Shown: positions 1 to 64,000 of the stretch, one piece after another
How the letters are laid out: each line of letters opens with the position of its first letter
Numbering within the stretch: the stretch's first letter is position 1
Made by a program: the position numbers and the translations under genes
Assembly (NCBI RefSeq): GCF_964020005.1
Contig: NZ_OZ026474.1
Coordinates: 186,001 to 250,000, forward strand
Origin: Spiroplasma endosymbiont of Atherix ibis
GTDB taxonomy: Bacteria > Bacillota_I > Bacilli_A > Mycoplasmatales > Mycoplasmataceae
DNA length: 64,000 nt
Direction: 5' to 3'
Notes under the pieces: generated by a model
The model's input: only the letters and a program-made list of their open reading frames with translations
Told to the model about the DNA's origin: nothing
Database searches by the model: none

Positions 1-66
1 ATAAAGTATTACATCTACTTTAAATTCTTCACTATATTTACTAAATTTTTGACCAAGTTTTGCCAT
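1..66 (-). CDS. IS3-family transposase OrfA, N-terminal fragment (partial)
   Basis: Only the first 22 codons are inside the window. They begin MAKLGQKFSKYSEEFK, closely matching the MAKKGQKFRKWTQEEK start of OrfA at 23757. OrfA of IS3 elements is the helix-turn-helix DNA-binding half of the transposase. A purine-rich ribosome binding site (GAAAGGAAAAAA on the minus strand) precedes the ATG. Whether this copy is intact cannot be judged here. Confidence 0.7.
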   Translation of the reverse strand, partial: MAKLGQKFSKYSEEFKVDVILY

Positions 67-121
67 ATTTTTTCCTTTCTATTATTATATAAAAGTGTCT
101 CCTAAAATGGGGGAACCTTCT
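1..121 (-). mobile_element. Right end of an IS3-family insertion sequence, cut by the window edge
   Basis: The 50 or so bases upstream of the orfA start at 66 are almost identical to those upstream of orfA in the element at 22567-23827, including the shared AAAAGTGTCTCCTAAAATGG block. The sequence ends in GAACCTTC, the same terminal bases as the other copy. The rest of this element lies left of the window. It is a second copy of the same or a very closely related IS. Confidence 0.75.
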
Positions 122-143
122 TAAAATTTTTAAAAAAAAAGCA

Positions 144-167
144 TTGATTTTTTTTTTTTTTTACAAT
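144..167 (+). promoter_or_regulatory. Poly-T spacer promoter of a lost lipoprotein gene
   Basis: A TTGATT -35 hexamer (144-149) and a TACAAT -10 hexamer (162-167) are separated by only 12 bases, nearly all T. The 15-base T run extends from 148 to 162. The block, including the following AATATCAATT, is homologous to the promoter at 23849-23874, which drives a lipoprotein gene. Downstream, an ATG at 225 opens a lipoprotein-like start (MKKISILETL) that meets TAA after 10 codons, so the gene is gone. The short spacer suggests an OFF state. Confidence 0.5.
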
Positions 168-352
168 CAATAATATCAATTAGAATTGTTTATTTGTTTT
201 ATAAAGTTCTTTAAAAGAAGAAGAATGAAAAAAATAAGTATATTAGAAACATTATAATCATAAATAAACTAATTGAGTTCCTAAATCTAAGTTTTTTATT
301 AATTATTTTGTATTAAAGCAATTTAAATATTTATAGGCTATTTCTTTTTCTA

Positions 353-380
353 TAAAAAAACCAGTGATTTATATCACTGG
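353..380 (-). terminator. Intrinsic terminator of nox
   Basis: A perfect 8-bp stem (CCAGTGAT at 361-368, ATCACTGG at 373-380) with a 4-base loop is followed on the minus strand by a T run. It lies about 85 bases past the nox stop codon. Confidence 0.85.
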
Positions 381-466
381 TAAACTTAAGTTATCTTTTT
401 ATGTTTTATCTAGTATGGAAACTAAGTTTAGAGATTTCAAGTAATCAATCACAGAAAGATAAAGTT

Positions 467-1864
467 TTATTTAATTAAGCTGAAGTTATTATTAATAGAT
501 CAAAACAAACTTTTAAAGTAGTTTAATCCTAATACTTCTAAACCAGCTAATGTAATAAAATTATATGGTTTGTTAAAATGCGGTAAGAAGAAAATATCTA
601 CTAATGGTAATTCATCTATTGTTAATCCTTTTTGAATACCTAATGCAAACATATACATTACTTCAGTATGATTATTAACACTAGCAACTTGTGCTCCAAT
701 AATTTTTCTTGATTTTTTTTCTCAAATAATTTTTAAATGAACATCTTTGAAAGTGGACATAAATTCTGGTCTATCTGAATCTTTGAACATAATTTCTTCA
801 GCATCAATTCCAAAACGTTTACAAGATTCCATTGATATACCAACTGAAGCCATTTTTCAACCAAATACTTCAATACCGTTTGCTCCAGTAAATCCAGGAC
901 TTTCTAATGTATTACCTTTAACTATGTTAACTGCTGCTAAAATACCTGTTCTAACAGCTGTTGTTGCTAAAGCAATTTGTGTATCTTTTTTCAATGAACA
1001 ATTATAAACTTGTGCACAGTCTCCAATTGCATAGATATCTTTGTTTGAAGTCTGCATAAACTCATTTGTTTTAACTGCTCCTCTTTCATCAAGATCAATT
1101 ATACCTTTAAGTAATTTTGTTTGAGGAGCAACTCCAACTGAAAACACAACATAATCAACTTCAATTTCTCCCTTATCAGTGATTACTTTTGATACTTTTC
1201 CATTTTTTCCTTCAAATTTAATAACTTTTTGTTCTAGTGCTAAATTAACTCCTTTTTCTTTCATAGTTTTTTCAACTAATTGTGTAAATTCATTATCATA
1301 ATATACTGGCATAATTCTATCAGCAATATCAATAAGTGAAACTTCTTTTCCACTTTTAACAAATGCATCTACTATTTCTACTCCAATATATCCTGCACCA
1401 ACTACTGCTACTTTTTTAATATCTTTATTTTCATTTGCTGCTTTAATAACTTTAGCATGATGATAATTTTTACAAATTTGTACACCCTCTAATTGTATTC
1501 CTGTAATTGGAGGAAAAATTGGTCAAGTACCTGAAGCAACAATTAATTTATCATAGTTATCATCAAATTCTTCTCCAGTTTTCATATTTTTAATTCTTAC
1601 AGTTTTTTTCTTTGCATCTATTCCTATTCATTTATGTTCCATTTTTACATTTATATTTTCTTCAGCTAAAATTTCTGGAGAAGCATAAAATAATCCATTT
1701 GGATCATTAACTTCTCCCCCAACTCATAACGCTATTCCACACCCAAGAAATGAAATATTATCATTTTGATCGTATGTTGTTATATCCATTTTAGAATCTA
1801 ATCTTCTTAAAGTTCTAACAGCTGTTGTACCAGCATGGTTTGTTCCTATAACTATAGTTTTCAT
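467..1864 (-). CDS. nox: NADH oxidase (water-forming), CoA-disulfide reductase family
   Basis: This cytosolic FAD enzyme reoxidises NADH with oxygen, regenerating NAD+ for glycolysis in a cell without respiration. The 465-residue protein has an N-terminal FAD-binding fold starting at residue 4, the redox-active cysteine at exactly residue 42 (FLGCGIAL) as in enterococcal NADH oxidase, a second NAD-binding fold (VVGAGYIGVE, about residue 158) and the C-terminal FAD motif IYAIGDCA near residue 280. Several TGA codons must be read as Trp. The start is the ATG at 1864 behind AAGGAGC. The gene stands alone, with its own terminator downstream. Family assignment is secure; the water- versus peroxide-forming product is inferred from Cys42. 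Confidence 0.93.
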
Positions 1865-1989
1865 TTACTTTGCTCCTTTATCTTTTTATACTATAATAAT
1901 ATATGAAATCTATAATTATAATTAGATTAATAAAAAATTTTCAAAAAATATTATAAATTAAGAAAAAAATTATTGAGGTGATATTACAA

Positions 1990-2715
1990 GTGTTTTTAAG
2001 AATTAACAGTGATGTTAACTATTATTTAAGAAGATCAAATTTTATTAAATATTTTGACGAACATAATTTATGTAGAAAATCAAAATGATATATTAAAAGA
2101 GTTGAAAAAAAAATAAATGATAAAAATGCATTTACTTATTTTAAATATTGAATTCTTTGAAAATGAATTAATTTGCATTTTAAATTATCTGAAAGTTTTG
2201 TCACAAAATTAAATAGAAATATTAAAAAACTGAGTTTAACATTAACTTCAAAAGAGGAAAAATTTATAAGAGATTTAGAAGAATTAATTTTTAATTCTTG
2301 AAGACCTTTAAAGCAATTACTTGTAAAATTTAATTTAGAAAAAAAAGAAAAAATAAATCTGATTCAAACAAATGTCAATATTTATGACTACAGTCCAGAA
2401 AAACAAGAGAAAAAACTTAAACTATTAAATAAGTTTGATTGTTATTTTTCTAATTTTAATATTTATTTAACTGATGTTAATCAAAAAGTTATTAAAAAAA
2501 TTAAAAATAGTTCTATAACAGAAGCATATATAGAAACTTTTGGAGTTGTTATTATTACAAATAAAACAAAATTTTTATTTAGAGGTAAAAATAGATTATT
2601 AACATATGTATTATTACAAAGAATGATACCAAGATTAAATTTAAAATTAGAATCAGTAGAAGAATTATATAATTATTTTGATTTTTGAAATAAATTAGTT
2701 TTAAAAATTATTTAA
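1990..2715 (+). CDS. Conserved hypothetical protein, 241 aa
   Basis: The open frame runs from a GTG at 1990, preceded by the good ribosome binding site GAGGTGAT, to TAA at 2713. It contains several TGA (Trp) codons. The protein is basic, rich in Lys, Asn, Phe and Leu, with no signal peptide or clear membrane segment. I recognise no motif. A segment near the C-terminus (TKFLFRGKNRLLTYVL) is the most patterned part. It lies 31 bases before nagB in the same direction and is probably cotranscribed with it. Function unknown. Confidence 0.7.
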
Positions 2716-2746
2716 TATATATTATATTAATAGGAGAAAAAACAAT

Positions 2747-3451
2747 ATGAAAATTATTAAAGTTAGAGATAATAAAGAAGCTGGAGAAATAGTAAGCGAT
2801 TTAATTCTTAAAGAAGTTAAATCAAAATCAAATATAGTTTTAGGTTTAGCAACTGGAAGTTCACCAATTTCTACATATGAAAATATCATTTCAAAATCAA
2901 AAGAGGAAAATATTGATTGAAGTAATGTTACAACTTTTAATTTAGATGAATATAAAGGTTTAGAACCAACTCATAATCAATCATATAGATATTTTATGAA
3001 TGATAAATTATTTAATCATATAAATATTAAAAAAGAAAATACATTTATTCCAAGCGGAATGATTAACTCAAATGAAGAAGCACAAAAATATGATGAATTA
3101 ATTGCAAAACATGGAGGAATAGATTTGCAATTGCTTGGTTTAGGAATTAATGGACATATTGGTTTTAATGAACCTGGAAGTGATTTTGAAGGCTTAACAT
3201 CTGTTGTAGATTTAACAAAATTAACAATAGAGGCAAATTCAAGATTTTTTAATTCTGAAAAGGATGTTCCAACTAAAGCAATATCAATGGGACTAAAATC
3301 AATTATGAGTGCAAAAAAAATTATTTTAATTGCAATAGGAAATGAAAAAGCACAAGCAGTTAAAAATTTAGTAGAAGGACCAATTTCAAAAGATTGACCT
3401 TGTTCAATTCTTTTAAATCATTCTGATGTAACTGTTGTTATTGATAATTAA
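2747..3451 (+). CDS. nagB: Glucosamine-6-phosphate deaminase
   Basis: NagB converts glucosamine 6-phosphate to fructose 6-phosphate and ammonia, feeding amino sugars into glycolysis. The 234-residue product is normal family length. It shows the phosphosugar-binding LGLATGSSP (residues 32-40), the NLDEYKGL motif with the catalytic acid at 67, and GINGHIGFNEPG around residues 133-144 with His137 and Glu142. ATG at 2747 follows TAGGAG. It sits between an unknown gene and a strong terminator. No nagA lies beside it. Confidence 0.95.
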
Positions 3452-3474
3452 GCAAGTAAACTTTTAAAATAAAA

Positions 3475-3500
3475 AAATCTCTAAAAAAGAGATTTTTTAT
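3475..3500 (+). terminator. Intrinsic terminator of nagB
   Basis: AAATCTCT (3475-3482) and AGAGATTT (3488-3495) form a stem with a short A-rich loop, followed by a T tract. Confidence 0.85.
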
Positions 3501-3568
3501 TTTGAAAAATATCAATATTGAATATGGTGTAAAATTATTAAGTAGTTACTAAAGGAGTATATAAAATA

Positions 3569-4318
<750 letters not shown>

Positions 4319-4324
4319 TTTAAT

Positions 4325-5143
4325 ATGAGTTACAAAATTTTAGCATTGGATATGGATGGAACTACTTTTAAAGAATTAGATGATATAGTTATAGAAAATA
4401 TGGAACCTATTAATAAAGCTATTAAAAAAGGAATAAAAGTAGTTTTTGTTACAGGAAGACCAGTTCATACAAAATTAAATAAATTAGATCTTTTTGATTT
4501 TTCAAATGTTGGAGCAATTTTTGCTGCATTTAATGGAGCTCTTATTTATGATTTAAAAAATAAGCAAGTAGTTGATGCAAATCCTATAGATAAAGAATCT
4601 GTTTTGAAAGCATTTGAACTTTTAAAAAAATCAGAAGAATTTAAGGAAATTGAACTTTGAGCTTATACAGTTGATGACAAATTGAGCTATATAAATATGC
4701 CTATAAAAGAATCAAAGATTTTAAAAAATGAAACATATTTTTTTGATTATAAACCAGTAGTTTTTTCATCTAATATGCCAATACTTGATTGTCATAAAAT
4801 TCTTGTAATGAATGCAAGTACTAAATTTGTAAATGAATTGAGAAACTTGGGTTTAGAAGTTTCTTGAACTGAAGGTTCAATGCAAGGAGAAGTAACTAAA
4901 AAAGGTATAAATAAAAAATATGCTCTAGAATTTTTATCAAAAAAATTCTCAGTAGAAAGAACAGAAATTTTAGCAATGGGTGATGGAGCAAATGATTTAC
5001 CAATGTTTGAATATGCAGGTTTATCAATTGCACCAGTAAATGCTCATCAAGAAATAAAATCTAAAGCAACAATAGTTTCTGAATATACAAATTTGGAAGG
5101 TGCCGTTGCAAAAGCAATTAATAAATATATATTAGGAGAATAA
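4325..5143 (+). CDS. Cof-type HAD-superfamily phosphatase
   Basis: A 272-residue cytosolic phosphatase of the HAD superfamily, Cof/YidA-like (subclass IIB cap). Motif I is DMDGTT with nucleophile Asp9 and Asp11. Motif II is the Thr in VFVTGRP. Motif IV is GDGANDLPMF with acids near residues 220 and 224. Such enzymes hydrolyse sugar phosphates or other small phosphorylated metabolites; the substrate is unknown. It starts 6 bases after tpiA and ends just before gpmI, so it belongs to the glycolytic operon. Confidence 0.9.
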
Positions 5144-5145
5144 AA

Positions 5146-6744
5146 ATGAAAGCAAAAAAACCAGTAGTATTGGCTATATTAGATGGGTGAGGAATTGCAG
5201 AACCAGGTAAAGGAAATGCTGTTCTTCAAGCTAATATGGAATTTGTAGAAAGTTTAAAAAAAGAATATCCATGAGTTTCATCACATGCAAGTGGTGAATG
5301 AGTTGGACTACCAGAATGACAAATGGGAAATTCAGAAGTTGGTCATATTCATTTAGGAGCAGGAAGAATTAAATATGAATCTTTATCATTAATTAATAAA
5401 GCAATTTTTGAAAATAAATTTGATTCAAATGAAGAAATTCAAAAAGCAATTAAAAACTCTTTAGATAAAAATAGCGCATTTCATATCATGGGATTATTTT
5501 CAGATGGTGGAGTTCACTCACATATGAAACATATGTTTGCAACATATGAAGAAGCAGCTAAAGCTGGTGTTAAAGAAATTTATTTACATTTATTTACAGA
5601 TGGAAGAGATACAAAACCAACTGTAGCTTTGAATTATTTAAAAGAATTAAATATATTAATTGCTAAATATAAAGTTGGTCAAGTAGCATCAATTTCAGGA
5701 AGATTTTATTCAATGGACAGAGATAAAAGAATGGAAAGAGTTGCTGAAGGTTATAAATCAATGGTTGATAGAAACTGTGAAAATTCATTTACAGATCCAC
5801 TGTCATATATCCAATCACAATATAATTTAGGAAAAGATGATGAAGGAATTATTCCAGCATATAATTCAAATTGTAAAAATGGTTATGTCAAAGAAAATGA
5901 TACAGTTGTATTTGTAAACTTTAGACCAGATAGAGCTATTCAAATGGCAAGTGCATTTACAAATCACAGTTATGCAGCATGAAATGATGATTCATTTAAG
6001 GGTTTAACTTTTTTGGGAGATAAAATTTATTTTCTATGTATGATGGAATATTCAGATTCAGTTAAAACAAATCATATAGCATTTAAATCAATAGAAGTTA
6101 TTAATGGTTTGGGAGAATTATTAAGTAAAAAAGGATATAAACAATTAAGAATTGCTGAAACTGAAAAAATAGCACATGTTACTTTTTTCTTTGATGGAGG
6201 AAAAGATTATTTTAAAAATGGTCTTGCAATACAAAAAGAAATTAAACTTGAAGGTGCATCAATAGATTTAATTGCTTCTCCAAAAGTAGCAACTTATGAT
6301 TTAAAACCAGAAATGTCAGCTGTTGAAATTACAGATAAATTAGTTGAAAGAATTGCATCAGAAGAATTTGATTTAATTGTTTTAAACTATGCAAACTGTG
6401 ATATGGTAGGTCACACAGGTGTTTTAGAAGCTGCAATTAAAGGTGTAAAAACTTTAGATGAACAATTAAAAAGAGTTTATAAAGCATGTGAAGAACATGG
6501 TGCAGTAATGGTTATTACAGCAGATCATGGAAATGCAGAAATTATGATTGATCAAGAAGGAGGGCCAAATAAAAAACATACAAGTCAACCTGTTCCAATT
6601 ATAATAACTGATAAATCAATTAAACTAAGATCAAAAGATGCAGCAATTGCTGATGTTTCACCAACAATTTGTGAAATATTGGGAGTAGAAATACCAAAAG
6701 AAATGACTCAACCTTCATTAATTGAAAAAAATAAAAACTTTTAA
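5146..6744 (+). CDS. gpmI: 2,3-bisphosphoglycerate-independent phosphoglycerate mutase
   Basis: GpmI interconverts 3- and 2-phosphoglycerate using two metal ions and a phosphoserine intermediate. The 532-residue protein starts with the metal-binding ILDGWG (Asp13). The catalytic Ser63 lies in QMGNSEVGH, and the distal metal ligands are in TADHGNAE and HTSQPVP. The usual Glu-Gly-Gln just before the serine reads Glu-Trp-Gln (TGA at 5317-5319), one base from GGA, an odd change beside the active site. The ribosome binding site TTAGGAG overlaps the end of the HAD gene. Last gene of the tpiA operon. Confidence 0.95.
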
Positions 6745-6893
6745 TATAAAATATATTTTATTATTTTTGATAAATATATAGTGTTTTTTTTTATATAAAA
6801 GTTTTTATTTGTTGTTTAATACTATATTATTAGTTTATAGGGAAAATAATTATAAATTGTAGTATATAAATTTAGAAAGGAATTTTATATTAA

Positions 6894-8075
6894 ATGATTT
6901 TATCTGCAAATATAGGAGAAACAGTTGTAAAAGTTTTGTCTGATTGAAAATTTTGGGGAGCTATAATATCTACTCTTGCAGTAATATTTTTAGGTTTTTT
7001 ATTAACCAAAAAAAATATCTTAAAAAAGGAATGAGATAAGGTTTTTGTTAAAGTTGTTATGGTATTAGGCTTACCAGCACTAGCATTACAAGGGTTTTTA
7101 AGTAATATTACAGTTTCTACATTAATAAATCAAATGGGAGTTTTAGCAATCGGTTTTTTATTTTATTCAATTATGATGTTTACTTCAAGATATTTCTTTT
7201 TAAAAAATAATAAAGATATTCAAGATACACTAGCAATGTGTGTAGCTTTAGCTTCAACAACATTTTTTGGTTTACCAATTGTTAGTGTAATTTTTGGTCA
7301 AGAAGGAACTGTATCAGGAAATATTTTTAACGTTCCTTATAGAATCTTTTTATATAGTTTAGCTTTAATGATTATGAGCAAAAAAAATCTTACAGCTACT
7401 TTAACAAAAGAACAAAAATTAGAACAAAAAATAAAATTTAAACAATTAAGTGTAGAAGAAAAACAAATAATTAGAAATGAAAAAAATATTAAAATTAAAA
7501 ATAGTTTAAAAAGTATTTTTGTAAATCCAATTTTAATTGCAACATTTATTGGATTATTTATTTGAATTACTCAGTTAATTCCTGGTATTGATATTTTAAA
7601 AGATGAAAAAGGTAATCCAGCTTCAGTTTTAAGAATAGATGTATTATTTCCCCCAATAAATAATATACTAAAGCTTATTGCAGGAATTTGTACTCCTTTA
7701 GCATATCTTGCTATAGGAATGAGTGTAGCTTCAAGCGATATTAAAGCAGCTGTAAAATCAAAATTAGTTTGATATTCAACTTTTATAAAAGTTTTAGTAG
7801 CTCCAACAATAATTTTATTAATGGCAATTGGATATTCATCAATTGGAAAAGCAATTACAGGAAATGCTGTTCTTACAGAAGCCAATTTAGGAGCATTAGT
7901 TGTTATGACAGCAGCTCCACCAGCTTCAGTTGTAGTTTCTTATGCAATTTCTTTTGATAAAGAAAAAGTATTGGCAAGTAATTTATCTGTATTATCTACT
8001 CTTATGTCAATAATTATGATGCCATTTTGAATTATTTTAGTTAAAATACTAGGATCAACACCATTATTTAGTTAG
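6894..8075 (+). CDS. AEC-family membrane transporter
   Basis: A 393-residue integral membrane protein of the auxin efflux carrier (AEC) family, which includes malate and lactate permeases of low-GC bacteria. About ten hydrophobic segments are visible, split into two halves by a basic loop near residues 160-195. The C-terminal half holds the conserved small-residue stretch LGALVVMTAAPPASVVV. It is followed 10 bases later by D-lactate dehydrogenase, so export or uptake of lactate or a related organic acid is a reasonable inference. ATG follows AAAGGAAT. Confidence 0.8.
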
Positions 8076-8085
8076 GATAAAATAT

Positions 8086-9084
8086 ATGTCTAAAAAAATT
8101 GTATGTTATGGTGTCAGAGACACTGAAAAGGCAATATTTTCAAATATTGCTTCTAAATTTCCTTATGAATTAGTATTAGAAGAAAAATTGTTAACTCATG
8201 ACAATGTTGAAACTGCAAAGGGAGCTTATGCAGTAATGTTAAGAGCTAATTGTGTTGCTGACAAAGTTAATCTAGATAAATTTAAAGAATATGGAATTGA
8301 ATATGTTTTAACAAGAACAGTAGGATTTAATCATATTGATTTAAATTATGCAAAACAATTGGGATTTAAGATGGCTAGAGTTCCATTTTATTCTCCAAAT
8401 GCAGTAAGTGAATTAGCAGTTTCATTAGCTTTAGGCTTAATGAGAAACATATTTTATATGGCAAAAAAAAGTAATGAAAGAAACTTTACAGTAGATAATT
8501 TTATGTATGCTAAAGAAATAAGAAATTCTACAATAGGAATTATTGGAACAGGTAGAATTGGTATGGAAACAGCAAAAGCTTTTAAAGGAATGGGAGCAAA
8601 TATATTAGGTTATGATCTTTATCCAAATAAGGATAATGAAGAAATTTTAAAATATGTTGATTTTGAAACATTAGCAAAAGAAAGCGATGCAGTAATACTT
8701 CACTGTCCACTTATTGAAGGTCAAAATAATGAATTTATTAATAAAGATTTTTTTAATAAAATGAAAGATAACTCATTCTTTTTAAATCTTTCTAGAGGAG
8801 AGTTAGTTAATAATTTAGATCTTTTAGAAGCTGTAAAATCTAATAAACTTAAAGGAGTGGCACTTGATACTTTATCAAATGAAAGTCAAATTTTCTTTAA
8901 AGATTTTCAAAATAAAGATCTGCCAATTGCAGTTTATAATGAACTTATAAAATTTTCACCACGTGTTATTTTTACTCCTCATATAGGTAGTTATACAGAT
9001 GAAGCGATTAAAAATATGGTTGAAATATCTTTAGAAAATTTACAAGAATTTGAAAAAAATAATAGTTGTAAAAACTGTATATAA
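8086..9084 (+). CDS. D-lactate dehydrogenase (D-2-hydroxyacid dehydrogenase family)
   Basis: This NAD-dependent enzyme reduces pyruvate to D-lactate and regenerates NAD+. The 332 residues match the family size. The NAD-binding motif GIIGTGRIGMETA lies near residue 151. The catalytic Arg is Arg237 (SRGELVN) and the catalytic His is His299 (FTPHIGSYTDEA). DTLSNESQ follows the pattern of D-LDH rather than glycerate dehydrogenase. It is the second gene of a two-gene operon with the AEC transporter and ends at a strong terminator. Confidence 0.88.
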   Translation: MSKKIVCYGVRDTEKAIFSNIASKFPYELVLEEKLLTHDNVETAKGAYAVMLRANCVADKVNLDKFKEYGIEYVLTRTVGFNHIDLNYAKQLGFKMARVPFYSPNAVSELAVSLALGLMRNIFYMAKKSNERNFTVDNFMYAKEIRNSTIGIIGTGRIGMETAKAFKGMGANILGYDLYPNKDNEEILKYVDFETLAKESDAVILHCPLIEGQNNEFINKDFFNKMKDNSFFLNLSRGELVNNLDLLEAVKSNKLKGVALDTLSNESQIFFKDFQNKDLPIAVYNELIKFSPRVIFTPHIGSYTDEAIKNMVEISLENLQEFEKNNSCKNCI

Positions 9085-9119
9085 AAAAATATCTTCTATT
9101 TATTAGAAGATATTTTTTT
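9083..9119. terminator. Bidirectional terminator between convergent genes
   Basis: A long stem (ATATCTTCTA / TAGAAGATAT) flanked by A and T runs on both sides serves the D-lactate dehydrogenase operon and the convergent membrane gene, whose stop codon lies inside it. Confidence 0.85.
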
Positions 9120-10292
9120 ATATTTATAGTAATTTTCAAGTTTTAATGGAATTACTATTAAAATAGGTATTACATAAAATTGTATTGTAAATAGACCAGA
9201 GAATAAAGAAGATAAGAATTCAATAGTAGAGTTTTTATATTTTCCAATTATTTTTAAAAAAGTATAGACAATACTTGTAATGTTTAAAATTAATGCAAAT
9301 ATGTATAAGAATAAATAGACAAAATCATATAAGATTTCATTTTCAGTTTTAAAATTATATTTTTTTGTTTTTGTTAGCATATATATTATTAAACCTATTA
9401 AAACTAAATTAATACAGATTTTAATTATGCTCAATATTTTTTCTTCATAAGTTACTTCAAACTTTTTATTTTCTTTATAAATATTTTTTTCCTTAACAAA
9501 TAAATTGTTTATTCAAATCATTAAATATTGACATGCTGTTATTAAAAATAAACATCCCATTACTCCAAAAGTAAATAATTCCAAACCATTTTTAGCTGAT
9601 AAATTAAAGAAAAAATAATGTGTTGATAAAACTTAAATATTTAAATCTGTAACTCACTCATAATCATTTTCAAGGAGTCATTAATAGTTTTTTTCTGAAA
9701 TATTTGAAATATAATATTCTGAACCAATATTGTTCATTTTTATCATTCTTGTCATTATAAAAATAAGATAAAATACTAGATAAATTCATCCTTTTAATAG
9801 ATTATTTTTATATCAGTTTGAGATATCAATTTTTTCTTTTTTTACAGCAATAAAATAATATGATAAGGAAATTATGTAAGTTACTAAATGAGTTGTAACT
9901 GTTATAAATCATTTTAATATGCTATCGTATGCATTTGAATAAGATACTAATGGATTAGTATCAATATCATGATTTGAAAGAGTAGCAGATAAAGCTGATC
10001 AAAATAATGCCATTGTTAATGTGAAATAAGCTAAAAAGTTTATTCAAGCAACTTTGCCAGGTCTTCATAATCCTCATTTACCATTTAATGCAACAAATAA
10101 AAAGAAAATAAAAAACATTCAATTTGTTTGTGTTGTTCAAAAAGCTAAATCTGCAAATATTTTGTTTACTCATCCAAAAATATGATATCTTGGAGCAGGA
10201 TCAACTTGCGCCATAATTGCAGATATAACTAAAAAACCAAAAAAATAAATAAAGAATAAATATCAGCTTATAATTTTTAATTTTCTTTTCAT
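9096..10292 (-). pseudogene. Polytopic membrane protein split by a nonsense codon, possibly Pr6Pr-like
   Basis: Reading from the ATG at 10292 (behind GAGGAAAT) gives a membrane protein of 398 codons in a single frame, interrupted by TAA at 9633-9635 after residue 219. The first half has about five membrane segments, including AFWTTQTNWMFFIFF and WINFLAYFTLTMALFW. The second half has four more. The order and the aromatic-rich TTQTN segment recall Pr6Pr-type membrane proteins, but this is weak. Both halves keep the same frame, so a single base change could restore the gene. Function unknown. Confidence 0.65.
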
Positions 10293-10359
10293 AATTTCCT
10301 CATCATCTTTTTTACTAATTATCAATTATTTTAATAAAAAAGCAATTTTTTAGTTTTTA

Positions 10360-11337
10360 TCAACCGTTATTAACTGCTTTTCTATCTTTAATAATTTTTT
10401 CAATATTAACAACTGCTTGCATTGATTCATAGATTCCTGAAATAAGATTTCTTATTTTTGTCTCATAAATACAACAGTCTCCTGCTGCATAAATTCCTTT
10501 TACTGAAGTTTGCATTGTTTGATCAACTTCAAATCTATTTAATTTATTTATTTTTAAATCTAAATTTGTAAATTTTTCTTTTTCAATTGTTGAACCAAAT
10601 TGAACTATAATAGAGTCAAATTCTAATTCAACTTCTTGATTTGAATCAATTTCTGTTATTTTAATTTTTTTTGCTATATCATTATCATCTTCACTAATTT
10701 CTTTAAAATTATATGGAGTTAAAAATTTAACTTGATTTTTTTTAGCTTCTTCTATGCTTGCTGGTTTTGCTCTAAACTCATTTCTTCTATGAACTATTGT
10801 AACTGACTTTACTATATTTGTAAGTTCATTTGCCCAGTCTAATGAAGAATCTCCTCCACCAAAAATAATAACATTTTGATTTTTAAAACTTTGCATATTT
10901 GTAATTGAATAAAATATATTATCATATAATTTATCAACCAACTGTATTTGTTTAAAAATGCCCATTCCATCTGTAAATAGGATTCTTTTATAATGTTTAA
11001 TTTCTTTATTTGAAAATTTAACTTCAAATCAGTTAATATGTTTTTCATCTTCTGGTTTAATTGCTTTTATTTCTAAAACATATGTGTTGTATGTTAATTT
11101 AATGTCATTATTTTCTTTTTTAATTGATTTAAACATTTCATCCATAGCTTTTTGTCCTTGAATTTTAGATATTGCTGGAAAATTATAAATATATTTTTCT
11201 GGATAATAAGTAGTTACTTGACCTCCATAAGTGTCTTTGGCTTCAACTATGTCTCCAGTTAATCTTAAATCAGCTGCCATTTTTCAAGCATACATTCCAG
11301 ATGATCCACATCCAATTATTAAAATATCTTTAACCAT
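10360..11337 (-). CDS. Ferredoxin/flavodoxin-NADP+ reductase, type 2 (thioredoxin reductase-like)
   Basis: A 325-residue FAD/NAD(P) flavoprotein. The FAD motif GCGSSGMYA is at residues 9-17, the NAD(P)-binding GGGDSSLDWA at about 160-169, HRRNEFRA follows, and the second FAD motif GIYAAGDCC is near the C-terminus. The CxxC of thioredoxin reductase is absent between the two domains, which points to the YumC type of ferredoxin-NADP reductase. It probably supplies electrons to low-potential acceptors. The start at 11337 has GGAGGCAAT upstream. It is divergent from tsaE, about 65 bases away. Confidence 0.85.
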
Positions 11338-11403
11338 AATTGCCTCCAAAATAATGCAAAATCATTATATCATATATACATATGTTAAAAGGAGCAATAG
11401 TAA

Positions 11404-11820
11404 ATGAGATTTGAAATTAACAATTTAGATGAATTAAATAAAGTTGTTATTTATTTACTAGATAAATTAGCAGTAAATGTTTGTTTAATTATTGATGGAC
11501 AAATGGGTGCGGGAAAAACAACTTTAACAAAAAAAATACTTAAAAAAATGGAAATAAATGAAATTGTAACATCACCAACTTTTACAATTATGAATCAATA
11601 TCAAATAAATGATTTAAAAATTAATCATATAGATGCATATAGATTAACTTTACAAGAAAATTCACAAATGTATTTAGAAGAAATGTTTGATTCCTTAAAT
11701 ATTGTAGAGTGAAGTCAAAATCTTGCAATTAATTATAATTCTTATTTTAAGGTTATAAAAATTGTAATTAATGTAATTGATGAAAATAAGAGAGTTTTTA
11801 TAATAGAGGAGGAAAACTAA
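11404..11820 (+). CDS. tsaE: tRNA threonylcarbamoyladenosine biosynthesis ATPase TsaE
   Basis: TsaE is the ATPase that drives TsaB-TsaD in making t6A37 on ANN-decoding tRNAs. The 138-residue protein has Walker A GQMGAGKTT at residues 32-40, the conserved TSPTF motif, and HIDAYRL, which carries the acidic metal site. ATG follows AAAGGAGC. It is translationally coupled to tsaB: the stop at 11818 is one base from the next ATG. Confidence 0.93.
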
Positions 11821-11821
11821 T

Positions 11822-12388
11822 ATGAATCTTTTTTTAGATACAAGCAATAATAAATTAATTTTTATTTTAGAAAAAAATCATGAAATTGTAGATTATTTAT
11901 TTTTAGATAATCAAATAAAAATTAGTGATATTGCTTTAGAAAAACTTAATAATTTTTTGCAAAGAAATAATTTAACAATACATGATATTAATAATTTTTA
12001 TACAACAAAAGGACCTGGAAGTTATACAGGAGTAAGAGTTGCAATTACAATTGTTAAAACTTTAAAAACTATTAACAATGATTTTAATGTTTATTTAATC
12101 TCTTCACTTGCTTTTCAAGCATCAAATAAGCAAGCAATAAGTATTCTTGATGCAAAGGGATCAAAAATTTATTTAGGTATTTATGATAAAGGCAAAAATA
12201 TAATTGCAGATCAAGTTATACCATTAGATTATTTAGAAAATTTTAAATCTCAATTTAAAGATTTTGAGATATTTCAAGATTATAATAATATTGATTTTAA
12301 AGTTAACTATTTAAAAACTAAAAAAATGTTTGAAAAAATTAGTGATGTATCAAAAATAAATCCAGTTTATATAAAACATTTTATATAA
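11822..12388 (+). CDS. tsaB: tRNA threonylcarbamoyladenosine biosynthesis protein TsaB
   Basis: TsaB is the inactive TsaD paralogue that scaffolds the t6A-forming complex. It is an ASKHA-fold protein of 188 residues, slightly shorter than most. The N-terminal strand MNLFLDTSNN and the hallmark TKGPGSYTGVRVA are present. It has AGGAGG upstream, inside the end of tsaE. tsaD is not in this window. Confidence 0.93.
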   Translation: MNLFLDTSNNKLIFILEKNHEIVDYLFLDNQIKISDIALEKLNNFLQRNNLTIHDINNFYTTKGPGSYTGVRVAITIVKTLKTINNDFNVYLISSLAFQASNKQAISILDAKGSKIYLGIYDKGKNIIADQVIPLDYLENFKSQFKDFEIFQDYNNIDFKVNYLKTKKMFEKISDVSKINPVYIKHFI

Positions 12389-12407
12389 AGATAGTGAGGT
12401 ATAGATT

Positions 12408-12884
12408 ATGAAAGAAACAGGTCAAATTGGAGTATTGCCTATATGAGCAATAATATTAATTTTAGTTTTTTTTATAATAGGGCTAGTTATTTCTATTTGA
12501 GGATTTATATCTGCTTTTAATATAAAGAAAAAAAGAATTAAAATAAATTTAGAATTCTTATTTAAAGATAAACAAATAATTAAATATGGAGATACTTTTC
12601 AAGAAAAAGTAGGAGTATTTGCTTTTATTTTTAAGGACTTTAATAAAAATGACTACTTTAGACCAATATTTATTTTTAAAGCTAAAGATTTTGATTTAGT
12701 ATCAAAAAATATAATAGAAGAAATTAATACAGAAAAATATAGTTTAATAAAAGAATATATGAATGAAAAAAACTTGAAAATAGAAGATATATATTTTATA
12801 AAATTAGAAAAAGAATCTAATAATGAGTTTTTAGAAATTTGAATAAACAAAACAAATTCAAAAAAAAGAGGTTTTAATAGGTAA
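12408..12884 (+). CDS. Hypothetical single-pass membrane protein, 158 aa
   Basis: The ATG at 12408 follows GTGAGG, 19 bases after tsaB. Residues 10-36 form one strong membrane segment (LPIWAIILILVFFIIGLVIS), followed by basic KKKRIK and a soluble domain of about 120 residues rich in Lys, Phe and Asn. The topology suggests a cytoplasmic C-terminus. No motif recognised. It is probably read from the tsaE-tsaB transcript, but no functional link is visible. Confidence 0.7.
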
Positions 12885-12955
12885 TTATTTTCACTTTTAT
12901 TATATTATGGAATAATTTCCAATAAATATATATAATAACTTTGTGGAGGTATATC

Positions 12956-13189
12956 ATGATACAAAATCAAATTATAGGGTTATCGATTTTTTTAATAGGA
13001 CTCTTAATAATGGTTATTTTCGGATGATTAATTTTTTATTTAAAAAATAAAAATAAAAATAATTTAAATTTTAATTCTAGAAATCAAGAAAGTCAAACTA
13101 TTTGAGAATTCACTAAAAAGAATTTTCCAATTTTTATAGCTTTATTTGGTCTTATTATTAGTATTACTGGAGCAATAATGATGTTCTAA
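12956..13189 (+). CDS. Small two-pass membrane protein, 77 aa
   Basis: The ribosome binding site TGGAGGT precedes ATG at 12956. There are two hydrophobic segments: residues 5-28, and 57-77 (FIALFGLIISITGAIMMF at the C-terminus). A basic, Asn-rich loop (KNKNKNN) separates them. Unrecognised. It precedes ptsG by 46 bases in the same direction. Confidence 0.65.
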
Positions 13190-13235
13190 AATGATTTACT
13201 ACACAATTAAAAAATAAAGAAAGAGAGAATAATTT

Positions 13236-15302
13236 ATGAAAAATGTTTCTTCACAAGCTGAAGGAAAATCTCAAAATAAATTTGTAGGATCTATGAAAAA
13301 GATGGGTAGAAATATTATGCCCACACTTTCAAAGTTAAGCAAAGCGTTTTTATTACCAATTGCCTTATTACCAATTGCTGGTGTTTTTCTAGGTGTTGGT
13401 TCTGCTATTGCAACAAATTCTGCAGATGGTAGTTTTGGATTTTATTTTGGTTCTGTTTTGAATAAAATGGGTGACGTATGTTTTGGTAATTTACCTGTTC
13501 TATTTTGTATTTCTGTTGCTTTAGCATATACAAAAGATTCAGGTATTGCAGCATTGACAGCTGTTGTTGGATTCCTAGTTATGAATGGAATGCAAGCTGC
13601 TTTATTACATACACAAACAGTTGATCCATCAAGCGTATTTGTATATGCTAAAACAGACTGACATCAACTTTATCAAAAAGTTGGAGATGTTTGAAAAGAA
13701 AATTGAGATAATTTTAATCTTCAAGATATAGAGAAGTATGTTAGTGCTTCAAGCATAGGCGAAGCAGCTAATGGTATTGCAATTAACTCTAAATTAGAAT
13801 TAATTGATGGTGCTGGAAGTGTTTATTATTCATTATTGTGAATTAAAAAAATTCCTAATGGATTAATTACATCTAATATTGGTGTTAACTCATTAAATAC
13901 AGGAGTATTTGCAGGTATTTTTGTTGGTGCTATTGCTGCAAAATGTTACAATAAATTTCATGCTACACAATTACCAGCTGCAATTAGTTTCTTTTCAGGA
14001 ACAAAATTAGTTCCTATTATTACTTTTGGTGCTGTTATACCTTTATCATTTATATTTATGTTTGCATGACCTTATTTGGGAATGGCATTGGCTGCCTTTG
14101 GTAGAGTTTCAGGTAAATTACCATTTGGTGTAGATTCATTAATTTATGAAGTTGCAGAGCGTTCATTAGTTCCATTTGGATTACATCATGTATTTTATGC
14201 ACCTTTATGATGAACAAATGCTGGAGGTTCAATTGCTGAAGCATTTAATGGAGCAAGTGAAGCTCAACAAAAAACTTTTGTTGAAATTTGAAAAGCAAAT
14301 CATGATGTATCTTTATTGGGAGGAATAGAAGTTACTTTTGAAAATATTAAAAAATTAATAAGTAGGTCATATCCTGATTTATGACAATCAATGGGAGATC
14401 AAACAATTGCATATAAAGTTATAGCAAATTCAAAAGTATTGAATTTTACAGATTTAGAAATGCTAGGATTAAATATTGGTAGATTCCAATCAGGAAAATT
14501 CGGATTTATGTTATTAGGTCTACCAATGGCAGGACTTGCTATGTGATTAAATGTTCCTAAAGAAAATCGAAAATCAGTTATGGGAATTTATTTCTCAGCT
14601 GCCTTTACTTGTTTCTTAACAGGAATTACAGAACCAATTGAATATACATTCTTATTCTTGGCTCCTTGATTATTCTATGGTGTACATATGCCTTTAGCTT
14701 CAATTTCATTCTTATTAGCTGGATTATTTAAAACTCACGTTTCAATGACAGTTTCAGGAGGAATTATTGATTATATTGTATTTGGTATGGTACCATTCTT
14801 TGGAAGTCAAGTTATGAGTGCAAAATCATGTTTTGCAGTTTTAGGTGTAACTGGAATAATGGCACCAGCTTACTTCTTCTCATTCTACTTTGCAGTGAAA
14901 TATGGAAAAGTAATGGTTCCTGGCCGTGATGGATCAGCAGAAGCTAAATTAGCAACTAAAGCTGATTACAAAGCTTCTAAAGGACAAAACCTAGATGGTT
15001 CAAAAATTGAAAAAACTAAAAGTTCAGTAGAAGCTGCTAGAATTGAAAAAGCTACAAAAATTATTGAATATTTAGGAGGAGAGTCAAATATTGAAGATGT
15101 TGATGCTTGTGCTAGTCGTTTAAGAGTTACAGTTAAAGATTCTTCTATCGTTAATAAAGATGGTATTATTTCTTTAGGTGGAGCAAACGGAGCTCTTATA
15201 AAAGGTACTAGTGTACAAGTAGTTTATGGTGGAGAGCAAGAAGCCATAAAACCTCGTATGATTAAAATACTTGAAGAACAAAGAAAATATAAAAAATCTT
15301 AG
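13236..15302 (+). CDS. ptsG: PTS glucose-type permease, EIICB
   Basis: A phosphotransferase permease that imports and phosphorylates a hexose, probably glucose. The 688-residue protein begins with a basic tail, then an EIIC membrane domain ([30 protein letters not shown]) with the conserved sugar-site ITEPIEYTF around Glu466. A C-terminal EIIB domain has phospho-accepting Cys625 in DACASRLRV. No EIIA domain is fused, so a separate EIIA is needed. An unusual insertion of about 100 residues (near 140-210) follows the first membrane segments. Glucose rather than N-acetylglucosamine is an inference from the family. Confidence 0.88.
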
Positions 15303-15326
15303 TATTTTGGTAATTTAATAATTTTA

Positions 15327-15360
15327 AAAAAAGTTCTAATTTAGATAGTAGAACTTTTTT
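15327..15360 (+). terminator. Intrinsic terminator of ptsG
   Basis: AAAAAGTTCTA pairs with TAGAACTTTTT across a loop of about 10 bases, ending in T residues. Confidence 0.85.
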
Positions 15361-15420
15361 ATTTTTTATAATAATTAAAATTTTAAAAAAATGTATTGAT
15401 ATTAAATTAGTTTTTTTTGA

Positions 15421-15426
15421 TATAAT
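15421..15426 (+). promoter_or_regulatory. -10 box of the tRNA-Ser promoter
   Basis: A TATAAT lies 13 bases before the mature tRNA 5' end, in an AT-rich stretch after the ptsG terminator. A T-rich -35 region precedes it but has no clear TTGACA. Confidence 0.6.
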
Positions 15427-15439
15427 GAATTATGTGTAT

Positions 15440-15530
15440 GGATTGATACTCAAGTTGGTGAAGAGGGCACCCTGCTAAGGTGTTAGGCCGGGCAACTGGC
15501 GCGAGAGTTCGAGTCTCTCTCAATCCGCCA
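15440..15530 (+). tRNA. tRNA-Ser (anticodon GCU)
   Basis: The acceptor stem GGATTGA pairs with TCAATCC, followed by discriminator G and an encoded CCA. The anticodon loop CTGCTAA gives GCU, decoding AGC/AGU. The long variable arm (GCCGGGCAACTGGC) is typical of tRNA-Ser. The T arm GAGAGTTCGAGTCTCTC is complete. It is the only tRNA found in the window. Confidence 0.95.
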
Positions 15531-15543
15531 TTTAAGAAAGTAG

Positions 15544-15570
15544 ACCAAGATTTTAAAATCTTGGTTTTTT
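15544..15570 (+). terminator. Intrinsic terminator of tRNA-Ser
   Basis: CCAAGATTTT (15545-15554) pairs with AAAATCTTGG (15555-15564), followed by six Ts. Confidence 0.9.
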
Positions 15571-15634
15571 ATTTGATTATAAAAATAATACCTATAAAAT
15601 AAATAATGTAAGATTGCTTTGGAGGAATATAACA

Positions 15635-16219
15635 ATGAAAAAAACTAATATCAAAAATGATTTAAGTGAAAATAAACCAAAAAAGGGTTTTTTTAAAAAA
15701 ATTTTTAATAGTAAAGAAGATAAGAAAAAAGTTTTATCAATTATTAAAACTAAAAAAATTAATAATCTTTATTTTTATACAGATGTAAATAATATTTTAT
15801 TAATTTTAGAAAATGGTATTAGACTTTTGAAAGATCAAAAATTAAAAAAAAATGAAGAGTATACAGTTTGAACATATTTGGAAAATGAAAATTCAATAGG
15901 ATTAGAATTTGACAGTTCTACAAGAGCTAATTTTTGAAAGTGAGCAAGTGAATCAAAAGTTGACATAGAAAAAATAACAGTTATTGGAATTGATCCTGAA
16001 AAGCTTGCTAAATATTCAAAAAATGACTGAGCAATTGATGAAGTAAAAAATATAGTTTATATATATGAAACAGTACCATTAGATGCTATTGATTTTATTA
16101 TGATTAAAGACAAATCAAATTTAAAAAGAATTCAAACATATGTTGAAGCAAATGATATTCATATTGATGTATTTTATGGTGAAACAGGAAATGTTGACAC
16201 AAAAAAGGAGAGAAAATAA
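15635..16219 (+). CDS. Conserved hypothetical protein, 194 aa; possible ADP-ribosyltransferase-like fold
   Basis: ATG at 15635 follows TGGAGGA. A basic N-terminal tail (KPKKGFFKKIF) leads into a globular domain with LYFYTDVNNILLILENGIRL near residues 45-65. That pattern, a tyrosine followed by 'Ile-Leu-x-x-Gly', recalls the first motif of DarT/DUF4433-type ADP-ribosyltransferases. Later parts (VIGIDPEKLAKY, YIYETVPLDAIDFIMI) could fit such a fold but lack a clear catalytic Glu. The similarity is suggestive only. It ends 3 bases before proS, so the two are cotranscribed. Confidence 0.6.
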
Positions 16220-16222
16220 AAA

Positions 16223-17647
16223 ATGACTAATAAAATGGAAAAAATAACATCAAGGGATGTAGATTTTAGTCAATGATATACAGATGTAGTTAAAAATGCA
16301 GGATTAATGGATTATGGTCCAGTAAAAGGAACAATGATTTTTAAACCTCATGGGTATGCAATTTGAGAAGAATTTCAAAAATTTGCAGATAGAGAGTTTA
16401 AAAAATTAGAAGTTCAAAATGTATATTTCCCTCTTTTAATTCCAGAAAAATTATTTTTAGCCGAGAAAGAACATATAGAAGGATTTGCACCAGAATTAGC
16501 AACTGTCACAAAAGTTGGAAATAAAGATTTGGGTGAAAATTTATTTATTAGACCAACAAGTGAAGTTATTATTGCTGATTTTTTGTCAAGAGAAATTAAG
16601 TCATACAGAGATTTGCCTGTTAAATATAATCAATGAGCAAATGTTATGAGATGAGAAAAAACAACTAGACCGTTTTTAAGAAGTAGTGAATTTTTATGAC
16701 AAGAAGGTCATACTTTTCACTCATCAAAACAAGAAGCAAAGCAAATGACTTTAGATATATTAGAAGTATATAAAAAACTTGCAAATGAGATTTTATTATT
16801 GCCAGTTATTGCTGGAAAAAAAACAGAAAAAGAAAAATTTGCAGGAGCTCAAGAAACTTATACTATTGAATCGTTAATGTATGATGGTCAGTCATTGCAA
16901 TCAGGAACAAGTCATTATTTTGGAGATAATTTCTCAAAAGCATTTAATATTAAGTTTCAAAATAAAGATCAAAAAGAAGAAAATGCATATTCATCAAGTT
17001 GAGGTATATCAACTAGATTAATTGGTGCAATTATTATGACTCACTCTGATGATTTTGGATTAGTTTTACCAAGTAAAATTGCTCCAATTCAAATATCTAT
17101 TATTGCAATTAATAACTTAGATGAAGTAACGAATGTATCAGATAATTTGAAATTAAAGTTATCTTCAAATTATAGAGTACAGTTAGATAAAACAGACAAA
17201 TCTTTTGGTTTTAAAATTTCTGAAGCAGAAATTAAAGGCGTTCCAATAAGAATAGAAGTTGGTCCAAGAGATTTAAAAGAGAAAGTTGTTACAATTTCAA
17301 GACGTGATTTAAGAAATAAAGTTCAAGTTAAATTAGAAGAAGTTGAGAAATATATTGAAAAAGAAATCAATGAATATGATAAAAACTTATATAATAAAGC
17401 TTTAAGAAATAGAAAAAATAAAACTTTTAAAGCAGACTCTTTTAAAGAATATAAAGCAATTATTTATAAAACTCCAGGTTTTGTACTAGTTCCATTTTGT
17501 GGAGAAATAGAATGTGAAAATGATGTTAAACAAAAAACATCAACAAATTCTAGATGTATTCCAGAGGATATAAAACAAGTAAAATCAAAATGTTTTAATT
17601 GTAATAAAGATTCTGAACTTATGGTTTATTTTGCAAGAGCTTATTAG
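16223..17647 (+). CDS. proS: Proline--tRNA ligase (ProS type 3)
   Basis: This class II synthetase charges tRNA-Pro. The 474-residue form without an editing insertion is the archaeal/eukaryote-like type found in mollicutes. Class II motif 2 is seen around [23 protein letters not shown], with the Pro-binding elements before it (IRPTSEVII). Motif 3 contains the GISTRLIGAIIMTHSDD segment, and the anticodon-binding domain follows (PIQISIIAI). The C-terminal tail holds a Cys cluster (CFNCNKDSE) and ends in an aromatic Tyr, as in this type. Several TGA codons specify Trp. Confidence 0.95.
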
Positions 17648-18155
17648 TTATGCTTTTAATTAATTTTATATAAATACTTATTTGAAATAAATTAAGAGTT
17701 TAGTAAGTAAAAATTAAAAAGTTGTTACTATTATTTTATCAAAATTACTCATAATAGGACTTAGATAAAATTTCTGAGTTCTTTTTTTGACTATACCAAA
17801 ATGCACAATTATTTAAATAATTTAAGAAATGATCTAGAGATATAATTAATAAATATTCATATTTTTAAAATTAATTATTTATTAATAATAAATAATTAAA
17901 ATACATACAACAAAAAATTTTATAAAGTGTTTTTTAGTAAAGGTTAAATATGCTTTTAAAAGTTCACAAAATTTATAAATACTATTATTTAGTTCTAATA
18001 ATAGTTTCAAAATATCTATTTTTTTTGATATCTTAAAATTAGGAAATTAGTTATTTTAAAGATATAATCTATTTGTATACGTAATCACTTATGAAATGTG
18101 ATGTAACCAGGTATTTATTAATTAAAAAAATGAACAATTGAAAAGGAGATTTTGA
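17648..18155. other. 508-base non-coding stretch, no gene seen
   Basis: Very AT-rich sequence with many stops in all frames. A weak hairpin (AATCAC/GTGATG near 18085-18105) and short inverted AT repeats near 17850-17900 are present, but nothing has a T tract or promoter pattern that I trust. It may be decayed coding sequence. Confidence 0.5.
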
Positions 18156-18689
18156 ATGAAATCAAAAACTGGAGATTTAGTTCTTGTTCATGCATATAAA
18201 CATAGTGGAAAATTATATAGGTCTTGAGAAAAAGTAGCTATTTTAGAAGAAACAGAAGATTATTTAGTGTTAATTAACGAGGACGTTTTAATTACTGAAA
18301 TTAATGGAAGAAAATGAAAAACAAATGAGCCAGCTATATGATTTTTTTTTAAAGATAATTGATATAACATAATATGTATGTTTAAAGAACGAGGAATTAA
18401 TTATTACTGTAATTTAGCTTCACCATATATTTTTGAAGAAGGAACAGTTAAATATATTGATTATGATTTAGATTTTAAAGTATTCAATGATCATAGTTAT
18501 AAAATATTAGATTTAAAAGAATTTAATAGAAATAGAATGACTTGAAATTATTCTGTTGATATTGTTGATAAAGTTTGACAAAGTGTTGATGATCTAAAGC
18601 AAATGATTAAAAATAAAGTAAAACCTTTTGAACATGAATATGTTAATGAAATATGAAAAAAATATGAAAATTTAAAAAATAAAAACTAA
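18156..18689 (+). CDS. DUF402 nucleoside tri-/diphosphate phosphatase
   Basis: A 177-residue DUF402 protein, related to staphylococcal and Bacillus enzymes that hydrolyse nucleoside tri- and diphosphates. The family signature is clear: GDLVLVHAYKHSGKLYRSWE at the N-terminus, INGRKWKTNEPAIWFF, CNLASPYIFEEG, and the acidic YIDYDLDFKVF that binds metal. ATG follows AAAAGGAGA. It stands alone between a non-coding stretch and an IS relic. Confidence 0.88.
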
Positions 18690-18704
18690 TAGGATAAAAA
18701 TCTA

Positions 18705-19300
18705 AAAATAAATTCTACAATTTAAGAATTAATTGCACTGGTATAAACTGGTGTTTTTTAATTCAAAAATTTTGTATTTTATTGTTATTATATTCATCAA
18801 TATATCAGGATATATGATATTTTATTTTCTCTACATTTTCCTTCTAAAGAACCAAAAAAATATTTTACCTTTTAATTATTTAAATAATTTCCAATTCTAG
18901 ACATAAATAATTTAGAATTAATTTAATTTATTTAATACTACCTTAGTACAAACTAAATGTAATATGAAAATGATTATACTAATATTATCTAAATTATTTA
19001 TAACTAAAAATCTATCATTTATTTTGATAATTTTTAAGATCTAATTATTTTTGTTTTGTAACTAATTATTACAGATAAGTAACAATTGTTTTCTCTTGTA
19101 TTTATAGGCACATAAGACATATTAGTAGTAATTATATTATTTATTTTAGAATTAAACTCTCTTTTCACTAGATCATTAAATTTAACTAATGTATTTTTAA
19201 GTTCTAATTTATATTTATTTTTACGTGAATTAAATATGATATTTTATTTAGGCATATAATGTCTTAATACTTTTAATGAATTATTAATTTAAACTTTTGC
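18705..19300 (-). mobile_element. Decayed relic of an IS3-family element
   Basis: The sequence is colinear with 21374-22020 of the IS copy described there. It starts at the same terminal AAATTCTACA(A/T)TTTAAGAATT, keeps the phrase GATATATGATATTTTATTTT-like end of orfB, and aligns through the region matching 'ataatgtcttaatac'. It has many stops and gaps, and only the orfB 3' part remains. It is the oldest of the IS copies here. Confidence 0.75.
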
Positions 19301-19340
19301 AAAAAATATAATTATAGTATTTTTCATAACCACTAAAAGG

Positions 19341-19368
19341 TTTATTTTTTTATATATAAGTGTATAAT
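19341..19368 (+). promoter_or_regulatory. Putative promoter of the lipoprotein gene at 19421
   Basis: TTTATT (19341-19346) and TATAAT (19363-19368) are 16 bases apart. The -10 is good and the -35 is poor. Unlike the promoters at 144 and 23849, this one has no long poly-T spacer. Confidence 0.45.
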
Positions 19369-19420
19369 TACTAATATAAGTTTAAATTGTTTTAATAACT
19401 TTTTAAAAATAGGAGGAAGA

Positions 19421-21298
19421 ATGAAAAAATTATTAAGTTTATTAGCATCCTTTGGTTTAGCTTTATCAGCCACTGTTAGTGTGACTGCTTGTATTACAAA
19501 AAATAATTCAAAAGATATTTCTAATTTTAAAAGTGATGATTTAAATGGAATTATAAAAGAATTTAAAGAAGAAGTTATAAAAATTTATAATAATCATATA
19601 AAAAATGAAGTTTCACAAAATTTTATAGGTTTGCCAGAGACTGAAAAAAACTACTTATTTATTAAAAAAGAAAATATAATAGCATATTCTAATAAAGAAC
19701 AAGAAATAACTTTAGAAAATAAGAAACAAATAGAAAATGATGAAAATATAATTTTAAGGTCAAAATTATTAGAAGAAAAATTAAATGAACTTAAAAAAGT
19801 AAATAAATATAAAGTTATTTTAGATGAAGTTTTTTCAATTTATGATGGCATAGAAATTATTTATAATGATAATTTTAAAATAAAATCTGGAGAGTTATCT
19901 CAGGGACTTTATATAGGAAATTTTATAAATGAATATAAAATTAATATTAAATACAAAAGTACAATTGGTATTCAAAAATTTGAACTTAGAGATACTTTAA
20001 AATATACTTCAACAGAGAGTAAAATTTTTAAAGATTCAGGTGATAATTTTGTAAAAAATATTGAAAAAGATTTTTTAACTTTAAATAAAATGAAAAAGTA
20101 TTCTAATTTTAAATGAAATGATATAAAAGATAATAAAAATTCTTATGAAGGATATGGTGAATTTTCTAAGGAGATAAAAAAATATATAAATACAAGTGAT
20201 GAATATAAGAATAATTTAATTAATTTAATTAATTTTATTAAATCTAATTATTTTAAAAGCTTTAATAATTTAAATATAAAATTTAATCAAAACAATATTT
20301 ATATAGATTCAGTTTTTAAATCTAATTTATTAAATGTTTTTGAAAATAAAAGTGCAAAGTCCTTTGAAAATTATACAAATTCAGAAAAAGTTTCTGAAAA
20401 GATTTTTAAAACAATTTTTAGAAATGATCCTAATACTGAATTAAATAAAGAATCTTTAAAAGAACTATATTTTACAAACAATAATATGGAAAAATGAAGT
20501 TCAGACTTACTTGTTTTAAAAAATAATTATCTTAAAAATTTAAAGTTGTCAGAAGAATTAGCAAATTCAATTCAAAAATCTACTGAATTTATTAATGCAG
20601 ATTCAATAGGAAGCATTAAAATAAAAGGAGCAACTATTGCAATTGGTTTAGGAAATGATGAGTATATTCATGAATTATCTGATTTTAATTTATCTGTAAC
20701 ATATAATGTTTCTTCAAAAAAGGAAGAGAAAATTAACTTTTTAAGTGAATTTACTTCAAAAGTTTTAATAAAAGGATTACATTATTTTTATGGAATAGAT
20801 TCTAGTTTTAAATATCCTCAATATAATTCAGATGAAGATTATTTAATGAATATTGGTAATAAACAAATAGCTAAAATTATTTTAGAAAAATTAGAAATTC
20901 CTAATCCTCACCTTGGAGAGACAGGTTCTTTAAGTAGTTTATTCTGATCTCTTTGAAGCAGAATTAATATAGCAGAATCAATAAAATATTTTAACAGTAT
21001 AAAAATTATAAATATGCTTAAAAATAATTTTAAAAATTCAATTTTTATTTTTCCCAATTATTTAAATGATTTACAAAATTATAATAAATCTAACGATGGT
21101 ATTAATTTTAATAATAAAATTGGTATGTCTTTTAATGAAGAAGATGTGTCTTTTATACCAGCAAAAGATGGGACAAAAGTTAGAAATCCTGATTCTATAA
21201 CTGTTAAATTAGGCTATTTAACAGTTAACTTTAAATATGAAAAATTATTTAATTTATCTGAAAATCAAGAATCTAAAATTTTTATTAAATTTATATAA
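19421..21298 (+). CDS. Surface lipoprotein, 625 aa
   Basis: The signal peptide MKKLLSLLASFGLALSATVS ends in a lipobox VTAC with the lipidated Cys at residue 24, so the protein is anchored on the outer face of the membrane. The rest is hydrophilic, rich in Lys, Asn, Ile and Ser, and has no recognised domain. It resembles the large paralogous lipoproteins of Spiroplasma/Mesoplasma (MOLPALP-like), but I cannot confirm this. ATG follows AGGAGGAA. The gene lies between an IS relic (18705-19300) and another copy of the same IS (21374-22567), both in the same orientation. Confidence 0.88.
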
Positions 21299-21373
21299 AT
21301 CCAGAATTATAATTTTACAGATGCTTATAATTTTGTTTTAAGAAAGTCAAAGAAATAAACCCGGAAAAATAAA

Positions 21374-22567
21374 TTCTACATTTTAAGAATTGATTGCACT
21401 AGCGTAAGCTGATGTTTTTTAATTCAATACTTTTTGTATTCTATTGTTATTGTATCAATTAATATATCATGAGATATGATTTGTAATTTCATCTATCTTC
21501 ATGCTAGAAGTATCAATATGATTTAAATATTCACCCTTCATACAACCAAAAAAGTATTCAATTTCTCGGTTATCTAAAAAATTGCCTATTCTCGACATTG
21601 AAGTTTGTGCTTTTAATTCCTCAAGTTTTTTAAGAACTTCATTTGAGGAATATTGAGAACCGTGATCAGAATGAAATATAAAATCAGTTCTTTTTAAGTC
21701 ATTAATGGTTTCTAATATTAACTTGCTATCATTATTTCTAGATATTTTTCAAGATTCAATTAATTTAGTTTTATGACTAATAGTAACAGATAAGTAAACA
21801 TTATTTTCAATCGTATCAGAAGTAATATAAGAAACATTTGTTGCAATAATATTGTCTTTCTCTGGATTATAGTTTCTTTTTACTAAATTATCAAATTTAA
21901 CTTATGTATTTTTATACTCAGATTTACGTTTTTTCTTACGTATTAAAGTTACCAAACCTCATCTAAACATATAATGTCTTAATGTTCTTTCATTGATATA
22001 AATATTATTAGTTGCCAATATTATTAAAAGCTTACCACTTCCATAAATTCATTTATTTTTTATAAATATTTTAGTTATAATTGGTTTCAAATAATCATAT
22101 TTGTATTTTCTAATTATTTTTTGTTTATAAAATGTTGTTCTGTGTAGCATTAATATCTTAGATTTTAATGATTTTTTTAGTGTTTTATAACTATTCAAAC
22201 TCTCCTTATCCTTTTTATCTCTTTGTTCTTTTATTCAACGCTCTAAAATCTCTTTCTTATTTTCTTCTGTTAGTTCATCAATTATACTAGGTATATCTCA
22301 GTCATATCTTTTCAATTTTTAGGTCTACCTGAACCTTTTACTCTTTGCAATGATTTCATACCTTTATTATCAAACAAAATTACCTTTTTTCTTATTTTAA
22401 TTTTTAAATTGCCTAAATATTTGATATTTTTCTTAAATTTTATATAACACTTAACTGCTTCTTTGCTTCCTAGTTGTTTATATGAGTTTATAACTTCCAA
22501 TCATTCAATTTTTGTTAATTTTTTTTGCATAAAAAAATTCTACACTTTCTTTTTTAAAAGTGTAGAA
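21374..22567 (-). mobile_element. IS3-family insertion sequence, inactivated
   Basis: About 1.19 kb, bounded by imperfect inverted repeats: TTCTACATTTTAA at 21374 and the complement of TTAAAAGTGTAGAA ending at 22567. It encodes a two-frame transposase on the minus strand. It abuts the next IS at 22567 with essentially no gap, so the second element inserted at, or next to, its end. A 12-bp hairpin (TTCTACACTTT/AAAAGTGTAGAA) occupies the transposase-start end. Confidence 0.75.
21419..22530 (-). pseudogene. IS3-family transposase OrfAB with stop codon and catalytic substitution
   Basis: OrfA starts at the ATG at 22530 (MQKKLTKIEWLEVINSYKQL) and reads to a run of five As near 22316. A -1 shift there opens OrfB, as in programmed IS3 frameshifting. 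OrfB keeps the second catalytic Asp in FHSDHGSQYS and the Glu in REIEYFFG. The expected first Asp is Asn (ATNVSYI). A TAA at 21902-21904 also interrupts OrfB. Two independent lesions make it a pseudogene. It ends in WYNNNRIQKVLN, the usual C-terminus of this family. Confidence 0.8.
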
Positions 22568-23827
22568 TGAAGGTTCTCCCTATAGAGGGAACGTTTTTTT
22601 TTTTTTTTATCATTTTTTATTTATTCTAATTCTATCATTATTATAAAAATCTAATCATGCTCATGCTATTTTTAAGCATTGATTGATGTTTTCAATATGA
22701 CATGTTCTTATAGTTTCATCTTTTAAACGACTATGAAAACTTTCATGCTTGCCATTATGATGAGGTGTTCCTGGTTTTGAATAAATTCTAATGATTTGCA
22801 AATCATTACATAAATTTATGTAGTTTTCAGAAGTATATTGATTTCCATTATCTGAATGTAATAATATTGGACCTAAATATTTTTTATTTTTATATGCCAT
22901 TTTTAAAGCTTCAAGCACAAAATTTGTTTTTTGATTATCTATTCTTTTAGATTTTCCTATTATTTCTCCAGTTAAATTATCTTGAACTGTGCAAATATAA
23001 CCTTTTTTTGTTTTAACTGAAAATTGAGTTATGTCACTAGTTCAAATGTTTTCAAATCCCATTTCTTTTGCTTCTTTAAGATAATTTTTTCTAATAGTTT
23101 CTTTATATTTTTTAATTTCATGTTTAGTTTGTTTCTTAATATAATATGCAATATGATTAAATTTTTTAAATATACGTTCTAATTTTTTGTGATTTATCCT
23201 AAAAGGGTCAATATAATTCAATTTAAAATATAAAGATCATCTTTTAGCACTATAAGCACTAAGAAAATTATTTTTTTCAATTTATGAAATCACTAAATTC
23301 ATAATTCTTGTATCATTGAGGAAATTCATTAAAGTTTTATTTTCTTTATATGTTTATGTTCTATTGATATTTAAAATTTTGCAAATTATTGTTCGATTAT
23401 ATTTCGTATTTATTAATAATTCCTGAATTATTTCTTTTTGGTTTCGCCCTTGGAGACTCATTGCTTTTTTAAAATATTATTCTCCTTAATTAATTCTTTA
23501 TTATAGTCGAATACAACTCCTATAAACAAATCATTTGCCTTTTGAGATATGCTGTAATCTATTTTATAAGGCAAGCGAGGTTTTGCTTCACTTATCTTTG
23601 CATTTTTATATTTGTTAATTATTGTTCCAATTGATCCATTAGTTGAGTTAAATTTTAATGCTATTTCTTTTAGAGAATAGCAATTCAAACTTAATTCAAT
23701 AATTTTTTCTTTTTCTTCTTGAGTTCATTTTCTAAACTTTTGTCCTTTTTTAGCCATATATTTTTTCCTTTCTATTATTATATAAAAGTGTCTCCTAAAA
23801 TGGGGGGAAGGTTCCCCGAACCTTCAT
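22567..23827 (-). mobile_element. Second IS3-family insertion sequence (IS150-like), inactivated
   Basis: About 1.26 kb with the 10-bp inverted repeat ATGAAGGTTC (22567-22576) and GAACCTTCAT (23818-23827). Both ends can form GC-richer hairpins (GTTCTCCCTATAGAGGGAAC; AAGGTTCCCCGAACCTT). A run of about 17 Ts lies inside the left end (from about 22592). The same element type is cut by the left window edge at 1-121. Confidence 0.75.
22607..23757 (-). pseudogene. IS3-family transposase OrfAB with two nonsense codons
   Basis: OrfA starts at 23757 (MAKKGQKFRKWTQEEK) with a helix-turn-helix region (CYSLKEIALKFNSTNGSIG). It reaches the slippery TTAAAAAAG near 23463, where a -1 shift enters OrfB. OrfB retains a full DDE set: Asp in WTSDITQFS, Asp in LHSDNGNQYTS, Glu in GKHESFHSRL. 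However, TAA codons at 23354-23356 and 23282-23284 interrupt it near its start. The C-terminal catalytic half alone is open. The element is therefore probably dead unless the intact copy supplies transposase. Confidence 0.8.
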
Positions 23828-23848
23828 TTATTTTTTCGTGTTTAAAAC

Positions 23849-23874
23849 TTGACTTTTTTTTTTTTTTTTACAAT
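23849..23874 (+). promoter_or_regulatory. Poly-T spacer promoter of a lipoprotein gene
   Basis: TTGACT (23849-23854) and TACAAT (23869-23874) are separated by 14 Ts, a run of 16 Ts in all. The homologous promoter at 144 has a 12-base spacer. A spacer near 17 is optimal, so slippage in the T run should change expression, as known for vlp genes of Mycoplasma hyorhinis, where an A tract occupies the spacer. It begins 22 bases after the IS end. Confidence 0.6.
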
Positions 23875-23915
23875 TAGTAATATCAATTTGAATTGTTTTT
23901 AAAAAGTAGGAAAAT

Positions 23916-24158
23916 ATGAAAAACTTATTAAGTGTATTGGCAACATTTGGAGTTGTTGCTTCATCAGCTGTTAGTGTTGTTGCATGTGGTAAAAAAATAG
24001 ACGATAAGAAAGTTTCTAAACCAAAAGTTGAATTAACTCAAGTAATTCAAAATTTTGAACAGGATGTGACAAAAATATGAACACAGCATTATGAAAAGGA
24101 GTTTTGCAACAAATTTAATTACTTTAGAAGATGCAAAATAACGATTATGAATTTTTAG
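23916..24158 (+). pseudogene. Truncated lipoprotein gene
   Basis: The signal peptide MKNLLSVLATFGVVASSAVS and lipobox VVAC (Cys24) are intact. The frame then breaks: near 24107 the sequence shifts frame and ends at TAG 24156, giving 80 codons, while a neighbouring frame continues with ITLEDAK-like lipoprotein text before more stops. ATG follows AGTAGGAAAAT. The 218 bases up to lepA look like further remains of this gene. Confidence 0.75.
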
Positions 24159-24376
24159 TTAAATCAAATATTTAATATTATTTAAAACCAGAGAATAAAG
24201 ATAAGGTGATATTTGAAGAAAAAATTGTTTTTTAATATAAATGAGCAAATAAAAAAATTAAAATAGTTTTAATTTTCAATTTTAAACTCTGTTAAACACA
24301 GTCTATGATTTTTTATTTTTAATTATAAAAGAATATTGGTTATAATAATTAAGGAAAATATGGAGAATAATTATTT

Positions 24377-26179
24377 ATGAATAAATCAAAAATTAGAAAT
24401 TTCAGTATAATTGCTCATATTGATCATGGTAAATCTACTTTAGCCGATAGAATTCTTGAATTAACAGGAAGTGTTGAAAAAAGAGATATGCAAGCACAAC
24501 TTTTAGATTCAATGGATATTGAAAGAGAACGAGGAATTACAATTAAGTTAAACTCAGTTCAATTAAAATATAATGCAAAAGATGGAGAAAAATATATTTT
24601 TCATTTAATTGATACTCCTGGTCATGTAGATTTCACCTATGAAGTATCAAGAAGTTTAGCAGCTTGTGAAGGTGCTCTTTTAGTTGTTGATGCAAGTCAA
24701 GGAATTGAAGCTCAAACACTAGCTAATGTTTATTTAGCATTAGACAATAATTTAGAAATTGTTCCTGTAATTAATAAAATTGATCTACCAGCAGCAGAAC
24801 CAGATAGAGTTAAAGAAGAAATAGAAAAAGTAATAGGAATAGATTGCTCAAATGCTCCAATGATTAGTGCAAAAACTGGTTTAAATGTAGAGGATGTATT
24901 AGAAGCAATTGTAAATTTTATACCTTCTCCATTAGAAGCAGATAATTCAAAGCCTTTAAAAGCTTTAATATTTGATTTATATTATGATAAATACAGAGGA
25001 GTTATAGTTTCAGTTAGAATTATGGATGGAACTGTAAAAGTTGGAGAAACTATAAAAATGATGCAATCAGGAGCAACTTATGAAGTTACTGAACTTGGTG
25101 TAAAAACTCCTTTTGAAGTTAAAAAAAATAGTTTAGAAGCTGGAGAAGTTGGGTGAATTGCAGCTTCAATTAAAACTGTAAGAGATGTTCAAGTTGGAGA
25201 TACAATTACAACTAAAAATAATCAAGCTAAACAAGCATTACCAGGATATAAAAAATTAAATCCAATGGTTTATTGTGGTATTTATCCTGTTGATACTGCA
25301 AAATATAAAGATTTAAAAGAAGCTTTAGAAAAAATATCTTTAAGTGATGCAAGTTTAGTTTATGAACCAGAAAGTTCTCAATCATTAGGTTTTGGTTTTA
25401 GATGTGGTTTTTTAGGATTATTACATATGGATGTTATTCAAGAAAGACTTGAAAGAGAATATGATTTAACTTTAATAGCAACTGCACCATCAGTTGTTTA
25501 TAAAGTAACACAAACTAATGATGAAATAATTGAAATTGATAATCCATCATTTTTACCAGATCCTCAAAAAATAAAGTTTATCCAAGAGCCTTTTGTGAAA
25601 GTTACAATTATGACCCCAGATCAGTATTTGGGTGATTTAATGAGTTTGTGTCAAGATAAAAGAGGTATTTATATTAATATTGAGTATGTTGATGATACGA
25701 GAAGAACTTTAATTTATGAAATGCCTTTAAATGAAATTGTTTTTGATTTCTTTAATAAGTTGAAATCAATGTCAAAAGGTTATGCTTCATTTGATTATGA
25801 ACTAGTTGGTTACAAAACATCAAAACTTGTAAAAATGGATATTTTATTAAATGGAGATATAGTTGATGCTTTATCAAATATTGTACATAAAGATTTTGCT
25901 CAGGGAAGAGGAAGAATTTTAACTGAAAAATTAAAAGAAATAATACCAAGACAAAATTTTGAAGTACCAATTCAAGCAGCAATTGGAGGTAAAATAATTG
26001 CACGTGAAACTATCAAAGCAATGAGAAAAAATGTTTTAGCTAAATGTTATGGAGGAGATATTTCTCGTAAGAAAAAGTTACTTGAAAAACAAAAGGAAGG
26101 AAAGAAAAGAATGAAAGCTATTGGTTCAGTAGATGTTCCTCAAGAAGCTTTTATAGCTGTTCTTAAATTAGATGATTAA
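24377..26179 (+). CDS. lepA: Elongation factor 4 (back-translocase)
   Basis: LepA is a ribosome-associated translational GTPase. The 600-residue protein has G1 AHIDHGKST (13-21), G3 DTPGHVDF, G4 NKIDLP, the effector segment RERGITIK, and the LepA-specific C-terminal domain with [20 protein letters not shown] and [24 protein letters not shown] at 24341-24346 lies in the upstream leader. It is the first gene of the chromosomal segment after the IS cluster. Full length with no anomalies. Confidence 0.97.
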
Positions 26180-26180
26180 T

Positions 26181-26609
26181 ATGATGAAATTTTTAGTAGA
26201 TTTTTCAAATGTAAACTTAGTATTTGATCAAGCATTAGAAATTAGAAAAAAAGTTTTTTGTGAAGAACAAAATTATCCTTTATATGAAGAAATTGATGAA
26301 TATGATGAATTAAGTTTTCATGTTATAGGTTTTTATAATAATAAAGCAATTTGTTGTGCTAGAATTGTTAAGAAAAATGAAGAATGATATTTAGGAAGAA
26401 TTGCAGTTTTAAAAAAATTTAGAAGTCAAGGAATAGGTTTACAATTAGTGAATTATTTAGTTAATTTCACAACAGATAAATTAAAAGCAGATAAAATTTA
26501 TTTAAATGCACAAGAAACAGCAATTAAATTATATGAAAAAATGGGATTTAAAATTGTTTCAGAACCTTTTTATGAAGGAACTATTAGACATTTTAAAATG
26601 GCAAGATAA
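26181..26609 (+). CDS. GNAT-family N-acetyltransferase
   Basis: A 142-residue acetyltransferase of the GNAT fold, ElaA-like at its N-terminus (EIRKKVFCEEQNYPLYEEID). The acetyl-CoA-binding motif A is LGRIAVLKKFRSQGIGLQLV, and LNAQETAIKLYEKMGF is typical of motif B. The substrate cannot be told. The start is ambiguous between the ATGs at 26181, 26184 and an upstream one at 26172 overlapping lepA; translational coupling to lepA is likely. Confidence 0.85.
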
Positions 26610-26677
26610 AATTAAATAGTTTTTTGCTTTAATTTAGCAAAGAAAATTATATAATAAACTTTAAAGGTGGGAAAGAA

Positions 26678-27526
26678 ATGAAACAAATTAAAATCTGAAG
26701 AATTATAATAACATTAATAATTTCTATAAGTTTAATTATTATTATACCTTGAATAGATGTAATTTCTCAAAATGACCTTAAAATAAAGTATACAATTTAT
26801 TTTTCGTTAAAAAATTTTTATTTAATAAATTGAATAATATTAGTTAGTGGTTTTTTATATTTTATTATTACTTTATTTTCAAATATTTTAAAAAATAAAG
26901 CAGCTAGTGTGTTTTCAGTTTTTAGTACAATTACTAGTTTTTCAATTATTATCATTTTATCATTTCATTTTATTACCTTTTATATTATGCCTTTATTTTG
27001 TTTATTGAGTATAGATTCAGTACTTTCAATTATTAGTATTTCAAAAGAACCAGCTATAAATACACAAAAAATGCAAACTGTAGTTCAAAAACAGCAACAA
27101 GTTCAAGAAAATATTATTGATAATTCTTCAAATATTAATACAACTGAAGCCAAAGATGTTTCAGAATTAAAAAATAAAATTATTAATATGAAAAGTGGAT
27201 TAAGTAAATCTTATGAAGAAGCTATAGATGAAATTGAAAGAACAGGAGCATTAAACGGTCTTGATATGTCTGAATTATTGAATGAAGATAAGAGCGAAAA
27301 TGAAAATAAAATAATACCTTTTTCTATTGACAATCAAGAAAATAATAGAAATTTAGATTTTAAGAGAAATAGACAATTTGTTTCATCATCAGATGAAAAT
27401 TTAATTATTCAAGATCCACTAGCAAGTTATTCTAGTGATTATGAAAATAATCAACCTTCAAATTTATTAAATAAAAATTATAAATATACTTCAAGAAGAA
27501 AAGATATAGATGATAGTGAAAATTAA
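26678..27526 (+). CDS. Hypothetical membrane protein with long cytoplasmic tail, 282 aa
   Basis: A TATAAT at 26651 and GGTGGGAAAG before ATG 26678 mark a new transcript. The first 130 residues hold four hydrophobic segments. The remaining 150 residues are soluble, Asn/Ser/Glu-rich, with VVQKQQQVQEN and a predicted helical part around SKSYEEAIDEIERTGALNG. No family recognised. The disordered tail suggests a scaffold or regulatory membrane protein, but this is guesswork. Confidence 0.7.
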
Positions 27527-27528
27527 AG

Positions 27529-27562
27529 AATTTAAACAAAATAATGTTTAAATTTATTTTTA
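27529..27562 (+). terminator. Probable intrinsic terminator
   Basis: AATTTAAACA (27529-27538) pairs with TGTTTAAATT (27545-27554), followed by TATTTTTAT. The stem is entirely AT-rich apart from one GC pair, so it may be weak. Confidence 0.5.
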
Positions 27563-27589
27563 TGTAAAGTAAGATTGCTAGGTGAAAAA

Positions 27590-28480
27590 ATGAAAAAAGA
27601 AAAAAATAAAGAGCACAAACTAAGAAAAATTAATTTTAAAAATTTTAAAACAACATCAGTTTTTTTTATGATAGTTATAGTAATTTTTAGAATTACTATG
27701 ATTGCTTTTTGATTAATAGCACCAATAATTTTAGCTTTAAATGTTGGATTTGATGATGGTTTAAGAACTTTAGTTGAATTTATATGAGCATTAATTTTAA
27801 AAGGAAATAATAGTACATTAGCAACTAGAATAACAATTGATGTTGCTGCACCTTTATTATGATTTTTAATGATGATTATAATGTTATTTGCAAGTGTAAA
27901 ACCTTTTTTTAATAAGCTAACCTGGGGTAAAAGAGCTCATTTGGCTTTTAAATTTATTTTTTGACCAATTTTATTAACTGGTCTAATATATGGAATTTAT
28001 TTTACAATTCCTTTTTATGAAATAGGAACAAAAACTAGTCCAACAGCTCCAAATGTAGATAAAACATGACAGTTATGGAAATCATTAAAAGACACATTTA
28101 CACCATATAGTGGTTGAATGATTACTTTGCAATGTATTTATGCAATATTTTTTTTATTTGGTATATTCTCAATTTTTGAAGCCCATATGGTTAGAACAAG
28201 AAAATTAGATTATAGTGATTTTTTTGTTAAAGATAAATTTGCAAGAAGTTTATATAATCAAGTTATTGAAGGAAAAATTGAATTCGGAGAGTTTGATCCA
28301 GTTCAAGTTGATAAAGAAGTTAAAAGAATAAGAAAAGAAACTATTGCAGAAGAGAGAAGAGAAAAAATTGAAACTATTAAAAAAGCTGAAGAGGAAAGAA
28401 TAAACAAAAGAAAAGAAAAAATGCAAAAAAAATTAAAAGGTAAAAAAACAAATGAATATGAAAAAGACACTAAGTTATAA
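27590..28480 (+). CDS. Hypothetical membrane protein with charged coiled C-terminus, 296 aa
   Basis: ATG follows CTAGGTG. About five membrane segments lie between residues 22 and 195 (VFFMIVIVIFRITMIAFWLI; LLWFLMMIIMLF; WPILLTGLIYGIYF; LQCIYAIFFLFGIFS). The last 80 residues are highly charged and helical (EERREKIETIKKAEEERINK), likely a coiled coil in the cytoplasm. It overlaps the start of the metallopeptidase gene by 29 bases. Unrecognised. Confidence 0.72.
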
Positions 28481-29120
28481 AGGACAAAAAATAGATTATT
28501 TCTTAACTTTAAGAGATCAAAAATTTATTAGATTAAAATTAGATGATACAAATATTTATGTTTCTGCTCCATATCAAGTCTATAATTGAGAAGTTGAACA
28601 ATTAATATATAGAAATATACAAAAAATTCAGAAAATAATAGATTATAGAGAAAAAAACCAGTTTTATTTGATAGCTGATGAAGGATTTATTAAAATTGAT
28701 AATAAAAAAATAGTAGCTAAGTTTCTTGAAAAAATTGATAATAAAGATAAAATGAGTTTTAAAATATATGATAATAAAGAAGAAACAGTTAAAAAAATGT
28801 ATAAAAAGTTAGCTATTTCTTATTTTAATTATTTTGAACAAACAATTAACAAATATAAACAAATTATGAATTTAGATTTTAAAAATTTAACAATTAAAAT
28901 TATGAAAGTTAAATGAGGGGTTTGCTATCCAGAAAAATCTAAAATTGTTTTAAATACTAGATTAGTACATTTTCCTAAAATAGCCCTAGAATATGTTGTC
29001 ATTCATGAATTAAGTCATTTAGTTTATAAAAATCACTCTAAGGATTTTTGAAGGCATGTAGAAAGATATATGCCTAATTATAAAAACGTAAGTGAAATAT
29101 TAAAAGTCAATGTTTTATAA
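28452..29120 (+). CDS. YgjP-like (SprT/DUF45) zinc metallopeptidase
   Basis: A 222-residue cytosolic protein with the zinc site HELSHLVYKNHSKDFW: His185, Glu186 and His189, then His195 in the NH-x3-FW signature of the YgjP/DUF45 family. MKVKWGVCYPEKSKIVLNTR just before it is the family's strand motif (usually 'WGSCS'). The start is one of two in-frame ATGs at 28452 and 28458, inside the previous gene. Substrate unknown. Confidence 0.88.
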
Positions 29121-29150
29121 AGTATAATAATTTTATGGAGATAAAAATTA

Positions 29151-30122
29151 ATGTGATGAAAAAAGGAATTTAAAAAAATAAAAAAAGAGAGTGAAAAAAA
29201 ATCTAATATTTTTGATTATTCTAGTTCTATTTCAAGCAATATTATTTGAAATAGAACTATGAACGCTGTTAATCATTGAACAATAGAAAATTTATTAACT
29301 GATATTTCTAATTTTAATGAAAATATAAAAAATATTTTAAGTATTCAAGAATTACCAAATGAATTTAGTAATTACTCTGCAAAAATTGATGTAATATCTA
29401 CTATTGAATTCTTTTATTTCTATCCAATGGCAAGTTATTTTAAAGAAACATATAATACAATTTCTAATAAGTTAGGAAATTATGAAGCAGCAGTTATTAT
29501 CACAAGTTTAAGCAAGTTTTCTTATTATATAACTGATAAATTTTGAAAAGTATTTAATTATACTTTTGCAAATAAGGACATAAATGAAAGACCTCTTTTA
29601 AGAGTTTTTGAAGTTATGCAAAGAACCTCAGTTGAAGCAATTAATGGTATTATTGAAAAAGCACTTATGTTAATTGATAATAAAAGTATTGATTCTTATA
29701 AAAATCACTTATTAATTGAAGAAATTATTGATTTAGGTGAAGATTTTACTTATCATTGATCAAGAATGCTAGATCAAGTCATAGATTTAACAGTTGAAAC
29801 ATTTATTTTTCAAAAACAATATGGTCAAACTAATTTACATTCCTTTTCTTCAACTTATTCAAATTTTTTTGAAGAAGTTGACGAAGATGACTTTGAAGAT
29901 TTTTTTGAAAAAACCAAAACTATTGTGTTTAATGATGCTTTTAATTATTTTGGAATTTCAAAAATAACACAGCCAAGTGAATTTAAAAAAATTTATAGAA
30001 AAATGGCAAAAGAGTATCATCCAGATATAAATTCAGATCCTAATGCAACTGTAGAAATGAAAAAAATTAATATATTTAAAGAAATAATTGAACAATATTA
30101 TAATAAATATGATATTTTTTAA
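29151..30122 (+). CDS. J-domain protein, 323 aa
   Basis: ATG at 29151 follows ATGGAG; codons 2 and 3 are both TGA (Trp). The first 250 residues are helical and unrecognised. The C-terminal 60 residues form a J domain with the diagnostic HPD at 290-292 (MAKEYHPDINS) and the preceding basic helix FKKIYRKMAKEY. J domains stimulate DnaK, so this protein probably recruits DnaK to a special client, perhaps linked to the neighbouring unknown proteins. The J domain at the C-terminus distinguishes it from DnaJ. Confidence 0.85.
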
Positions 30123-30142
30123 AAAAGAGGACAATAATAATC

Positions 30143-30838
30143 ATGCAAAAAAAAGTTTGAAACAAATTATTTGAATCATCTCAGGATTTAATTATTAATT
30201 TTTCAGAAAATCAAAATAAATTAATTAATTATGTTAAAAAATTTAGTGAAGATTTAGTGGCTTTTTCAGAAGTATATTTTTCTGATAGAGAAGAATTTTT
30301 TAAATTTTTAAGAAGTAAATACAATAATTTTTATTTACAAGCAACTTCAATAGTCTCAAGTGCAGATTCAGTTTCTGTTATTATGCAATTAAACGAGGGA
30401 GCTAATGATTATTTAATATTAATAAATTTATTTAGACAATTATTAGTGACATTAGATACTTTAACAAGTAACTATTGATTAAAAGTTGCAGAAAAAATTA
30501 AAGATACAAAGATTATTAAAGAAATTATTAATATTTCAAATTATGCTCAATTTGAAGATGATAATAAGGTTTCAAATTCTGTTTTAAGGATTTTAGAAAA
30601 AAGTAATATAAAAATAAATGACTTTTTTAAAAATTATATGAATAAAGAACTTTGAAAGGAAATAAAGATATTAGAGTCAAAAATTTTAAATAAACCAGAT
30701 GGAGATTTTGAATATTTTAAAGATTTACTTTCAAAATCAAATGATTTAGCAGATGATATGATTATTAATCTATGAGCTATTTTAGCAATTAATATCAGCT
30801 ATTTAGAATTTTTAAACAATATAGTAGGTGAAAAGTAA
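30143..30838 (+). CDS. Conserved hypothetical helical protein, 231 aa
   Basis: ATG follows AAGAGGACAA, 20 bases after the J-domain gene. The product is soluble, acidic and predicted helical throughout, with no signal peptide. Its stop overlaps the next start (TAATG), so the two are translationally coupled. Unrecognised. It may act with the J-domain protein and the next gene as one complex. Confidence 0.7.
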
Positions 30839-31650
30839 TGTATATAAAAGAATATGAAGAATACACTTTTATACAAAATGATTTAATAAGTAAAGAGATG
30901 TTTATTCTATATTCAATATTTGGTGAAGATAGTAAATTTTTAAAGACAATTCAACAAGAATGATTTGAAACAAAAGATATTGAAAAGTTTAGAGAATATA
31001 TTGAATATAAGTTCGAAGAAATTGAAATAAAACAAAAACCTCAAGTTGATAGAGATAGCTTAAGTTGTCTTTTAAGAATCATGTCTATTTGTGATTGTTT
31101 TTATGAATATGAGTTTATATATAATTCAACAAGAACTTTATTTTTAGAATCAAAAAAAGAATTTATGAAAAATTTAAAACCATATGAATATGCTTTTAAA
31201 GAATTTATTGATTTAAATTATAAAGGTTTTATTGAAGAGTTAGATAGTTTAGAAGTCACAAAAAAATATTTTTCAATAATAAAAGATATTAAAAAAATAA
31301 TACATAGAATCTCTGAAATAAATGAATTTTCTTTAATAATTAAAGAAACTTATAAAGTAAATGATTTACTAAATGATCTTTTAGATATCTTAGAAGAAGA
31401 TGAAGATAATAGTTTTGAGTTTGGATCTGATTCAGAAGTTATTTTATATAATTTTGCAATTTATCATTTAACAAAAGTCTATTTCTCTTTATTATTAAGA
31501 GAGTATATAATTTTAGAAGAAGAAAGAATTGAAAATATAATAATTGAGGAATTTAAGCCTTTAATTGAGGAAGAAGAATTTAGATTAGCTGAAACTAAAA
31601 TTATTTCAGATCAGTCTAAAGAAATTTTTTATAAAACTTTAAAAAACTAA
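30838..31650 (+). CDS. Conserved hypothetical helical protein, 270 aa
   Basis: ATG at 30838 overlaps the upstream stop codon. The protein is acidic, helical, and rich in Glu, Lys, Leu and Ile, with a Glu-rich stretch LEEDEDNSFEFGSDSE near residue 190. No membrane segment or motif is recognised. It is the last gene of the operon starting with the membrane proteins, and is followed by 310 non-coding bases and a terminator. Confidence 0.7.
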
Positions 31651-31962
31651 TTTTATAAAAGTTAAACTGAATTTAATAAAAAATAATTTTATTTTTTTTT
31701 ATTACTTTAAAAAATAAAAATGTTAATAAAAAGCAAATAATTCTTTTTTATTTTTTAAATATTTACTTGAATGTAATTTTAACTAGTTAAGTTTAATTAA
31801 TATTAATTTTTTAAAATTTTTTGTAACCCATAAAAGCGCAAAAAATTTTAAAGAAGTAAGAAAAAGATAAAAAAGTCTTTTTTTGTAAATTTTAATCAAT
31901 ATCTATAGTTTAAATTAAGATTTTGTATATTAAGTAAGTACAAAATTTTTATATATATTAAA
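31651..31962. other. Non-coding stretch, about 310 bases
   Basis: Very AT-rich and stop-filled in all frames. No convincing promoter, tRNA or repeat. It ends in the terminator at 31963. Confidence 0.5.
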
Positions 31963-31999
31963 AATAATAAAATTGTCAAGTTTTGACAATTTTATTATT
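31963..31999. terminator. Bidirectional terminator
   Basis: A 17-bp perfect stem (arms 31963-31979 and 31983-31999, core ATTGTCAA/TTGACAAT) with a 3-base loop lies between convergent genes, with A and T runs on either side. Confidence 0.9.
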
Positions 32000-32438
32000 A
32001 ATTATTTTTTTCTTTTTCTTTAATTTTAAAATATAATCAAACTTCACCTTTAATATTTGACATATAATATGCTGGTTTAATTTTAGTTTTAAAACCATTT
32101 TTAATAGTTTCATTTGAGTCTTCAATAATTCTATCTCATTGTATACCTTGACTTTCTCAAGGAATGTATTCTTCTAATTGAGGATTTAACTTTTATAATT
32201 TTTTATCAATTTCATAGTAACTTTTTATTGGAAATTCTCCTAAATTAGTTTGAGTAATAACATCTTTAATATCAACTATTTGATTTGTATTAATTAATTC
32301 ATTTCTAAAATTAAATGAATATTCCTGTGATTTGCCATTTACTAATGCAATTGCTGTAGCACTTGATATTGTTACAAATGAAACAGCATTTAAAATTAAA
32401 AAATTTTTTAATAATTTAGGTTTATTATTTTTTTTCAT
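31998..32438 (-). pseudogene. Secreted surface-protein fragment with internal stop
   Basis: From ATG 32438 (behind GGAGGAAA) the protein begins MKKNNKPKLLKNFLILNAVS with one hydrophobic signal/anchor segment. It then carries VDIKDVITQTNLGEF, similar to a repeat unit seen in Spiroplasma/Mesoplasma surface proteins. TAA at 32193-32195 stops it after 81 residues, and the same frame continues for 65 more codons with GEVWLYFKIK, the usual end of such a unit. There is no lipobox Cys. A nonsense mutation in a short surface protein is the simplest reading. Confidence 0.6.
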
Positions 32439-32481
32439 TTTTCCTCCGTTTTTTAAAAAGACTTAACTTTTCAAATTCATT

Positions 32482-32551
32482 TTATCATATTAATTAAAAA
32501 AAAATCCAATTTTTTAAATTAAATTGGAAAAAAATTTAATTAATATGATAA
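32482..32551. repeat. Large imperfect inverted repeat, about 70 bases
   Basis: TTATCATATTAATTA at the left mirrors TAATTAATATGATAA at the right. Inside them TCCAATTT mirrors AAATTGGA, with A runs on the same strand as spacers. It lies between divergent genes, both of secreted proteins. It could be an operator, a cruciform, or part of an element boundary. Confidence 0.6.
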
Positions 32552-32628
32552 CATAAAAGTTTACAGATAAAAGTGTGCACTAATTTTAAAAAAATAAATT
32601 TAAATATAAGAAAGAAAGTGAAAAAAAT

Positions 32629-33553
32629 ATGAAAAAAAATATTAAGTTTACTTAGCTCTTTTGCTATTATCTCATCAGGATCAAGTACATTTGCAAATGC
32701 TACTAATCAAAAAATAAAAATACAAAAAGTTATTAATTCAGAAAAGAACGTTATAAACTGAAATAATGTAAGAAAAGAAACAGAATTAGTTTTTAAAGAA
32801 ACTAAAAATTCTTTTAAAAAAAACTTTGAGAATAGTAATTTTATTAATTTAAATACAAGTAAAAATCAGCAAGTTAATGAGAAATTAATGAATGAAATGA
32901 TTAGTTTTGCCCAAAAAGAAGCAAATAATATTTTAATATTATTTCAAGAAAATAATTATTAATTGGATACAATTATTGATATTATAAAAAATAATTATCC
33001 TGGCTTTAAAGAAGAGTATAATAGAAATTTAAATAATATTATAAGTAATATGAAATTAGGAAAAGACATTATTGATCAATTTAACAATTATCAAATTAAT
33101 AATTTTAATTTACAAGAGTATTCTCTTTAATCAGCACAACAAAAAAATAAAAAGCTAGTATCTGATTTAAGAGTTACTAAGGCTGCTTTAACAACAGGGA
33201 GTGCAGCCGCTGCAGTTGCAGCAGCAGGTTTTTGAGCAGCAGCATGATGATTTGGAATTTCTACTCCTTGAGCAATTGGCTGTACAGTAGCTAGTATAGC
33301 ATTAGGCGTTGCAAGTGCTGGAGTTGAAATTGCGCTTGTCAAATATGATCAAAGTATGAACAATTGAATAAAATTTGGTACAGTTTTACAAGCTACATTA
33401 AAATTAGGATTAAGTTTGGCACTAACTAGTTATGATATTTTAATAAAAATGGCGGCAGTAGTTACTGCTACTACATGATGTTTTCCAGCAGCAGTTGCAA
33501 TTTTAGTAACTTCTGGAGCATTAGCAGCATGAATTAAATATGTATATAAATAG
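32629..33553 (+). pseudogene. Secreted Ala-rich membrane protein gene with frameshift and stops
   Basis: Directly after the ATG is a run of eight As. As written, the frame ends after eight codons, but with one A fewer it reads a signal peptide (MKKILSLLSSFAIISSGSST). That frame continues to TAA at about 32960, reopens, stops again at about 33128, then reads a striking Ala/Gly-rich hydrophobic region (TTGSAAAAVAAAGFWAAAWW, then several membrane helices) to TAG 33551. Three lesions indicate decay, although the A8 run could also slip. Function unknown; a membrane-inserting secreted protein is plausible. Confidence 0.6.
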
Positions 33554-33562
33554 GAGGTTAGA

Positions 33563-34179
33563 ATGATTTACGATATATGTATTATATGTATTTATTTGTC
33601 AATAAATGTTGTTTTACCTCTAGGAAGTTATTGAGTTTTTTTAGATTTTTTTAATTTTAAAGTGAAAAAAGTAGAGATTATTTTTGGAAATTTTCTTTTA
33701 TTTAATAATGAAAAAATGCTTTTGTTTAAAGGGGAAAAATTAATGTTTTTTATTTGATACTTTATGAATTTTTTATTATTAATTGCTATATATATTGTAT
33801 ACGCTATTGTATTTATTTGATCTTCAGTAAATTTTATAGTAGAACTGAAATAGAATTAAATTATTCAATTCCAAAAAATAATGTAGAGTATAAAAGAATA
33901 TTGTTACTTGAAGGTAATAATAAATCTCCATATAATAATGTATTTATGTTTCATCAAAATAGATTAAAGAAAAAATTAAATAAAGATATTAATAATAAAA
34001 AAGATAATTATCAAAACTACATAATTTTTTTGAGATATATTAGAAATTATAGTACTTTTATAGATAGAATTGTTAGATCAAACAGAAATATCAATATTAT
34101 GTCTAATAATTTGACTATTAATATTGAAGAGTTAAAAGAGGTTTTGATTGAAAATTTTTATTCGTTGAGTAGAGTGTAA
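33563..34179 (+). pseudogene. Two-pass membrane protein, frameshifted
   Basis: ATG at 33563 follows TAGGAGGT, the gene being coupled to the previous one. The first frame gives two hydrophobic segments (LSINVVLPLGSYWVFL and YFMNFLLLIAIYIVYAIVFI) and ends at TAG about 33850. The next frame, open from before 33800 to TAA 34177, continues with ELNYSIPKNNVEYKRILLL, a hydrophilic basic domain. The switch near 33820-33850 looks like a single-base frameshift. No family recognised. Confidence 0.55.
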
Positions 34180-34307
34180 TTAAATTTGATTAAATAATTT
34201 GTTTATATAATATCAAACCTGAATACTAAAAATATTCTAGAATTTCTATATACATTTATAAAACCTGTTTTTAATTATTATTTTAGTTTATCTTCTATAA
34301 TTTAATT

Positions 34308-34440
34308 AAAATAAGTTGAAAGTTAGTTTTTCTCTTTCAACTTTTATTTTTTATTCAATCCCCATTAAGGTTGTATAAAAAATGTGGGGGGATAAAAGTT
34401 GAATTTTAAATAGAAAAGTGCTTTCCCAAGCACTTTTTTT
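34308..34440 (+). ncRNA. Candidate structured RNA with alternative hairpins
   Basis: A TATAAT at 34296-34301 could start a transcript near 34308. It would contain GTTGAAAG (34315-34322) pairing with CTTTCAAC (34334-34341) before a T tract, a GC-richer hairpin ATCCCC...GGGGAT (34358-34393), and a strong terminator AAAGTGCTT/AAGCACTTT (34415-34437) with T7. TTCAACTTTT (34336-34345) can alternatively pair with AAAAGTTGAA (34394-34403), enclosing the GC hairpin. No open frame is present. The small-RNA interpretation is inference. Confidence 0.4.
34414..34440 (+). terminator. Intrinsic terminator
   Basis: AAAGTGCTT and AAGCACTTT form a 9-bp stem with a TCCC loop, followed by Ts. A first terminator-like hairpin lies at 34315-34350. 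Confidence 0.85.
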
Positions 34441-34552
34441 GCGTTAATAATTATTGTTGGTTTAAATTAATTTAATATCACATATCTCAAATGACTAAAA
34501 CTTTATAAATTTCAACGTATTAATGCTAGAAAAAAGTAAAAGGAAGAAAAAA

Positions 34553-34870
34553 ATGAATAAATCAAATATTACAAGAAATAACTATAAAATGTTTTGCCTT
34601 ATTATTAAGGATTTTTGATTTAAAAAAGATATTCAAGGTTTATTGGATATAGTTATAAAAATTTGTTTCTTATACAAGCAAAATAAAGAGGTTTGAGAAC
34701 TTTATAAGGAATATCAAATTCTTGAAAAACTTGAAAGAAATCAATTTGCTGTTTTAACTATTATCTGTAAAGATAATAGTTTTGATGAAATAAAAAAGGA
34801 AATTTTAATAATTTCTTTAAGATATAAAAATAGCTTTTCTAATAAAAAAAAGCAATTTAAAGATGATTAA
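34553..34870 (+). CDS. Hypothetical protein, 105 aa
   Basis: ATG follows AAAAGGAAG. The product is basic, helical and soluble, with two Trp from TGA and TGG positions (KDFWFKKDIQG, KEVWELYKEY). It ends 12 bases before the DnaC-like gene, so it may be a replication-associated partner of it. Unrecognised. It is taken as the first gene of the mobile element's gene string, but the true boundary is unknown. Confidence 0.6.
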
Positions 34871-34882
34871 GAAGGTGACATT

Positions 34883-35464
34883 ATGAAAGAATTTAATGTA
34901 GATCAAGATTTACAATATAAATCTTTTGAAAAACTATTAAACTTTAAATCAAAAGAAAAGGGTTTATATATTTTTGGAAAACCAGGAGTTGGAAAATCTA
35001 CTTTTTTACTTAATTTTGCCAAGAATATAAAAAATCAAAAAATAAGTATTGATAATTTTTTAATAGATAAGTATAAAGTCATGTATTTAAATGTTAATAA
35101 TTGAATAAAAGATATTCAAAAAAGTTAAAAATCAGAATATGATGATCCAATAAAAATAAATACATCAGCTAATGTATTACTTATTGATGACTTAGGAAGC
35201 GAGTTTTTTCACAACTCAACTATACCTTATATTTTAGATTTATTTGAATCTAGATATGAATTCATTAAAAAGAATCAAAAAGAAGCAATTACAATAATAA
35301 CTTCTAATTACTCTGTTGAAGAGTTAAAAGGAAAATATTCAAAAAATTTAAATGATCAAGTTGCACTTGAAAGATTATTTTCAAGAATTGAAGGAGTTAT
35401 TAACATGAATATTAAATTTATAGGAAAAGATAAAAGAAAAGAGAACTCTTATATAGAAAGATAG
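34883..35464 (+). pseudogene. DnaC/IstB-type AAA+ ATPase (helicase loader-like) with nonsense codon
   Basis: Walker A GKPGVGKST and Walker B LLIDDLG are both present, then a sensor-like IITSNYS and LERLFSRIEG arginine-finger motif, the layout of DnaC/DnaI/IstB ATPases. TAA at 35126-35128 interrupts the frame after residue 81, between the two Walker motifs, so no active ATPase can be made. Both halves stay in the same frame (193 codons in total). As a family these proteins load the replicative helicase or assist transposases. Here it probably served replication of the element. Confidence 0.82.
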
Positions 35465-35491
35465 AATTATTAGAAAATGAAGGTATGAATT

Positions 35492-35662
35492 ATGAAATAT
35501 TTTTTATCGATATTAATATCAAGTTTCTTATCAAAAAAAATAAAATTTATAAAAGATTTAACAATTACAGAGAAATTACCTCAACCTACATTTCATTCAT
35601 TTTTAGTATGTAATAACATATTAGATTATAAATTAAAGGTTTTAGATTATGATAAAAAGTAA
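35492..35662 (+). CDS. Small hypothetical protein, 56 aa
   Basis: A short frame from ATG 35492, 27 bases after the DnaC-like gene and behind a weak AGGT. It begins MKYFLSILISSFLSKKIKF, a short hydrophobic stretch that could be a signal or membrane segment. It overlaps the dam-type gene start by 14 bases. Coding status uncertain. Confidence 0.4.
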   Translation: MKYFLSILISSFLSKKIKFIKDLTITEKLPQPTFHSFLVCNNILDYKLKVLDYDKK

Positions 35663-36497
35663 ATTTATATCACCATTAACATGACCTGGTGGAAAAGCTA
35701 AACAATGAAACTTAATTAAAAGTTATTTTCCTAAAAATACTGAAAAAATGGTCTATATAGAACCATTTTTTGGGGAAGGAAGTTGTGGACTAAATGCGTT
35801 AAGAGAAAATTTATTTAAAAATTATCATTTTAATGATATAGATGAGAATTTAATTAATTTTTGAAATTGATTTGTAGAACTAAAAAATGATAATAGTTTT
35901 AATGATATTATCAATCAAATACCATTTTTTCTATTTTATCCAATTTCTAATTTAGAAAAGTTGAAAAATAGTGAAATGATATCTACAAATAAAAATTTAT
36001 TATTTTTAGTTAATAATAATTTAACTTTTAATGGCCAAAGTTGAGGAACTTTAACTCAAAAAAGATTGGAACAAAATTGAAATTGTAATAAAAGAAATAG
36101 AATTGATTTATGTTTCGATTTATTAAAAGCAAATGAAAATAAAATAAAATTTTCTAATTTTAATTTTTTAAGTAATTGAAGCACTATTAAATTTAATGAA
36201 AGTTTATTTATGTATCTTGATCCACCATATTTTTCAAATAAAGGAAAACCATATAAATATAAATTTACAATTAAACAATTTAATGAATTTAAAAATAAAG
36301 TTGATGAGTATAGAAAATTAGGAATAAAAATTCTAATTAGTTTAGATGATTGTTTTGAAGTTAGAGAATTATTTAAAGATTACTACATTCATGAAGCTGA
36401 GTGAAAATATACTTCTTCGAATACTAAAGGTAATAAAAAATGTAAATTAGGAAAAGAACTGTTTATTACAAATTATGAGGTGAAAAATGAAAATTAA
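35649..36497 (+). CDS. D12-class DNA adenine N6-methyltransferase (Dam-like)
   Basis: A 282-residue DNA methylase of the D12/Dam class. The N-terminal SPLTWPGGKAKQW is the S-adenosylmethionine-binding region typical of the class. [14 protein letters not shown] is motif I and DPPY at 191-194 is the catalytic motif IV. GATC or a related site is a possible target, but this cannot be decided. It overlaps the cytosine methylase gene by 11 bases. On a mobile element, such enzymes usually protect incoming DNA from host restriction. Confidence 0.88.
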
Positions 36498-37704
36498 AAC
36501 ACTAGAGCTTTTTGGAGGAATAGGAAGTCCCAGAAAGGAATTAGAGAATTTAGGGTTAGATATAAAACATATTGATTATGTAGAATGATGAAAACATCCT
36601 GTAGAAGCATATAATCGAATTTTTGATAACAATTACAAAGCACAAGATATTAAAGAATGAAATTTAAATGTAGATATGCTTATACATGGTAGTCCATGTC
36701 AAGATTTTTCAGTAGCAGGAAAAAATGATTTATCTAGTGGAAGATCAATTTTATATAGACGAACATTAGAAATAATTAAAAAAGAATTAAATCCTAGGCC
36801 TAAGGTTGTAATTTGAGAAAACGTAAAAGGTTTAATTTCAAAAAAGAACTTTCCTCATTTTCAACATTATTTAGATACTATGAAAAGTTATGGATATAAA
36901 AATCATTATAAAATTCTAAACTCAAAAGATTTTGGGATTTCTCAAAGCAGAAACAGAGTTTTTGTAATTAGTATTTTAAAAGGACAAGATAAATTTAATA
37001 ATAATTTTAGTTTTGAAAATTTAGAAATAACTGAATATAAACCTTTAAAAGAATTTTTAGAACCGACTAAAGAAATTGGTAAAGAATATTATATAACTCA
37101 AAAATCAATGTCTAAAGCAATAGAAGAAGGTAAAGTTAAAATTATTGATAATGTTGTAGATACAATTCTTACTAAGCAAGTAAGATGAAATAATCAAGGA
37201 GTTCTTAAAATTCCATTAACTACATTTAATCAAGAAAATTATGTTCATAATTTAGATAAAGCTATAGCACCAACATTAACTGCAGGTAGAGCAAATAGCC
37301 GCATTAAAATTGCTATTCCATTATTAGAAATAGAAACTAAAGACTTTATAAATTTTAAAACTATTTCAAGAACGATTGATGGTGAATTAGTAAAAAGATC
37401 GCATAATAGAATTTGAAAAGAAGATAAATATGTCGGAACCATTGCTGCTTTATCTAATACAAAAATTAAGGTTGAAGCAATAGAACCAATTCCTAATGTA
37501 CCAATATTTATTATAGAAGGTAAACCATATCATTTAAGAATTTTAACTCAGCGTGAAGCGTGAAGACTTATGGGTTGAGATGATAAATCAATAGATAAAG
37601 TTATTGATATGCCAAAAACTCATATGTATCATATGGCGGGTAATGCAATTGTAATTCAAGTTTTGGAAGCAATTTTTAAAGAGTTAATAAATATTAAGAG
37701 GTAA
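36487..37704 (+). CDS. DNA (cytosine-5)-methyltransferase (Dcm-like)
   Basis: A 405-residue C5 methylase. Motif I is [15 protein letters not shown], catalytic Cys71 lies in motif [10 protein letters not shown], and Glu111 in motif [18 protein letters not shown] is motif VIII, and LTQREAWRLMG and [11 protein letters not shown] are motifs IX and X. The target-recognition region lies about residues 190-330. It is translationally coupled to the D12 methylase. No recognised restriction endonuclease is beside it. Several TGA codons encode Trp. Confidence 0.92.
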
Positions 37705-37708
37705 AAAA

Positions 37709-39355
37709 ATGATTAAAAAAACATTACCAAAATTTAATATAACAACTTTTGAAGAATTTAGTTCAAATAATATTTTATTTTTTAATAAAATATTTAATAA
37801 AAAAAATATAAATGATACTAATAATATAGATAATTTGTTAAATTTAAAATCATATATTAATGGTTCTGCTATAAAAGAACGTTATTCTGTATTATTTAAA
37901 TCAAATGCAGTTTTTAATTTAGCAGAAGATAATAAGTTTTTAAGAGTTTTTTATAATGAATTTGAAATGGAAATTGAAGTTTATAGAAATAATTTTATTG
38001 AATATTATTGACTTTGTAATTATCATAGTAATTTTATTATTAATAAATTAAATTTAGTATTTTATAAATATAATTTTACTAAAACACTTAGTTATAGTTA
38101 TGATCAAAAAAAATTATTAGTTGATAAAAATAATTATATTAAAAAATATAACTTAATTTATTTTTTAGAATTATTAACAAAAAATATTTTTGAGTTAAAT
38201 AAAAATATATTTTTATTTAATAAGGAAGTAAGTAGAAACTATTTAAAATTTTTAGAAAATGTTAGAAATTCTTTTTTAAAATTAATTGAATATAAATTAG
38301 GAAAAAATGAAATTATTAATACTGAAATGTTAAATTTTTATTTATATAAAAAAATTATTAAGACAAAAAAGAATTTTGAAATTAACTTTGAAAATTATAA
38401 AAATTTATTTTATTTACTTAAATATTTTAAAATATCTGATATTCTAAAAGTTTGAGATACTAATATTATAAATAACTTTGGTTTAAATAAATTATGGCAA
38501 CTTTTATTTTTTGGCAAAAATTTTTATAAAAAATTAACAAAAGCTGAATTTAAAAAACTTGATCAATTAACAAATAAATATTATATTAATAATAATTTAT
38601 TTAGTTATAAGCTATATTTAACTATTATTATATTTATTTTTCATTCAGGAGATATTAATAAAATTAATAAAGAAATTAATAATTTAAAAAATTTAAATAT
38701 AAATTTTTTAAAGAATAAGTTTTTGTTTAAAAATCAAATAGACAAAAAAAATCAAAAAATAGCATTCTGATTTTTAAAATATTTAATTAATTTAAGTAAA
38801 GAAAATAAAATTTTATTTTATAAATTTATTTTTAGATGATTAAAAGACAAATTAAATACTTCACATGATTTATTTAATTTAATATCTGGATTAAAAAAAG
38901 TAAAAAATTTAAAAACCCATAATTTTACTGAATGTAATTTTTGTAAAAATAAAAATGTTAAAATATCTAATTTTCTATTGCATTTAAAAAATTTTAATTT
39001 GGAAAAAATTAACTTAAATGAATTAAGTATTAAGACAAACTTATTTAGTTTTGAATTAATAACAACATACTCTAAATTTGAATTAGTTTCATTAGAACTT
39101 AAAAATTGTTTAAAAACTAACTACACAAGTAATTTTTCAGAATACCAAAAAAATCTATTTTTTTCTATATTAGATAAAAACTTTAATTTAATAGAAGCTG
39201 TTTATATTAAAAAAGTAAAAAATAAATGAGTTTTTGTAGAAGCTAATTCTAAACAAAATAAAGGATTTAGTAATAATTTATTTAAAGAAATAAAATTTAA
39301 TTTTTTAACAAAAATTAATAAAACATTAAATAACTTATCTATAGAAAGGAAATAA
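37709..39355 (+). CDS. Large protein of unknown function, 548 aa
   Basis: ATG follows AAGAGGTAAAAA, four bases after the cytosine methylase. The protein is extremely rich in Asn, Lys, Phe, Leu and Ile, with no signal peptide. A possible zinc pair ECNFCKNK lies near residue 410, and a C-terminal block with KNKWVFVEANSKQNKG. Its position directly after two methylases suggests a restriction or protective role, or another element function. I recognise no nuclease motif (no clear PD-D/ExK). Likely a real gene, since it is long and open only when TGA is Trp. Confidence 0.75.
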
Positions 39356-39359
39356 AATT

Positions 39360-39494
39360 ATGGCAAAATTAACAAAATACTGTTTTAAATGTAAAAAGAA
39401 AATTAAAGAATCAGATAAATATAATTCTTATAAAACTATTGATGTATTTGGCAATTCTATTTATGAAATTGCTCATAATAAATGCAGTAATTAA
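39360..39494 (+). CDS. Small Cys-rich (zinc-ribbon-like) protein, 44 aa
   Basis: ATG at 39360 follows AGAAAGGAAAT inside the end of the previous gene. CFKCKKK at residues 8-14 and HNKC near the end give two Cys pairs typical of a small zinc ribbon. Possibly a DNA-binding accessory or regulator. Too short for family assignment. Confidence 0.55.
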   Translation: MAKLTKYCFKCKKKIKESDKYNSYKTIDVFGNSIYEIAHNKCSN

Positions 39495-39509
39495 AAAGGA
39501 GAAATATAT

Positions 39510-39992
39510 ATGAAACTAAACTTAGAAGATTTAATTAAAAAAGTAGACTTAGTAACAAAAGAATATACAACCCATACTCTTTTTATAAAAAGATTATCAA
39601 AAAGATTAATAACTAATAATTTTGAAGAAAATATTAGTATTGAACAATTAAAATTAAAAATTAGTAATCTAAAACCAACTAATGAAATTGAAAATTATAT
39701 TAGAGAAACAGCACTCACTATTTTAGATAATTTAAATAAAAAAAATATAATTATTGGTAAAACTGAAAAAGTTGAAAATCAAAAGTTTAATTTAGTTTAT
39801 ATAAAAAAAGAACATTATATTTTAAATACTATTTCAACAGAAAGTGAAAAAACAGAATGTGATGTTGCATTCTGTAGAAATATTTCATCATATGTTAGAG
39901 TAGATTTTACAATAAAACCACTTTTAAAAAATAATTTAGAATTATATGTTGCTTTAGTTTTATGCAATGATCATTACAATAATTTGAAATAA
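39510..39992 (+). CDS. Hypothetical protein, 160 aa; N-terminal domain shared with next gene
   Basis: ATG follows AAAAAGGAG. Residues 1-75 are homologous to the whole product of the gene at 40028: both start MKLNLE, then share NNFEENISIE and KISNLK. The C-terminal half adds a Cys-containing domain (TECDVAFCRNISSYVRVDF). No known family. The tandem pair suggests duplication within the element. Confidence 0.65.
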   Translation: MKLNLEDLIKKVDLVTKEYTTHTLFIKRLSKRLITNNFEENISIEQLKLKISNLKPTNEIENYIRETALTILDNLNKKNIIIGKTEKVENQKFNLVYIKKEHYILNTISTESEKTECDVAFCRNISSYVRVDFTIKPLLKNNLELYVALVLCNDHYNNLK

Positions 39993-40027
39993 TATTAACT
40001 AAATCTATATAGAAAGAAGGAATATAT

Positions 40028-40249
40028 ATGAAACTAAATTTAGAAGCTTTAATTAAAGAAATAGATTTAGAAATTAAAGTAAATAAAACAGATAAATTTT
40101 GAATAGAATCAGCTAAAAAGCTAATAATTGATAATTTTGAAGAAAATATAAGTATTGAAAAACTAGAATTAAAAATTAGTAATCTAAAAGTAAATAATGA
40201 AAATGAAATTTCTATTAGAGCACTAGCAAAAAGTATTTTAAAAAAATAA
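40028..40249 (+). CDS. Hypothetical protein, 73 aa, paralogue of the preceding gene's N-terminus
   Basis: ATG at 40028 follows AGAAAGAAGG. The product is a helical 73-residue protein made only of the domain shared with the gene at 39510, ending RALAKSILKK. It may compete or pair with the longer paralogue. Function unknown. Confidence 0.62.
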
Positions 40250-40285
40250 TTGAAGCACATTTTTTAAAAATAATATGCTTCAATT
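40248..40285. terminator. Hairpin between convergent genes
   Basis: AATTGAAGCA (40248-40257) pairs with TGCTTCAATT (40276-40285) across an 18-base loop. The T tract is weak, so termination is only probable. Confidence 0.45.
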
Positions 40286-40295
40286 AATATTTACT

Positions 40296-40604
40296 TTACA
40301 CCAATTTTTTTCAAAAGTCTGAGTTTTCATATCTACATGTTATTTTTGAACCCTCTATGGCTTTTTATAAACCTTCTGTAAAACCACATAAAATACAATT
40401 ACTGCAAAAATTAACATATATATCACCATTTGGATCAGATTTTACATAAAATTGACCCATTAATTCTTTTTTTGTTTTTACTTTACACATATTTAGTAAA
40501 CTAAATTTGCTTTCGTTAAAACCACAAGAATAACATATTGGAATGTTTTTATTAACTTTGTATTCTTCATAATATTTATTATTTTTTATTCCATTCTTAT
40601 CCAT
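40296..40604 (-). pseudogene. Zinc-finger protein on the opposite strand, probably truncated
   Basis: From ATG 40604 (behind ATAGGAGG) the frame gives a 79-residue protein with CYSCG, MCKVKTK and CSNCILC, likely one or two zinc sites, ending at TAA 40365. The same frame continues for 22 more codons (KAIEGSKITCRYENSDFW) to TAA 40296, with another Cys, so the first stop may be a recent nonsense mutation. It is the only minus-strand gene in this part of the element and lies divergent to topA. A regulator is possible. Confidence 0.6.
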
Positions 40605-40665
40605 TTATTCACCTCCTATCTTTTAAAAATTATATCAAACCTAAACATAGAAAGAAGTTGATCAA

Positions 40666-42726
40666 ATGACTAAACTAGTTATATTAGAATCACCAGGTAA
40701 AATTAAAAAAGTAAGTCAATTTTTAAAAGAAATTGACAAAACTAATAATTATATTGTAAAAGCTTCAATTGGTCATATTAGAGAACTTGCAAATATTGGA
40801 GAATATCAAATAGGTATCAATTTAAATACTATTGAACCTGATTTCATAGTGACCAATAATAAAAGAAATGTAGTTAAGGACTTAATAGAAACTTCAAAAA
40901 ATGTTGATGAAATAATTCTTGCAACAGATCCTGATAGAGAAGGTGAAGTTATTTCTTGACATTTACATGAGGTTTTAAAATCTTATAATAAAAATTTTAA
41001 AAGAATCAGACTTAATTCAATAACAAAGGATTGTATTAAAAAGGAATTACAAAATTTGGATAATATCAATATTAACTATGTTAATTCTGGTCTTTCTAGA
41101 AGTTATTTAGATAAAATAACAGGATATATACTTTCTAGAATTTTACAAGATAACTCTATTGGTTTATCTGCAGGTAGAGTTCAAAGTTCTGTTTTAAAAT
41201 TATTGTCAAATAGAGAAGAAGAAATTAAAAATTTTGTAAAAGAAGAATGATTTATTTTACAAGATACTTTAAAAGTAAATTTTAAAAATGTAATTAAAAT
41301 TAACAACAAGTATGAAATTGTAAAATATAATTCTTTTCAAGAAGCTTTAAATATAAAACAAAAACTTAATAATTATTATATTGTCGAGTCACTATTAGCA
41401 AATGAATTTCAAGATAAACCTTTTATTAATTTTACAACTAGTGATTTTTTACAAAATACAAAAAATAAATTAAAGTTAAACGTTAAAGAAGCAACAAGTA
41501 TTGCTCAAAGTTTATTTGATAAAGGGCTTATAACTTATATAAGAACTGATTCAACAAAATTAGATAGTGAAACTGAAATTAAATTATTGCAATTTGTAAG
41601 TTCTAAATTTGGAAATCATGCTGTTGGAAAAATTCATTGTAAATCAGAAAAACTTACTGATCAAGAAGGTCATCCTCCAATAACTCCAACTCATTTAGAA
41701 TGAGAACCAGAGAATATACAAAAAATATCTATAGAGAATAATATTGAGCTAACAAATAAAGAAGTTGATGTTTATACCCTAATATGAAAAAATACTGTAA
41801 ATTCAGCTTTAAAACAACCAATAGGAACTAAAAATACTTATATTTTAAAAAACCAGAATAAATATTTTTTAGGAGAAACTAAGGAGTATATAGATTATGG
41901 ATACTATAATTTTGATAAAAGTTTAACTATTCCAGAATCTCAAAATCTTAATTGAAAAGTAGGGCAAAAAATAGAAGTGTTTTCAATTCAAATAATTATG
42001 CAAAACTCAAATCCTAAATCAAGATTTAATGAAGCAACTCTAATAAAAGAACTTGAAAAATTAGGAATTGGAAGGCCAAGTACTTATAAAACTTCTGTTG
42101 AAATAAATCAAAAAAGAAAATATGTAGAAACTGACAAAAAAGACTCTATGTTAGTTACTAAATTAGGAATTCAAGTAAATGAATTTTTAACTAAAAACTT
42201 TAGTGAATTTATAAATTTAGAATTTACAAAAAATATGGAAAAAGATTTAGATCTAATTGCATGTGCAAAATTAGATTACAAAAATTATATAAAAAACTAT
42301 TTCAAAAAATTAGAAGAGAGAGGAAAACAATTTATGATAGAACAAATTAAATGTCCAAAATGTCAAAATGGATTTATAAGACAAGCAAAAACTAGTACAG
42401 GAGTAGATTTAGGTTTTAAATCTTGCTCTAATTATAAAAATTGTGATTTTAAAGATCAACCTGAGTTAGACTTAGAAACTGCAAAAGCATGTCCTGGATG
42501 TGAAAATGGAAAAAGATTTATAAAAAACTATTTTGATAAAAAAGAAAATTCTATGAAGCAATTTGAAACATGCACTAATTATCCAAACTGTAAATGAGTT
42601 CCAGGAGTAATTCAAAAATGTTCACTTTGTAATATAGGTTGATTAGTTGAAAGAACAAAAAAAGATAAATCAGGCAAATTTATTGCATGTAATAATTATC
42701 CAAATTGTCAGTTTATCCAATTTTAA
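40666..42726 (+). CDS. topA: Type IA DNA topoisomerase I, element-borne
   Basis: A 686-residue topoisomerase I that relaxes negative supercoils. The Toprim domain has ESPGK (8-12) and DPDREGE (88-94). The active-site Tyr291 is in GLITYIRTDST, LSAGRVQSS precedes it, and GRPSTYKT follows. The C-terminus carries three Cys4 zinc fingers (CPKCQNGF, CPGCENG, CSLCNIG). Chromosomal topA is expected elsewhere, so this copy belongs to the element, as topoisomerases do in several conjugative systems, and may act on transferring or recircularised DNA. Confidence 0.93.
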
Positions 42727-42745
42727 AAATAGAGGAGAATAAAAT

Positions 42746-43159
42746 ATGTCAGCAGGATTTACATCAAAAATAAAGATTGTTTCTAATAATGAAAAAGATA
42801 TTGTAAATTTTGTAAAAAAGAATATTGAATTAATAGAAGGATATTCTAGAAATTTTTTATCTTTAAAAACAGATACATTTCTTGAAATTGATGAAGAAGA
42901 TATAGATTTAATAAAAGAAAATGAAATTTACAATATTAAATTTAGTGTGTTTGGATATAAATATTGCAAAATAGATTGAAATATTCAAACTGAACTTAAT
43001 AATTCTTTAAAAAAGTTCAATTGTAACGCTTATATATCTCAGTATAACAATAGTCATTTAAGGGAAGAAGAACTTGAAGATGAATATCAAATTGGCAAAA
43101 GTTTTGAAATTAAAGAAAAAGTAATTGAACTTTTAAAAAGAATTAGAAAAAACAAATAA
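42746..43159 (+). CDS. Hypothetical protein, 137 aa
   Basis: ATG follows AGAGGAGAAT, 19 bases after topA, so it shares its transcript. Soluble, acidic-basic mixed protein with FVKKNIELIEGYSRNFLSL and a C-terminal helix (KVIELLKRIRKNK). No recognised domain. Confidence 0.62.
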
Positions 43160-43192
43160 AAAAATTATATAAGATAGAAAGAAAGTAATTTA

Positions 43193-43537
43193 ATGAATAA
43201 AGTTGAAACAAATGAAAATAAGAAAGAAATCATAATAACAAAAAGAAACTTTGATTCTACTAGACTATGTAGAAAAGATTTTTTAAATGAGCAAGATTAT
43301 AAAGAATATAATAGTTTTATTAAAAAATTTTTAAATAATACTAAGTATTATTTTAATTATAAATGTATAAATTGTTTAGGCAAATTTGTAACTTATCATT
43401 GGGTTTTGAAATGCCCACATTGCAAGAAAAGTTTAAATAATTTAAATAGTTACAAAACGCAAATGTATCAACATTTAAAAGGATATTGAGATAAAAGAAA
43501 TATTCAAATTAGATTTAAAAATACTAGTATTTATTAA
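43193..43537 (+). CDS. Zinc-ribbon protein, 114 aa
   Basis: ATG follows AGAAAGAAAG. A four-Cys zinc ribbon is visible: CINCLGKF and CPHCKKS, spaced 18 residues apart around residues 62-85. A helical N-terminal part contains an extra Cys (RLCRKDFL). Likely nucleic-acid-binding. The third Cys-rich small protein in this stretch of the element. Confidence 0.65.
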
Positions 43538-43568
43538 TAATAAAATTATATTTTATAAGGAGAAATTT

Positions 43569-44171
43569 ATGAAAATATTTAATCAGCTAGATTTTTCTAA
43601 AGAAATAAGTAATTTAGAAATTTTAGAAAATAATATAGTCAATAAAAACTTTGCTAAAAACAGTATTCTAGTAAGGATTTTTGATGTTAAAAATGAGACT
43701 TTTCTTGAAATAAGTTTTGCTAAAGGAAAAAAAGTAAGAAATGGAAATAATTCACTTTTTAAAATAATGCAAGGTTATAAAAGTAATTCTAATAAAAAAA
43801 GTGTTTATAATTTGGGAATTCCCATTCATCATTTTTTTTGAGTACGTAAGTATGACTTAAATTCAGGAGAGTTATTAAATAAAAAATACTGTCATTATTA
43901 TGAAATTGTAAATATTTTAGAATTAAATAATAAATATAATTTAGTAATAGCTAGTAAACAAAAAGATAAAAATAAAAATATAGAAGAGTTAAGAAAAATT
44001 AAAAAAGAATATGAAAAAATGAAAATATGATATGAAAATGAATATTCTCATGAAAATAAACAAAAACAAAACTCAATTAAAAAGAAAGAAGATCTAAATA
44101 TAGAAAAAGATATTGGTTTTAACAGTAATGTTTCTTCAAATTTAATAATTCAAAATATATTTGAAGATTAA
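43569..44171 (+). CDS. Hypothetical protein with coiled C-terminus, 200 aa
   Basis: ATG follows AAGGAGAAA. Residues 1-115 form a globular domain (SILVRIFDVKNETFLEISFA; LGIPIHHFFWVRKYD). Residues 130-170 are strongly charged and helical (EELRKIKKEYEKMKIWYE), probably a coiled coil. It ends the topA operon; 200 non-coding bases follow before the first leader element. Unrecognised. Confidence 0.62.
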
Positions 44172-44367
44172 AATTTTACAATAGATTAGTGAGTTTTTTA
44201 AAAAAAGTATTTAGTTGATTAAAGCTAAAATTTTTTACTTTTCAAAATTTTTTTTCTAGTCTAAATTAAAAATTAATTCTTATTCAATTAAGTCAATTAA
44301 CTCTATTATGTCAATTATTTAAATTATTTGTTTTAGTTTATTTTTACTTTTAATAAAAATAAAAATG

Positions 44368-44442
44368 TATAATAAAAATAGTTCACAAGAGATATGTTAG
44401 AAATACTGACAAATCTCTTTTTATTTACTTTCTAACATATCT
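44368..44442 (+). promoter_or_regulatory. Leader element copy 1: promoter plus terminator/alternative hairpin
   Basis: TATAAT (44368-44373) is followed by AGTTCACAAG, then AGAGATATGTTAG, loop, CTGACAAATCTCT and a T tract (an intrinsic terminator), then TTTCTAACATATCT. That last segment is an 11-bp perfect complement of AGATATGTTAG in the terminator's 5' arm. The terminator arm here is CTGAC instead of CTAAC, still pairing through a G-U. It precedes the virB6-like gene by 32 bases. Three GTCAATTA-like repeats lie just upstream (44297-44333). Confidence 0.75.
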
Positions 44443-44473
44443 TAAATTGACAATTAGAAAGGAAAATAGAAAT

Positions 44474-46231
44474 ATGGGTATGTTTCAAGGATTAATTAAT
44501 TATATTTTATGATTACCATGTAAATGAATTTTACAACTTTTAAATGCTGTAAATGATGTTGTAAAATATTTAGCAACAGATTTATTTGAATCAATACTAT
44601 TTGGAAATAAAGTAAGTGATTGAAATCAAGTTTTAATACCTTCAACTTATTATCGAATATTGATAGTAGCTGCTGTGTGTTGATTAATATTTTTAGTATC
44701 AACATTTATATGCCATTTAAAAAAAGATATTATTGAACATGAAGAAACACCAATTACTAAAAAAATTATGGAGTCTTTAAAGTACTCTACATTTTCTGCA
44801 ATTTTGTTAATATTCATTCCTTTATTTGTTTGAATATTAGTAAAAATGACTTCAGTATTAACACAAGGCTTAATGCTTGCTTTTGGTTCAAAAAATACAA
44901 GTATTGCTGATTTACTTTACAATATGGGAAATCCAAATTGAGATGGAAAAATAGTAGAACAGAATGGAATTTATCCTGCTCCAAGTAATTTAACTGAATG
45001 AAATATGATAGTAGAATTAGTAGGATTATGTATAGTTTTTATTTGTCTTTTATTGGTTATGATAAATATTGTTACAAATACTTTTGCAACTTTCTTTTAT
45101 TTTATATTAACTGGTTTTTATGCTTTAACTGCAGTATTTGACCAGGGTGCAAGAATGAAAGATTATTCCAAAACTATTATTGCAAATAACTTTATAATTT
45201 GTTCAACTATGGTTATATTTAGTGTTTATTCAAGTTTAATTCAAATATCGTTTAATTCTATGAATAAACTAGGAATGAATGGTTTTACAAAAATGCTATT
45301 ACAACTTGCTTTAGCTTGTGGAGGAGGATTATTTGTAGTTAATGGAGATCAATACGTTTCAAGATTAGTAGGAGAAAATATAAGTGGTGTAAGTAGTGCA
45401 ATGCAAGGATTGGGTGCTATAAAAGCAGGAGCAATGTTAGCAGCTGGTTTAGGAGTTGCAGCTATGAAAATGAGTAAAAAAGGTTTAATGGGTAGAAAGA
45501 ATTTTAGTAATTCTTTAAAAAATGACTTAAGTGGTTCACAAGATTCTAATAACTTTGCAAATAATCAATCAAGTGAAGAAACTTCTAATGAAACCGTTCA
45601 AAATGGAACTCATCAAAATAAAATGCAACAAGCTAAGGAAAATTTTGTTAAAAATAGACAACAAGCAATGTCAAAATATCAAAAAGGTGGTATTTTAGCT
45701 TTAGCAGGTTTAGGAGTAGCAGCGGCATTTCATGGTACAAAAACTGCTAAAAATTTAGTAGGTTCATTTGTTGGTACAAAAGCAAGTAGAATGATGAGAC
45801 GTGAGCAATTAAAAGAACAAACTAGAACTTTAGGAAAAGGACTAGCAAAACTTGGAGCAAAAACTTTAGGAGTAGCAGGAACTACTTTTGGAGGTGTTGC
45901 AAAAATGACTGGATTAGATGTTACAAGAGGCAAAACTCTAAATGAACGTGGTAATGTTTATCATTCTGATAAACAAGGAACATATAAAGAAAACTTAAAA
46001 ACCGCATTTAATGAAAAAATTGATAAATTAAATGCTATGAGTTCTAATCAAATAATAAATAGCAATGGAATTAATAGAAAAAAAGAAATTCAAAAAGCTA
46101 AAGAAGCACTTATTATAAAAAAACAAAAAAGATTATCTTTAAAATTATTTGATGAGGACTTTACAAAAAAATCTAAAAAATGAGAAAAATATGCTGATGA
46201 AACTAATAAAAATAAAAAAAATAGTGAATAA
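44474..46231 (+). CDS. VirB6/TrbL-like conjugal transfer membrane protein (Mbov_0396-type)
   Basis: A 585-residue polytopic membrane protein with at least six hydrophobic segments in the first 340 residues. These include VAAVCWLIFLVSTFI, LVGLCIVFICLLLVMI and LLQLALACGGGLFVV, then Gly/Ala-rich GLGAIKAGAMLAAGLGVAAM. A long basic, Gln/Asn-rich cytoplasmic tail with more Gly/Ala segments follows. This layout is that of VirB6/TrbL channel proteins and of the ICE transmembrane protein known from Mycoplasma bovis ICE. It sits directly behind leader copy 1 and upstream of virB4, as in other type IV secretion loci. Confidence 0.78.
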
Positions 46232-46341
46232 TTTATTATATTTTATAATTTAAAAATATAATTCACATTAAAGTTTCACTATTTTTTTAAAACTATTAGA
46301 GTTATAATATAAATAATGATTAAAAGAAAGTGAGTTTATTT

Positions 46342-47133
46342 ATGGGACAGTCTTTATTAAGCAAAATTTTAATAGGAAATCAGGATCCAGAAAAAGTTGC
46401 AAAATATAATGCAAATCAAAAATGAATAAATTCTAAGGAATATCAATATTTAGAATGACAAAGAAGAGTAACCAATGAAGAAAAAAAGATAATTAAAACT
46501 ATGATTTTAATTAAGAAAATAGAAAAAACTAATCCAACTAAATCTAAAATATTGCTAGAAAAATTTTGCAATAAACAGCCAAAATATTTTATAAATACTA
46601 TACATGGTTTTAAAAGAACAGTTCCAGAAAGAGAAAGATGAGGATGCGATGAAAAAACTACCGAGGATTTTAAAAAAGGCCGTACATCTCTTAAAATATG
46701 ACACTTTAAATGATGACTTTCTTATGAAATTTTGAGAAAAGATAAAGTATATGAATGAATTATGTCTCCAAGAACAAAAAATGAATTTGAAAAAAATAAT
46801 CAAGAATGAATTGAAAATAAATATAGTCCATGGGGGTATAAATTAAGTGAGAAAGAAAAAAATAAGAGGGAACTTAATAGAGAAAAAGATTTTAACTATT
46901 TAAAATATTTAAAAGAACAATTTTATATTCCATTATTAATAAAAAAACAAATTCAGTTTGGAGTTTATAATTTAATTTCAAAAGAAATATGTCATCCAAA
47001 ATTAAAACAAGTTAATATTAATTCCAATGAAGAAATTGAAAAGCAATTAGAATTATTAAAACATCAACAAGAAATTTTAGATAAACAAATAGAGTTAGAA
47101 AAAATAAAGGAAAAAAATACTAATAGAGGATAA
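46342..47133 (+). CDS. ICE-associated hypothetical protein, 263 aa
   Basis: ATG follows GAAAGTGAG, about 110 bases after virB6, with a TATAAT at 46302 upstream. A soluble, basic protein rich in Trp (many TGA), Lys and Glu, with a C-terminal coiled coil (EIEKQLELLKHQQEILDKQI). No known domain. It is probably an element-specific transfer or relaxosome accessory by position only. Confidence 0.65.
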
Positions 47134-47137
47134 AAAA

Positions 47138-47257
47138 ATGTTTTTTTTAAATAAGTTTACAAATATTTATTTACTAGCAATAATAACAATTGTATCAAAT
47201 TTTATTATGTGATTTTTATATAATTATATAAATAATAAAATATTATTAAATTTTTAA
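47138..47257 (+). CDS. Tiny membrane protein, 39 aa
   Basis: ATG 4 bases after the previous stop. One membrane helix (IYLLAIITIVSNFIMWFLY) makes up most of the protein, ending NKILLNF. No strong ribosome binding site apart from TAGAGGAT in the upstream gene's end. Possibly a small component of the transfer apparatus; coding status moderately likely. Confidence 0.5.
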
Positions 47258-47333
47258 ATTTTAATAAAAGATTTAAATAGAAAATAGAAAATAGAAGATA
47301 AAAGAATAATCTTTTTATAATTAAGGAGGAAGT

Positions 47334-48398
47334 ATGTTAATAGTAGTAACTATTTTTCTAATAATTCTAATAAGTTTAATTATATTTTTTGGAATTTTTA
47401 TACTTAAAAAAATAAAACTACAAAAGATTGATAACAATGAAGTAGATTTAGCTACATATGAACCAGTTAGAGAATTATATAATAAAAAACTAGATGAAAT
47501 TAAAGAATTAGAAAAAGAACGTAATAAATTAAATGAAAAGTTACAATCTACTTTAGAGAAAAAAATAGAAGACCAGTTTATTAATAATATTGAAGAAAAT
47601 AAACAACAAATTAAGGATTTTCAAAAATTATTAGATGAAGTAAATAGATTATTTTTAGGAAATACAAAAAAAGTTGGAACATTAAGTGAAACAATTTTAG
47701 AGAGAATGCTTAATATAATTTGTAATACAGAAATAAAGGGAGCAATAATTAAAAGACAAGATAAAGATATTAATAACAAGATACCAGATTTAATTATAGA
47801 ATCGGATAATAATATTTATCCGCAAATAACAATTGATTCAAAATTTCCAGTTGATACATGAACAAATTATTTAAGTTCTACAAAAAGTGATAATGATAAA
47901 AATGTTTTAGTGAAAGCTATCAAAGTGCATATTAATGATATAAGTGATAAATATATTCATGATTCTGTTCCATTTGCAATTATGTTTACTCCGCTAGAAG
48001 ATATGATATTAAAATTATCTTCTGATGATAGTTTTAAATTTGGTAAGGATCAAAAATTAAAAGAAGTAGGAGAATTAAATTTTTCAGAATTTTGTTTTAA
48101 TAAAAAAATAGTCCCTGTCTCACCAACAACTATAATTGCTGTTTTAACTACATTAGAAAGATATTTTGATTTATTTCAAAAATTAAATGAGGTTGATGAG
48201 AAAACACAAAATATTTCTATCTGAATTAATAAGCACAGTACACTTACAAGTAATTTTAAAACTCTAGGAAGTGATATAACAAAAGTTATAGAAAACTATA
48301 ATAAAATTATTAATAATTTTAAGGATTTAAATAAATCTTCAGGTTTTATTAATTCAAAAGAAATAGAAGAAATAAAAAATAAAATTAAAAATAATTAA
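47334..48398 (+). CDS. rmuC: RmuC-family DNA recombination protein
   Basis: A 354-residue protein with an N-terminal membrane helix (LIVVTIFLIILISLIIFFGI), then a coiled coil (ELEKERNKLNEKLQSTL), then the RmuC nuclease-like domain. Family marks are GNTKKVGTLSETILERML, IDSKFPVDTW, AIKVHINDISDKYI, FAIMFTPLE and the VPVSPTTIIAVLTTLER motif. RmuC limits DNA inversions and rearrangements and is thought to be a membrane-tethered nuclease. ATG follows AAGGAGGAA. Its presence between virB6 and virB4 of a conjugative element is unusual. Confidence 0.85.
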
Positions 48399-48479
48399 AA
48401 TAAATAGGAAAATATACATTATTTGGTAATTAAAATAGTTTAAAAAATTGATAAAATATCAAAAAAATTGGAGAATAAA

Positions 48480-48536
48480 ATGAAAATATTAGAATTTGCT
48501 AGTATTCAATTAAAATCAAATTTAATTTTTAGATAA
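48480..48536 (+). CDS. Very short ORF, 18 codons
   Basis: ATG at 48480 is preceded by TTGGAGAATAAA, a good ribosome binding site, but the frame ends after 18 codons (MKILEFASIQLKSNLIFR). It may be a leader peptide or the stump of a lost gene, 22 bases before the promoter of leader copy 2. Confidence 0.3.
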   Translation: MKILEFASIQLKSNLIFR

Positions 48537-48557
48537 ACTAGTTAATATAATTTAATA

Positions 48558-48633
48558 TATAATATAAATAGTTCAAAAGAGATATGTCAGAAATGACAAA
48601 TCTCTTTTTATTTTTCTGACGTATTATGAACAA
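48558..48633 (+). promoter_or_regulatory. Leader element copy 2, with compensatory changes
   Basis: TATAAT (48558-48563), then AGTTCAAAAG, GAGATATGTCAGAAATGACAAATCTC and T5, then TTTCTGACGTAT. Relative to other copies, GTTAG became GTCAG, and both partners changed to match: TGAC in the terminator arm and CTGAC in the downstream arm. GTTC at the start can also pair with GAAC at the end (48628-48631). It precedes virB4. Confidence 0.8.
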
Positions 48634-48660
48634 ATAAAAATATGTTAGGAGAATAACAAA

Positions 48661-51600
48661 ATGACTAGAAATCCAATTATTCCAGAAAATACAAATAAAA
48701 GAAAATTTATAATATGACAACAATTAAATTTGACAATTATTGATCTTTCAGTATGAATAATTTTTATAGGTTTAGGAGCAATACTAGGTTTCTTTTTGTG
48801 AAAACTAGGGGGAGTTTGAAAACCTATTGCTATATTATCTGCTAGTTTATGTTTAATTGCAGGATTCTTATTAAATACTAAAAGTCAATTTCATAATAAA
48901 AAATTTTATGCTGTTATATTTGATTGATTTATATTCTTATTTGTAAATAAAAAATATAAATTAAAAATTAAAAATAGTACTTTAAATTTAATACCTTATA
49001 AATCTATTGAAGGAGAATACATTTTATTAAAAAACAAACTCTATATGAGTTTAATAAAAATTCAAGGAAATTCATTTTTTGACTATGAACAAATTAAGCA
49101 AAATAATATATTAGAAAAAATTTGAGAGATTTATAATAGTTTAAAAATGGGAGGAAGCATAATAAAACTTGATGAGTTAAAATCAAGAAATCAAAGCTTA
49201 TTCTTTTTAGAAGAAAAACGTCATGAATGAGAAGTAAAAAGAAAAAATGGAGAAATAAACGATAAACAATATTTTTCTAGAGTAAGACTAATTGAAAAAG
49301 ATATTGAAAAATATTCAAATCTTGAAGCTAATAGTGTATTAGAATGAATTGAAAAATCAATTTATATTGTTTTTTATGCAGAGTCAATTGATCAACTAAA
49401 ACAAATTGAAAACAAAATAATTAATGAATATAGAAGAGCAGATTTAAATGCCCACAAAATTGATATATCTAAAAAAGTTAATGTTTTAAATAAAATAGTT
49501 GATATTGATATACTTGATGATAATGAAAATAATATTTTTAAATATAAAGATACTTTAGATGAATACTTTGGATATGATACTTTAGAAAATAAAGCATCCT
49601 ATTTAAAAATTGATAATAATCTTAAAATTTCAATAGGTTCAGTTGATAATTATCCAGGAGAACCAGATTGTGGTTGACTTGGACAAATCTTTAATATTGA
49701 TAGTCCTGTTATAATTAATTTTAATAAAGTAAGTGATAAAGTTTTTCAAGAGACTTTAAGCAAAGCAAGAAGAACTGCAATAGCAACAGCTAATGCAACA
49801 AGTAAAAAAGAAATTTTAACACAAAGAAAACGTCAACAAGAAATTGAAAAATTAGAAGAATTTGCTGACACTATTGGTTATGGACATGATCAATTATATA
49901 AATTTAATATTTATATAATTAATAAAGGAATTAATAATAAAGAATTAAATAAATCTATAAAAGAAACAAAAAAAATACTAAAACAGCAGAAATTAACTTT
50001 ATTTGCAAATCCTTATAAGCAAATTGAAGCATTCAGTGGAATGTTACCAAAACCTCATGATCCTTTAATGGAAATAAATGGAAGAGAAGTTCCTCTATAT
50101 TCATTAGTATGAGGTATGCCTTATATTAATAATTCTTTAAATGATTTACAAGGTTGATTTATAGGAAATAGTATTGTAGGAGATGAATTATTTTTTAATC
50201 CACATATAAGAAATGAAGAAAGAAGAAATGCTAACATGTTCTTTGTTGCAACAACTGGAGCTGGAAAATCTACAACTATGCAAAGAATGTTAAAAAATGA
50301 AATTCTAAATGGAAATAGAGTTTATGTAATTGATCCTGAAAATGAGTATTCCCGATTTGCAGATTACTTTGGAGAAGATAAGATATTTCTAGGTGATGGA
50401 ATTTATAAAATTAATCCTTTACAAATTATGCCTACATTGTCTGATTTACAAAATGAAGAAGAAAAAGAAAAAATAGAATATAATAAAAAGTTTTGAAATA
50501 TCGATAAAGAGAAAACAATTAGCAAAGAGTTTAATTTAAATGAGGCTTTAATACTAAATCACCAAAGTATAGTAGAAATATTATTTAAAAATTTCTTTAA
50601 TGATATTAGTGAAGAAGATACACGTTATTTAAAGAATAAGTTTTGATTTTTTTATAATTATTGATTAAATAATGCTTCAAATAAAAATATATTAGAATGA
50701 AAAAATAATGAATTTCCTATTTTACAAGATTTTTATAATTGGCTGATTAAAAATAAAGAAAATAATAGTTTGTACAATAAACTAATAGAACTTTTAGAAG
50801 ATGGTTTTGTTATATCTCAAAATGGTCTTAAAAAAGGTAGTTATTCTATGTTTTATAATGGTTATACAAGTATTGATATTTCAAATAGATACTTAACTAT
50901 TTTTGATATGAGTAGTTTAAAAGATGGAAGTGACAAAAGATTACTTTCAATGCAAATGTTTCTAGTAATTAAATTATTGGAAAGACAAGTAAAAGTAAAT
51001 CATGGAAAACAACCAAATGTTGCACAAAGAATAATAGTTGATGAAGCTCATTTGTTAATGGACAAAGATTTTCCTATAGCTTTAGATTTTATATTTAGAA
51101 TGGTAAAAATGATAAGAAAAAGAAATGGGGGAATAACAATTATTACTCAAAATGCAGAAGATTTTCTTTCTAATGAAGAAATAGAAAAGAAAACTAAAGC
51201 TATTATTAATAATAGTCAATATGCTTTTATTATGAAATCAACTGCAAAAAATATTGATAAAATTGAAAGTTTATATTCAGACAGTGATGGATTTACATAT
51301 CAAGAAAAGAGTCACTTAATAGATGCTCCAAATGGAGAAGGTTTACTTATTACATCAAGAACAAAAAGATTTTTATTAAAAATTGATGTTCAGCCAGATG
51401 ATTTTAAAATTATTTCTGGAGATGAAACTGATTTAGTAAAATGAACTTTAAATTATTTAACTACCAGATTATTTAATATAATAAATGGTTTAAAATTTAT
51501 AAATATTGATCAAGAAAATTGTGTAGATATTAATAGAGAAAAAGAAGAAAAAACTTTAATTATTAAGTTAAAAGATAATCATAAAATTAATGAGAGTTTA

Positions 51601-51756
51601 TTAAAAAATAATATTGAAATTGATAATGTAAGAATTATTAATAATTCTTTAGAAATTAATTTTAAGGAATTGCATAAAGAAATAGCTATTAAATTTTATG
51701 ACAAAGTAAGAAAGAAAATCGATTTAATAAGAGGAGGAAAAGAAAGTGATATCTAA
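48661..51756 (+). CDS. VirB4/TraE-type conjugal transfer ATPase (Mbov_0397-type)
   Basis: A 1031-residue protein. Residues 30-85 form two or three membrane segments (VWIIFIGLGAILGFFLW; IAILSASLCLIAGFLL), a PrgI/VirB3-like module fused to the ATPase. The AAA+ motor has Walker A ATTGAGKST with Lys536, Walker B RIIVDEAHLL with Asp794 and Glu795, and TIITQNAEDFL downstream. VirB4 ATPases energise assembly of the type IV secretion channel. ATG follows TTAGGAGAA, behind leader copy 2. Its end overlaps an HU-like gene. Confidence 0.92.
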
Positions 51757-52006
51757 TAATAAAAAAATTTATAAGAGTGAAATTTGCAATACTATTTTTC
51801 AAAGAACTAAAATAAAGAAAAAATATATAAATGTTATTTATGATGAGATTTTTAAAGAAATTAAAAATCAACTTTTAAAAGAAAAAAAACTTACAATTAA
51901 AAATTTCGCTTCTTTAAAAATAAAAAGATATAATAATTCATTTTTTAAAAATTGTTTATCTTTAAGAATTAAAAAATCTTGTAATGGGTGAAAAAATGAA
52001 AAATAA
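51746..52006 (+). CDS. HU/IHF-like DNA-binding protein, 86 aa
   Basis: GTG start at 51746 inside the virB4 end, with AGAGGAGGAAAAG upstream. Under code 4 the frame ends at TAA 52004. The pattern YKSEICNTIFQRTKI at the N-terminus and VIYDEIFKEIKNQLLKEKKL followed by LTIKNFASLKIKRY fits HU (helices, then the 'GFGSF' strand). The long beta arm appears shortened or missing. HU/IHF proteins bend DNA and often form part of relaxosomes. Confidence 0.65.
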
Positions 52007-52445
52007 ATATACTCAAATTTTAATAAGATTTAGAACAGATGAAGAAGTGGAACTATTAAATAAGTTTAAAGCTATTTTTAAGAGTAAAAGTGAAAGTTTT
52101 AACAAATATATTAAGGACATTATAATAGATATTATTGAAAATAATTTAGAAAATAAAGAAATAAATAAAACTAAAAATAAATTGAAGGATAATTTTAGTG
52201 AAATTTTAGAAGAAAATATTATTCCAAGATTTTATGGAATGGTAAAAACCATAAATGAAAAAAATTTAATAAAAATTGAATTATTAAATAGAAAAGTAAA
52301 CTTTTTAATTTATGAATTAGGATTTAATAGAATGATTGATGGTAGACCAATAATTAATGATATTACTGAAAAAATAAAAGAGAAAAATTGAATGCTTGAA
52401 GAGGAATTAAAAATAAATGATGAAATTCAAATTAAAAAGAGTTAG
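51996..52445 (+). CDS. Possible ribbon-helix-helix relaxosome protein, 149 aa
   Basis: Starts at ATG 51996 (an in-frame ATG also lies at 51984) with GGGTGA just upstream, overlapping the HU-like gene by 11 bases. The N-terminus TQILIRFRTDEEVELLNKFK has the strand-then-helix look of ribbon-helix-helix proteins such as MobC-like nicking accessories. The central part is helical and charged. This assignment is tentative. It ends the virB4 operon, just before leader copy 3. Confidence 0.55.
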
Positions 52446-52511
52446 TAATATATAAGTTTTTTCTACTCAAAATAAGTTTTTGGAATTAAAAATAAATTAA
52501 TTAGAAAATAG

Positions 52512-52592
52512 TATAAAATATAAATAGTTCACAAGAGATATGTTAGGAAACTAACAAATCTCTTTTTTTATTTTCTAACGTATTTTGAGAAC
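52512..52592 (+). promoter_or_regulatory. Leader element copy 3
   Basis: A TATAAAAT-type -10 region, AGTTCACAAG, GAGATATGTTAGGAAACTAA leading into CAAATCTC and T7, then TTTTCTAACGTAT and GAGAAC. The 5' GTTC can pair with the final GAAC (52589-52592). It precedes the gene at 52616 by 24 bases. Confidence 0.75.
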
Positions 52593-52615
52593 AAAAAATA
52601 TAAAGGAGAAATAAA

Positions 52616-53005
52616 ATGTCAGTATATACAAGAAGTAACTTAACCGATAATTTATGAATAGTTGGAGAAATTTGAATACCAAATGAAAAGAAAGAACAAA
52701 AAAATAATTTTATAGCAGTTAGTGGTTTTGGATTATCAGTTTTTAATGTAAAAGTTATAGAGAATAAAGAAAAGAATAAATATCAAGTAGTTTTTTATAC
52801 TTTAGGAAAATATAAAGCTTTAATTGGAGAATGTACTTATCAAGATGCATATAATGAAAAATTAAAATCTAATGAAGTACCTTTTATATTTGGAATTTAT
52901 GATTCAGAGTATAAAGAGGATGATAAAAAAACTCAAGAATTCTTTAAAAAATTACCAGAAGAATTAAAAAAATTAACTAATAAATACAATGAAAAATGTC
53001 GATAA
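52616..53005 (+). CDS. Hypothetical protein, 129 aa
   Basis: ATG follows AAAGGAGAAAT, directly behind leader copy 3. A compact soluble protein with beta-rich pattern (FIAVSGFGLSVFNVKVIEN; YQVVFYTLGKYKALIGECTY) and a charged helical end. Possibly a small OB-like or single-strand-binding accessory, but no diagnostic residues are seen. Unrecognised. Confidence 0.6.
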
Positions 53006-53045
53006 AAATATAAAGAAAGAATATTCAAGATAGAGGTGTTATAAT

Positions 53046-53552
53046 ATGGATAGTAAAAACATTATATTGTGTTTTTCGAAAGAAAACTATGAAATAAAGG
53101 GTTCAATGACACTTGATGAATTTAAAAGTTATATGAATTCGCTTCCAAAAGAAGAAGCAATTAGAATAGGAAAAGCAATGAGAAAAGATGTTAATGAATA
53201 TTTAAATTTAGTTCCTAAAAGAGAAAGAAAAATTACTGAAAAACCTGTTGGACCACTTGGCCCAATAATTGATATTGATCAAACTGATTGAAAAGAAAAA
53301 TATTTAGAAGAAAAAAATAAAAGAGAAAAATTAGAAAAGGAATTTAATGAATTTAAAATTGAAGTAAAGCAATTGATAACTGAATTAACACAAGAAATTA
53401 AAGTTTTAAAAGAAGAAAATCAACAGTTAAGACTTGAAAATCAACAGTTAAAACTGGAAGTCCAACAATTAAGAAAAAAAGTAGATTATTACGATAAAAA
53501 ATATAAAAATGAATATGATAAGAAACATGATTTTTCTAGAGGGAGTAGATAA
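53046..53552 (+). CDS. Coiled-coil protein, 168 aa
   Basis: ATG follows AGAGGTGTT. The N-terminal half is globular with a Pro/Gly-rich joint (KPVGPLGPIIDID). The second half is a long coiled coil with regular heptads (LKEENQQLRLENQQLKLEVQ), likely mediating dimerisation. It lies between an unknown gene and a lipoprotein gene in one operon. Function unknown; a structural partner in the transfer complex is possible. Confidence 0.65.
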
Positions 53553-53554
53553 AT

Positions 53555-54301
53555 ATGAAAAAACTTTTAGCTTTAACTTCTTCTATTACTTTAATAACAA
53601 GTTCAATTATTTATGTTACTAGTTGTAAAACATTTGATAATAATGGAACTGTTGATAAAGAAAATGGAGATAAAAAAGAACAAGAAGCTATTAAAGAATT
53701 AAAACAAACTGCTGCAAATTGAGATTATAAATATAAAAATAAACTGTCATATCAAAAAGCAAGAGATTATTATTTAAAAACAGCAAATGATTTTTATGGT
53801 AATTTTATTAAGAATTGAGTAGATGAAGGTAAATCAGAAAATGAAATATGATATTTAAATGGAGATATTTATTTTCAATCAATAATATGATATGCAAATG
53901 AAGCACAATGAGATTTAGTTAGAATTGATGAGTTTGATGGTAATTATAAATATGAAGAAATTGATATTAATGAATTAAATCAAAAAAGTTATTCTAAAAA
54001 ATGATTTCAATTTAGACTAAAAGTTTTAAATTTATATATTTCTTATTACTCTGGATTACATGAAGAAATTAAATCTCAAGGTAAATGAGGTATATATGCT
54101 ATGGGCATGAATTCAGCTTTAGCTAGATATAAAACTGCTAAACAAGCTCAAATTGACAATCCAGGTGAAGGAGTTAATGTAATAGATTTACAAAAAGATA
54201 TAAAATTTATAGATGATTTAACTGCATTTTGAAAATTAAGATTTGATAAAATTCAAAAATTACATAATAAGATTAGTGATATTTTAGTAAACTGAGAATA
54301 A
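53555..54301 (+). CDS. Element-borne lipoprotein, 248 aa
   Basis: The signal peptide MKKLLALTSSITLITSSIIY ends with lipobox VTSC, lipidated Cys24. The mature part is helical, very rich in Trp, Tyr and Lys (QSIIWYANEAQWDLVR, WFQFRLKVLNLYISYYSG). No domain recognised. In conjugative elements, lipoproteins in this position often serve entry exclusion or channel assembly (VirB7-like), so one of these roles is plausible. It starts 2 bases after the coiled-coil gene and is followed by leader copy 4. Confidence 0.72.
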
Positions 54302-54309
54302 AAATAATA

Positions 54310-54383
54310 TATAATATAAATAGTTCACAAGAGATATGTTAGGAAACTAACTTAGCTCTTGTTTTTTTATTTTCTAACATATC
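54310..54383 (+). promoter_or_regulatory. Leader element copy 4
   Basis: TATAAT (54310-54315), AGTTCACAAG, GAGATATGTTAGGAAACTAA, then CTTAGCTCTTG and T7, then TTTCTAACATATCC. The outer terminator stem is AAGAG/CTCTT here. The downstream arm pairs perfectly with GATATGTTAG. It precedes the relaxase-virD4 operon. Confidence 0.75.
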
Positions 54384-54408
54384 CTTTTAAAATAGAAAAG
54401 GTGAGTTT

Positions 54409-54654
54409 TTGAAAGAAAAAATTTTGAAATATTTTGAACAAATAAAAAGTTTATGAAATCAGTTTTTAGAAAAGTACAGTTTTATTAATGAAATAGATAA
54501 AAAGTTTTTATCTGATTATCAAAAAACATTAAATAAAATTGAAATTATCATGAAAAAAATTCAAGTTATAGTTTTTCAAAAAGAAGATGAAAAAATTAAT
54601 CAAATAGATAAAGCAAAAGTTAATAATTTTTATTATGAAAAGGAGAAAGAATAA
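54409..54654 (+). CDS. Hypothetical helical protein, 81 aa (TTG start)
   Basis: The best start is TTG at 54409, with AAAAGGTGAG upstream; no ATG is available near it. The product is a charged helical protein (KEKILKYFEQIKSLWNQFLE; QKTLNKIEIIMKKIQVIV). It is immediately before the relaxase gene, the usual place for a small relaxosome accessory protein. No family recognised. Confidence 0.55.
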
Positions 54655-54655
54655 T

Positions 54656-56020
54656 ATGAATACACCCTTTAATGAATATAAAAATTTTAAATCTCCTGTA
54701 GTTTTTAAAATAAAACCTAAGGATAAGTTGGGAAAAACTAGAAATGATATTTCTAAAAGAATAGAATATTATTATTCTGGAAAAGCTCAAAAAAATAATA
54801 AAACTAAAAATAGAACTTATTTAGATTATATTACACGAGGGGATGCTATTTATAAATTAAATCTAACTAAAAATGAGTTAATTGAATTAAATAAATTAAG
54901 AGAAACTAACTCAAAGGAATATTATAAAAAAATAGAGTATTTAAAAACTGTAAAAGAGGAAGTTACCGGAGTTTGAAGTAAAGAAGGATTAGTAAATGAA
55001 GAAAGATTAGGAGAAATTAAATCTAATTTATTAAAAATAAATCAAGAAAAGCAATTTGTTTGAGATACAGTTATTTCATTTGAATCTGCTTTTGTTGAAA
55101 AGTATAAAATATATTCTCCTGAAATTGTTCATGATGTTTTAAAAGATAGAATAAATATGCTTTTTAAATCTAAAGGCATTAACTCTGATAAAATGGAATG
55201 ATTTTTTACTTTTCATAAAAATACTGACAATCCTCATGTGCATTTATTATTCTTTGAAAAAGAACCAACAAGATGCTTAAAAGGATATGAACCAAAATAT
55301 CATTTTGATAAACATCTTTTAGAGGATTTTCGCTTTAGATTTGCAACTGACTTAATATTAAAAGAACAAAACATAGAGTATAAAGATTTTATGAAAAAGA
55401 GAGAAAATCTTGTAAATCATTTTAAACAAAGTTTAAAAGAACCAATAATTTGACAAACTTCTTCTTGAATGGATGTAAAAGAGATCTATAATGATTTAAC
55501 ATCTGATTATGAAAAAATAGTATATGAAATTAATAAATATAATTATGAAAATAATAGAGCGAAATTTAAAAAAGTAAATTCCTTAAAATATAATCTTTTA
55601 AATAAAACAGAAAAACAAAGAATTAATAAAATTATTAATCATATTTTAAAAAACGATAAAAATATTAGTCAAGAGTTTAAAGTTTATGTAAAAAATTTAC
55701 AAGGTTATCAAAATGCAGTCAATGAAATAAATAATAATAAAGATAGTAAATTTATCTATGAGTCTCTTTATGGCAGAGATGGACTATATTCAAGAATTGG
55801 CAATAGAATTTTGTATGCAATAAAAAGAAATATTGATATATCAAGAAAAGGTATTATTTCAGCAAAATATTATCCAAAAATAAGAAAAATAAGAATCTCT
55901 ATTATAAGTGATTTATTGATTAAAATTTCTAAGTTAATAAAAATTATGAATAGTTATGTTTCATTTGAAACAAATAAAACAGAGGAAATATTTAAAGAAA
56001 GAGAAAGAACTAAAAAATAG
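54656..56020 (+). CDS. HUH relaxase (MobL/MOBP-like)
   Basis: A 454-residue protein bearing the three-His metal motif of HUH relaxases, HKNTDNPHVHLLF, with His187, His194 and His196. Candidate catalytic tyrosines are Tyr55 and Tyr58 in RTYLDYITRGD. VWDTVISFESAFVEKYK between them matches the strand before the motif in MobL-type relaxases. Such an enzyme nicks oriT, stays covalently bound to the 5' end and is carried into the recipient. The C-terminal 200 residues are helical and basic. ATG at 54656 follows AAGGAGAAAG. The nic-like sequence at 59224 fits a MOBP enzyme. Confidence 0.82.
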
Positions 56021-56022
56021 TT

Positions 56023-56298
56023 ATGCAAACTTTAGAACAAATTACTTCTATAATTGGAGCTATAGTTATTCTTTTATTAATAATTTTTATTTGAAAATAT
56101 TTAAAATGTCAAAAAATACTTAGAAAAATGAATAAAAAAGAAATTGATGAAATTACTATTAATGTATTTTTTAGAAAAAAAACTTATTATCGTTTTATTT
56201 TAAAAAATAAAATTAAATTATATAAATTATTTTTGTTAATTTTGTTAATTATTTTTGTATTACTTTTAGCTATTAGTGGAGGAGTTAAATATGCATAA
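56023..56298 (+). CDS. Small two-pass membrane protein, 91 aa
   Basis: ATG at 56023 is 2 bases after the relaxase stop. Residues 7-25 (ITSIIGAIVILLLIIFIW) and the C-terminal LFLLILLIIFVLLLAISGG are membrane helices, with a basic loop between. The stop overlaps the virD4 start by 8 bases, so the two are coupled. Probably a partner of the coupling protein. Confidence 0.62.
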
Positions 56299-59095
56299 GA
56301 TTTCAAAAAAGAAAAGATGATTAGTTACAACTATTTTTTTTCTTATTGGTTTAATTATATTGATTAGTCTTTTTTTATTAATTAAATATGAAATAGTAAA
56401 AGTTAAACTTTTAATAAAGTATAAAAATTTTCTATTTATTCCTTTTATTGGATTGGTAGGATGATATTTTTATATAACTTGAAAAATAATATTTAATAAT
56501 AAATCAAAAAAAGCTGTAAAGAATGTTGATACAAATAAAATAAAAGATTTTGGAATTGCAAGATGAATGCACAATGAAACAGAAATAAGTAATTTAAGTA
56601 AACAAGAAAAAACCTTAAAAGAGTTTCATCATTACTTTGGTTGTGATATTAAAAAATGTTGTAAACCTAAAAAAGAAATAATAAAAAAAGCTGCATGAGT
56701 TATAAATTGTCAATATAGAACAAAAGATAAAAATACTCTTGTTGTTCCTCCATTAGCTAAAAACTTTGAATATTATGATGGAGAAAACAATATTTTAGAT
56801 ACTGAGAAGTATTCAAATAGTTTAGAAAAATGAGAATTAGAAATAGATAAATATCATTTTAAATATAATATTGTATATCATACTTTAGAAAAACTTCATT
56901 TATTAGTAATGGGTTCAACAGGTAGTGGTAAAACTCAAAAACTTATTTTTCCTGGTATTATTAGAAATGCCTTTTTAGATAATAAAGAACAACCAACAAT
57001 GGTAATTACTGATCCTAAAGGAGAAATTTATGAACAAACTAGTGGAATACTTGAATTACAAGGCTATGATGTAAAAGTATTAAATTTTAGAGATACTACA
57101 ACAAGTTATTCATGAAATCCTTTATATATTAGCTGAAAGTATAGAAAAGAAGCTATTAATTATAGAAACGAATATACTTTTGTTAAAACATTTACAAATT
57201 TAGTTACTGTAAAAGAATACATAAATAAAGAAGTTATTGAACTACATAATTCACAAACTCAATTATTATGTTCAATTCATGATACTAAAAATTGTATAGA
57301 TTGTGTTGAAAACTTTCAAAAAGAAATATTAAATAACGGTTGAGAAAAAGGAGAAGAAATAAAATTATATGTTTCAAATGGTAGATTTCATATAAATGAA
57401 TATGACTTTGAAATAAAAGTAGAGAATCATATTAAAAATTTAAAGTCCTTATCTGAAAAAGAGATAATGAATCTAGCAAGTATTATTATTCAAACTTCTG
57501 ATAATGGAGATCCTTTTTGAGTTAATGCATCAAGAACCTTTTTTATAGGAATAGCAGTTATTATGTTAGAAATTATGGATAAAAATCAAGATGCTTTACC
57601 TTTAGAAAAATTTAATATTGTAAATATAATTAAAATGATGGATGAAACAAATTTTGAAGAATGAATAGAGAAATTTAGAGATGTTAAAAATAAAGATGGC
57701 GAGGATTCTTTTGGATTAAATCAAATTCTTACAGTAGTGAATTCAAGTGAACAGACTCAAAAATCCATTATAACAACAGCTAAAGCAGAAACAACTCTTT
57801 ATACTTTTACAAGTGTTCAAGGAATGTTATGCAGTACACAAAATTTAATAAATATGGAAGAAATAGCTTATGGAGAAAAACCCACAATTTTATATTTAAT
57901 TGTTCCAGATGATGATAAAACATTTCATCCTTTAGTAGCTTGTTTTGTAGATCAATTGTATAAAACTTCAGTTAAAGTAGCTACAAATAATAAAGTTAGT
58001 GGTAGATTAAAAGAAGCTACATTATCTAGACAAATTCAGTTTTATTTAGATGAATTTGGTAACTTTCCTAAAATACCAACATTTGCACAAATGATTACTG
58101 TAGCTAGAAGTAGAAATATTTTCTTTATGTTAATTTTGCAAGACTATGGTCAATTAAAAACTGCTTATGGAGAAACTGAATCACAAACTATTAAATATAA
58201 CTGTAATGCAAGTATTTATATTAGAACTAATGATTCATCAACTGCAGATGAGTTATCAAAAGAATATGGAGAAAAGCCAATAGTAGCTTTTAATATTAAT
58301 GATAAGTTTAATAGAGTAGAGAAAAAAGATTATAAAAATAAAAAAGAAGAGGAAACTACTAATGTTACAACTGTTCCTTTAATTAGGGGAAATGAAATAT
58401 TAAATTTAGATGATAATTTTATGATAGTTAAAAAAAGTGGTAAAAACCCTGCTTTGCTTCATTCAATATATTCTTATAAAGTTAAAAAATTTAAAGAATA
58501 TATGAGTTATAAACGTAGTTTTGTTCCTTCTAATTCAATTAATTATAAGAAAAATCACTATTTTAATTTTATAGATAATGATTATCAAGAGTGAATTAAT
58601 TATATTGGAGCAGATAAAGAATTAGCAGAATGAGAGTCTTTAAATAATTTAGATAATTTAGAAATAGAAAATAATTTGGATTTTAATAATAGTTCGATTG
58701 AAGATTATCACAATTATAATTACAAGTCTTTATTAGAAGAACAAAATAAGAATATAGTTTTGCAAAAGCAAAATATTAAATCAAAACACTTAAAAGAAAT
58801 AGTTCAACAAGTAGAAGAAAATGAGGAACTAGATGATGAAAATGAAGAGTTAACTTCAATGTTTTATGACATTGAAGAAAAGTTTAGAAATAAAAAAAGT
58901 ATGAAAGATCAAATAGAAAAAAATTATTTTAAATTAGAAAAAATTAAAGAAAGTTATTATAAATATTCTAATCTGTTACCAAATGAAATGACTACAAAAC
59001 AAAAGCAAGAATATAATAGTTTATATGAACAACAGCTTAAAATAGCTGAAGAAAATAAAAAAATACTTGAGAGATGTAAAAACTCAAAATATTAG
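56291..59095 (+). CDS. VirD4/TraG-type conjugal coupling protein
   Basis: A 934-residue inner-membrane DNA pump linking the relaxosome to the channel. Two N-terminal membrane helices (WLVTTIFFLIGLIILISLFL; FLFIPFIGLVGWYFYI) precede the motor domain. Walker A is MGSTGSGKT with Lys214, Walker B is FYLDEFGNFP with Asp587 and Glu588, and TDPKGEIYEQ is a VirD4 hallmark. A variable insertion of about 130 residues follows the TTSYSWNPLY segment. The last 170 residues are acidic, then helical coiled (EENEELDDENEEL), longer than usual, and may contact relaxase. The oriT candidate follows it. Confidence 0.93.
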
Positions 59096-59119
59096 TTTAT
59101 ATGCATTTATTTTCTTAGT

Positions 59120-59231
59120 TTCGGTTTCACCGAAAAAAATGATATCACTTAACATAGTTTGTGAGAAAATACTCCTTTAAAAAAGGAGTATTTTTTATAT
59201 AAATATGAAGTGATATCACTCTCTATCCTGC
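59120..59231 (+). other. Candidate origin of transfer (oriT) with MOBP-type nic core
   Basis: TATCCTGC at 59224-59231 matches the RP4/MOBP nic consensus (YATCCTG with the nick before the next pyrimidine, here after G59230). Four bases before it lies the perfect 12-bp palindrome AGTGATATCACT (59209-59220). An inverted copy of the flank (TGATATCACTTAACATA at 59140-59156 against TATGAAGTGATATCA at 59204-59218) and a hairpin TTCGGT/ACCGAA (59120-59134) complete the region. It is next to the coupling-protein gene of a locus encoding an HUH relaxase. Confidence 0.6.
59167..59197 (+). terminator. Intrinsic terminator of the relaxase-virD4 operon
   Basis: AAATACTCCTTT and AAAGGAGTATTT pair around an AAA loop, followed by Ts. 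It lies inside the oriT candidate. Confidence 0.88.
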
Positions 59232-59369
59232 TACACTTCGTGAATTAGATATTTATAAATATTGAGTTAAAATTATTAGTTTTAACAGAGAAAATGGTTT
59301 ATACTTTTAATGTATAAAAAATAATAATTATAATAGTTAAAAGAAGAACTAAAGGATAAATTTAATATT

Positions 59370-61049
59370 ATGAAAAATAAGAAATATTATGCTGTTAAAA
59401 AAGGAAAAACACCAGGTATTTATTCTTCATGAAAAGAATGTGAAGAACAAATTAAAGGTTTTTCAGGTCAAGAATATAAATCTTTTTTAACTGAAGAAGA
59501 AGCACAAAAATATTTAGATTTTAATAAAGAAGTTACAGAAATAGATGAATCAAATTTTGTTTTAGTAGCTTATACAGATGGAAGTTTTGATCCTCAAACT
59601 GAAGATATTTTTAAAGCTGGAGGAGTAATTATAAAAGAAAATAAAATAATTAAGAAAATTTCTTATAAATATAAAGAAAAAAGATGAATGTCATCAAACA
59701 ATATAGCTGGTGAAATTGCTGCTGTTATGGAAGTTATTTTATGAGCTATTAAAAATAATTATAAAAATATTCTAATTTATGTAGACTATGAAGGAATAAT
59801 TAAATGATCAAATAATGAATGATTAGCAAAAGAAAATATTTCAAAAGATTTTAAGTATTTTCTAAATGAGTATAAAAAAGATATAATTATAAAATTTAAA
59901 AAAGTTAAATCCCATTCCAATAATTTATTTAATGATTTAGCAGATAGTTTAGCTAAACAAGGAAAGGATTTTAAAAGTGCATCAGATTTAATAAATCGAA
60001 TGTATAATTATGTAAATCCATTTGAAATAGATAAATATATTGAAACTGCAATAACAAAAAAATTTAAAACATTAGAATTAGTTAATAGAAATAATAATAA
60101 AATAAAAGAAGAATTTATTTTAAAAGATACAGTTTCAAACGACGAATTTACTTTTTCTATTAGTAAAAATGGTTTATTTACTATGTATCAAGAAAAAGAA
60201 GAAAATATAAAAAAACAAGGATTTAAGTTTAAAGAATATATCGATAAAAATTTTAGTCAAGAAATTAAACGTAAAAATAAAATAATATCTATTAAAACTA
60301 ATATAATTTCATTTGAAGAAATTTTGAAAATACTTGAAAATTATAATTTTAATAAAATTGATAATAAGCAAATTAATGTAAAGGATGCTAGTGACAATAA
60401 ATTAACTATTAATTTTTATAAGAATTCTTTAGTAATTCAAGGAGGTTTAACTTCACTTTTTATAGAAGTAGTTTTTTTATTAATAAATTATTTTAAAAAT
60501 ATTTTATTGGATCAAGAAATTATCAATATTATTGAAAATATTATAGATGAATTTGATTATGAACAAAAAGAAAATACAGATTTTGATTCAGATATTGAAT
60601 TATTAGAAAATATACCTGATAGTTTAAAAGAATTAATTAGACAGACTCCAAAGTTAATAGTAATTATAAGAAATTATGATGATAATTTTAAAGATTATTG
60701 TTTTATTCTTACATCTACTTTTAGAGTTTTAGAAACTCTAATAGCAGATTTTATAATGAAGAAAAGTTCAAAAAAACCCCCTTTATTAATAAAAAAAGAT
60801 GGTTGAATTAAATTTAATATTTTTAATAAAAATAAAGAGGGTGAAAGAATAATTACAGATAAAACTATTTCAGAGGATAACTCGTTATTGATTATTGAAG
60901 GATATAACCTATATAAAGAATATAGAAATTCATACTTGCATGGAAATTTATTACCTGATAATTTAAAAAAAATAAACTCATTAGAAGAAGTAGAAAATAT
61001 TTTTAATAAAATTTTAGAGTGAATTAAAAAAATTAATGATAAGATATAA
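59370..61049 (+). CDS. RNase H1 fused to a HEPN-type RnlA-like toxin region
   Basis: A 559-residue fusion. Residues 1-45 are an RNase H1 hybrid-binding domain (YYAVKKGKTPGIYSSWKECE). Residues about 64-200 are a full RNase H domain: Asp in AYTDGSF, Glu in NIAGEIAAV, Asp in IYVDYEGI, then VKSHSNN and NDLADSLAKQ. The C-terminal 350 residues end with EYRNSYLHGN, an Rx4H motif (Arg519, His524) as in HEPN RNases, the same spacing as catalytic Arg318/His323 of E. coli RnlA. RnlA is known to need RNase HI for activity. Here both would be one protein. A small gene follows in antitoxin position. RNase H is certain; RnlA identity is inferred. Confidence 0.7.
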
Positions 61050-61073
61050 TACAAAAGAATTTAGGTGATTATT

Positions 61074-61352
61074 ATGAAAAAAATTAAATATTATAAAAAT
61101 ATTGAAAATGATAAATTTGATTTTTTAATATCATTTGAAACTGAAGAATTATTTAATAATTTTATTACTAAAAATAATCATACTAATAGTATAAAGAAAA
61201 ATAATATAGATAATATAGTTTGTAAGGTTAATAAAGATTATTTTTATTTACCTATTAAAGATAATAAAATTGATCTATTAAAGTCAAGAAAAGTTTCAAA
61301 AACATTTATAAATTTTGAAAAATTAATTGTATTAAAAAATTTTTCTATTTAA
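61074..61352 (+). CDS. Small protein in antitoxin position (RnlB-like candidate), 92 aa
   Basis: ATG at 61074 follows TTAGGTGATT, 24 bases after the RNase H fusion gene. The protein starts MKKIKYYKN, then a compact acidic-basic domain (KFDFLISFETEELFNNFI) and FLPIKDNKIDLL. E. coli RnlB, antitoxin of RnlA, is a small protein of about 120 residues, so size and position fit, but I see no diagnostic motif. No upstream promoter is visible, so it shares the transcript. Confidence 0.45.
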   Translation: MKKIKYYKNIENDKFDFLISFETEELFNNFITKNNHTNSIKKNNIDNIVCKVNKDYFYLPIKDNKIDLLKSRKVSKTFINFEKLIVLKNFSI

Positions 61353-61504
61353 TAAGTTAGAATTTAATTATCAAGAAATATAATTAGAGAAAAGCTATTA
61401 TATTTTAATAGTTAATTTTGTATAACTATTTATTTACAAAAATAGCATAAAATAAATAAATTAGATAAATAAAAATGTATATTACTTTAAATAATTTTTT
61501 AATA

Positions 61505-61586
61505 TATAATATAAATAGTTCACAAGAGATATGTTAGGAAACTAACTTATCTCTTTTTTTATTTTCTAGCATATTTTTTAGGAACC
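61505..61586 (+). promoter_or_regulatory. Leader element copy 5
   Basis: TATAAT (61505-61510), AGTTCACAAG, GAGATATGTTAGGAAACTAA, CTTATCTC and T8, then TTTTCTAGCATAT and GGAACC. The downstream arm CTAGCATAT pairs with ATATGTTAG through one G-U. GTTC can pair with the late GAAC. It precedes the pilin-like operon. Confidence 0.75.
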
Positions 61587-61607
61587 AATGAATAAGGAGA
61601 AAATAAT

Positions 61608-61862
61608 ATGAAGAAATTAATTAATTTAATATTAAATAGCCTAAATAATCCAGATGTTATTAAAAAAATATCAGAATCTATAGTAGAAAATTCAATATTA
61701 AATGAAAAAATTGACAATATTGAAGTTATGAATTTAGGGAGAAATTCTAAAACTTTACTAAGAGATTATGATAATGTTGAATCTGCGGTTCAAGAAGTTA
61801 TTGAGAAAGAAATAATTCCATCTATAAAACAAAAAAATAAGAAAAATGAATATATAAGATAA
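61608..61862 (+). CDS. Hypothetical protein, 84 aa
   Basis: ATG follows ATAAGGAGAAA behind leader copy 5. A helical charged protein (VIKKISESIVENSILNEKID; NVESAVQEVIEKEIIPSIKQ) without a membrane segment. Its stop overlaps the next ATG (TAATG), so it is coupled to the pilin-like gene. Unrecognised. Confidence 0.6.
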   Translation: MKKLINLILNSLNNPDVIKKISESIVENSILNEKIDNIEVMNLGRNSKTLLRDYDNVESAVQEVIEKEIIPSIKQKNKKNEYIR

Positions 61863-62128
61863 TGAATCAAATCTTATTTTATTTTTCTATTGGAATAAAT
61901 TTCTTAGCTGATTCGAATGAATCTGGAATAAGTGGAGAGCCAATTAAAGAATGAGTATTAGGTAAAGTTACTCCAATTTTAGGAATTTTTTCTTTTGCTG
62001 TAGTTATTTGTGTTGTATTTTGAATTGCAGGATTTTGAATAAGTTATGCTGTTGCAGATGAAGATGCAAAACAAGAAAAAGTTAATAATGTGGAATATGA
62101 TTTAATTGATGATGCATTATCTAGATAA
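61862..62128 (+). CDS. Pilin-like (VirB2/Mbov_0395-type) conjugal transfer protein, 88 aa
   Basis: The product has two hydrophobic segments: residues 1-16 (NQILFYFSIGINFLA) and about 35-62 (ILGIFSFAVVICVVFWIAGF), separated by a short polar loop with Gly-Glu-Pro. A charged C-terminal tail follows (DEDAKQEKVNN). Size and two-helix layout match VirB2-like pilins and the pilin-like protein of Mycoplasma ICEs. It is the only pilin candidate found in the element so far. Confidence 0.6.
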
Positions 62129-62135
62129 AATATCC

Positions 62136-62166
62136 TAAAATAGCAAAATTCATATTTTGCTATTTT
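62136..62166 (+). terminator. Intrinsic terminator, or attenuator before the surface-protein gene
   Basis: TAAAATAGCAAAAT pairs with ATTTTGCTATTTTA with a 3-base loop. It ends 9 bases before the next ATG, so it may limit rather than block transcription of that gene. Confidence 0.75.
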
Positions 62167-62174
62167 ATTTATAT

Positions 62175-64000
62175 ATGAAAAAAGTAATATTAAGTTTATT
62201 TTTATTTATGAATTTAAGTTATATTCCATTAAAACAGTTTAATAATAATATTGAACAAAAAGAGTTAAAAAATAATTTGGAAGATATTTCAAATTATAGT
62301 TATGATCCTTCATATCCTAGTTTTAATTTATATTCAGATTTTTATTCAAGAACTCAAAGACTTTATATTGATAGTGGTAAAGAAGTTGATTCATTACCAA
62401 GTTGTTCAAATTGCAGTGATCAAAGACATAACAAAGTTAGTAACGGAGAATGATATTATTCTGAATGACAAGCAAAAGAAATAAATGTATTAAATTATGC
62501 TCCAAATAAGCAAGTTTTTTTAGATAATTATAAAGAGATTAAAGTTAGTTTTTATTATAATTACAACACCTGAGATGGAGGAACAGGATGAAGTGATAAT
62601 GATGAGAAAAATATATCACCTAGACTAAATAAAGATATAGATTATAATTTCTCATCAAATAGTGGATGAATATATGCACATTCTTATCACAATGAAATTA
62701 ATAAAGCTCTTTTAAAAATAGAGTTTGGACATTCATGAAGAGGTAATAATTTAATATTAAAATGAAAATTAGGAGCCTCGGTATATTGAAAAGGTGGTTC
62801 TTGATATAATCATGCAAGTTTTGTCATATTAAGTATAGATTCATTTCAATTTAAATCAAATTTTAATCAAAATAATTTAAAAAATAAAATACAAAGTGCT
62901 CTGTCTAAAAATTTTACTATAAAAAGTGATACATCTCCTGATATTAGCAATAATGAAAAAAATGGTTTACCAGGTAAATTATTAAAATCTAATAAAGAAT
63001 TAATTTTAGAAGAAATTGATAAAAGATTGAGAGTCTCTTTTGGAATAGACTATTCTGCTTGATTTAGTAAACCTATTTTAAAAATAAATGATACTTTTAA
63101 TGATGAGAAGAGTTATGTTTCCATAACTTTTAAAGATGAACAACAAATTTCAGGTTCAAAGCAATTTTTAACAAATGTTATAATGCCAGTTAATATTACT
63201 TTAACTGATTTCTATTATCAAAGGTCTGCACAAAAAAGATTAGTAATTAATCCTGGAAAAATTGTTAATCCAAATTCTCAACTTAATGAACTAATTATTG
63301 ATAAACCTGAATATGATGTTAAAAATAATACATTTGTATATCATAACTCCATTGATGTTACTTTTACTGCAATAAGTGAATCTGAAATCCTAACTGTAAA
63401 TGGTCAAGAAGTTCCTGTATTTAATAATATCTATAGAATTAAATTAGATAATAATTTGAATACTTATAAAATTGAAGTAAATGGTATTAAAAATTTAAAA
63501 GGTATTACAAAACTAAGTTTAAATATTAATATTCAATCTCTTGCTAATAAATTAAATTATAGATGAGTTGGTTGAAATCCTAAAGAAAATTTAGAGCAAA
63601 GTAAATTAATAGAAAAAACGCTAGGAGATGGAAAACCAAATCCTGATTATGATCCTTCCATTAATTCTAAAACTGGAATGAGAAATGAATATATTTATAT
63701 TGAAAGAGATATGAAATTTCCTTTTTATCAAGACCCTCTTGATAAATTTGGTAACATAATAACTGATTATAAAAATATTAATAAGTCTATAATAGTTGAA
63801 GCGGCTGTTGCAAATAGTGGAGTTACATTATTAGAAAAATTTGATAAAGCAAAAATTTATAGAGTTGATAGATTAAAGTTGGATGAAAATTTTAAAGTTA
63901 TCAGTAAACAAGAAAATGTGAATATAAATCAAAATGAGCAATGATCAATAGAGGGACTTTGACATTATGTAATTTATTTACAAGATTATGTTAAAGAAAC
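62175..64000 (+). CDS. Large secreted surface protein of the element, partial
   Basis: The frame opens at ATG 62175 with signal peptide MKKVILSLFLFMNLSYIPL (no lipobox) and is still open at the window edge, more than 608 codons. The mature part is Asn/Tyr/Trp-rich with an early Cys pair (LPSCSNCSDQ), then beta-rich segments (FSSNSGWIYAHSYHNE; LILKWKLGASVYWKGGSW). It resembles the large exported ICE proteins seen after the pilin/VirB genes in Mycoplasma bovis-type ICEs (Mbov_0399-like), which is inference from position. No ribosome binding site is obvious, since the terminator is just upstream. Confidence 0.65.

Follow-up and report, generated by a model that had tools for sequence, protein, structure and literature searches.

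A predicted promoter-proximal terminator leader on five operons of a Spiroplasma ICE and the possible reuse of its 5′ strand in the read-through message

Leaders that join a transcription terminator to the hiding of a ribosome-binding site are known from Bacillus subtilis. In that of vmlR, the hairpin after the terminator masks the ribosome-binding site and would be disrupted by a pairing in the read-through RNA; antiterminators lie 5′ of the terminator that they oppose and hence form first (PMC9226507). The trpEDCFBA/TRAP leader likewise combines a terminator with a sequestering structure over the ribosome-binding site and a 5′ stem-loop (PMC3913778). Here, we examined a much-repeated short leader whose nearest relative in logic is vmlR, with which it would share a terminator and, in some copies, a Shine-Dalgarno-hiding hairpin opened in the read-through RNA. 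The vmlR leader, however, has 219 nt, a short reading frame and an upstream anti-antiterminator and antiterminator (PMC9226507), whereas only about 5 nt precede the terminator here. Furthermore, in the present leader it is the terminator's own 5′ arm that would do the freeing, and the whole arrangement is repeated over five mobile-element operons. Reading the leaders by eye for a translated upstream frame as in vmlR, we found neither a conserved frame nor a usable ribosome-binding site. The trpEDCFBA/TRAP leader differs in its length of 203 nt, its (G/U)AG repeats and its upstream antiterminator, all of which are absent here (PMC3913778). A RAT antiterminator of the BglG/LicT type, a hairpin of about 30 nt upstream of and overlapping the terminator, is not present either, only about 5 nt being available. 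Toxin mRNAs of the aapA1 type reportedly resemble the leader in having an early, local and metastable hairpin that arises during transcription, a later competing pairing of longer range and a hidden ribosome-binding site; they are not known to involve a terminator decision or a promoter-proximal U-tract, and their sequence is unrelated. Rfam covariance models, among them those of riboswitches, the T-box and protein-binding leaders, matched nothing in the window at gathering score and nothing within 44300-62200 at E ≤ 1, and a short leader that Rfam does not list, standing on five ICE operons, offers a concrete and testable control point. The silencing of transfer genes in mollicute conjugative elements is not treated in a review of the field (PMC7466169), and a second helix placed after a terminator would be an economical means to silence leaky transcripts.

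The window, by which we mean the whole stretch of 64,000 nt that was analysed, lies in a mollicute chromosome of 1.07 Mb with genetic code 4. Profile matches place an ICE at about 44.3-61.9 kb of it, with genes for a Mbov_0396-like membrane protein, a VirB4 ATPase of the Mbov_0397 family, a weak Mbov_0398 match, a MobL relaxase (76 bits) and a coupling protein (T4SS-DNA_transf, 144 bits). By its Mbov_0397-family ATPase, relaxase and coupling protein, the element is identified as a mollicute ICE (MICE), and the order Mbov_0396, Mbov_0397 (VirB4), weak Mbov_0398 match is that of the MICE ICEA (Mbov_0396-0398). By contrast, 24 VirB4 relatives in other mollicutes, 26-30% identical over most of their length, showed no convincing upstream copy of the leader architecture; the one weak, A+T-rich match among them is probably due to chance. 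Within the window, the leader of about 60 nt occurs in five copies, all on the plus strand, each preceded by a −10 box and followed by a gene start. Copy 1 (W1, 44381..44440) precedes the gene for the Mbov_0396-like membrane protein (ATG at 44474), copy 2 (W2, 48558-48633) that for the VirB4-type ATPase, W3 (52527..52592) an ORF at 52616-53005, W4 (54323..54382) an ORF at 54409-54654 together with the MobL relaxase gene at 54635-56020, and W5 (61518..61584) an ORF at 61608-61862; GTTC, with which the transcribed part would begin, starts at 44381, 52527, 54323 and 61518 in the four copies other than W2. The gene that W2 would control (48661..51756, plus strand, read in code 4) scores 783 bits against NCBIfam NF045975 (cut-off 590), the Mbov_0397-family ICE conjugal transfer ATPase. 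Flanks 5′ of the −10 box and 3′ of the downstream pairing arm (segment 3) are unlike between copies, and a reading as a mobile, MITE-like palindrome was dropped because all copies share one orientation, follow directly on a −10 box and stand before a gene.

Several neighbours of the leaders deserve mention. An RmuC-family gene (47334-48398) lies directly upstream of W2, and an 18-codon ORF (48480-48536) with a good ribosome-binding site (GGAG) sits between it and the W2 promoter. The ICE also carries a gene for an HU/IHF-like DNA-binding protein (51746-52006; PF00216, 37 bits) and, at 59370-61352, one whose product combines an RNase H1 N-terminal domain and an RNase H domain with a borderline match to the RnlA-toxin DNA-binding domain; a 95-aa ORF that weakly matches RnlA follows, and the two are possibly an RnlA-type toxin module. 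Elsewhere in the window, genes for a D12-class adenine and a C5 cytosine DNA methyltransferase lie side by side (35649-37704).

W2, all of whose features lie on the plus strand, opens with a predicted −10 box TATAAT (48558..48563), which is kept, together with its 7-nt spacing to GTTC, in nearly all aligned leaders and would set transcription off at A48570/G48571. The stretch after it, GTTCAAAAGAGATATGTCAG (48571-48590), begins with GUUC at the RNA 5′ end (48571..48574) and finishes with segment 1, AUAUGUCAG (48582..48590), the 5′ arm common to both helices and among the most conserved stretches of the leader. A GAAA loop (48590-48593) leads into the terminator partner TGAC (48594-48597), followed by ATCTCTTT and then the U-tract, whose region UUUUUAUUUUUC spans 48604..48615. 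Segment 2, UGACAAAUCUCUUU (48594-48607), makes up the 3′ side of helix 1:2, the predicted intrinsic terminator hairpin (48575..48608; −14.9 kcal/mol), which beats shuffled sequences (z = −6.2, 0/200); its stem in W2 is GTCA:TGAC, the final G of GTCAG going into the GAAA loop. Past the U-tract lies segment 3, CUGACGUAU (48616..48624), the downstream partner of segment 1; all 9 nt enter the second helix, ATATGTCAG:CTGACGTAT, with eight Watson-Crick pairs and one G.U. The GAAC at 48628..48631 would be the partner of the 5′ GUUC in the read-through fold, a pairing suggested by GAAC conservation. Segment 4, AUAUGUUAGGAG (48640..48651), which overlaps the ribosome-binding site, is a complement of segment 3 and the only exact match in the window.

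The original prediction held that W2 carries matched substitutions in three pairing segments, preserving two alternative helices. Direct reading bears out the 5′ arm, which is GTCAG in W2 and GTTAG in the other four window copies, and the downstream partner, which is CTGAC in W2 and CTAAC, CTAAC, CTAAC and CTAGC in W1, W3, W4 and W5. The terminator partner of W2 does read TGAC, but this change is not peculiar to it, as W1 already has CTGAC, making a U.G pair (W3, W4 and W5 have CTAAC); just two of the three changes are therefore special to W2. Both helices are nonetheless still paired in W2, as had been claimed, and also in the other 10 leaders from the two ICEs whose VirB4 is intact. A 9-nt complement of the 5′ arm just past the U-tract was found at 6 of 28 terminator-like plus-strand sites, namely the five leaders and one site within a gene, and in 2-4% of cases when the downstream sequence was shuffled; with the z of the terminator, this enrichment argues against chance as the source of the W2 pairings. 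In the whole genome there is no further site complementary to segment 1 within 3 mismatches, and an antisense partner was dropped as a candidate since the reverse complement of segment 1 is found at leaders only.

Elsewhere, leader copies were found in G109 (seven), in G091 (four clear and three more diverged) and in G192 and G079 (one each), the last being a remnant carried by plasmid NC_021832.1 of Spiroplasma taiwanense CT-1, the only match in the plasmid search. Relatives in G109 and G091 sit upstream of the same genes as in the window. The leaders of the window are named W1-W5, of G109 A1ps and A2-A7, of G091 B0-B4, of G079 C1 and of G192 D1; from these three related ICEs and remnants we aligned 16 leaders. 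Both-sided changes are confined to one column pair per helix with the same 5′ base (column 39), amounting to three cells in helix 1 and two in helix 2: the combination C-G is present in W2, A1ps and B1 for the terminator, and only in W2 and A1ps for the second helix. Since W2 and A1ps are near-identical paralogues, with surroundings about 90% identical in DNA, the column-39 change is probably one event, and as the terminator can pass from U.G to C-G without a compensating change, the information lies in the downstream A-to-G alone. Shuffles attain the covariation score of the 16 aligned leaders in 25/500 and 17/500 cases, so that covariation falls short of strong evidence. A1ps itself is the leader of a second, broken VirB4 start copy in G109 (L037:1838-2263) and is closer to W2 than is the leader of the intact G109 VirB4 gene.

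The second helix is conserved in the ICEs with intact VirB4, that is, in the window and in G109 without A7 (where segment 3 has been lost and no gene is evident). In all 11 of these leaders segment 3 pairs with segment 1 at 9/9 positions (99/99 cells), and wherever the arm departs from a perfect complement, A has become G opposite U, which is G.U-compatible. A3, before the intact G109 VirB4, has U with G and A, so that both helices are paired in another way. Segment 3 is mismatched in a decayed ICE and a remnant (B1, B2, B4, D1), where the terminator hairpin is still present in B1, B4 and D1 (−14 to −17) and weak in B2. In B1, C stands with G and A, leaving an uncompensated C.A mismatch in helix 2. 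A homologue with one helix broken while its operon stays functional had been named as what would speak against selection on both structures, but B1 is not such a case, as the G091 VirB4 gene is dead, broken by several in-frame TAA/TAG. According to the substitution spectrum between the two ICEs, about half of random segment 3 changes would keep pairing, and four pairing-preserving changes have a probability of about 0.06. Selection on the second helix is thus suggested, not strongly, by the preserved changes: the claim of strong evidence for both structures is partly supported, by the pairings kept in the ICEs with intact VirB4, while the covariation comes down to one column and probably one event.

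The original prediction did not include segment 4, ATATGTTAGGAG, whose pairing with segment 3 in W2 gives a hairpin of 18 bp (−15.5 kcal/mol, z −5.6, 0/200 shuffles). The same 3:4 hairpin reaches z −5.8 in B1 and −3.1 in A1ps, and W1 has an independent hairpin over its own ribosome-binding site (z −3.4); those of W3, W4 and W5 are no better than shuffles, and A3, the leader of the intact G109 VirB4 gene, is without segment 4. When ribosome-binding sites of other genes were placed behind the leaders, the U-tracts paired somewhat with any of them, and only W2, A1ps and B1 exceeded this background. This control removed a family-wide hiding of the ribosome-binding site, which had at first looked strong in all leaders. 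We therefore propose such hiding for the VirB4 leader, and by shuffles possibly for W1, and not for the leader family.

Folding of the nascent chain, computed with 12 nt hidden in the polymerase, makes helix 1:2 the lowest-energy fold from +39-42, and release of the polymerase is expected at about +44-47. Segment 3 exits later, at about +66-73 (some 20-27 nt past the point of release); helix 1:3 is the best fold only from +67-80, with a computed barrier of 13-17 kcal/mol for refolding from 1:2. Since segment 3 is encoded 3′ of the U-tract and emerges after the release point, the second helix would shape only the read-through RNA, and the leader probably controls the finished message and not termination.

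From the segments, their complementarity, order and conservation as read in the sequence, and from computed energies and folding order, we infer promoter activity, termination, a factor and an effect on translation or stability. We see an even chance that the leader is a conditional terminator close to the promoter and that its 5′ strand serves again in the read-through mRNA, where it clamps the 5′ end and keeps the ribosome-binding site free. An intrinsic terminator (1:2) arising after only about 5 nt would leave the operons off by default; with so little sequence before it, there is no upstream room for a riboswitch, T-box or antiterminator. A putative trans-acting factor would let the polymerase pass, whether it keeps segment 1 or segment 2 open or modifies the polymerase while this is still at the promoter; among the ICE proteins scanned with Pfam, NCBIfam and PHROGs we recognised no antitermination-like candidate of the Q, N or LoaP kind. 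Once the terminator is passed, segment 3 would emerge and the open segment 1 pair with it (9-13 bp, usually with GUUC:GAAC), clamping the 5′ end and occupying the U-rich tract and segment 3, so that the ribosome-binding site is left free. In transcripts that leak through with 1:2 already formed, refolding would be slow and segment 3 would remain free; in the VirB4 leader it could then pair with segment 4 and hide the ribosome-binding site, keeping leaky messages silent. It is possible, but in our view doubtful, that this extends to a double lock across the ICE, in which a strand used in the terminator, if the factor has kept it open, seals the 5′ end and frees the ribosome-binding site. The message would then record how it was made, and leaky transcripts would go untranslated.

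The order of folding weighs most against a classical attenuator, in which helix 1:3 would be an antiterminator competing with the terminator during transcription. The two helices are mutually exclusive through segment 1, and 1:3 is usually the stabler in the finished leader. A terminator is indeed predicted, but no competing helix precedes it; the second forms after the polymerase has left the terminator, which is the main amendment to the two alternative helices originally described, and this reading, which would need a far-upstream start or segment 3 supplied in trans from another transcript, is very improbable. We give as little credence to attenuation by a leader peptide, with ribosomes on AUG-UUA-GGA-AAC-UAA within segment 1, loop and segment 2 deciding termination: nearly every copy has the AUG in AUAUGUUAG, but no ribosome-binding site lies at a workable distance, and the frame has 4, 13 or 17 codons, differing among copies. 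Alternatively, GTTC/ATATGTTAG and its inverted copy could be half-sites of a DNA operator, recognised by an ICE repressor or by a polymerase modifier that sits on the promoter. The region from −10 to +20 is nearly invariant, beyond what pairing needs in the GTTC of W1 and W4, and a further factor that binds DNA or RNA there is conceivable. The loop between segments 1 and 3, however, measures 25-31 nt in the ICEs with intact VirB4 and up to 32 in G091. The inter-arm distance thus varies by 7 bp, and that of the outer motifs by 6, which an RNA helix can accommodate but a rigid protein-DNA site could not; G.U-compatible deviations are not favoured by DNA recognition, and the terminator partner changes too. 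Varying spacing and G.U compatibility favour RNA pairing and support the second helix acting as RNA, which makes the operator improbable; a Q-like factor on the −10 to +20 DNA alone would be compatible with the reused 5′ strand.

Two further alternatives, each rather unlikely in our estimation, leave the terminator in place and differ over segment 3. Helix 1:3 with GUUC:GAAC might chiefly protect the read-through mRNA from 5′-end-dependent decay, with any effect on the ribosome-binding site incidental. GUUC does stand at the inferred 5′ end, and GAAC follows segment 3 by 3-9 nt in 10 of 16 leaders, where its frequency across the window is about 0.26% per position, but GAAC is absent in W1, W4 and their G109 counterparts, and segment 4 of the VirB4 leaders would go unexplained. 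The leader might equally be no more than a terminator at the junction of two operons that also contains the next promoter, segment 3 being a roleless remnant of an inverted duplication. All copies could stem from one by duplication, and hairpins persist in remnants and decayed copies; against this, each of the 11 leaders from ICEs with intact VirB4 has a segment 3 that can still pair, and decay of the segment is seen where the ICE is dead, an argument of modest weight given the probability of about 0.06 noted above.

Pattern scans for the leader in genome contigs and viral contigs and a phage search gave no match, and a VirB4-seeded search for related loci confirmed no relative. Weak model matches in G037, G186, G204, G020 and G103 were dropped, as they look like ordinary terminators. 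Among the more diverged copies, two of G091 (L084:1501-1587 and L086:1501-1587) keep the promoter and a weak terminator and have lost segment 3, and A7 of G109 (L038:12933) keeps a terminator with a GAGA loop, its downstream partner being gone or displaced by about 75 nt. Three other mollicute ICEs (L087, L088, L091) carry a plain terminator-like hairpin at most 60 nt upstream of the VirB4 match.

Follow-up and report, generated by a model that had tools for sequence, protein, structure and literature searches.

Mollicute conjugative elements have transfer origins (oriTs) that are essentially undefined. That of ICEA is undefined; work on this element could just guess at non-coding regions, and the sole candidate mentioned is a hairpin, TGGCTCAT-N5-ATGAGCCA, in NCR1/A (PMC6030558). 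Within Spiroplasma, the idea of an IncP-like origin is already known from the Spiroplasma kunkelii plasmid pSKU146, for which such an oriT was predicted earlier (PMC1318496; known here by description). The S. citri pSci plasmids and pBJS-O have been reported to be without an IncP-like oriT, and the pSci plasmids to be without a relaxase (PMC2386487).

The closest described origins belong to two relaxase groups that are usually kept apart. In the MOBP systems RP4, R64, Ti and Helicobacter tfs4, the nick consensus is YATCCTGY (PMC3772185). For the pWBG749 family of Staphylococcus aureus (OT49/OT45; MobP2/SmpP relaxase), oriTs have been tested experimentally (PMC4652767, PMC8136818). Their core is CTTATGCTCTT, and relaxase-driven recombination between such cores is documented (PMC4652767). 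The ribbon-helix-helix (RHH) protein SmpO binds two G-NNNN-C sites that lie 65-67 bp apart, with central bases that depend on the subtype and read GATATCA in OT49 (ossA49; PMC8136818). Bacillus subtilis pLS20, the MOBL prototype, provides the one MOBL nic determined biochemically, the sequence of which differs from the core described below (PMC5313138, PMC5675868).

Here we describe a block that links both groups, tied to MOBL through its relaxase and layout and to MOBP through its core. It belongs to a recurring, alignable family with a predicted nick nucleotide, which makes the oriT question testable. For minimal bacteria, which have few genetic tools, a known oriT would make gene flow easier to study. 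What is new is the recurring family itself, its tie to MobL relaxases and its swapped dyads; no publications on this family were found in the open-licence literature.

The element and its transfer proteins

The stretch of DNA analysed (the window, 64,000 nucleotides) covers positions 186001-250000 of a complete 1.07-Mb genome (G000) that uses genetic code 4. By its gene content, it holds what looks like a mollicute-type integrative conjugative element (ICE) in the Spiroplasma chromosome. The element appears to extend from ~34 kb to ~66 kb in window coordinates, the end being placed there because ordinary-looking chromosomal genes resume at ~67 kb. Its recognisable transfer genes are the following.

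44447-46231, + strand: Mbov_0396 family ICE transmembrane protein (NF045889, 157 bits, cut-off 70)
48661-51756, + strand: VirB4 ATPase, Mbov_0397 family of mollicute ICEs (NF045975, 783 bits, cut-off 590)
51984-52445, + strand: small Mbov_0398-type protein with a ribbon-helix-helix-like N-terminus (NF045893, 31.8 bits, below the cut-off of 80)
54635-56020, + strand: MobL relaxase, 461 aa (PF18555, E 2.9e-21, over cut-off)
56276-59095, + strand: VirD4/TraG-type coupling protein, 939 aa (PF02534, E 8e-42)

The element resembles ICEA and other mycoplasma ICEs in its type IV secretion (T4SS) families Mbov_0396, 0397 and 0399 (PMC6030558). The first two, which we took as the marks of a mollicute ICE, are both present, and the Mbov_0399 match is below cut-off, in a gene cut by the window end. 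The coupling protein scores 249.5 bits against the CD1115 family, which has a cut-off of 250. The HUH relaxase that an earlier note, made from the sequence alone, placed in this locus is the MobL protein, the only MobL match in G000 by the Pfam model. Its catalytic residues Y65, H194, H201 and H203 are intact and stay invariant when it is aligned with members from Enterococcus, Staphylococcus, Bacillus, Listeria and lactococci, and Y65 aligns with Tyr26, the catalytic tyrosine of Rel_LS20 (PMC5313138). Against the NCBIfam MobP2 model it scores 83.6, below the cut-off of 200. The nearest named plasmid sharing this relaxase type is from Spiroplasma corruscae.

The small protein encoded at 51984-52445 is, as a guess, the candidate auxiliary protein of the oriT. 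Its N-terminus is RHH-like by eye, with no significant Pfam match; comparison with Firmicutes auxiliary proteins gave an hhalign probability of 2%, the aligned stretch being the RHH part, and an AlphaFold model made without an alignment (pLDDT 38) was uninformative. Elsewhere in the element, at 35649-37704 and 47334-48398, are two adjacent genes resembling DNA methyltransferases by sequence and an RmuC-family protein. Just right of the element, a partial UPF0236 match (PF06782; L070 1904-2680, window coordinate 65904-66680) may be what is left of a transposase at the end of the element.

The block downstream of the coupling-protein gene

The features of interest lie between the coupling-protein gene, which ends at 59095, and the cargo genes that follow.

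59120-59135, + strand: small hairpin TTTCGGTTTCACCGAA, left edge of the block
59140-59150: distal dyad half-site TGATATCACTT, ossA-like, 71 bp from the proximal dyad
59166-59194, + strand: 13-bp hairpin followed by a T-run, between the dyads
59209-59220: perfect 12-bp palindrome AGTGATATCACT, the proximal dyad, its centre 9 nt before the core
59224-59231, + strand: nic core TATCCTG/C (TATCCTGC), an exact match to the MOBP consensus YATCCTGY
59232-59242, + strand: conserved 3' flank TACACTTCGTG, at the end of which identity with the closest relative (G019) stops

Going by MOBP precedents, the + strand would likely be nicked between 59230 and 59231. The palindrome and the neighbouring coupling-protein gene, both of which the earlier note had reported, are as described, the latter ending 129 bp before the core; the gap between palindrome and core, given there as 4 bases, is actually 3 (CTC). 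The palindrome is ossB-like and may serve as a site for the auxiliary protein or the relaxase. Furthermore, TGATATCACTT pairs with AAGTGATATCA (59208-59218) to give an 11-bp inverted repeat that encloses the 13-bp hairpin. The stem of this hairpin is visible in the sequence and present in the computed fold; it probably terminates transcription of the coupling-protein gene and also contributes to the oriT fold, and it is absent from the output of a terminator scan. As DNA, 59110-59260 folds with -26.6 kcal/mol, against -9.6 +/- 2.8 in shuffles (z -6.1). Small hairpins resembling TTTCGGTTTCACCGAA are also found in G005 and in the S. corruscae plasmid.

How unusual is this arrangement within the window? 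TATCCTGC occurs 3 times, against 0.76 expected, and there are 66 palindromes of at least 12 bp, for which ~0.1 cases with YATCCTGY within 12 nt downstream are expected by chance. Taken alone, the palindrome-core pairing is unusual, and chance is still possible. As such, conservation in relatives had to decide.

Conservation and comparison with MOBL and MOBP origins

The earlier note had proposed looking for the palindrome-nic block in relatives, and at least six other Spiroplasma-family loci carry it. In G019, the relaxase of which is 88% identical to that of the window, the block reads GTGATATCACTCTCTATCCTGCTACACTTCGTG. G005 holds an orphan copy (L065 9843-9931, G005:C2:784842-784930) with another palindrome, GTGCTAGCAC in place of the window type GTGATATCAC, that keeps its symmetry and is followed by TCCATATCCTGCTACACTTCGTG. 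This copy lies beside small fragments of element genes that are homologous to window 34523-35128, and no relaxase or T4SS gene was recognised within ~10 kb of it; it may be an ICE relic or an oriT-only hitch-hiker. On the 29-kb MobL plasmid of S. corruscae (NZ_CP022536), an inverted repeat with 28-bp arms is followed, after 6 nt, by TATCCTGT. A pattern search in 298 genomes and a covariance model (R1) run on 320 genomes added copies in G050 (two), G052, G055 (two) and G026, with palindromes or repeats GTGCGCAC, GTGCGCGCAC or of GTGGCAC-type, and core TATCCTGCT. R1 had been trained without the window, G026 and the second G055 copy, and recovers all three (E 0.004, 5.5e-9 and 3.6e-18, respectively). 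Its strong matches (E below 1e-8) are all within one family, in two genera.

The core TATCCTGCT is identical in the window, G019, G005, both G050 copies, G052, G055 and G026, and TATCCTGC/T is invariant save in one full-length copy. That copy, the second of G055 (L046 3156-3246, G055:C1:77155-77245), has TATACTG and lies in a decayed duplicate element with a broken VirB4 gene. Across two genus-level lineages, TATCCTGCT is the best-conserved stretch of the block, while the palindrome varies, its centre being swapped among ATAT, CTAG and CGCG. In six copies (window, G019, G005, G050a, G050b and G052), the dyad centre nevertheless keeps its place exactly 9 nt ahead of the core, changed but symmetric dyads such as GTGCTAGCAC and GTGCGCGCAC included. 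A nic-proximal hairpin, present in G019, G005, G050, G052 and G055, shows compensatory change at 5/20 pairs, in a small sample of four distinct lineages. Its covariation score is 0.227, against a shuffle mean of 0.122; none of 500 shuffles scored as high, and slid versions were lower too. In the window, G019, S. corruscae, G050, G052 and G055, the coupling-protein gene is followed, 0.1-2.2 kb further on, by the block on the same strand, although the coupling proteins beyond G019 are just 26-33% identical to that of the window.

The block was found in 6/22 MobL-positive and 1/127 MobL-negative genomes (Fisher p 3e-5, kinship ignored). G026 has the block and no MobL match. Most mollicute chromosomal MobL loci, many of them decayed, are without such a block, and no long perfect inverted repeat close to other chromosomal MobL loci has a nic-like neighbour. 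Outside the genomes compared here, the exact 19-mer TATCCTGCTACACTTCGTG has no match in genome_contigs or viral_contigs, and the window and G052 blocks, compared with plasmids and phages by blastn, gave no relevant match. Matches to a GATATC-like dyad pattern in G166, G262, G118, G293 and G081 were set aside, as the hairpin layout is absent there. In G050 (L097), near-identical blocks at 9470-9560 (+) and 14946-15036 (-) stand inverted, 5.4 kb apart, with VirB4 between them.

Because the block is conserved, change in its palindrome and hairpin is compensatory, its spacing is constant and its position after the coupling-protein gene is kept, window 59120-59242 is very probably the oriT of the element, as the earlier note had suggested. 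The label 'RP4/MOBP' given to it there fits the 8-bp core (YATCCTGY), but not the system, in which MobL is the sole relaxase family found in G000, PF03432 is not found and the layout is of MOBL type. Like RP4, R64, Ti and tfs4, the window has the exact 8-bp core and, immediately 5' of that, an inverted repeat (PMC3772185); unlike RP4, it has repeated dyads rather than a single 16-bp inverted repeat, and a PF18555 MobL relaxase, no PF03432 relaxase being detected in G000, G019 or G005.

The likeness to the pWBG749 family is closer in layout. The relaxase is MobL/MobP2-related in both, the paired G-NNNN-C dyads ~65-71 bp apart, the hairpins and a short invariant core are shared, and the ossA of OT49, GATATCA, has the same letters as the window dyad. 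In both, the dyad sequence differs between subtypes and the core is constant, which suggests, by analogy with the staphylococcal plasmids, that changing palindromes may set specificity. The two dyads are at -80/-9 in the window (71 bp apart), with the proximal one beside the core, at -75/-9 in G019 (66 bp) and at -77/-12 in an Enterococcus faecium plasmid (L085), where GTGATATCAC and TGATATCA lie 65 bp apart ahead of its core. Conversely, the core is CTTATGCTCTT in pWBG749 and CTATCCTGCT here; the S. corruscae core, CTTATCCTGTT, comes nearest to CTTATGCTCTT, with 2/11 letters different. The pWBG749 oriT precedes smpO and the relaxase gene, whereas the Spiroplasma block follows the coupling-protein gene, and the putative counterpart of SmpO in the window is the candidate protein at 51984-52445.

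The relaxase is also homologous to that of pLS20, with the catalytic tyrosine aligned, and in oriT_LS20 a palindrome, TGGTACCA, lies upstream as an auxiliary site in an arrangement resembling that of the window. Unlike in the window, the reported nic lies next to a further inverted repeat, at GAATCGGGGGCCGG on the template strand, and TATCCTG is absent (PMC5313138, PMC5675868). A related B. velezensis plasmid also has CTTATGCTCTT. When YATCCTGY beside inverted repeats was considered for Firmicutes MobP2 plasmids, it proved no consistent feature; instead, CTTATGCTCTT after hairpins revealed a layout shared with the Spiroplasma block. All eight MobP2 plasmids read (L082-L085, L088-L091) have CTTATGCTCTT or TTATGCTCTT after a hairpin, upstream of auxiliary and relaxase genes. 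They include the pLS20-like B. velezensis plasmid, in which this core is a few tens of bases from the equivalent of the pLS20 nic, and the latter may deserve re-mapping.

As such, the block combines a MOBL-type oriT layout with a MOBP-type nic core. The MobL relaxases of G050, G052, G055 and the S. corruscae plasmid also match PF03432, over cut-off in the first three, and the passing of this cut-off in the second genus is consistent with a bridge between MOBL and MOBP. A wider reading, which we put forward tentatively and with some doubt, is that of a modular Spiroplasma ICE oriT, with an invariant MOBP-type core, palindromes (ATAT, CTAG, CGCG) swapped between elements, relaxases that bridge MOBL and MOBP (PF18555 and PF03432), and cargo exchanged at the nick by relaxase-mediated recombination.

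Alternative explanations and a proposed transfer route

What else could such a block be? It might be a terminator with a palindromic operator for a regulator, in the gap that separates the coupling-protein gene from its downstream neighbour, TATCCTGC being there by chance. The hairpin at 59166-59194 with its T-run is indeed terminator-like, and the ~0.1 palindrome-core pairs expected per window leave some room for coincidence. We nevertheless consider this highly improbable, since TATCCTGCT is what stays while the palindrome changes at an unaltered 9-nt spacing, and since the downstream genes of the window and G019 are wholly different, an operator for a fixed downstream gene being therefore unlikely. 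A terminator and the oriT may well both be present. It is unlikely, though not far-fetched, that we are looking at a former oriT, now inactive, in an element that moves via another copy or never. Relative to G019, its closest relative, the window copy has undergone a clean deletion of 66 bp between GTGATATCA repeats (iterons) that took the nic-proximal hairpin, and may for that reason be impaired or weaker; its covariance-model score is also weak, at 24.8 bits against 69-110 for most others. However, the core and both dyads are intact, the 71 bp between the dyads is close to the functional 65-67 bp spacing of pWBG749-type plasmids, and the VirB4, coupling-protein and relaxase genes are intact as well.

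The end of window/G019 identity 11 nt past the core, with unrelated cargo beyond, could reflect recombination at the nick, and oriT-core recombination by the relaxase has its precedent in pWBG749 (PMC4652767). Even so, a site-specific recombination or attachment site, serving as a cargo exchange point instead of or besides an oriT, is very improbable: the block sits within the element, away from its ends and, where the element is intact, next to transfer genes, and a second copy flanking the cargo is absent from the window. A hairpin and a conserved nick-like core would also suit a double-strand origin, at which an HUH Rep protein would start rolling-circle replication. Conjugative relaxases are themselves able to drive ICE replication from oriT. 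Yet the nearby HUH protein is the MobL relaxase and no Rep, none of the scanned ORFs matches a Rep family, and the position of the block is tied to the coupling protein, all of which leaves such an origin with the slimmest of chances.

With the block as the oriT, transfer would start with the MobL relaxase (54635-56020) opening the duplex next to the palindrome, probably assisted by a small DNA-binding auxiliary protein, of presumed identity, on the paired G-NNNN-C dyads. The relaxase would then cut the + strand at TATCCTG/C (59230/59231), and Tyr65 would hold it on the 5' end (C59231). The coupling protein, the gene of which ends 129 bp upstream, would take over the nicked strand and export it via the VirB4-powered channel, the DNA 3' of the nick going first.

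The cargo right after the nick (window 59243-61600; L035 11500-14550) is wholly unlike between the sister elements of the window and G019, with an RNase H-like gene in the window and a PHP-like gene in G019, and the flanking transfer proteins are 85-98% identical. At 59370-61049, the window encodes a 559-aa protein with an RNase H1 N-terminal domain (PF01693) and an RNase H domain (PF00075). Its C-terminal part weakly matches the DNA-binding domain of the RnlA toxin (PF19034, E 6.6e-6, just below cut-off), and the protein, placed in the leading region, may serve in defence or anti-defence.
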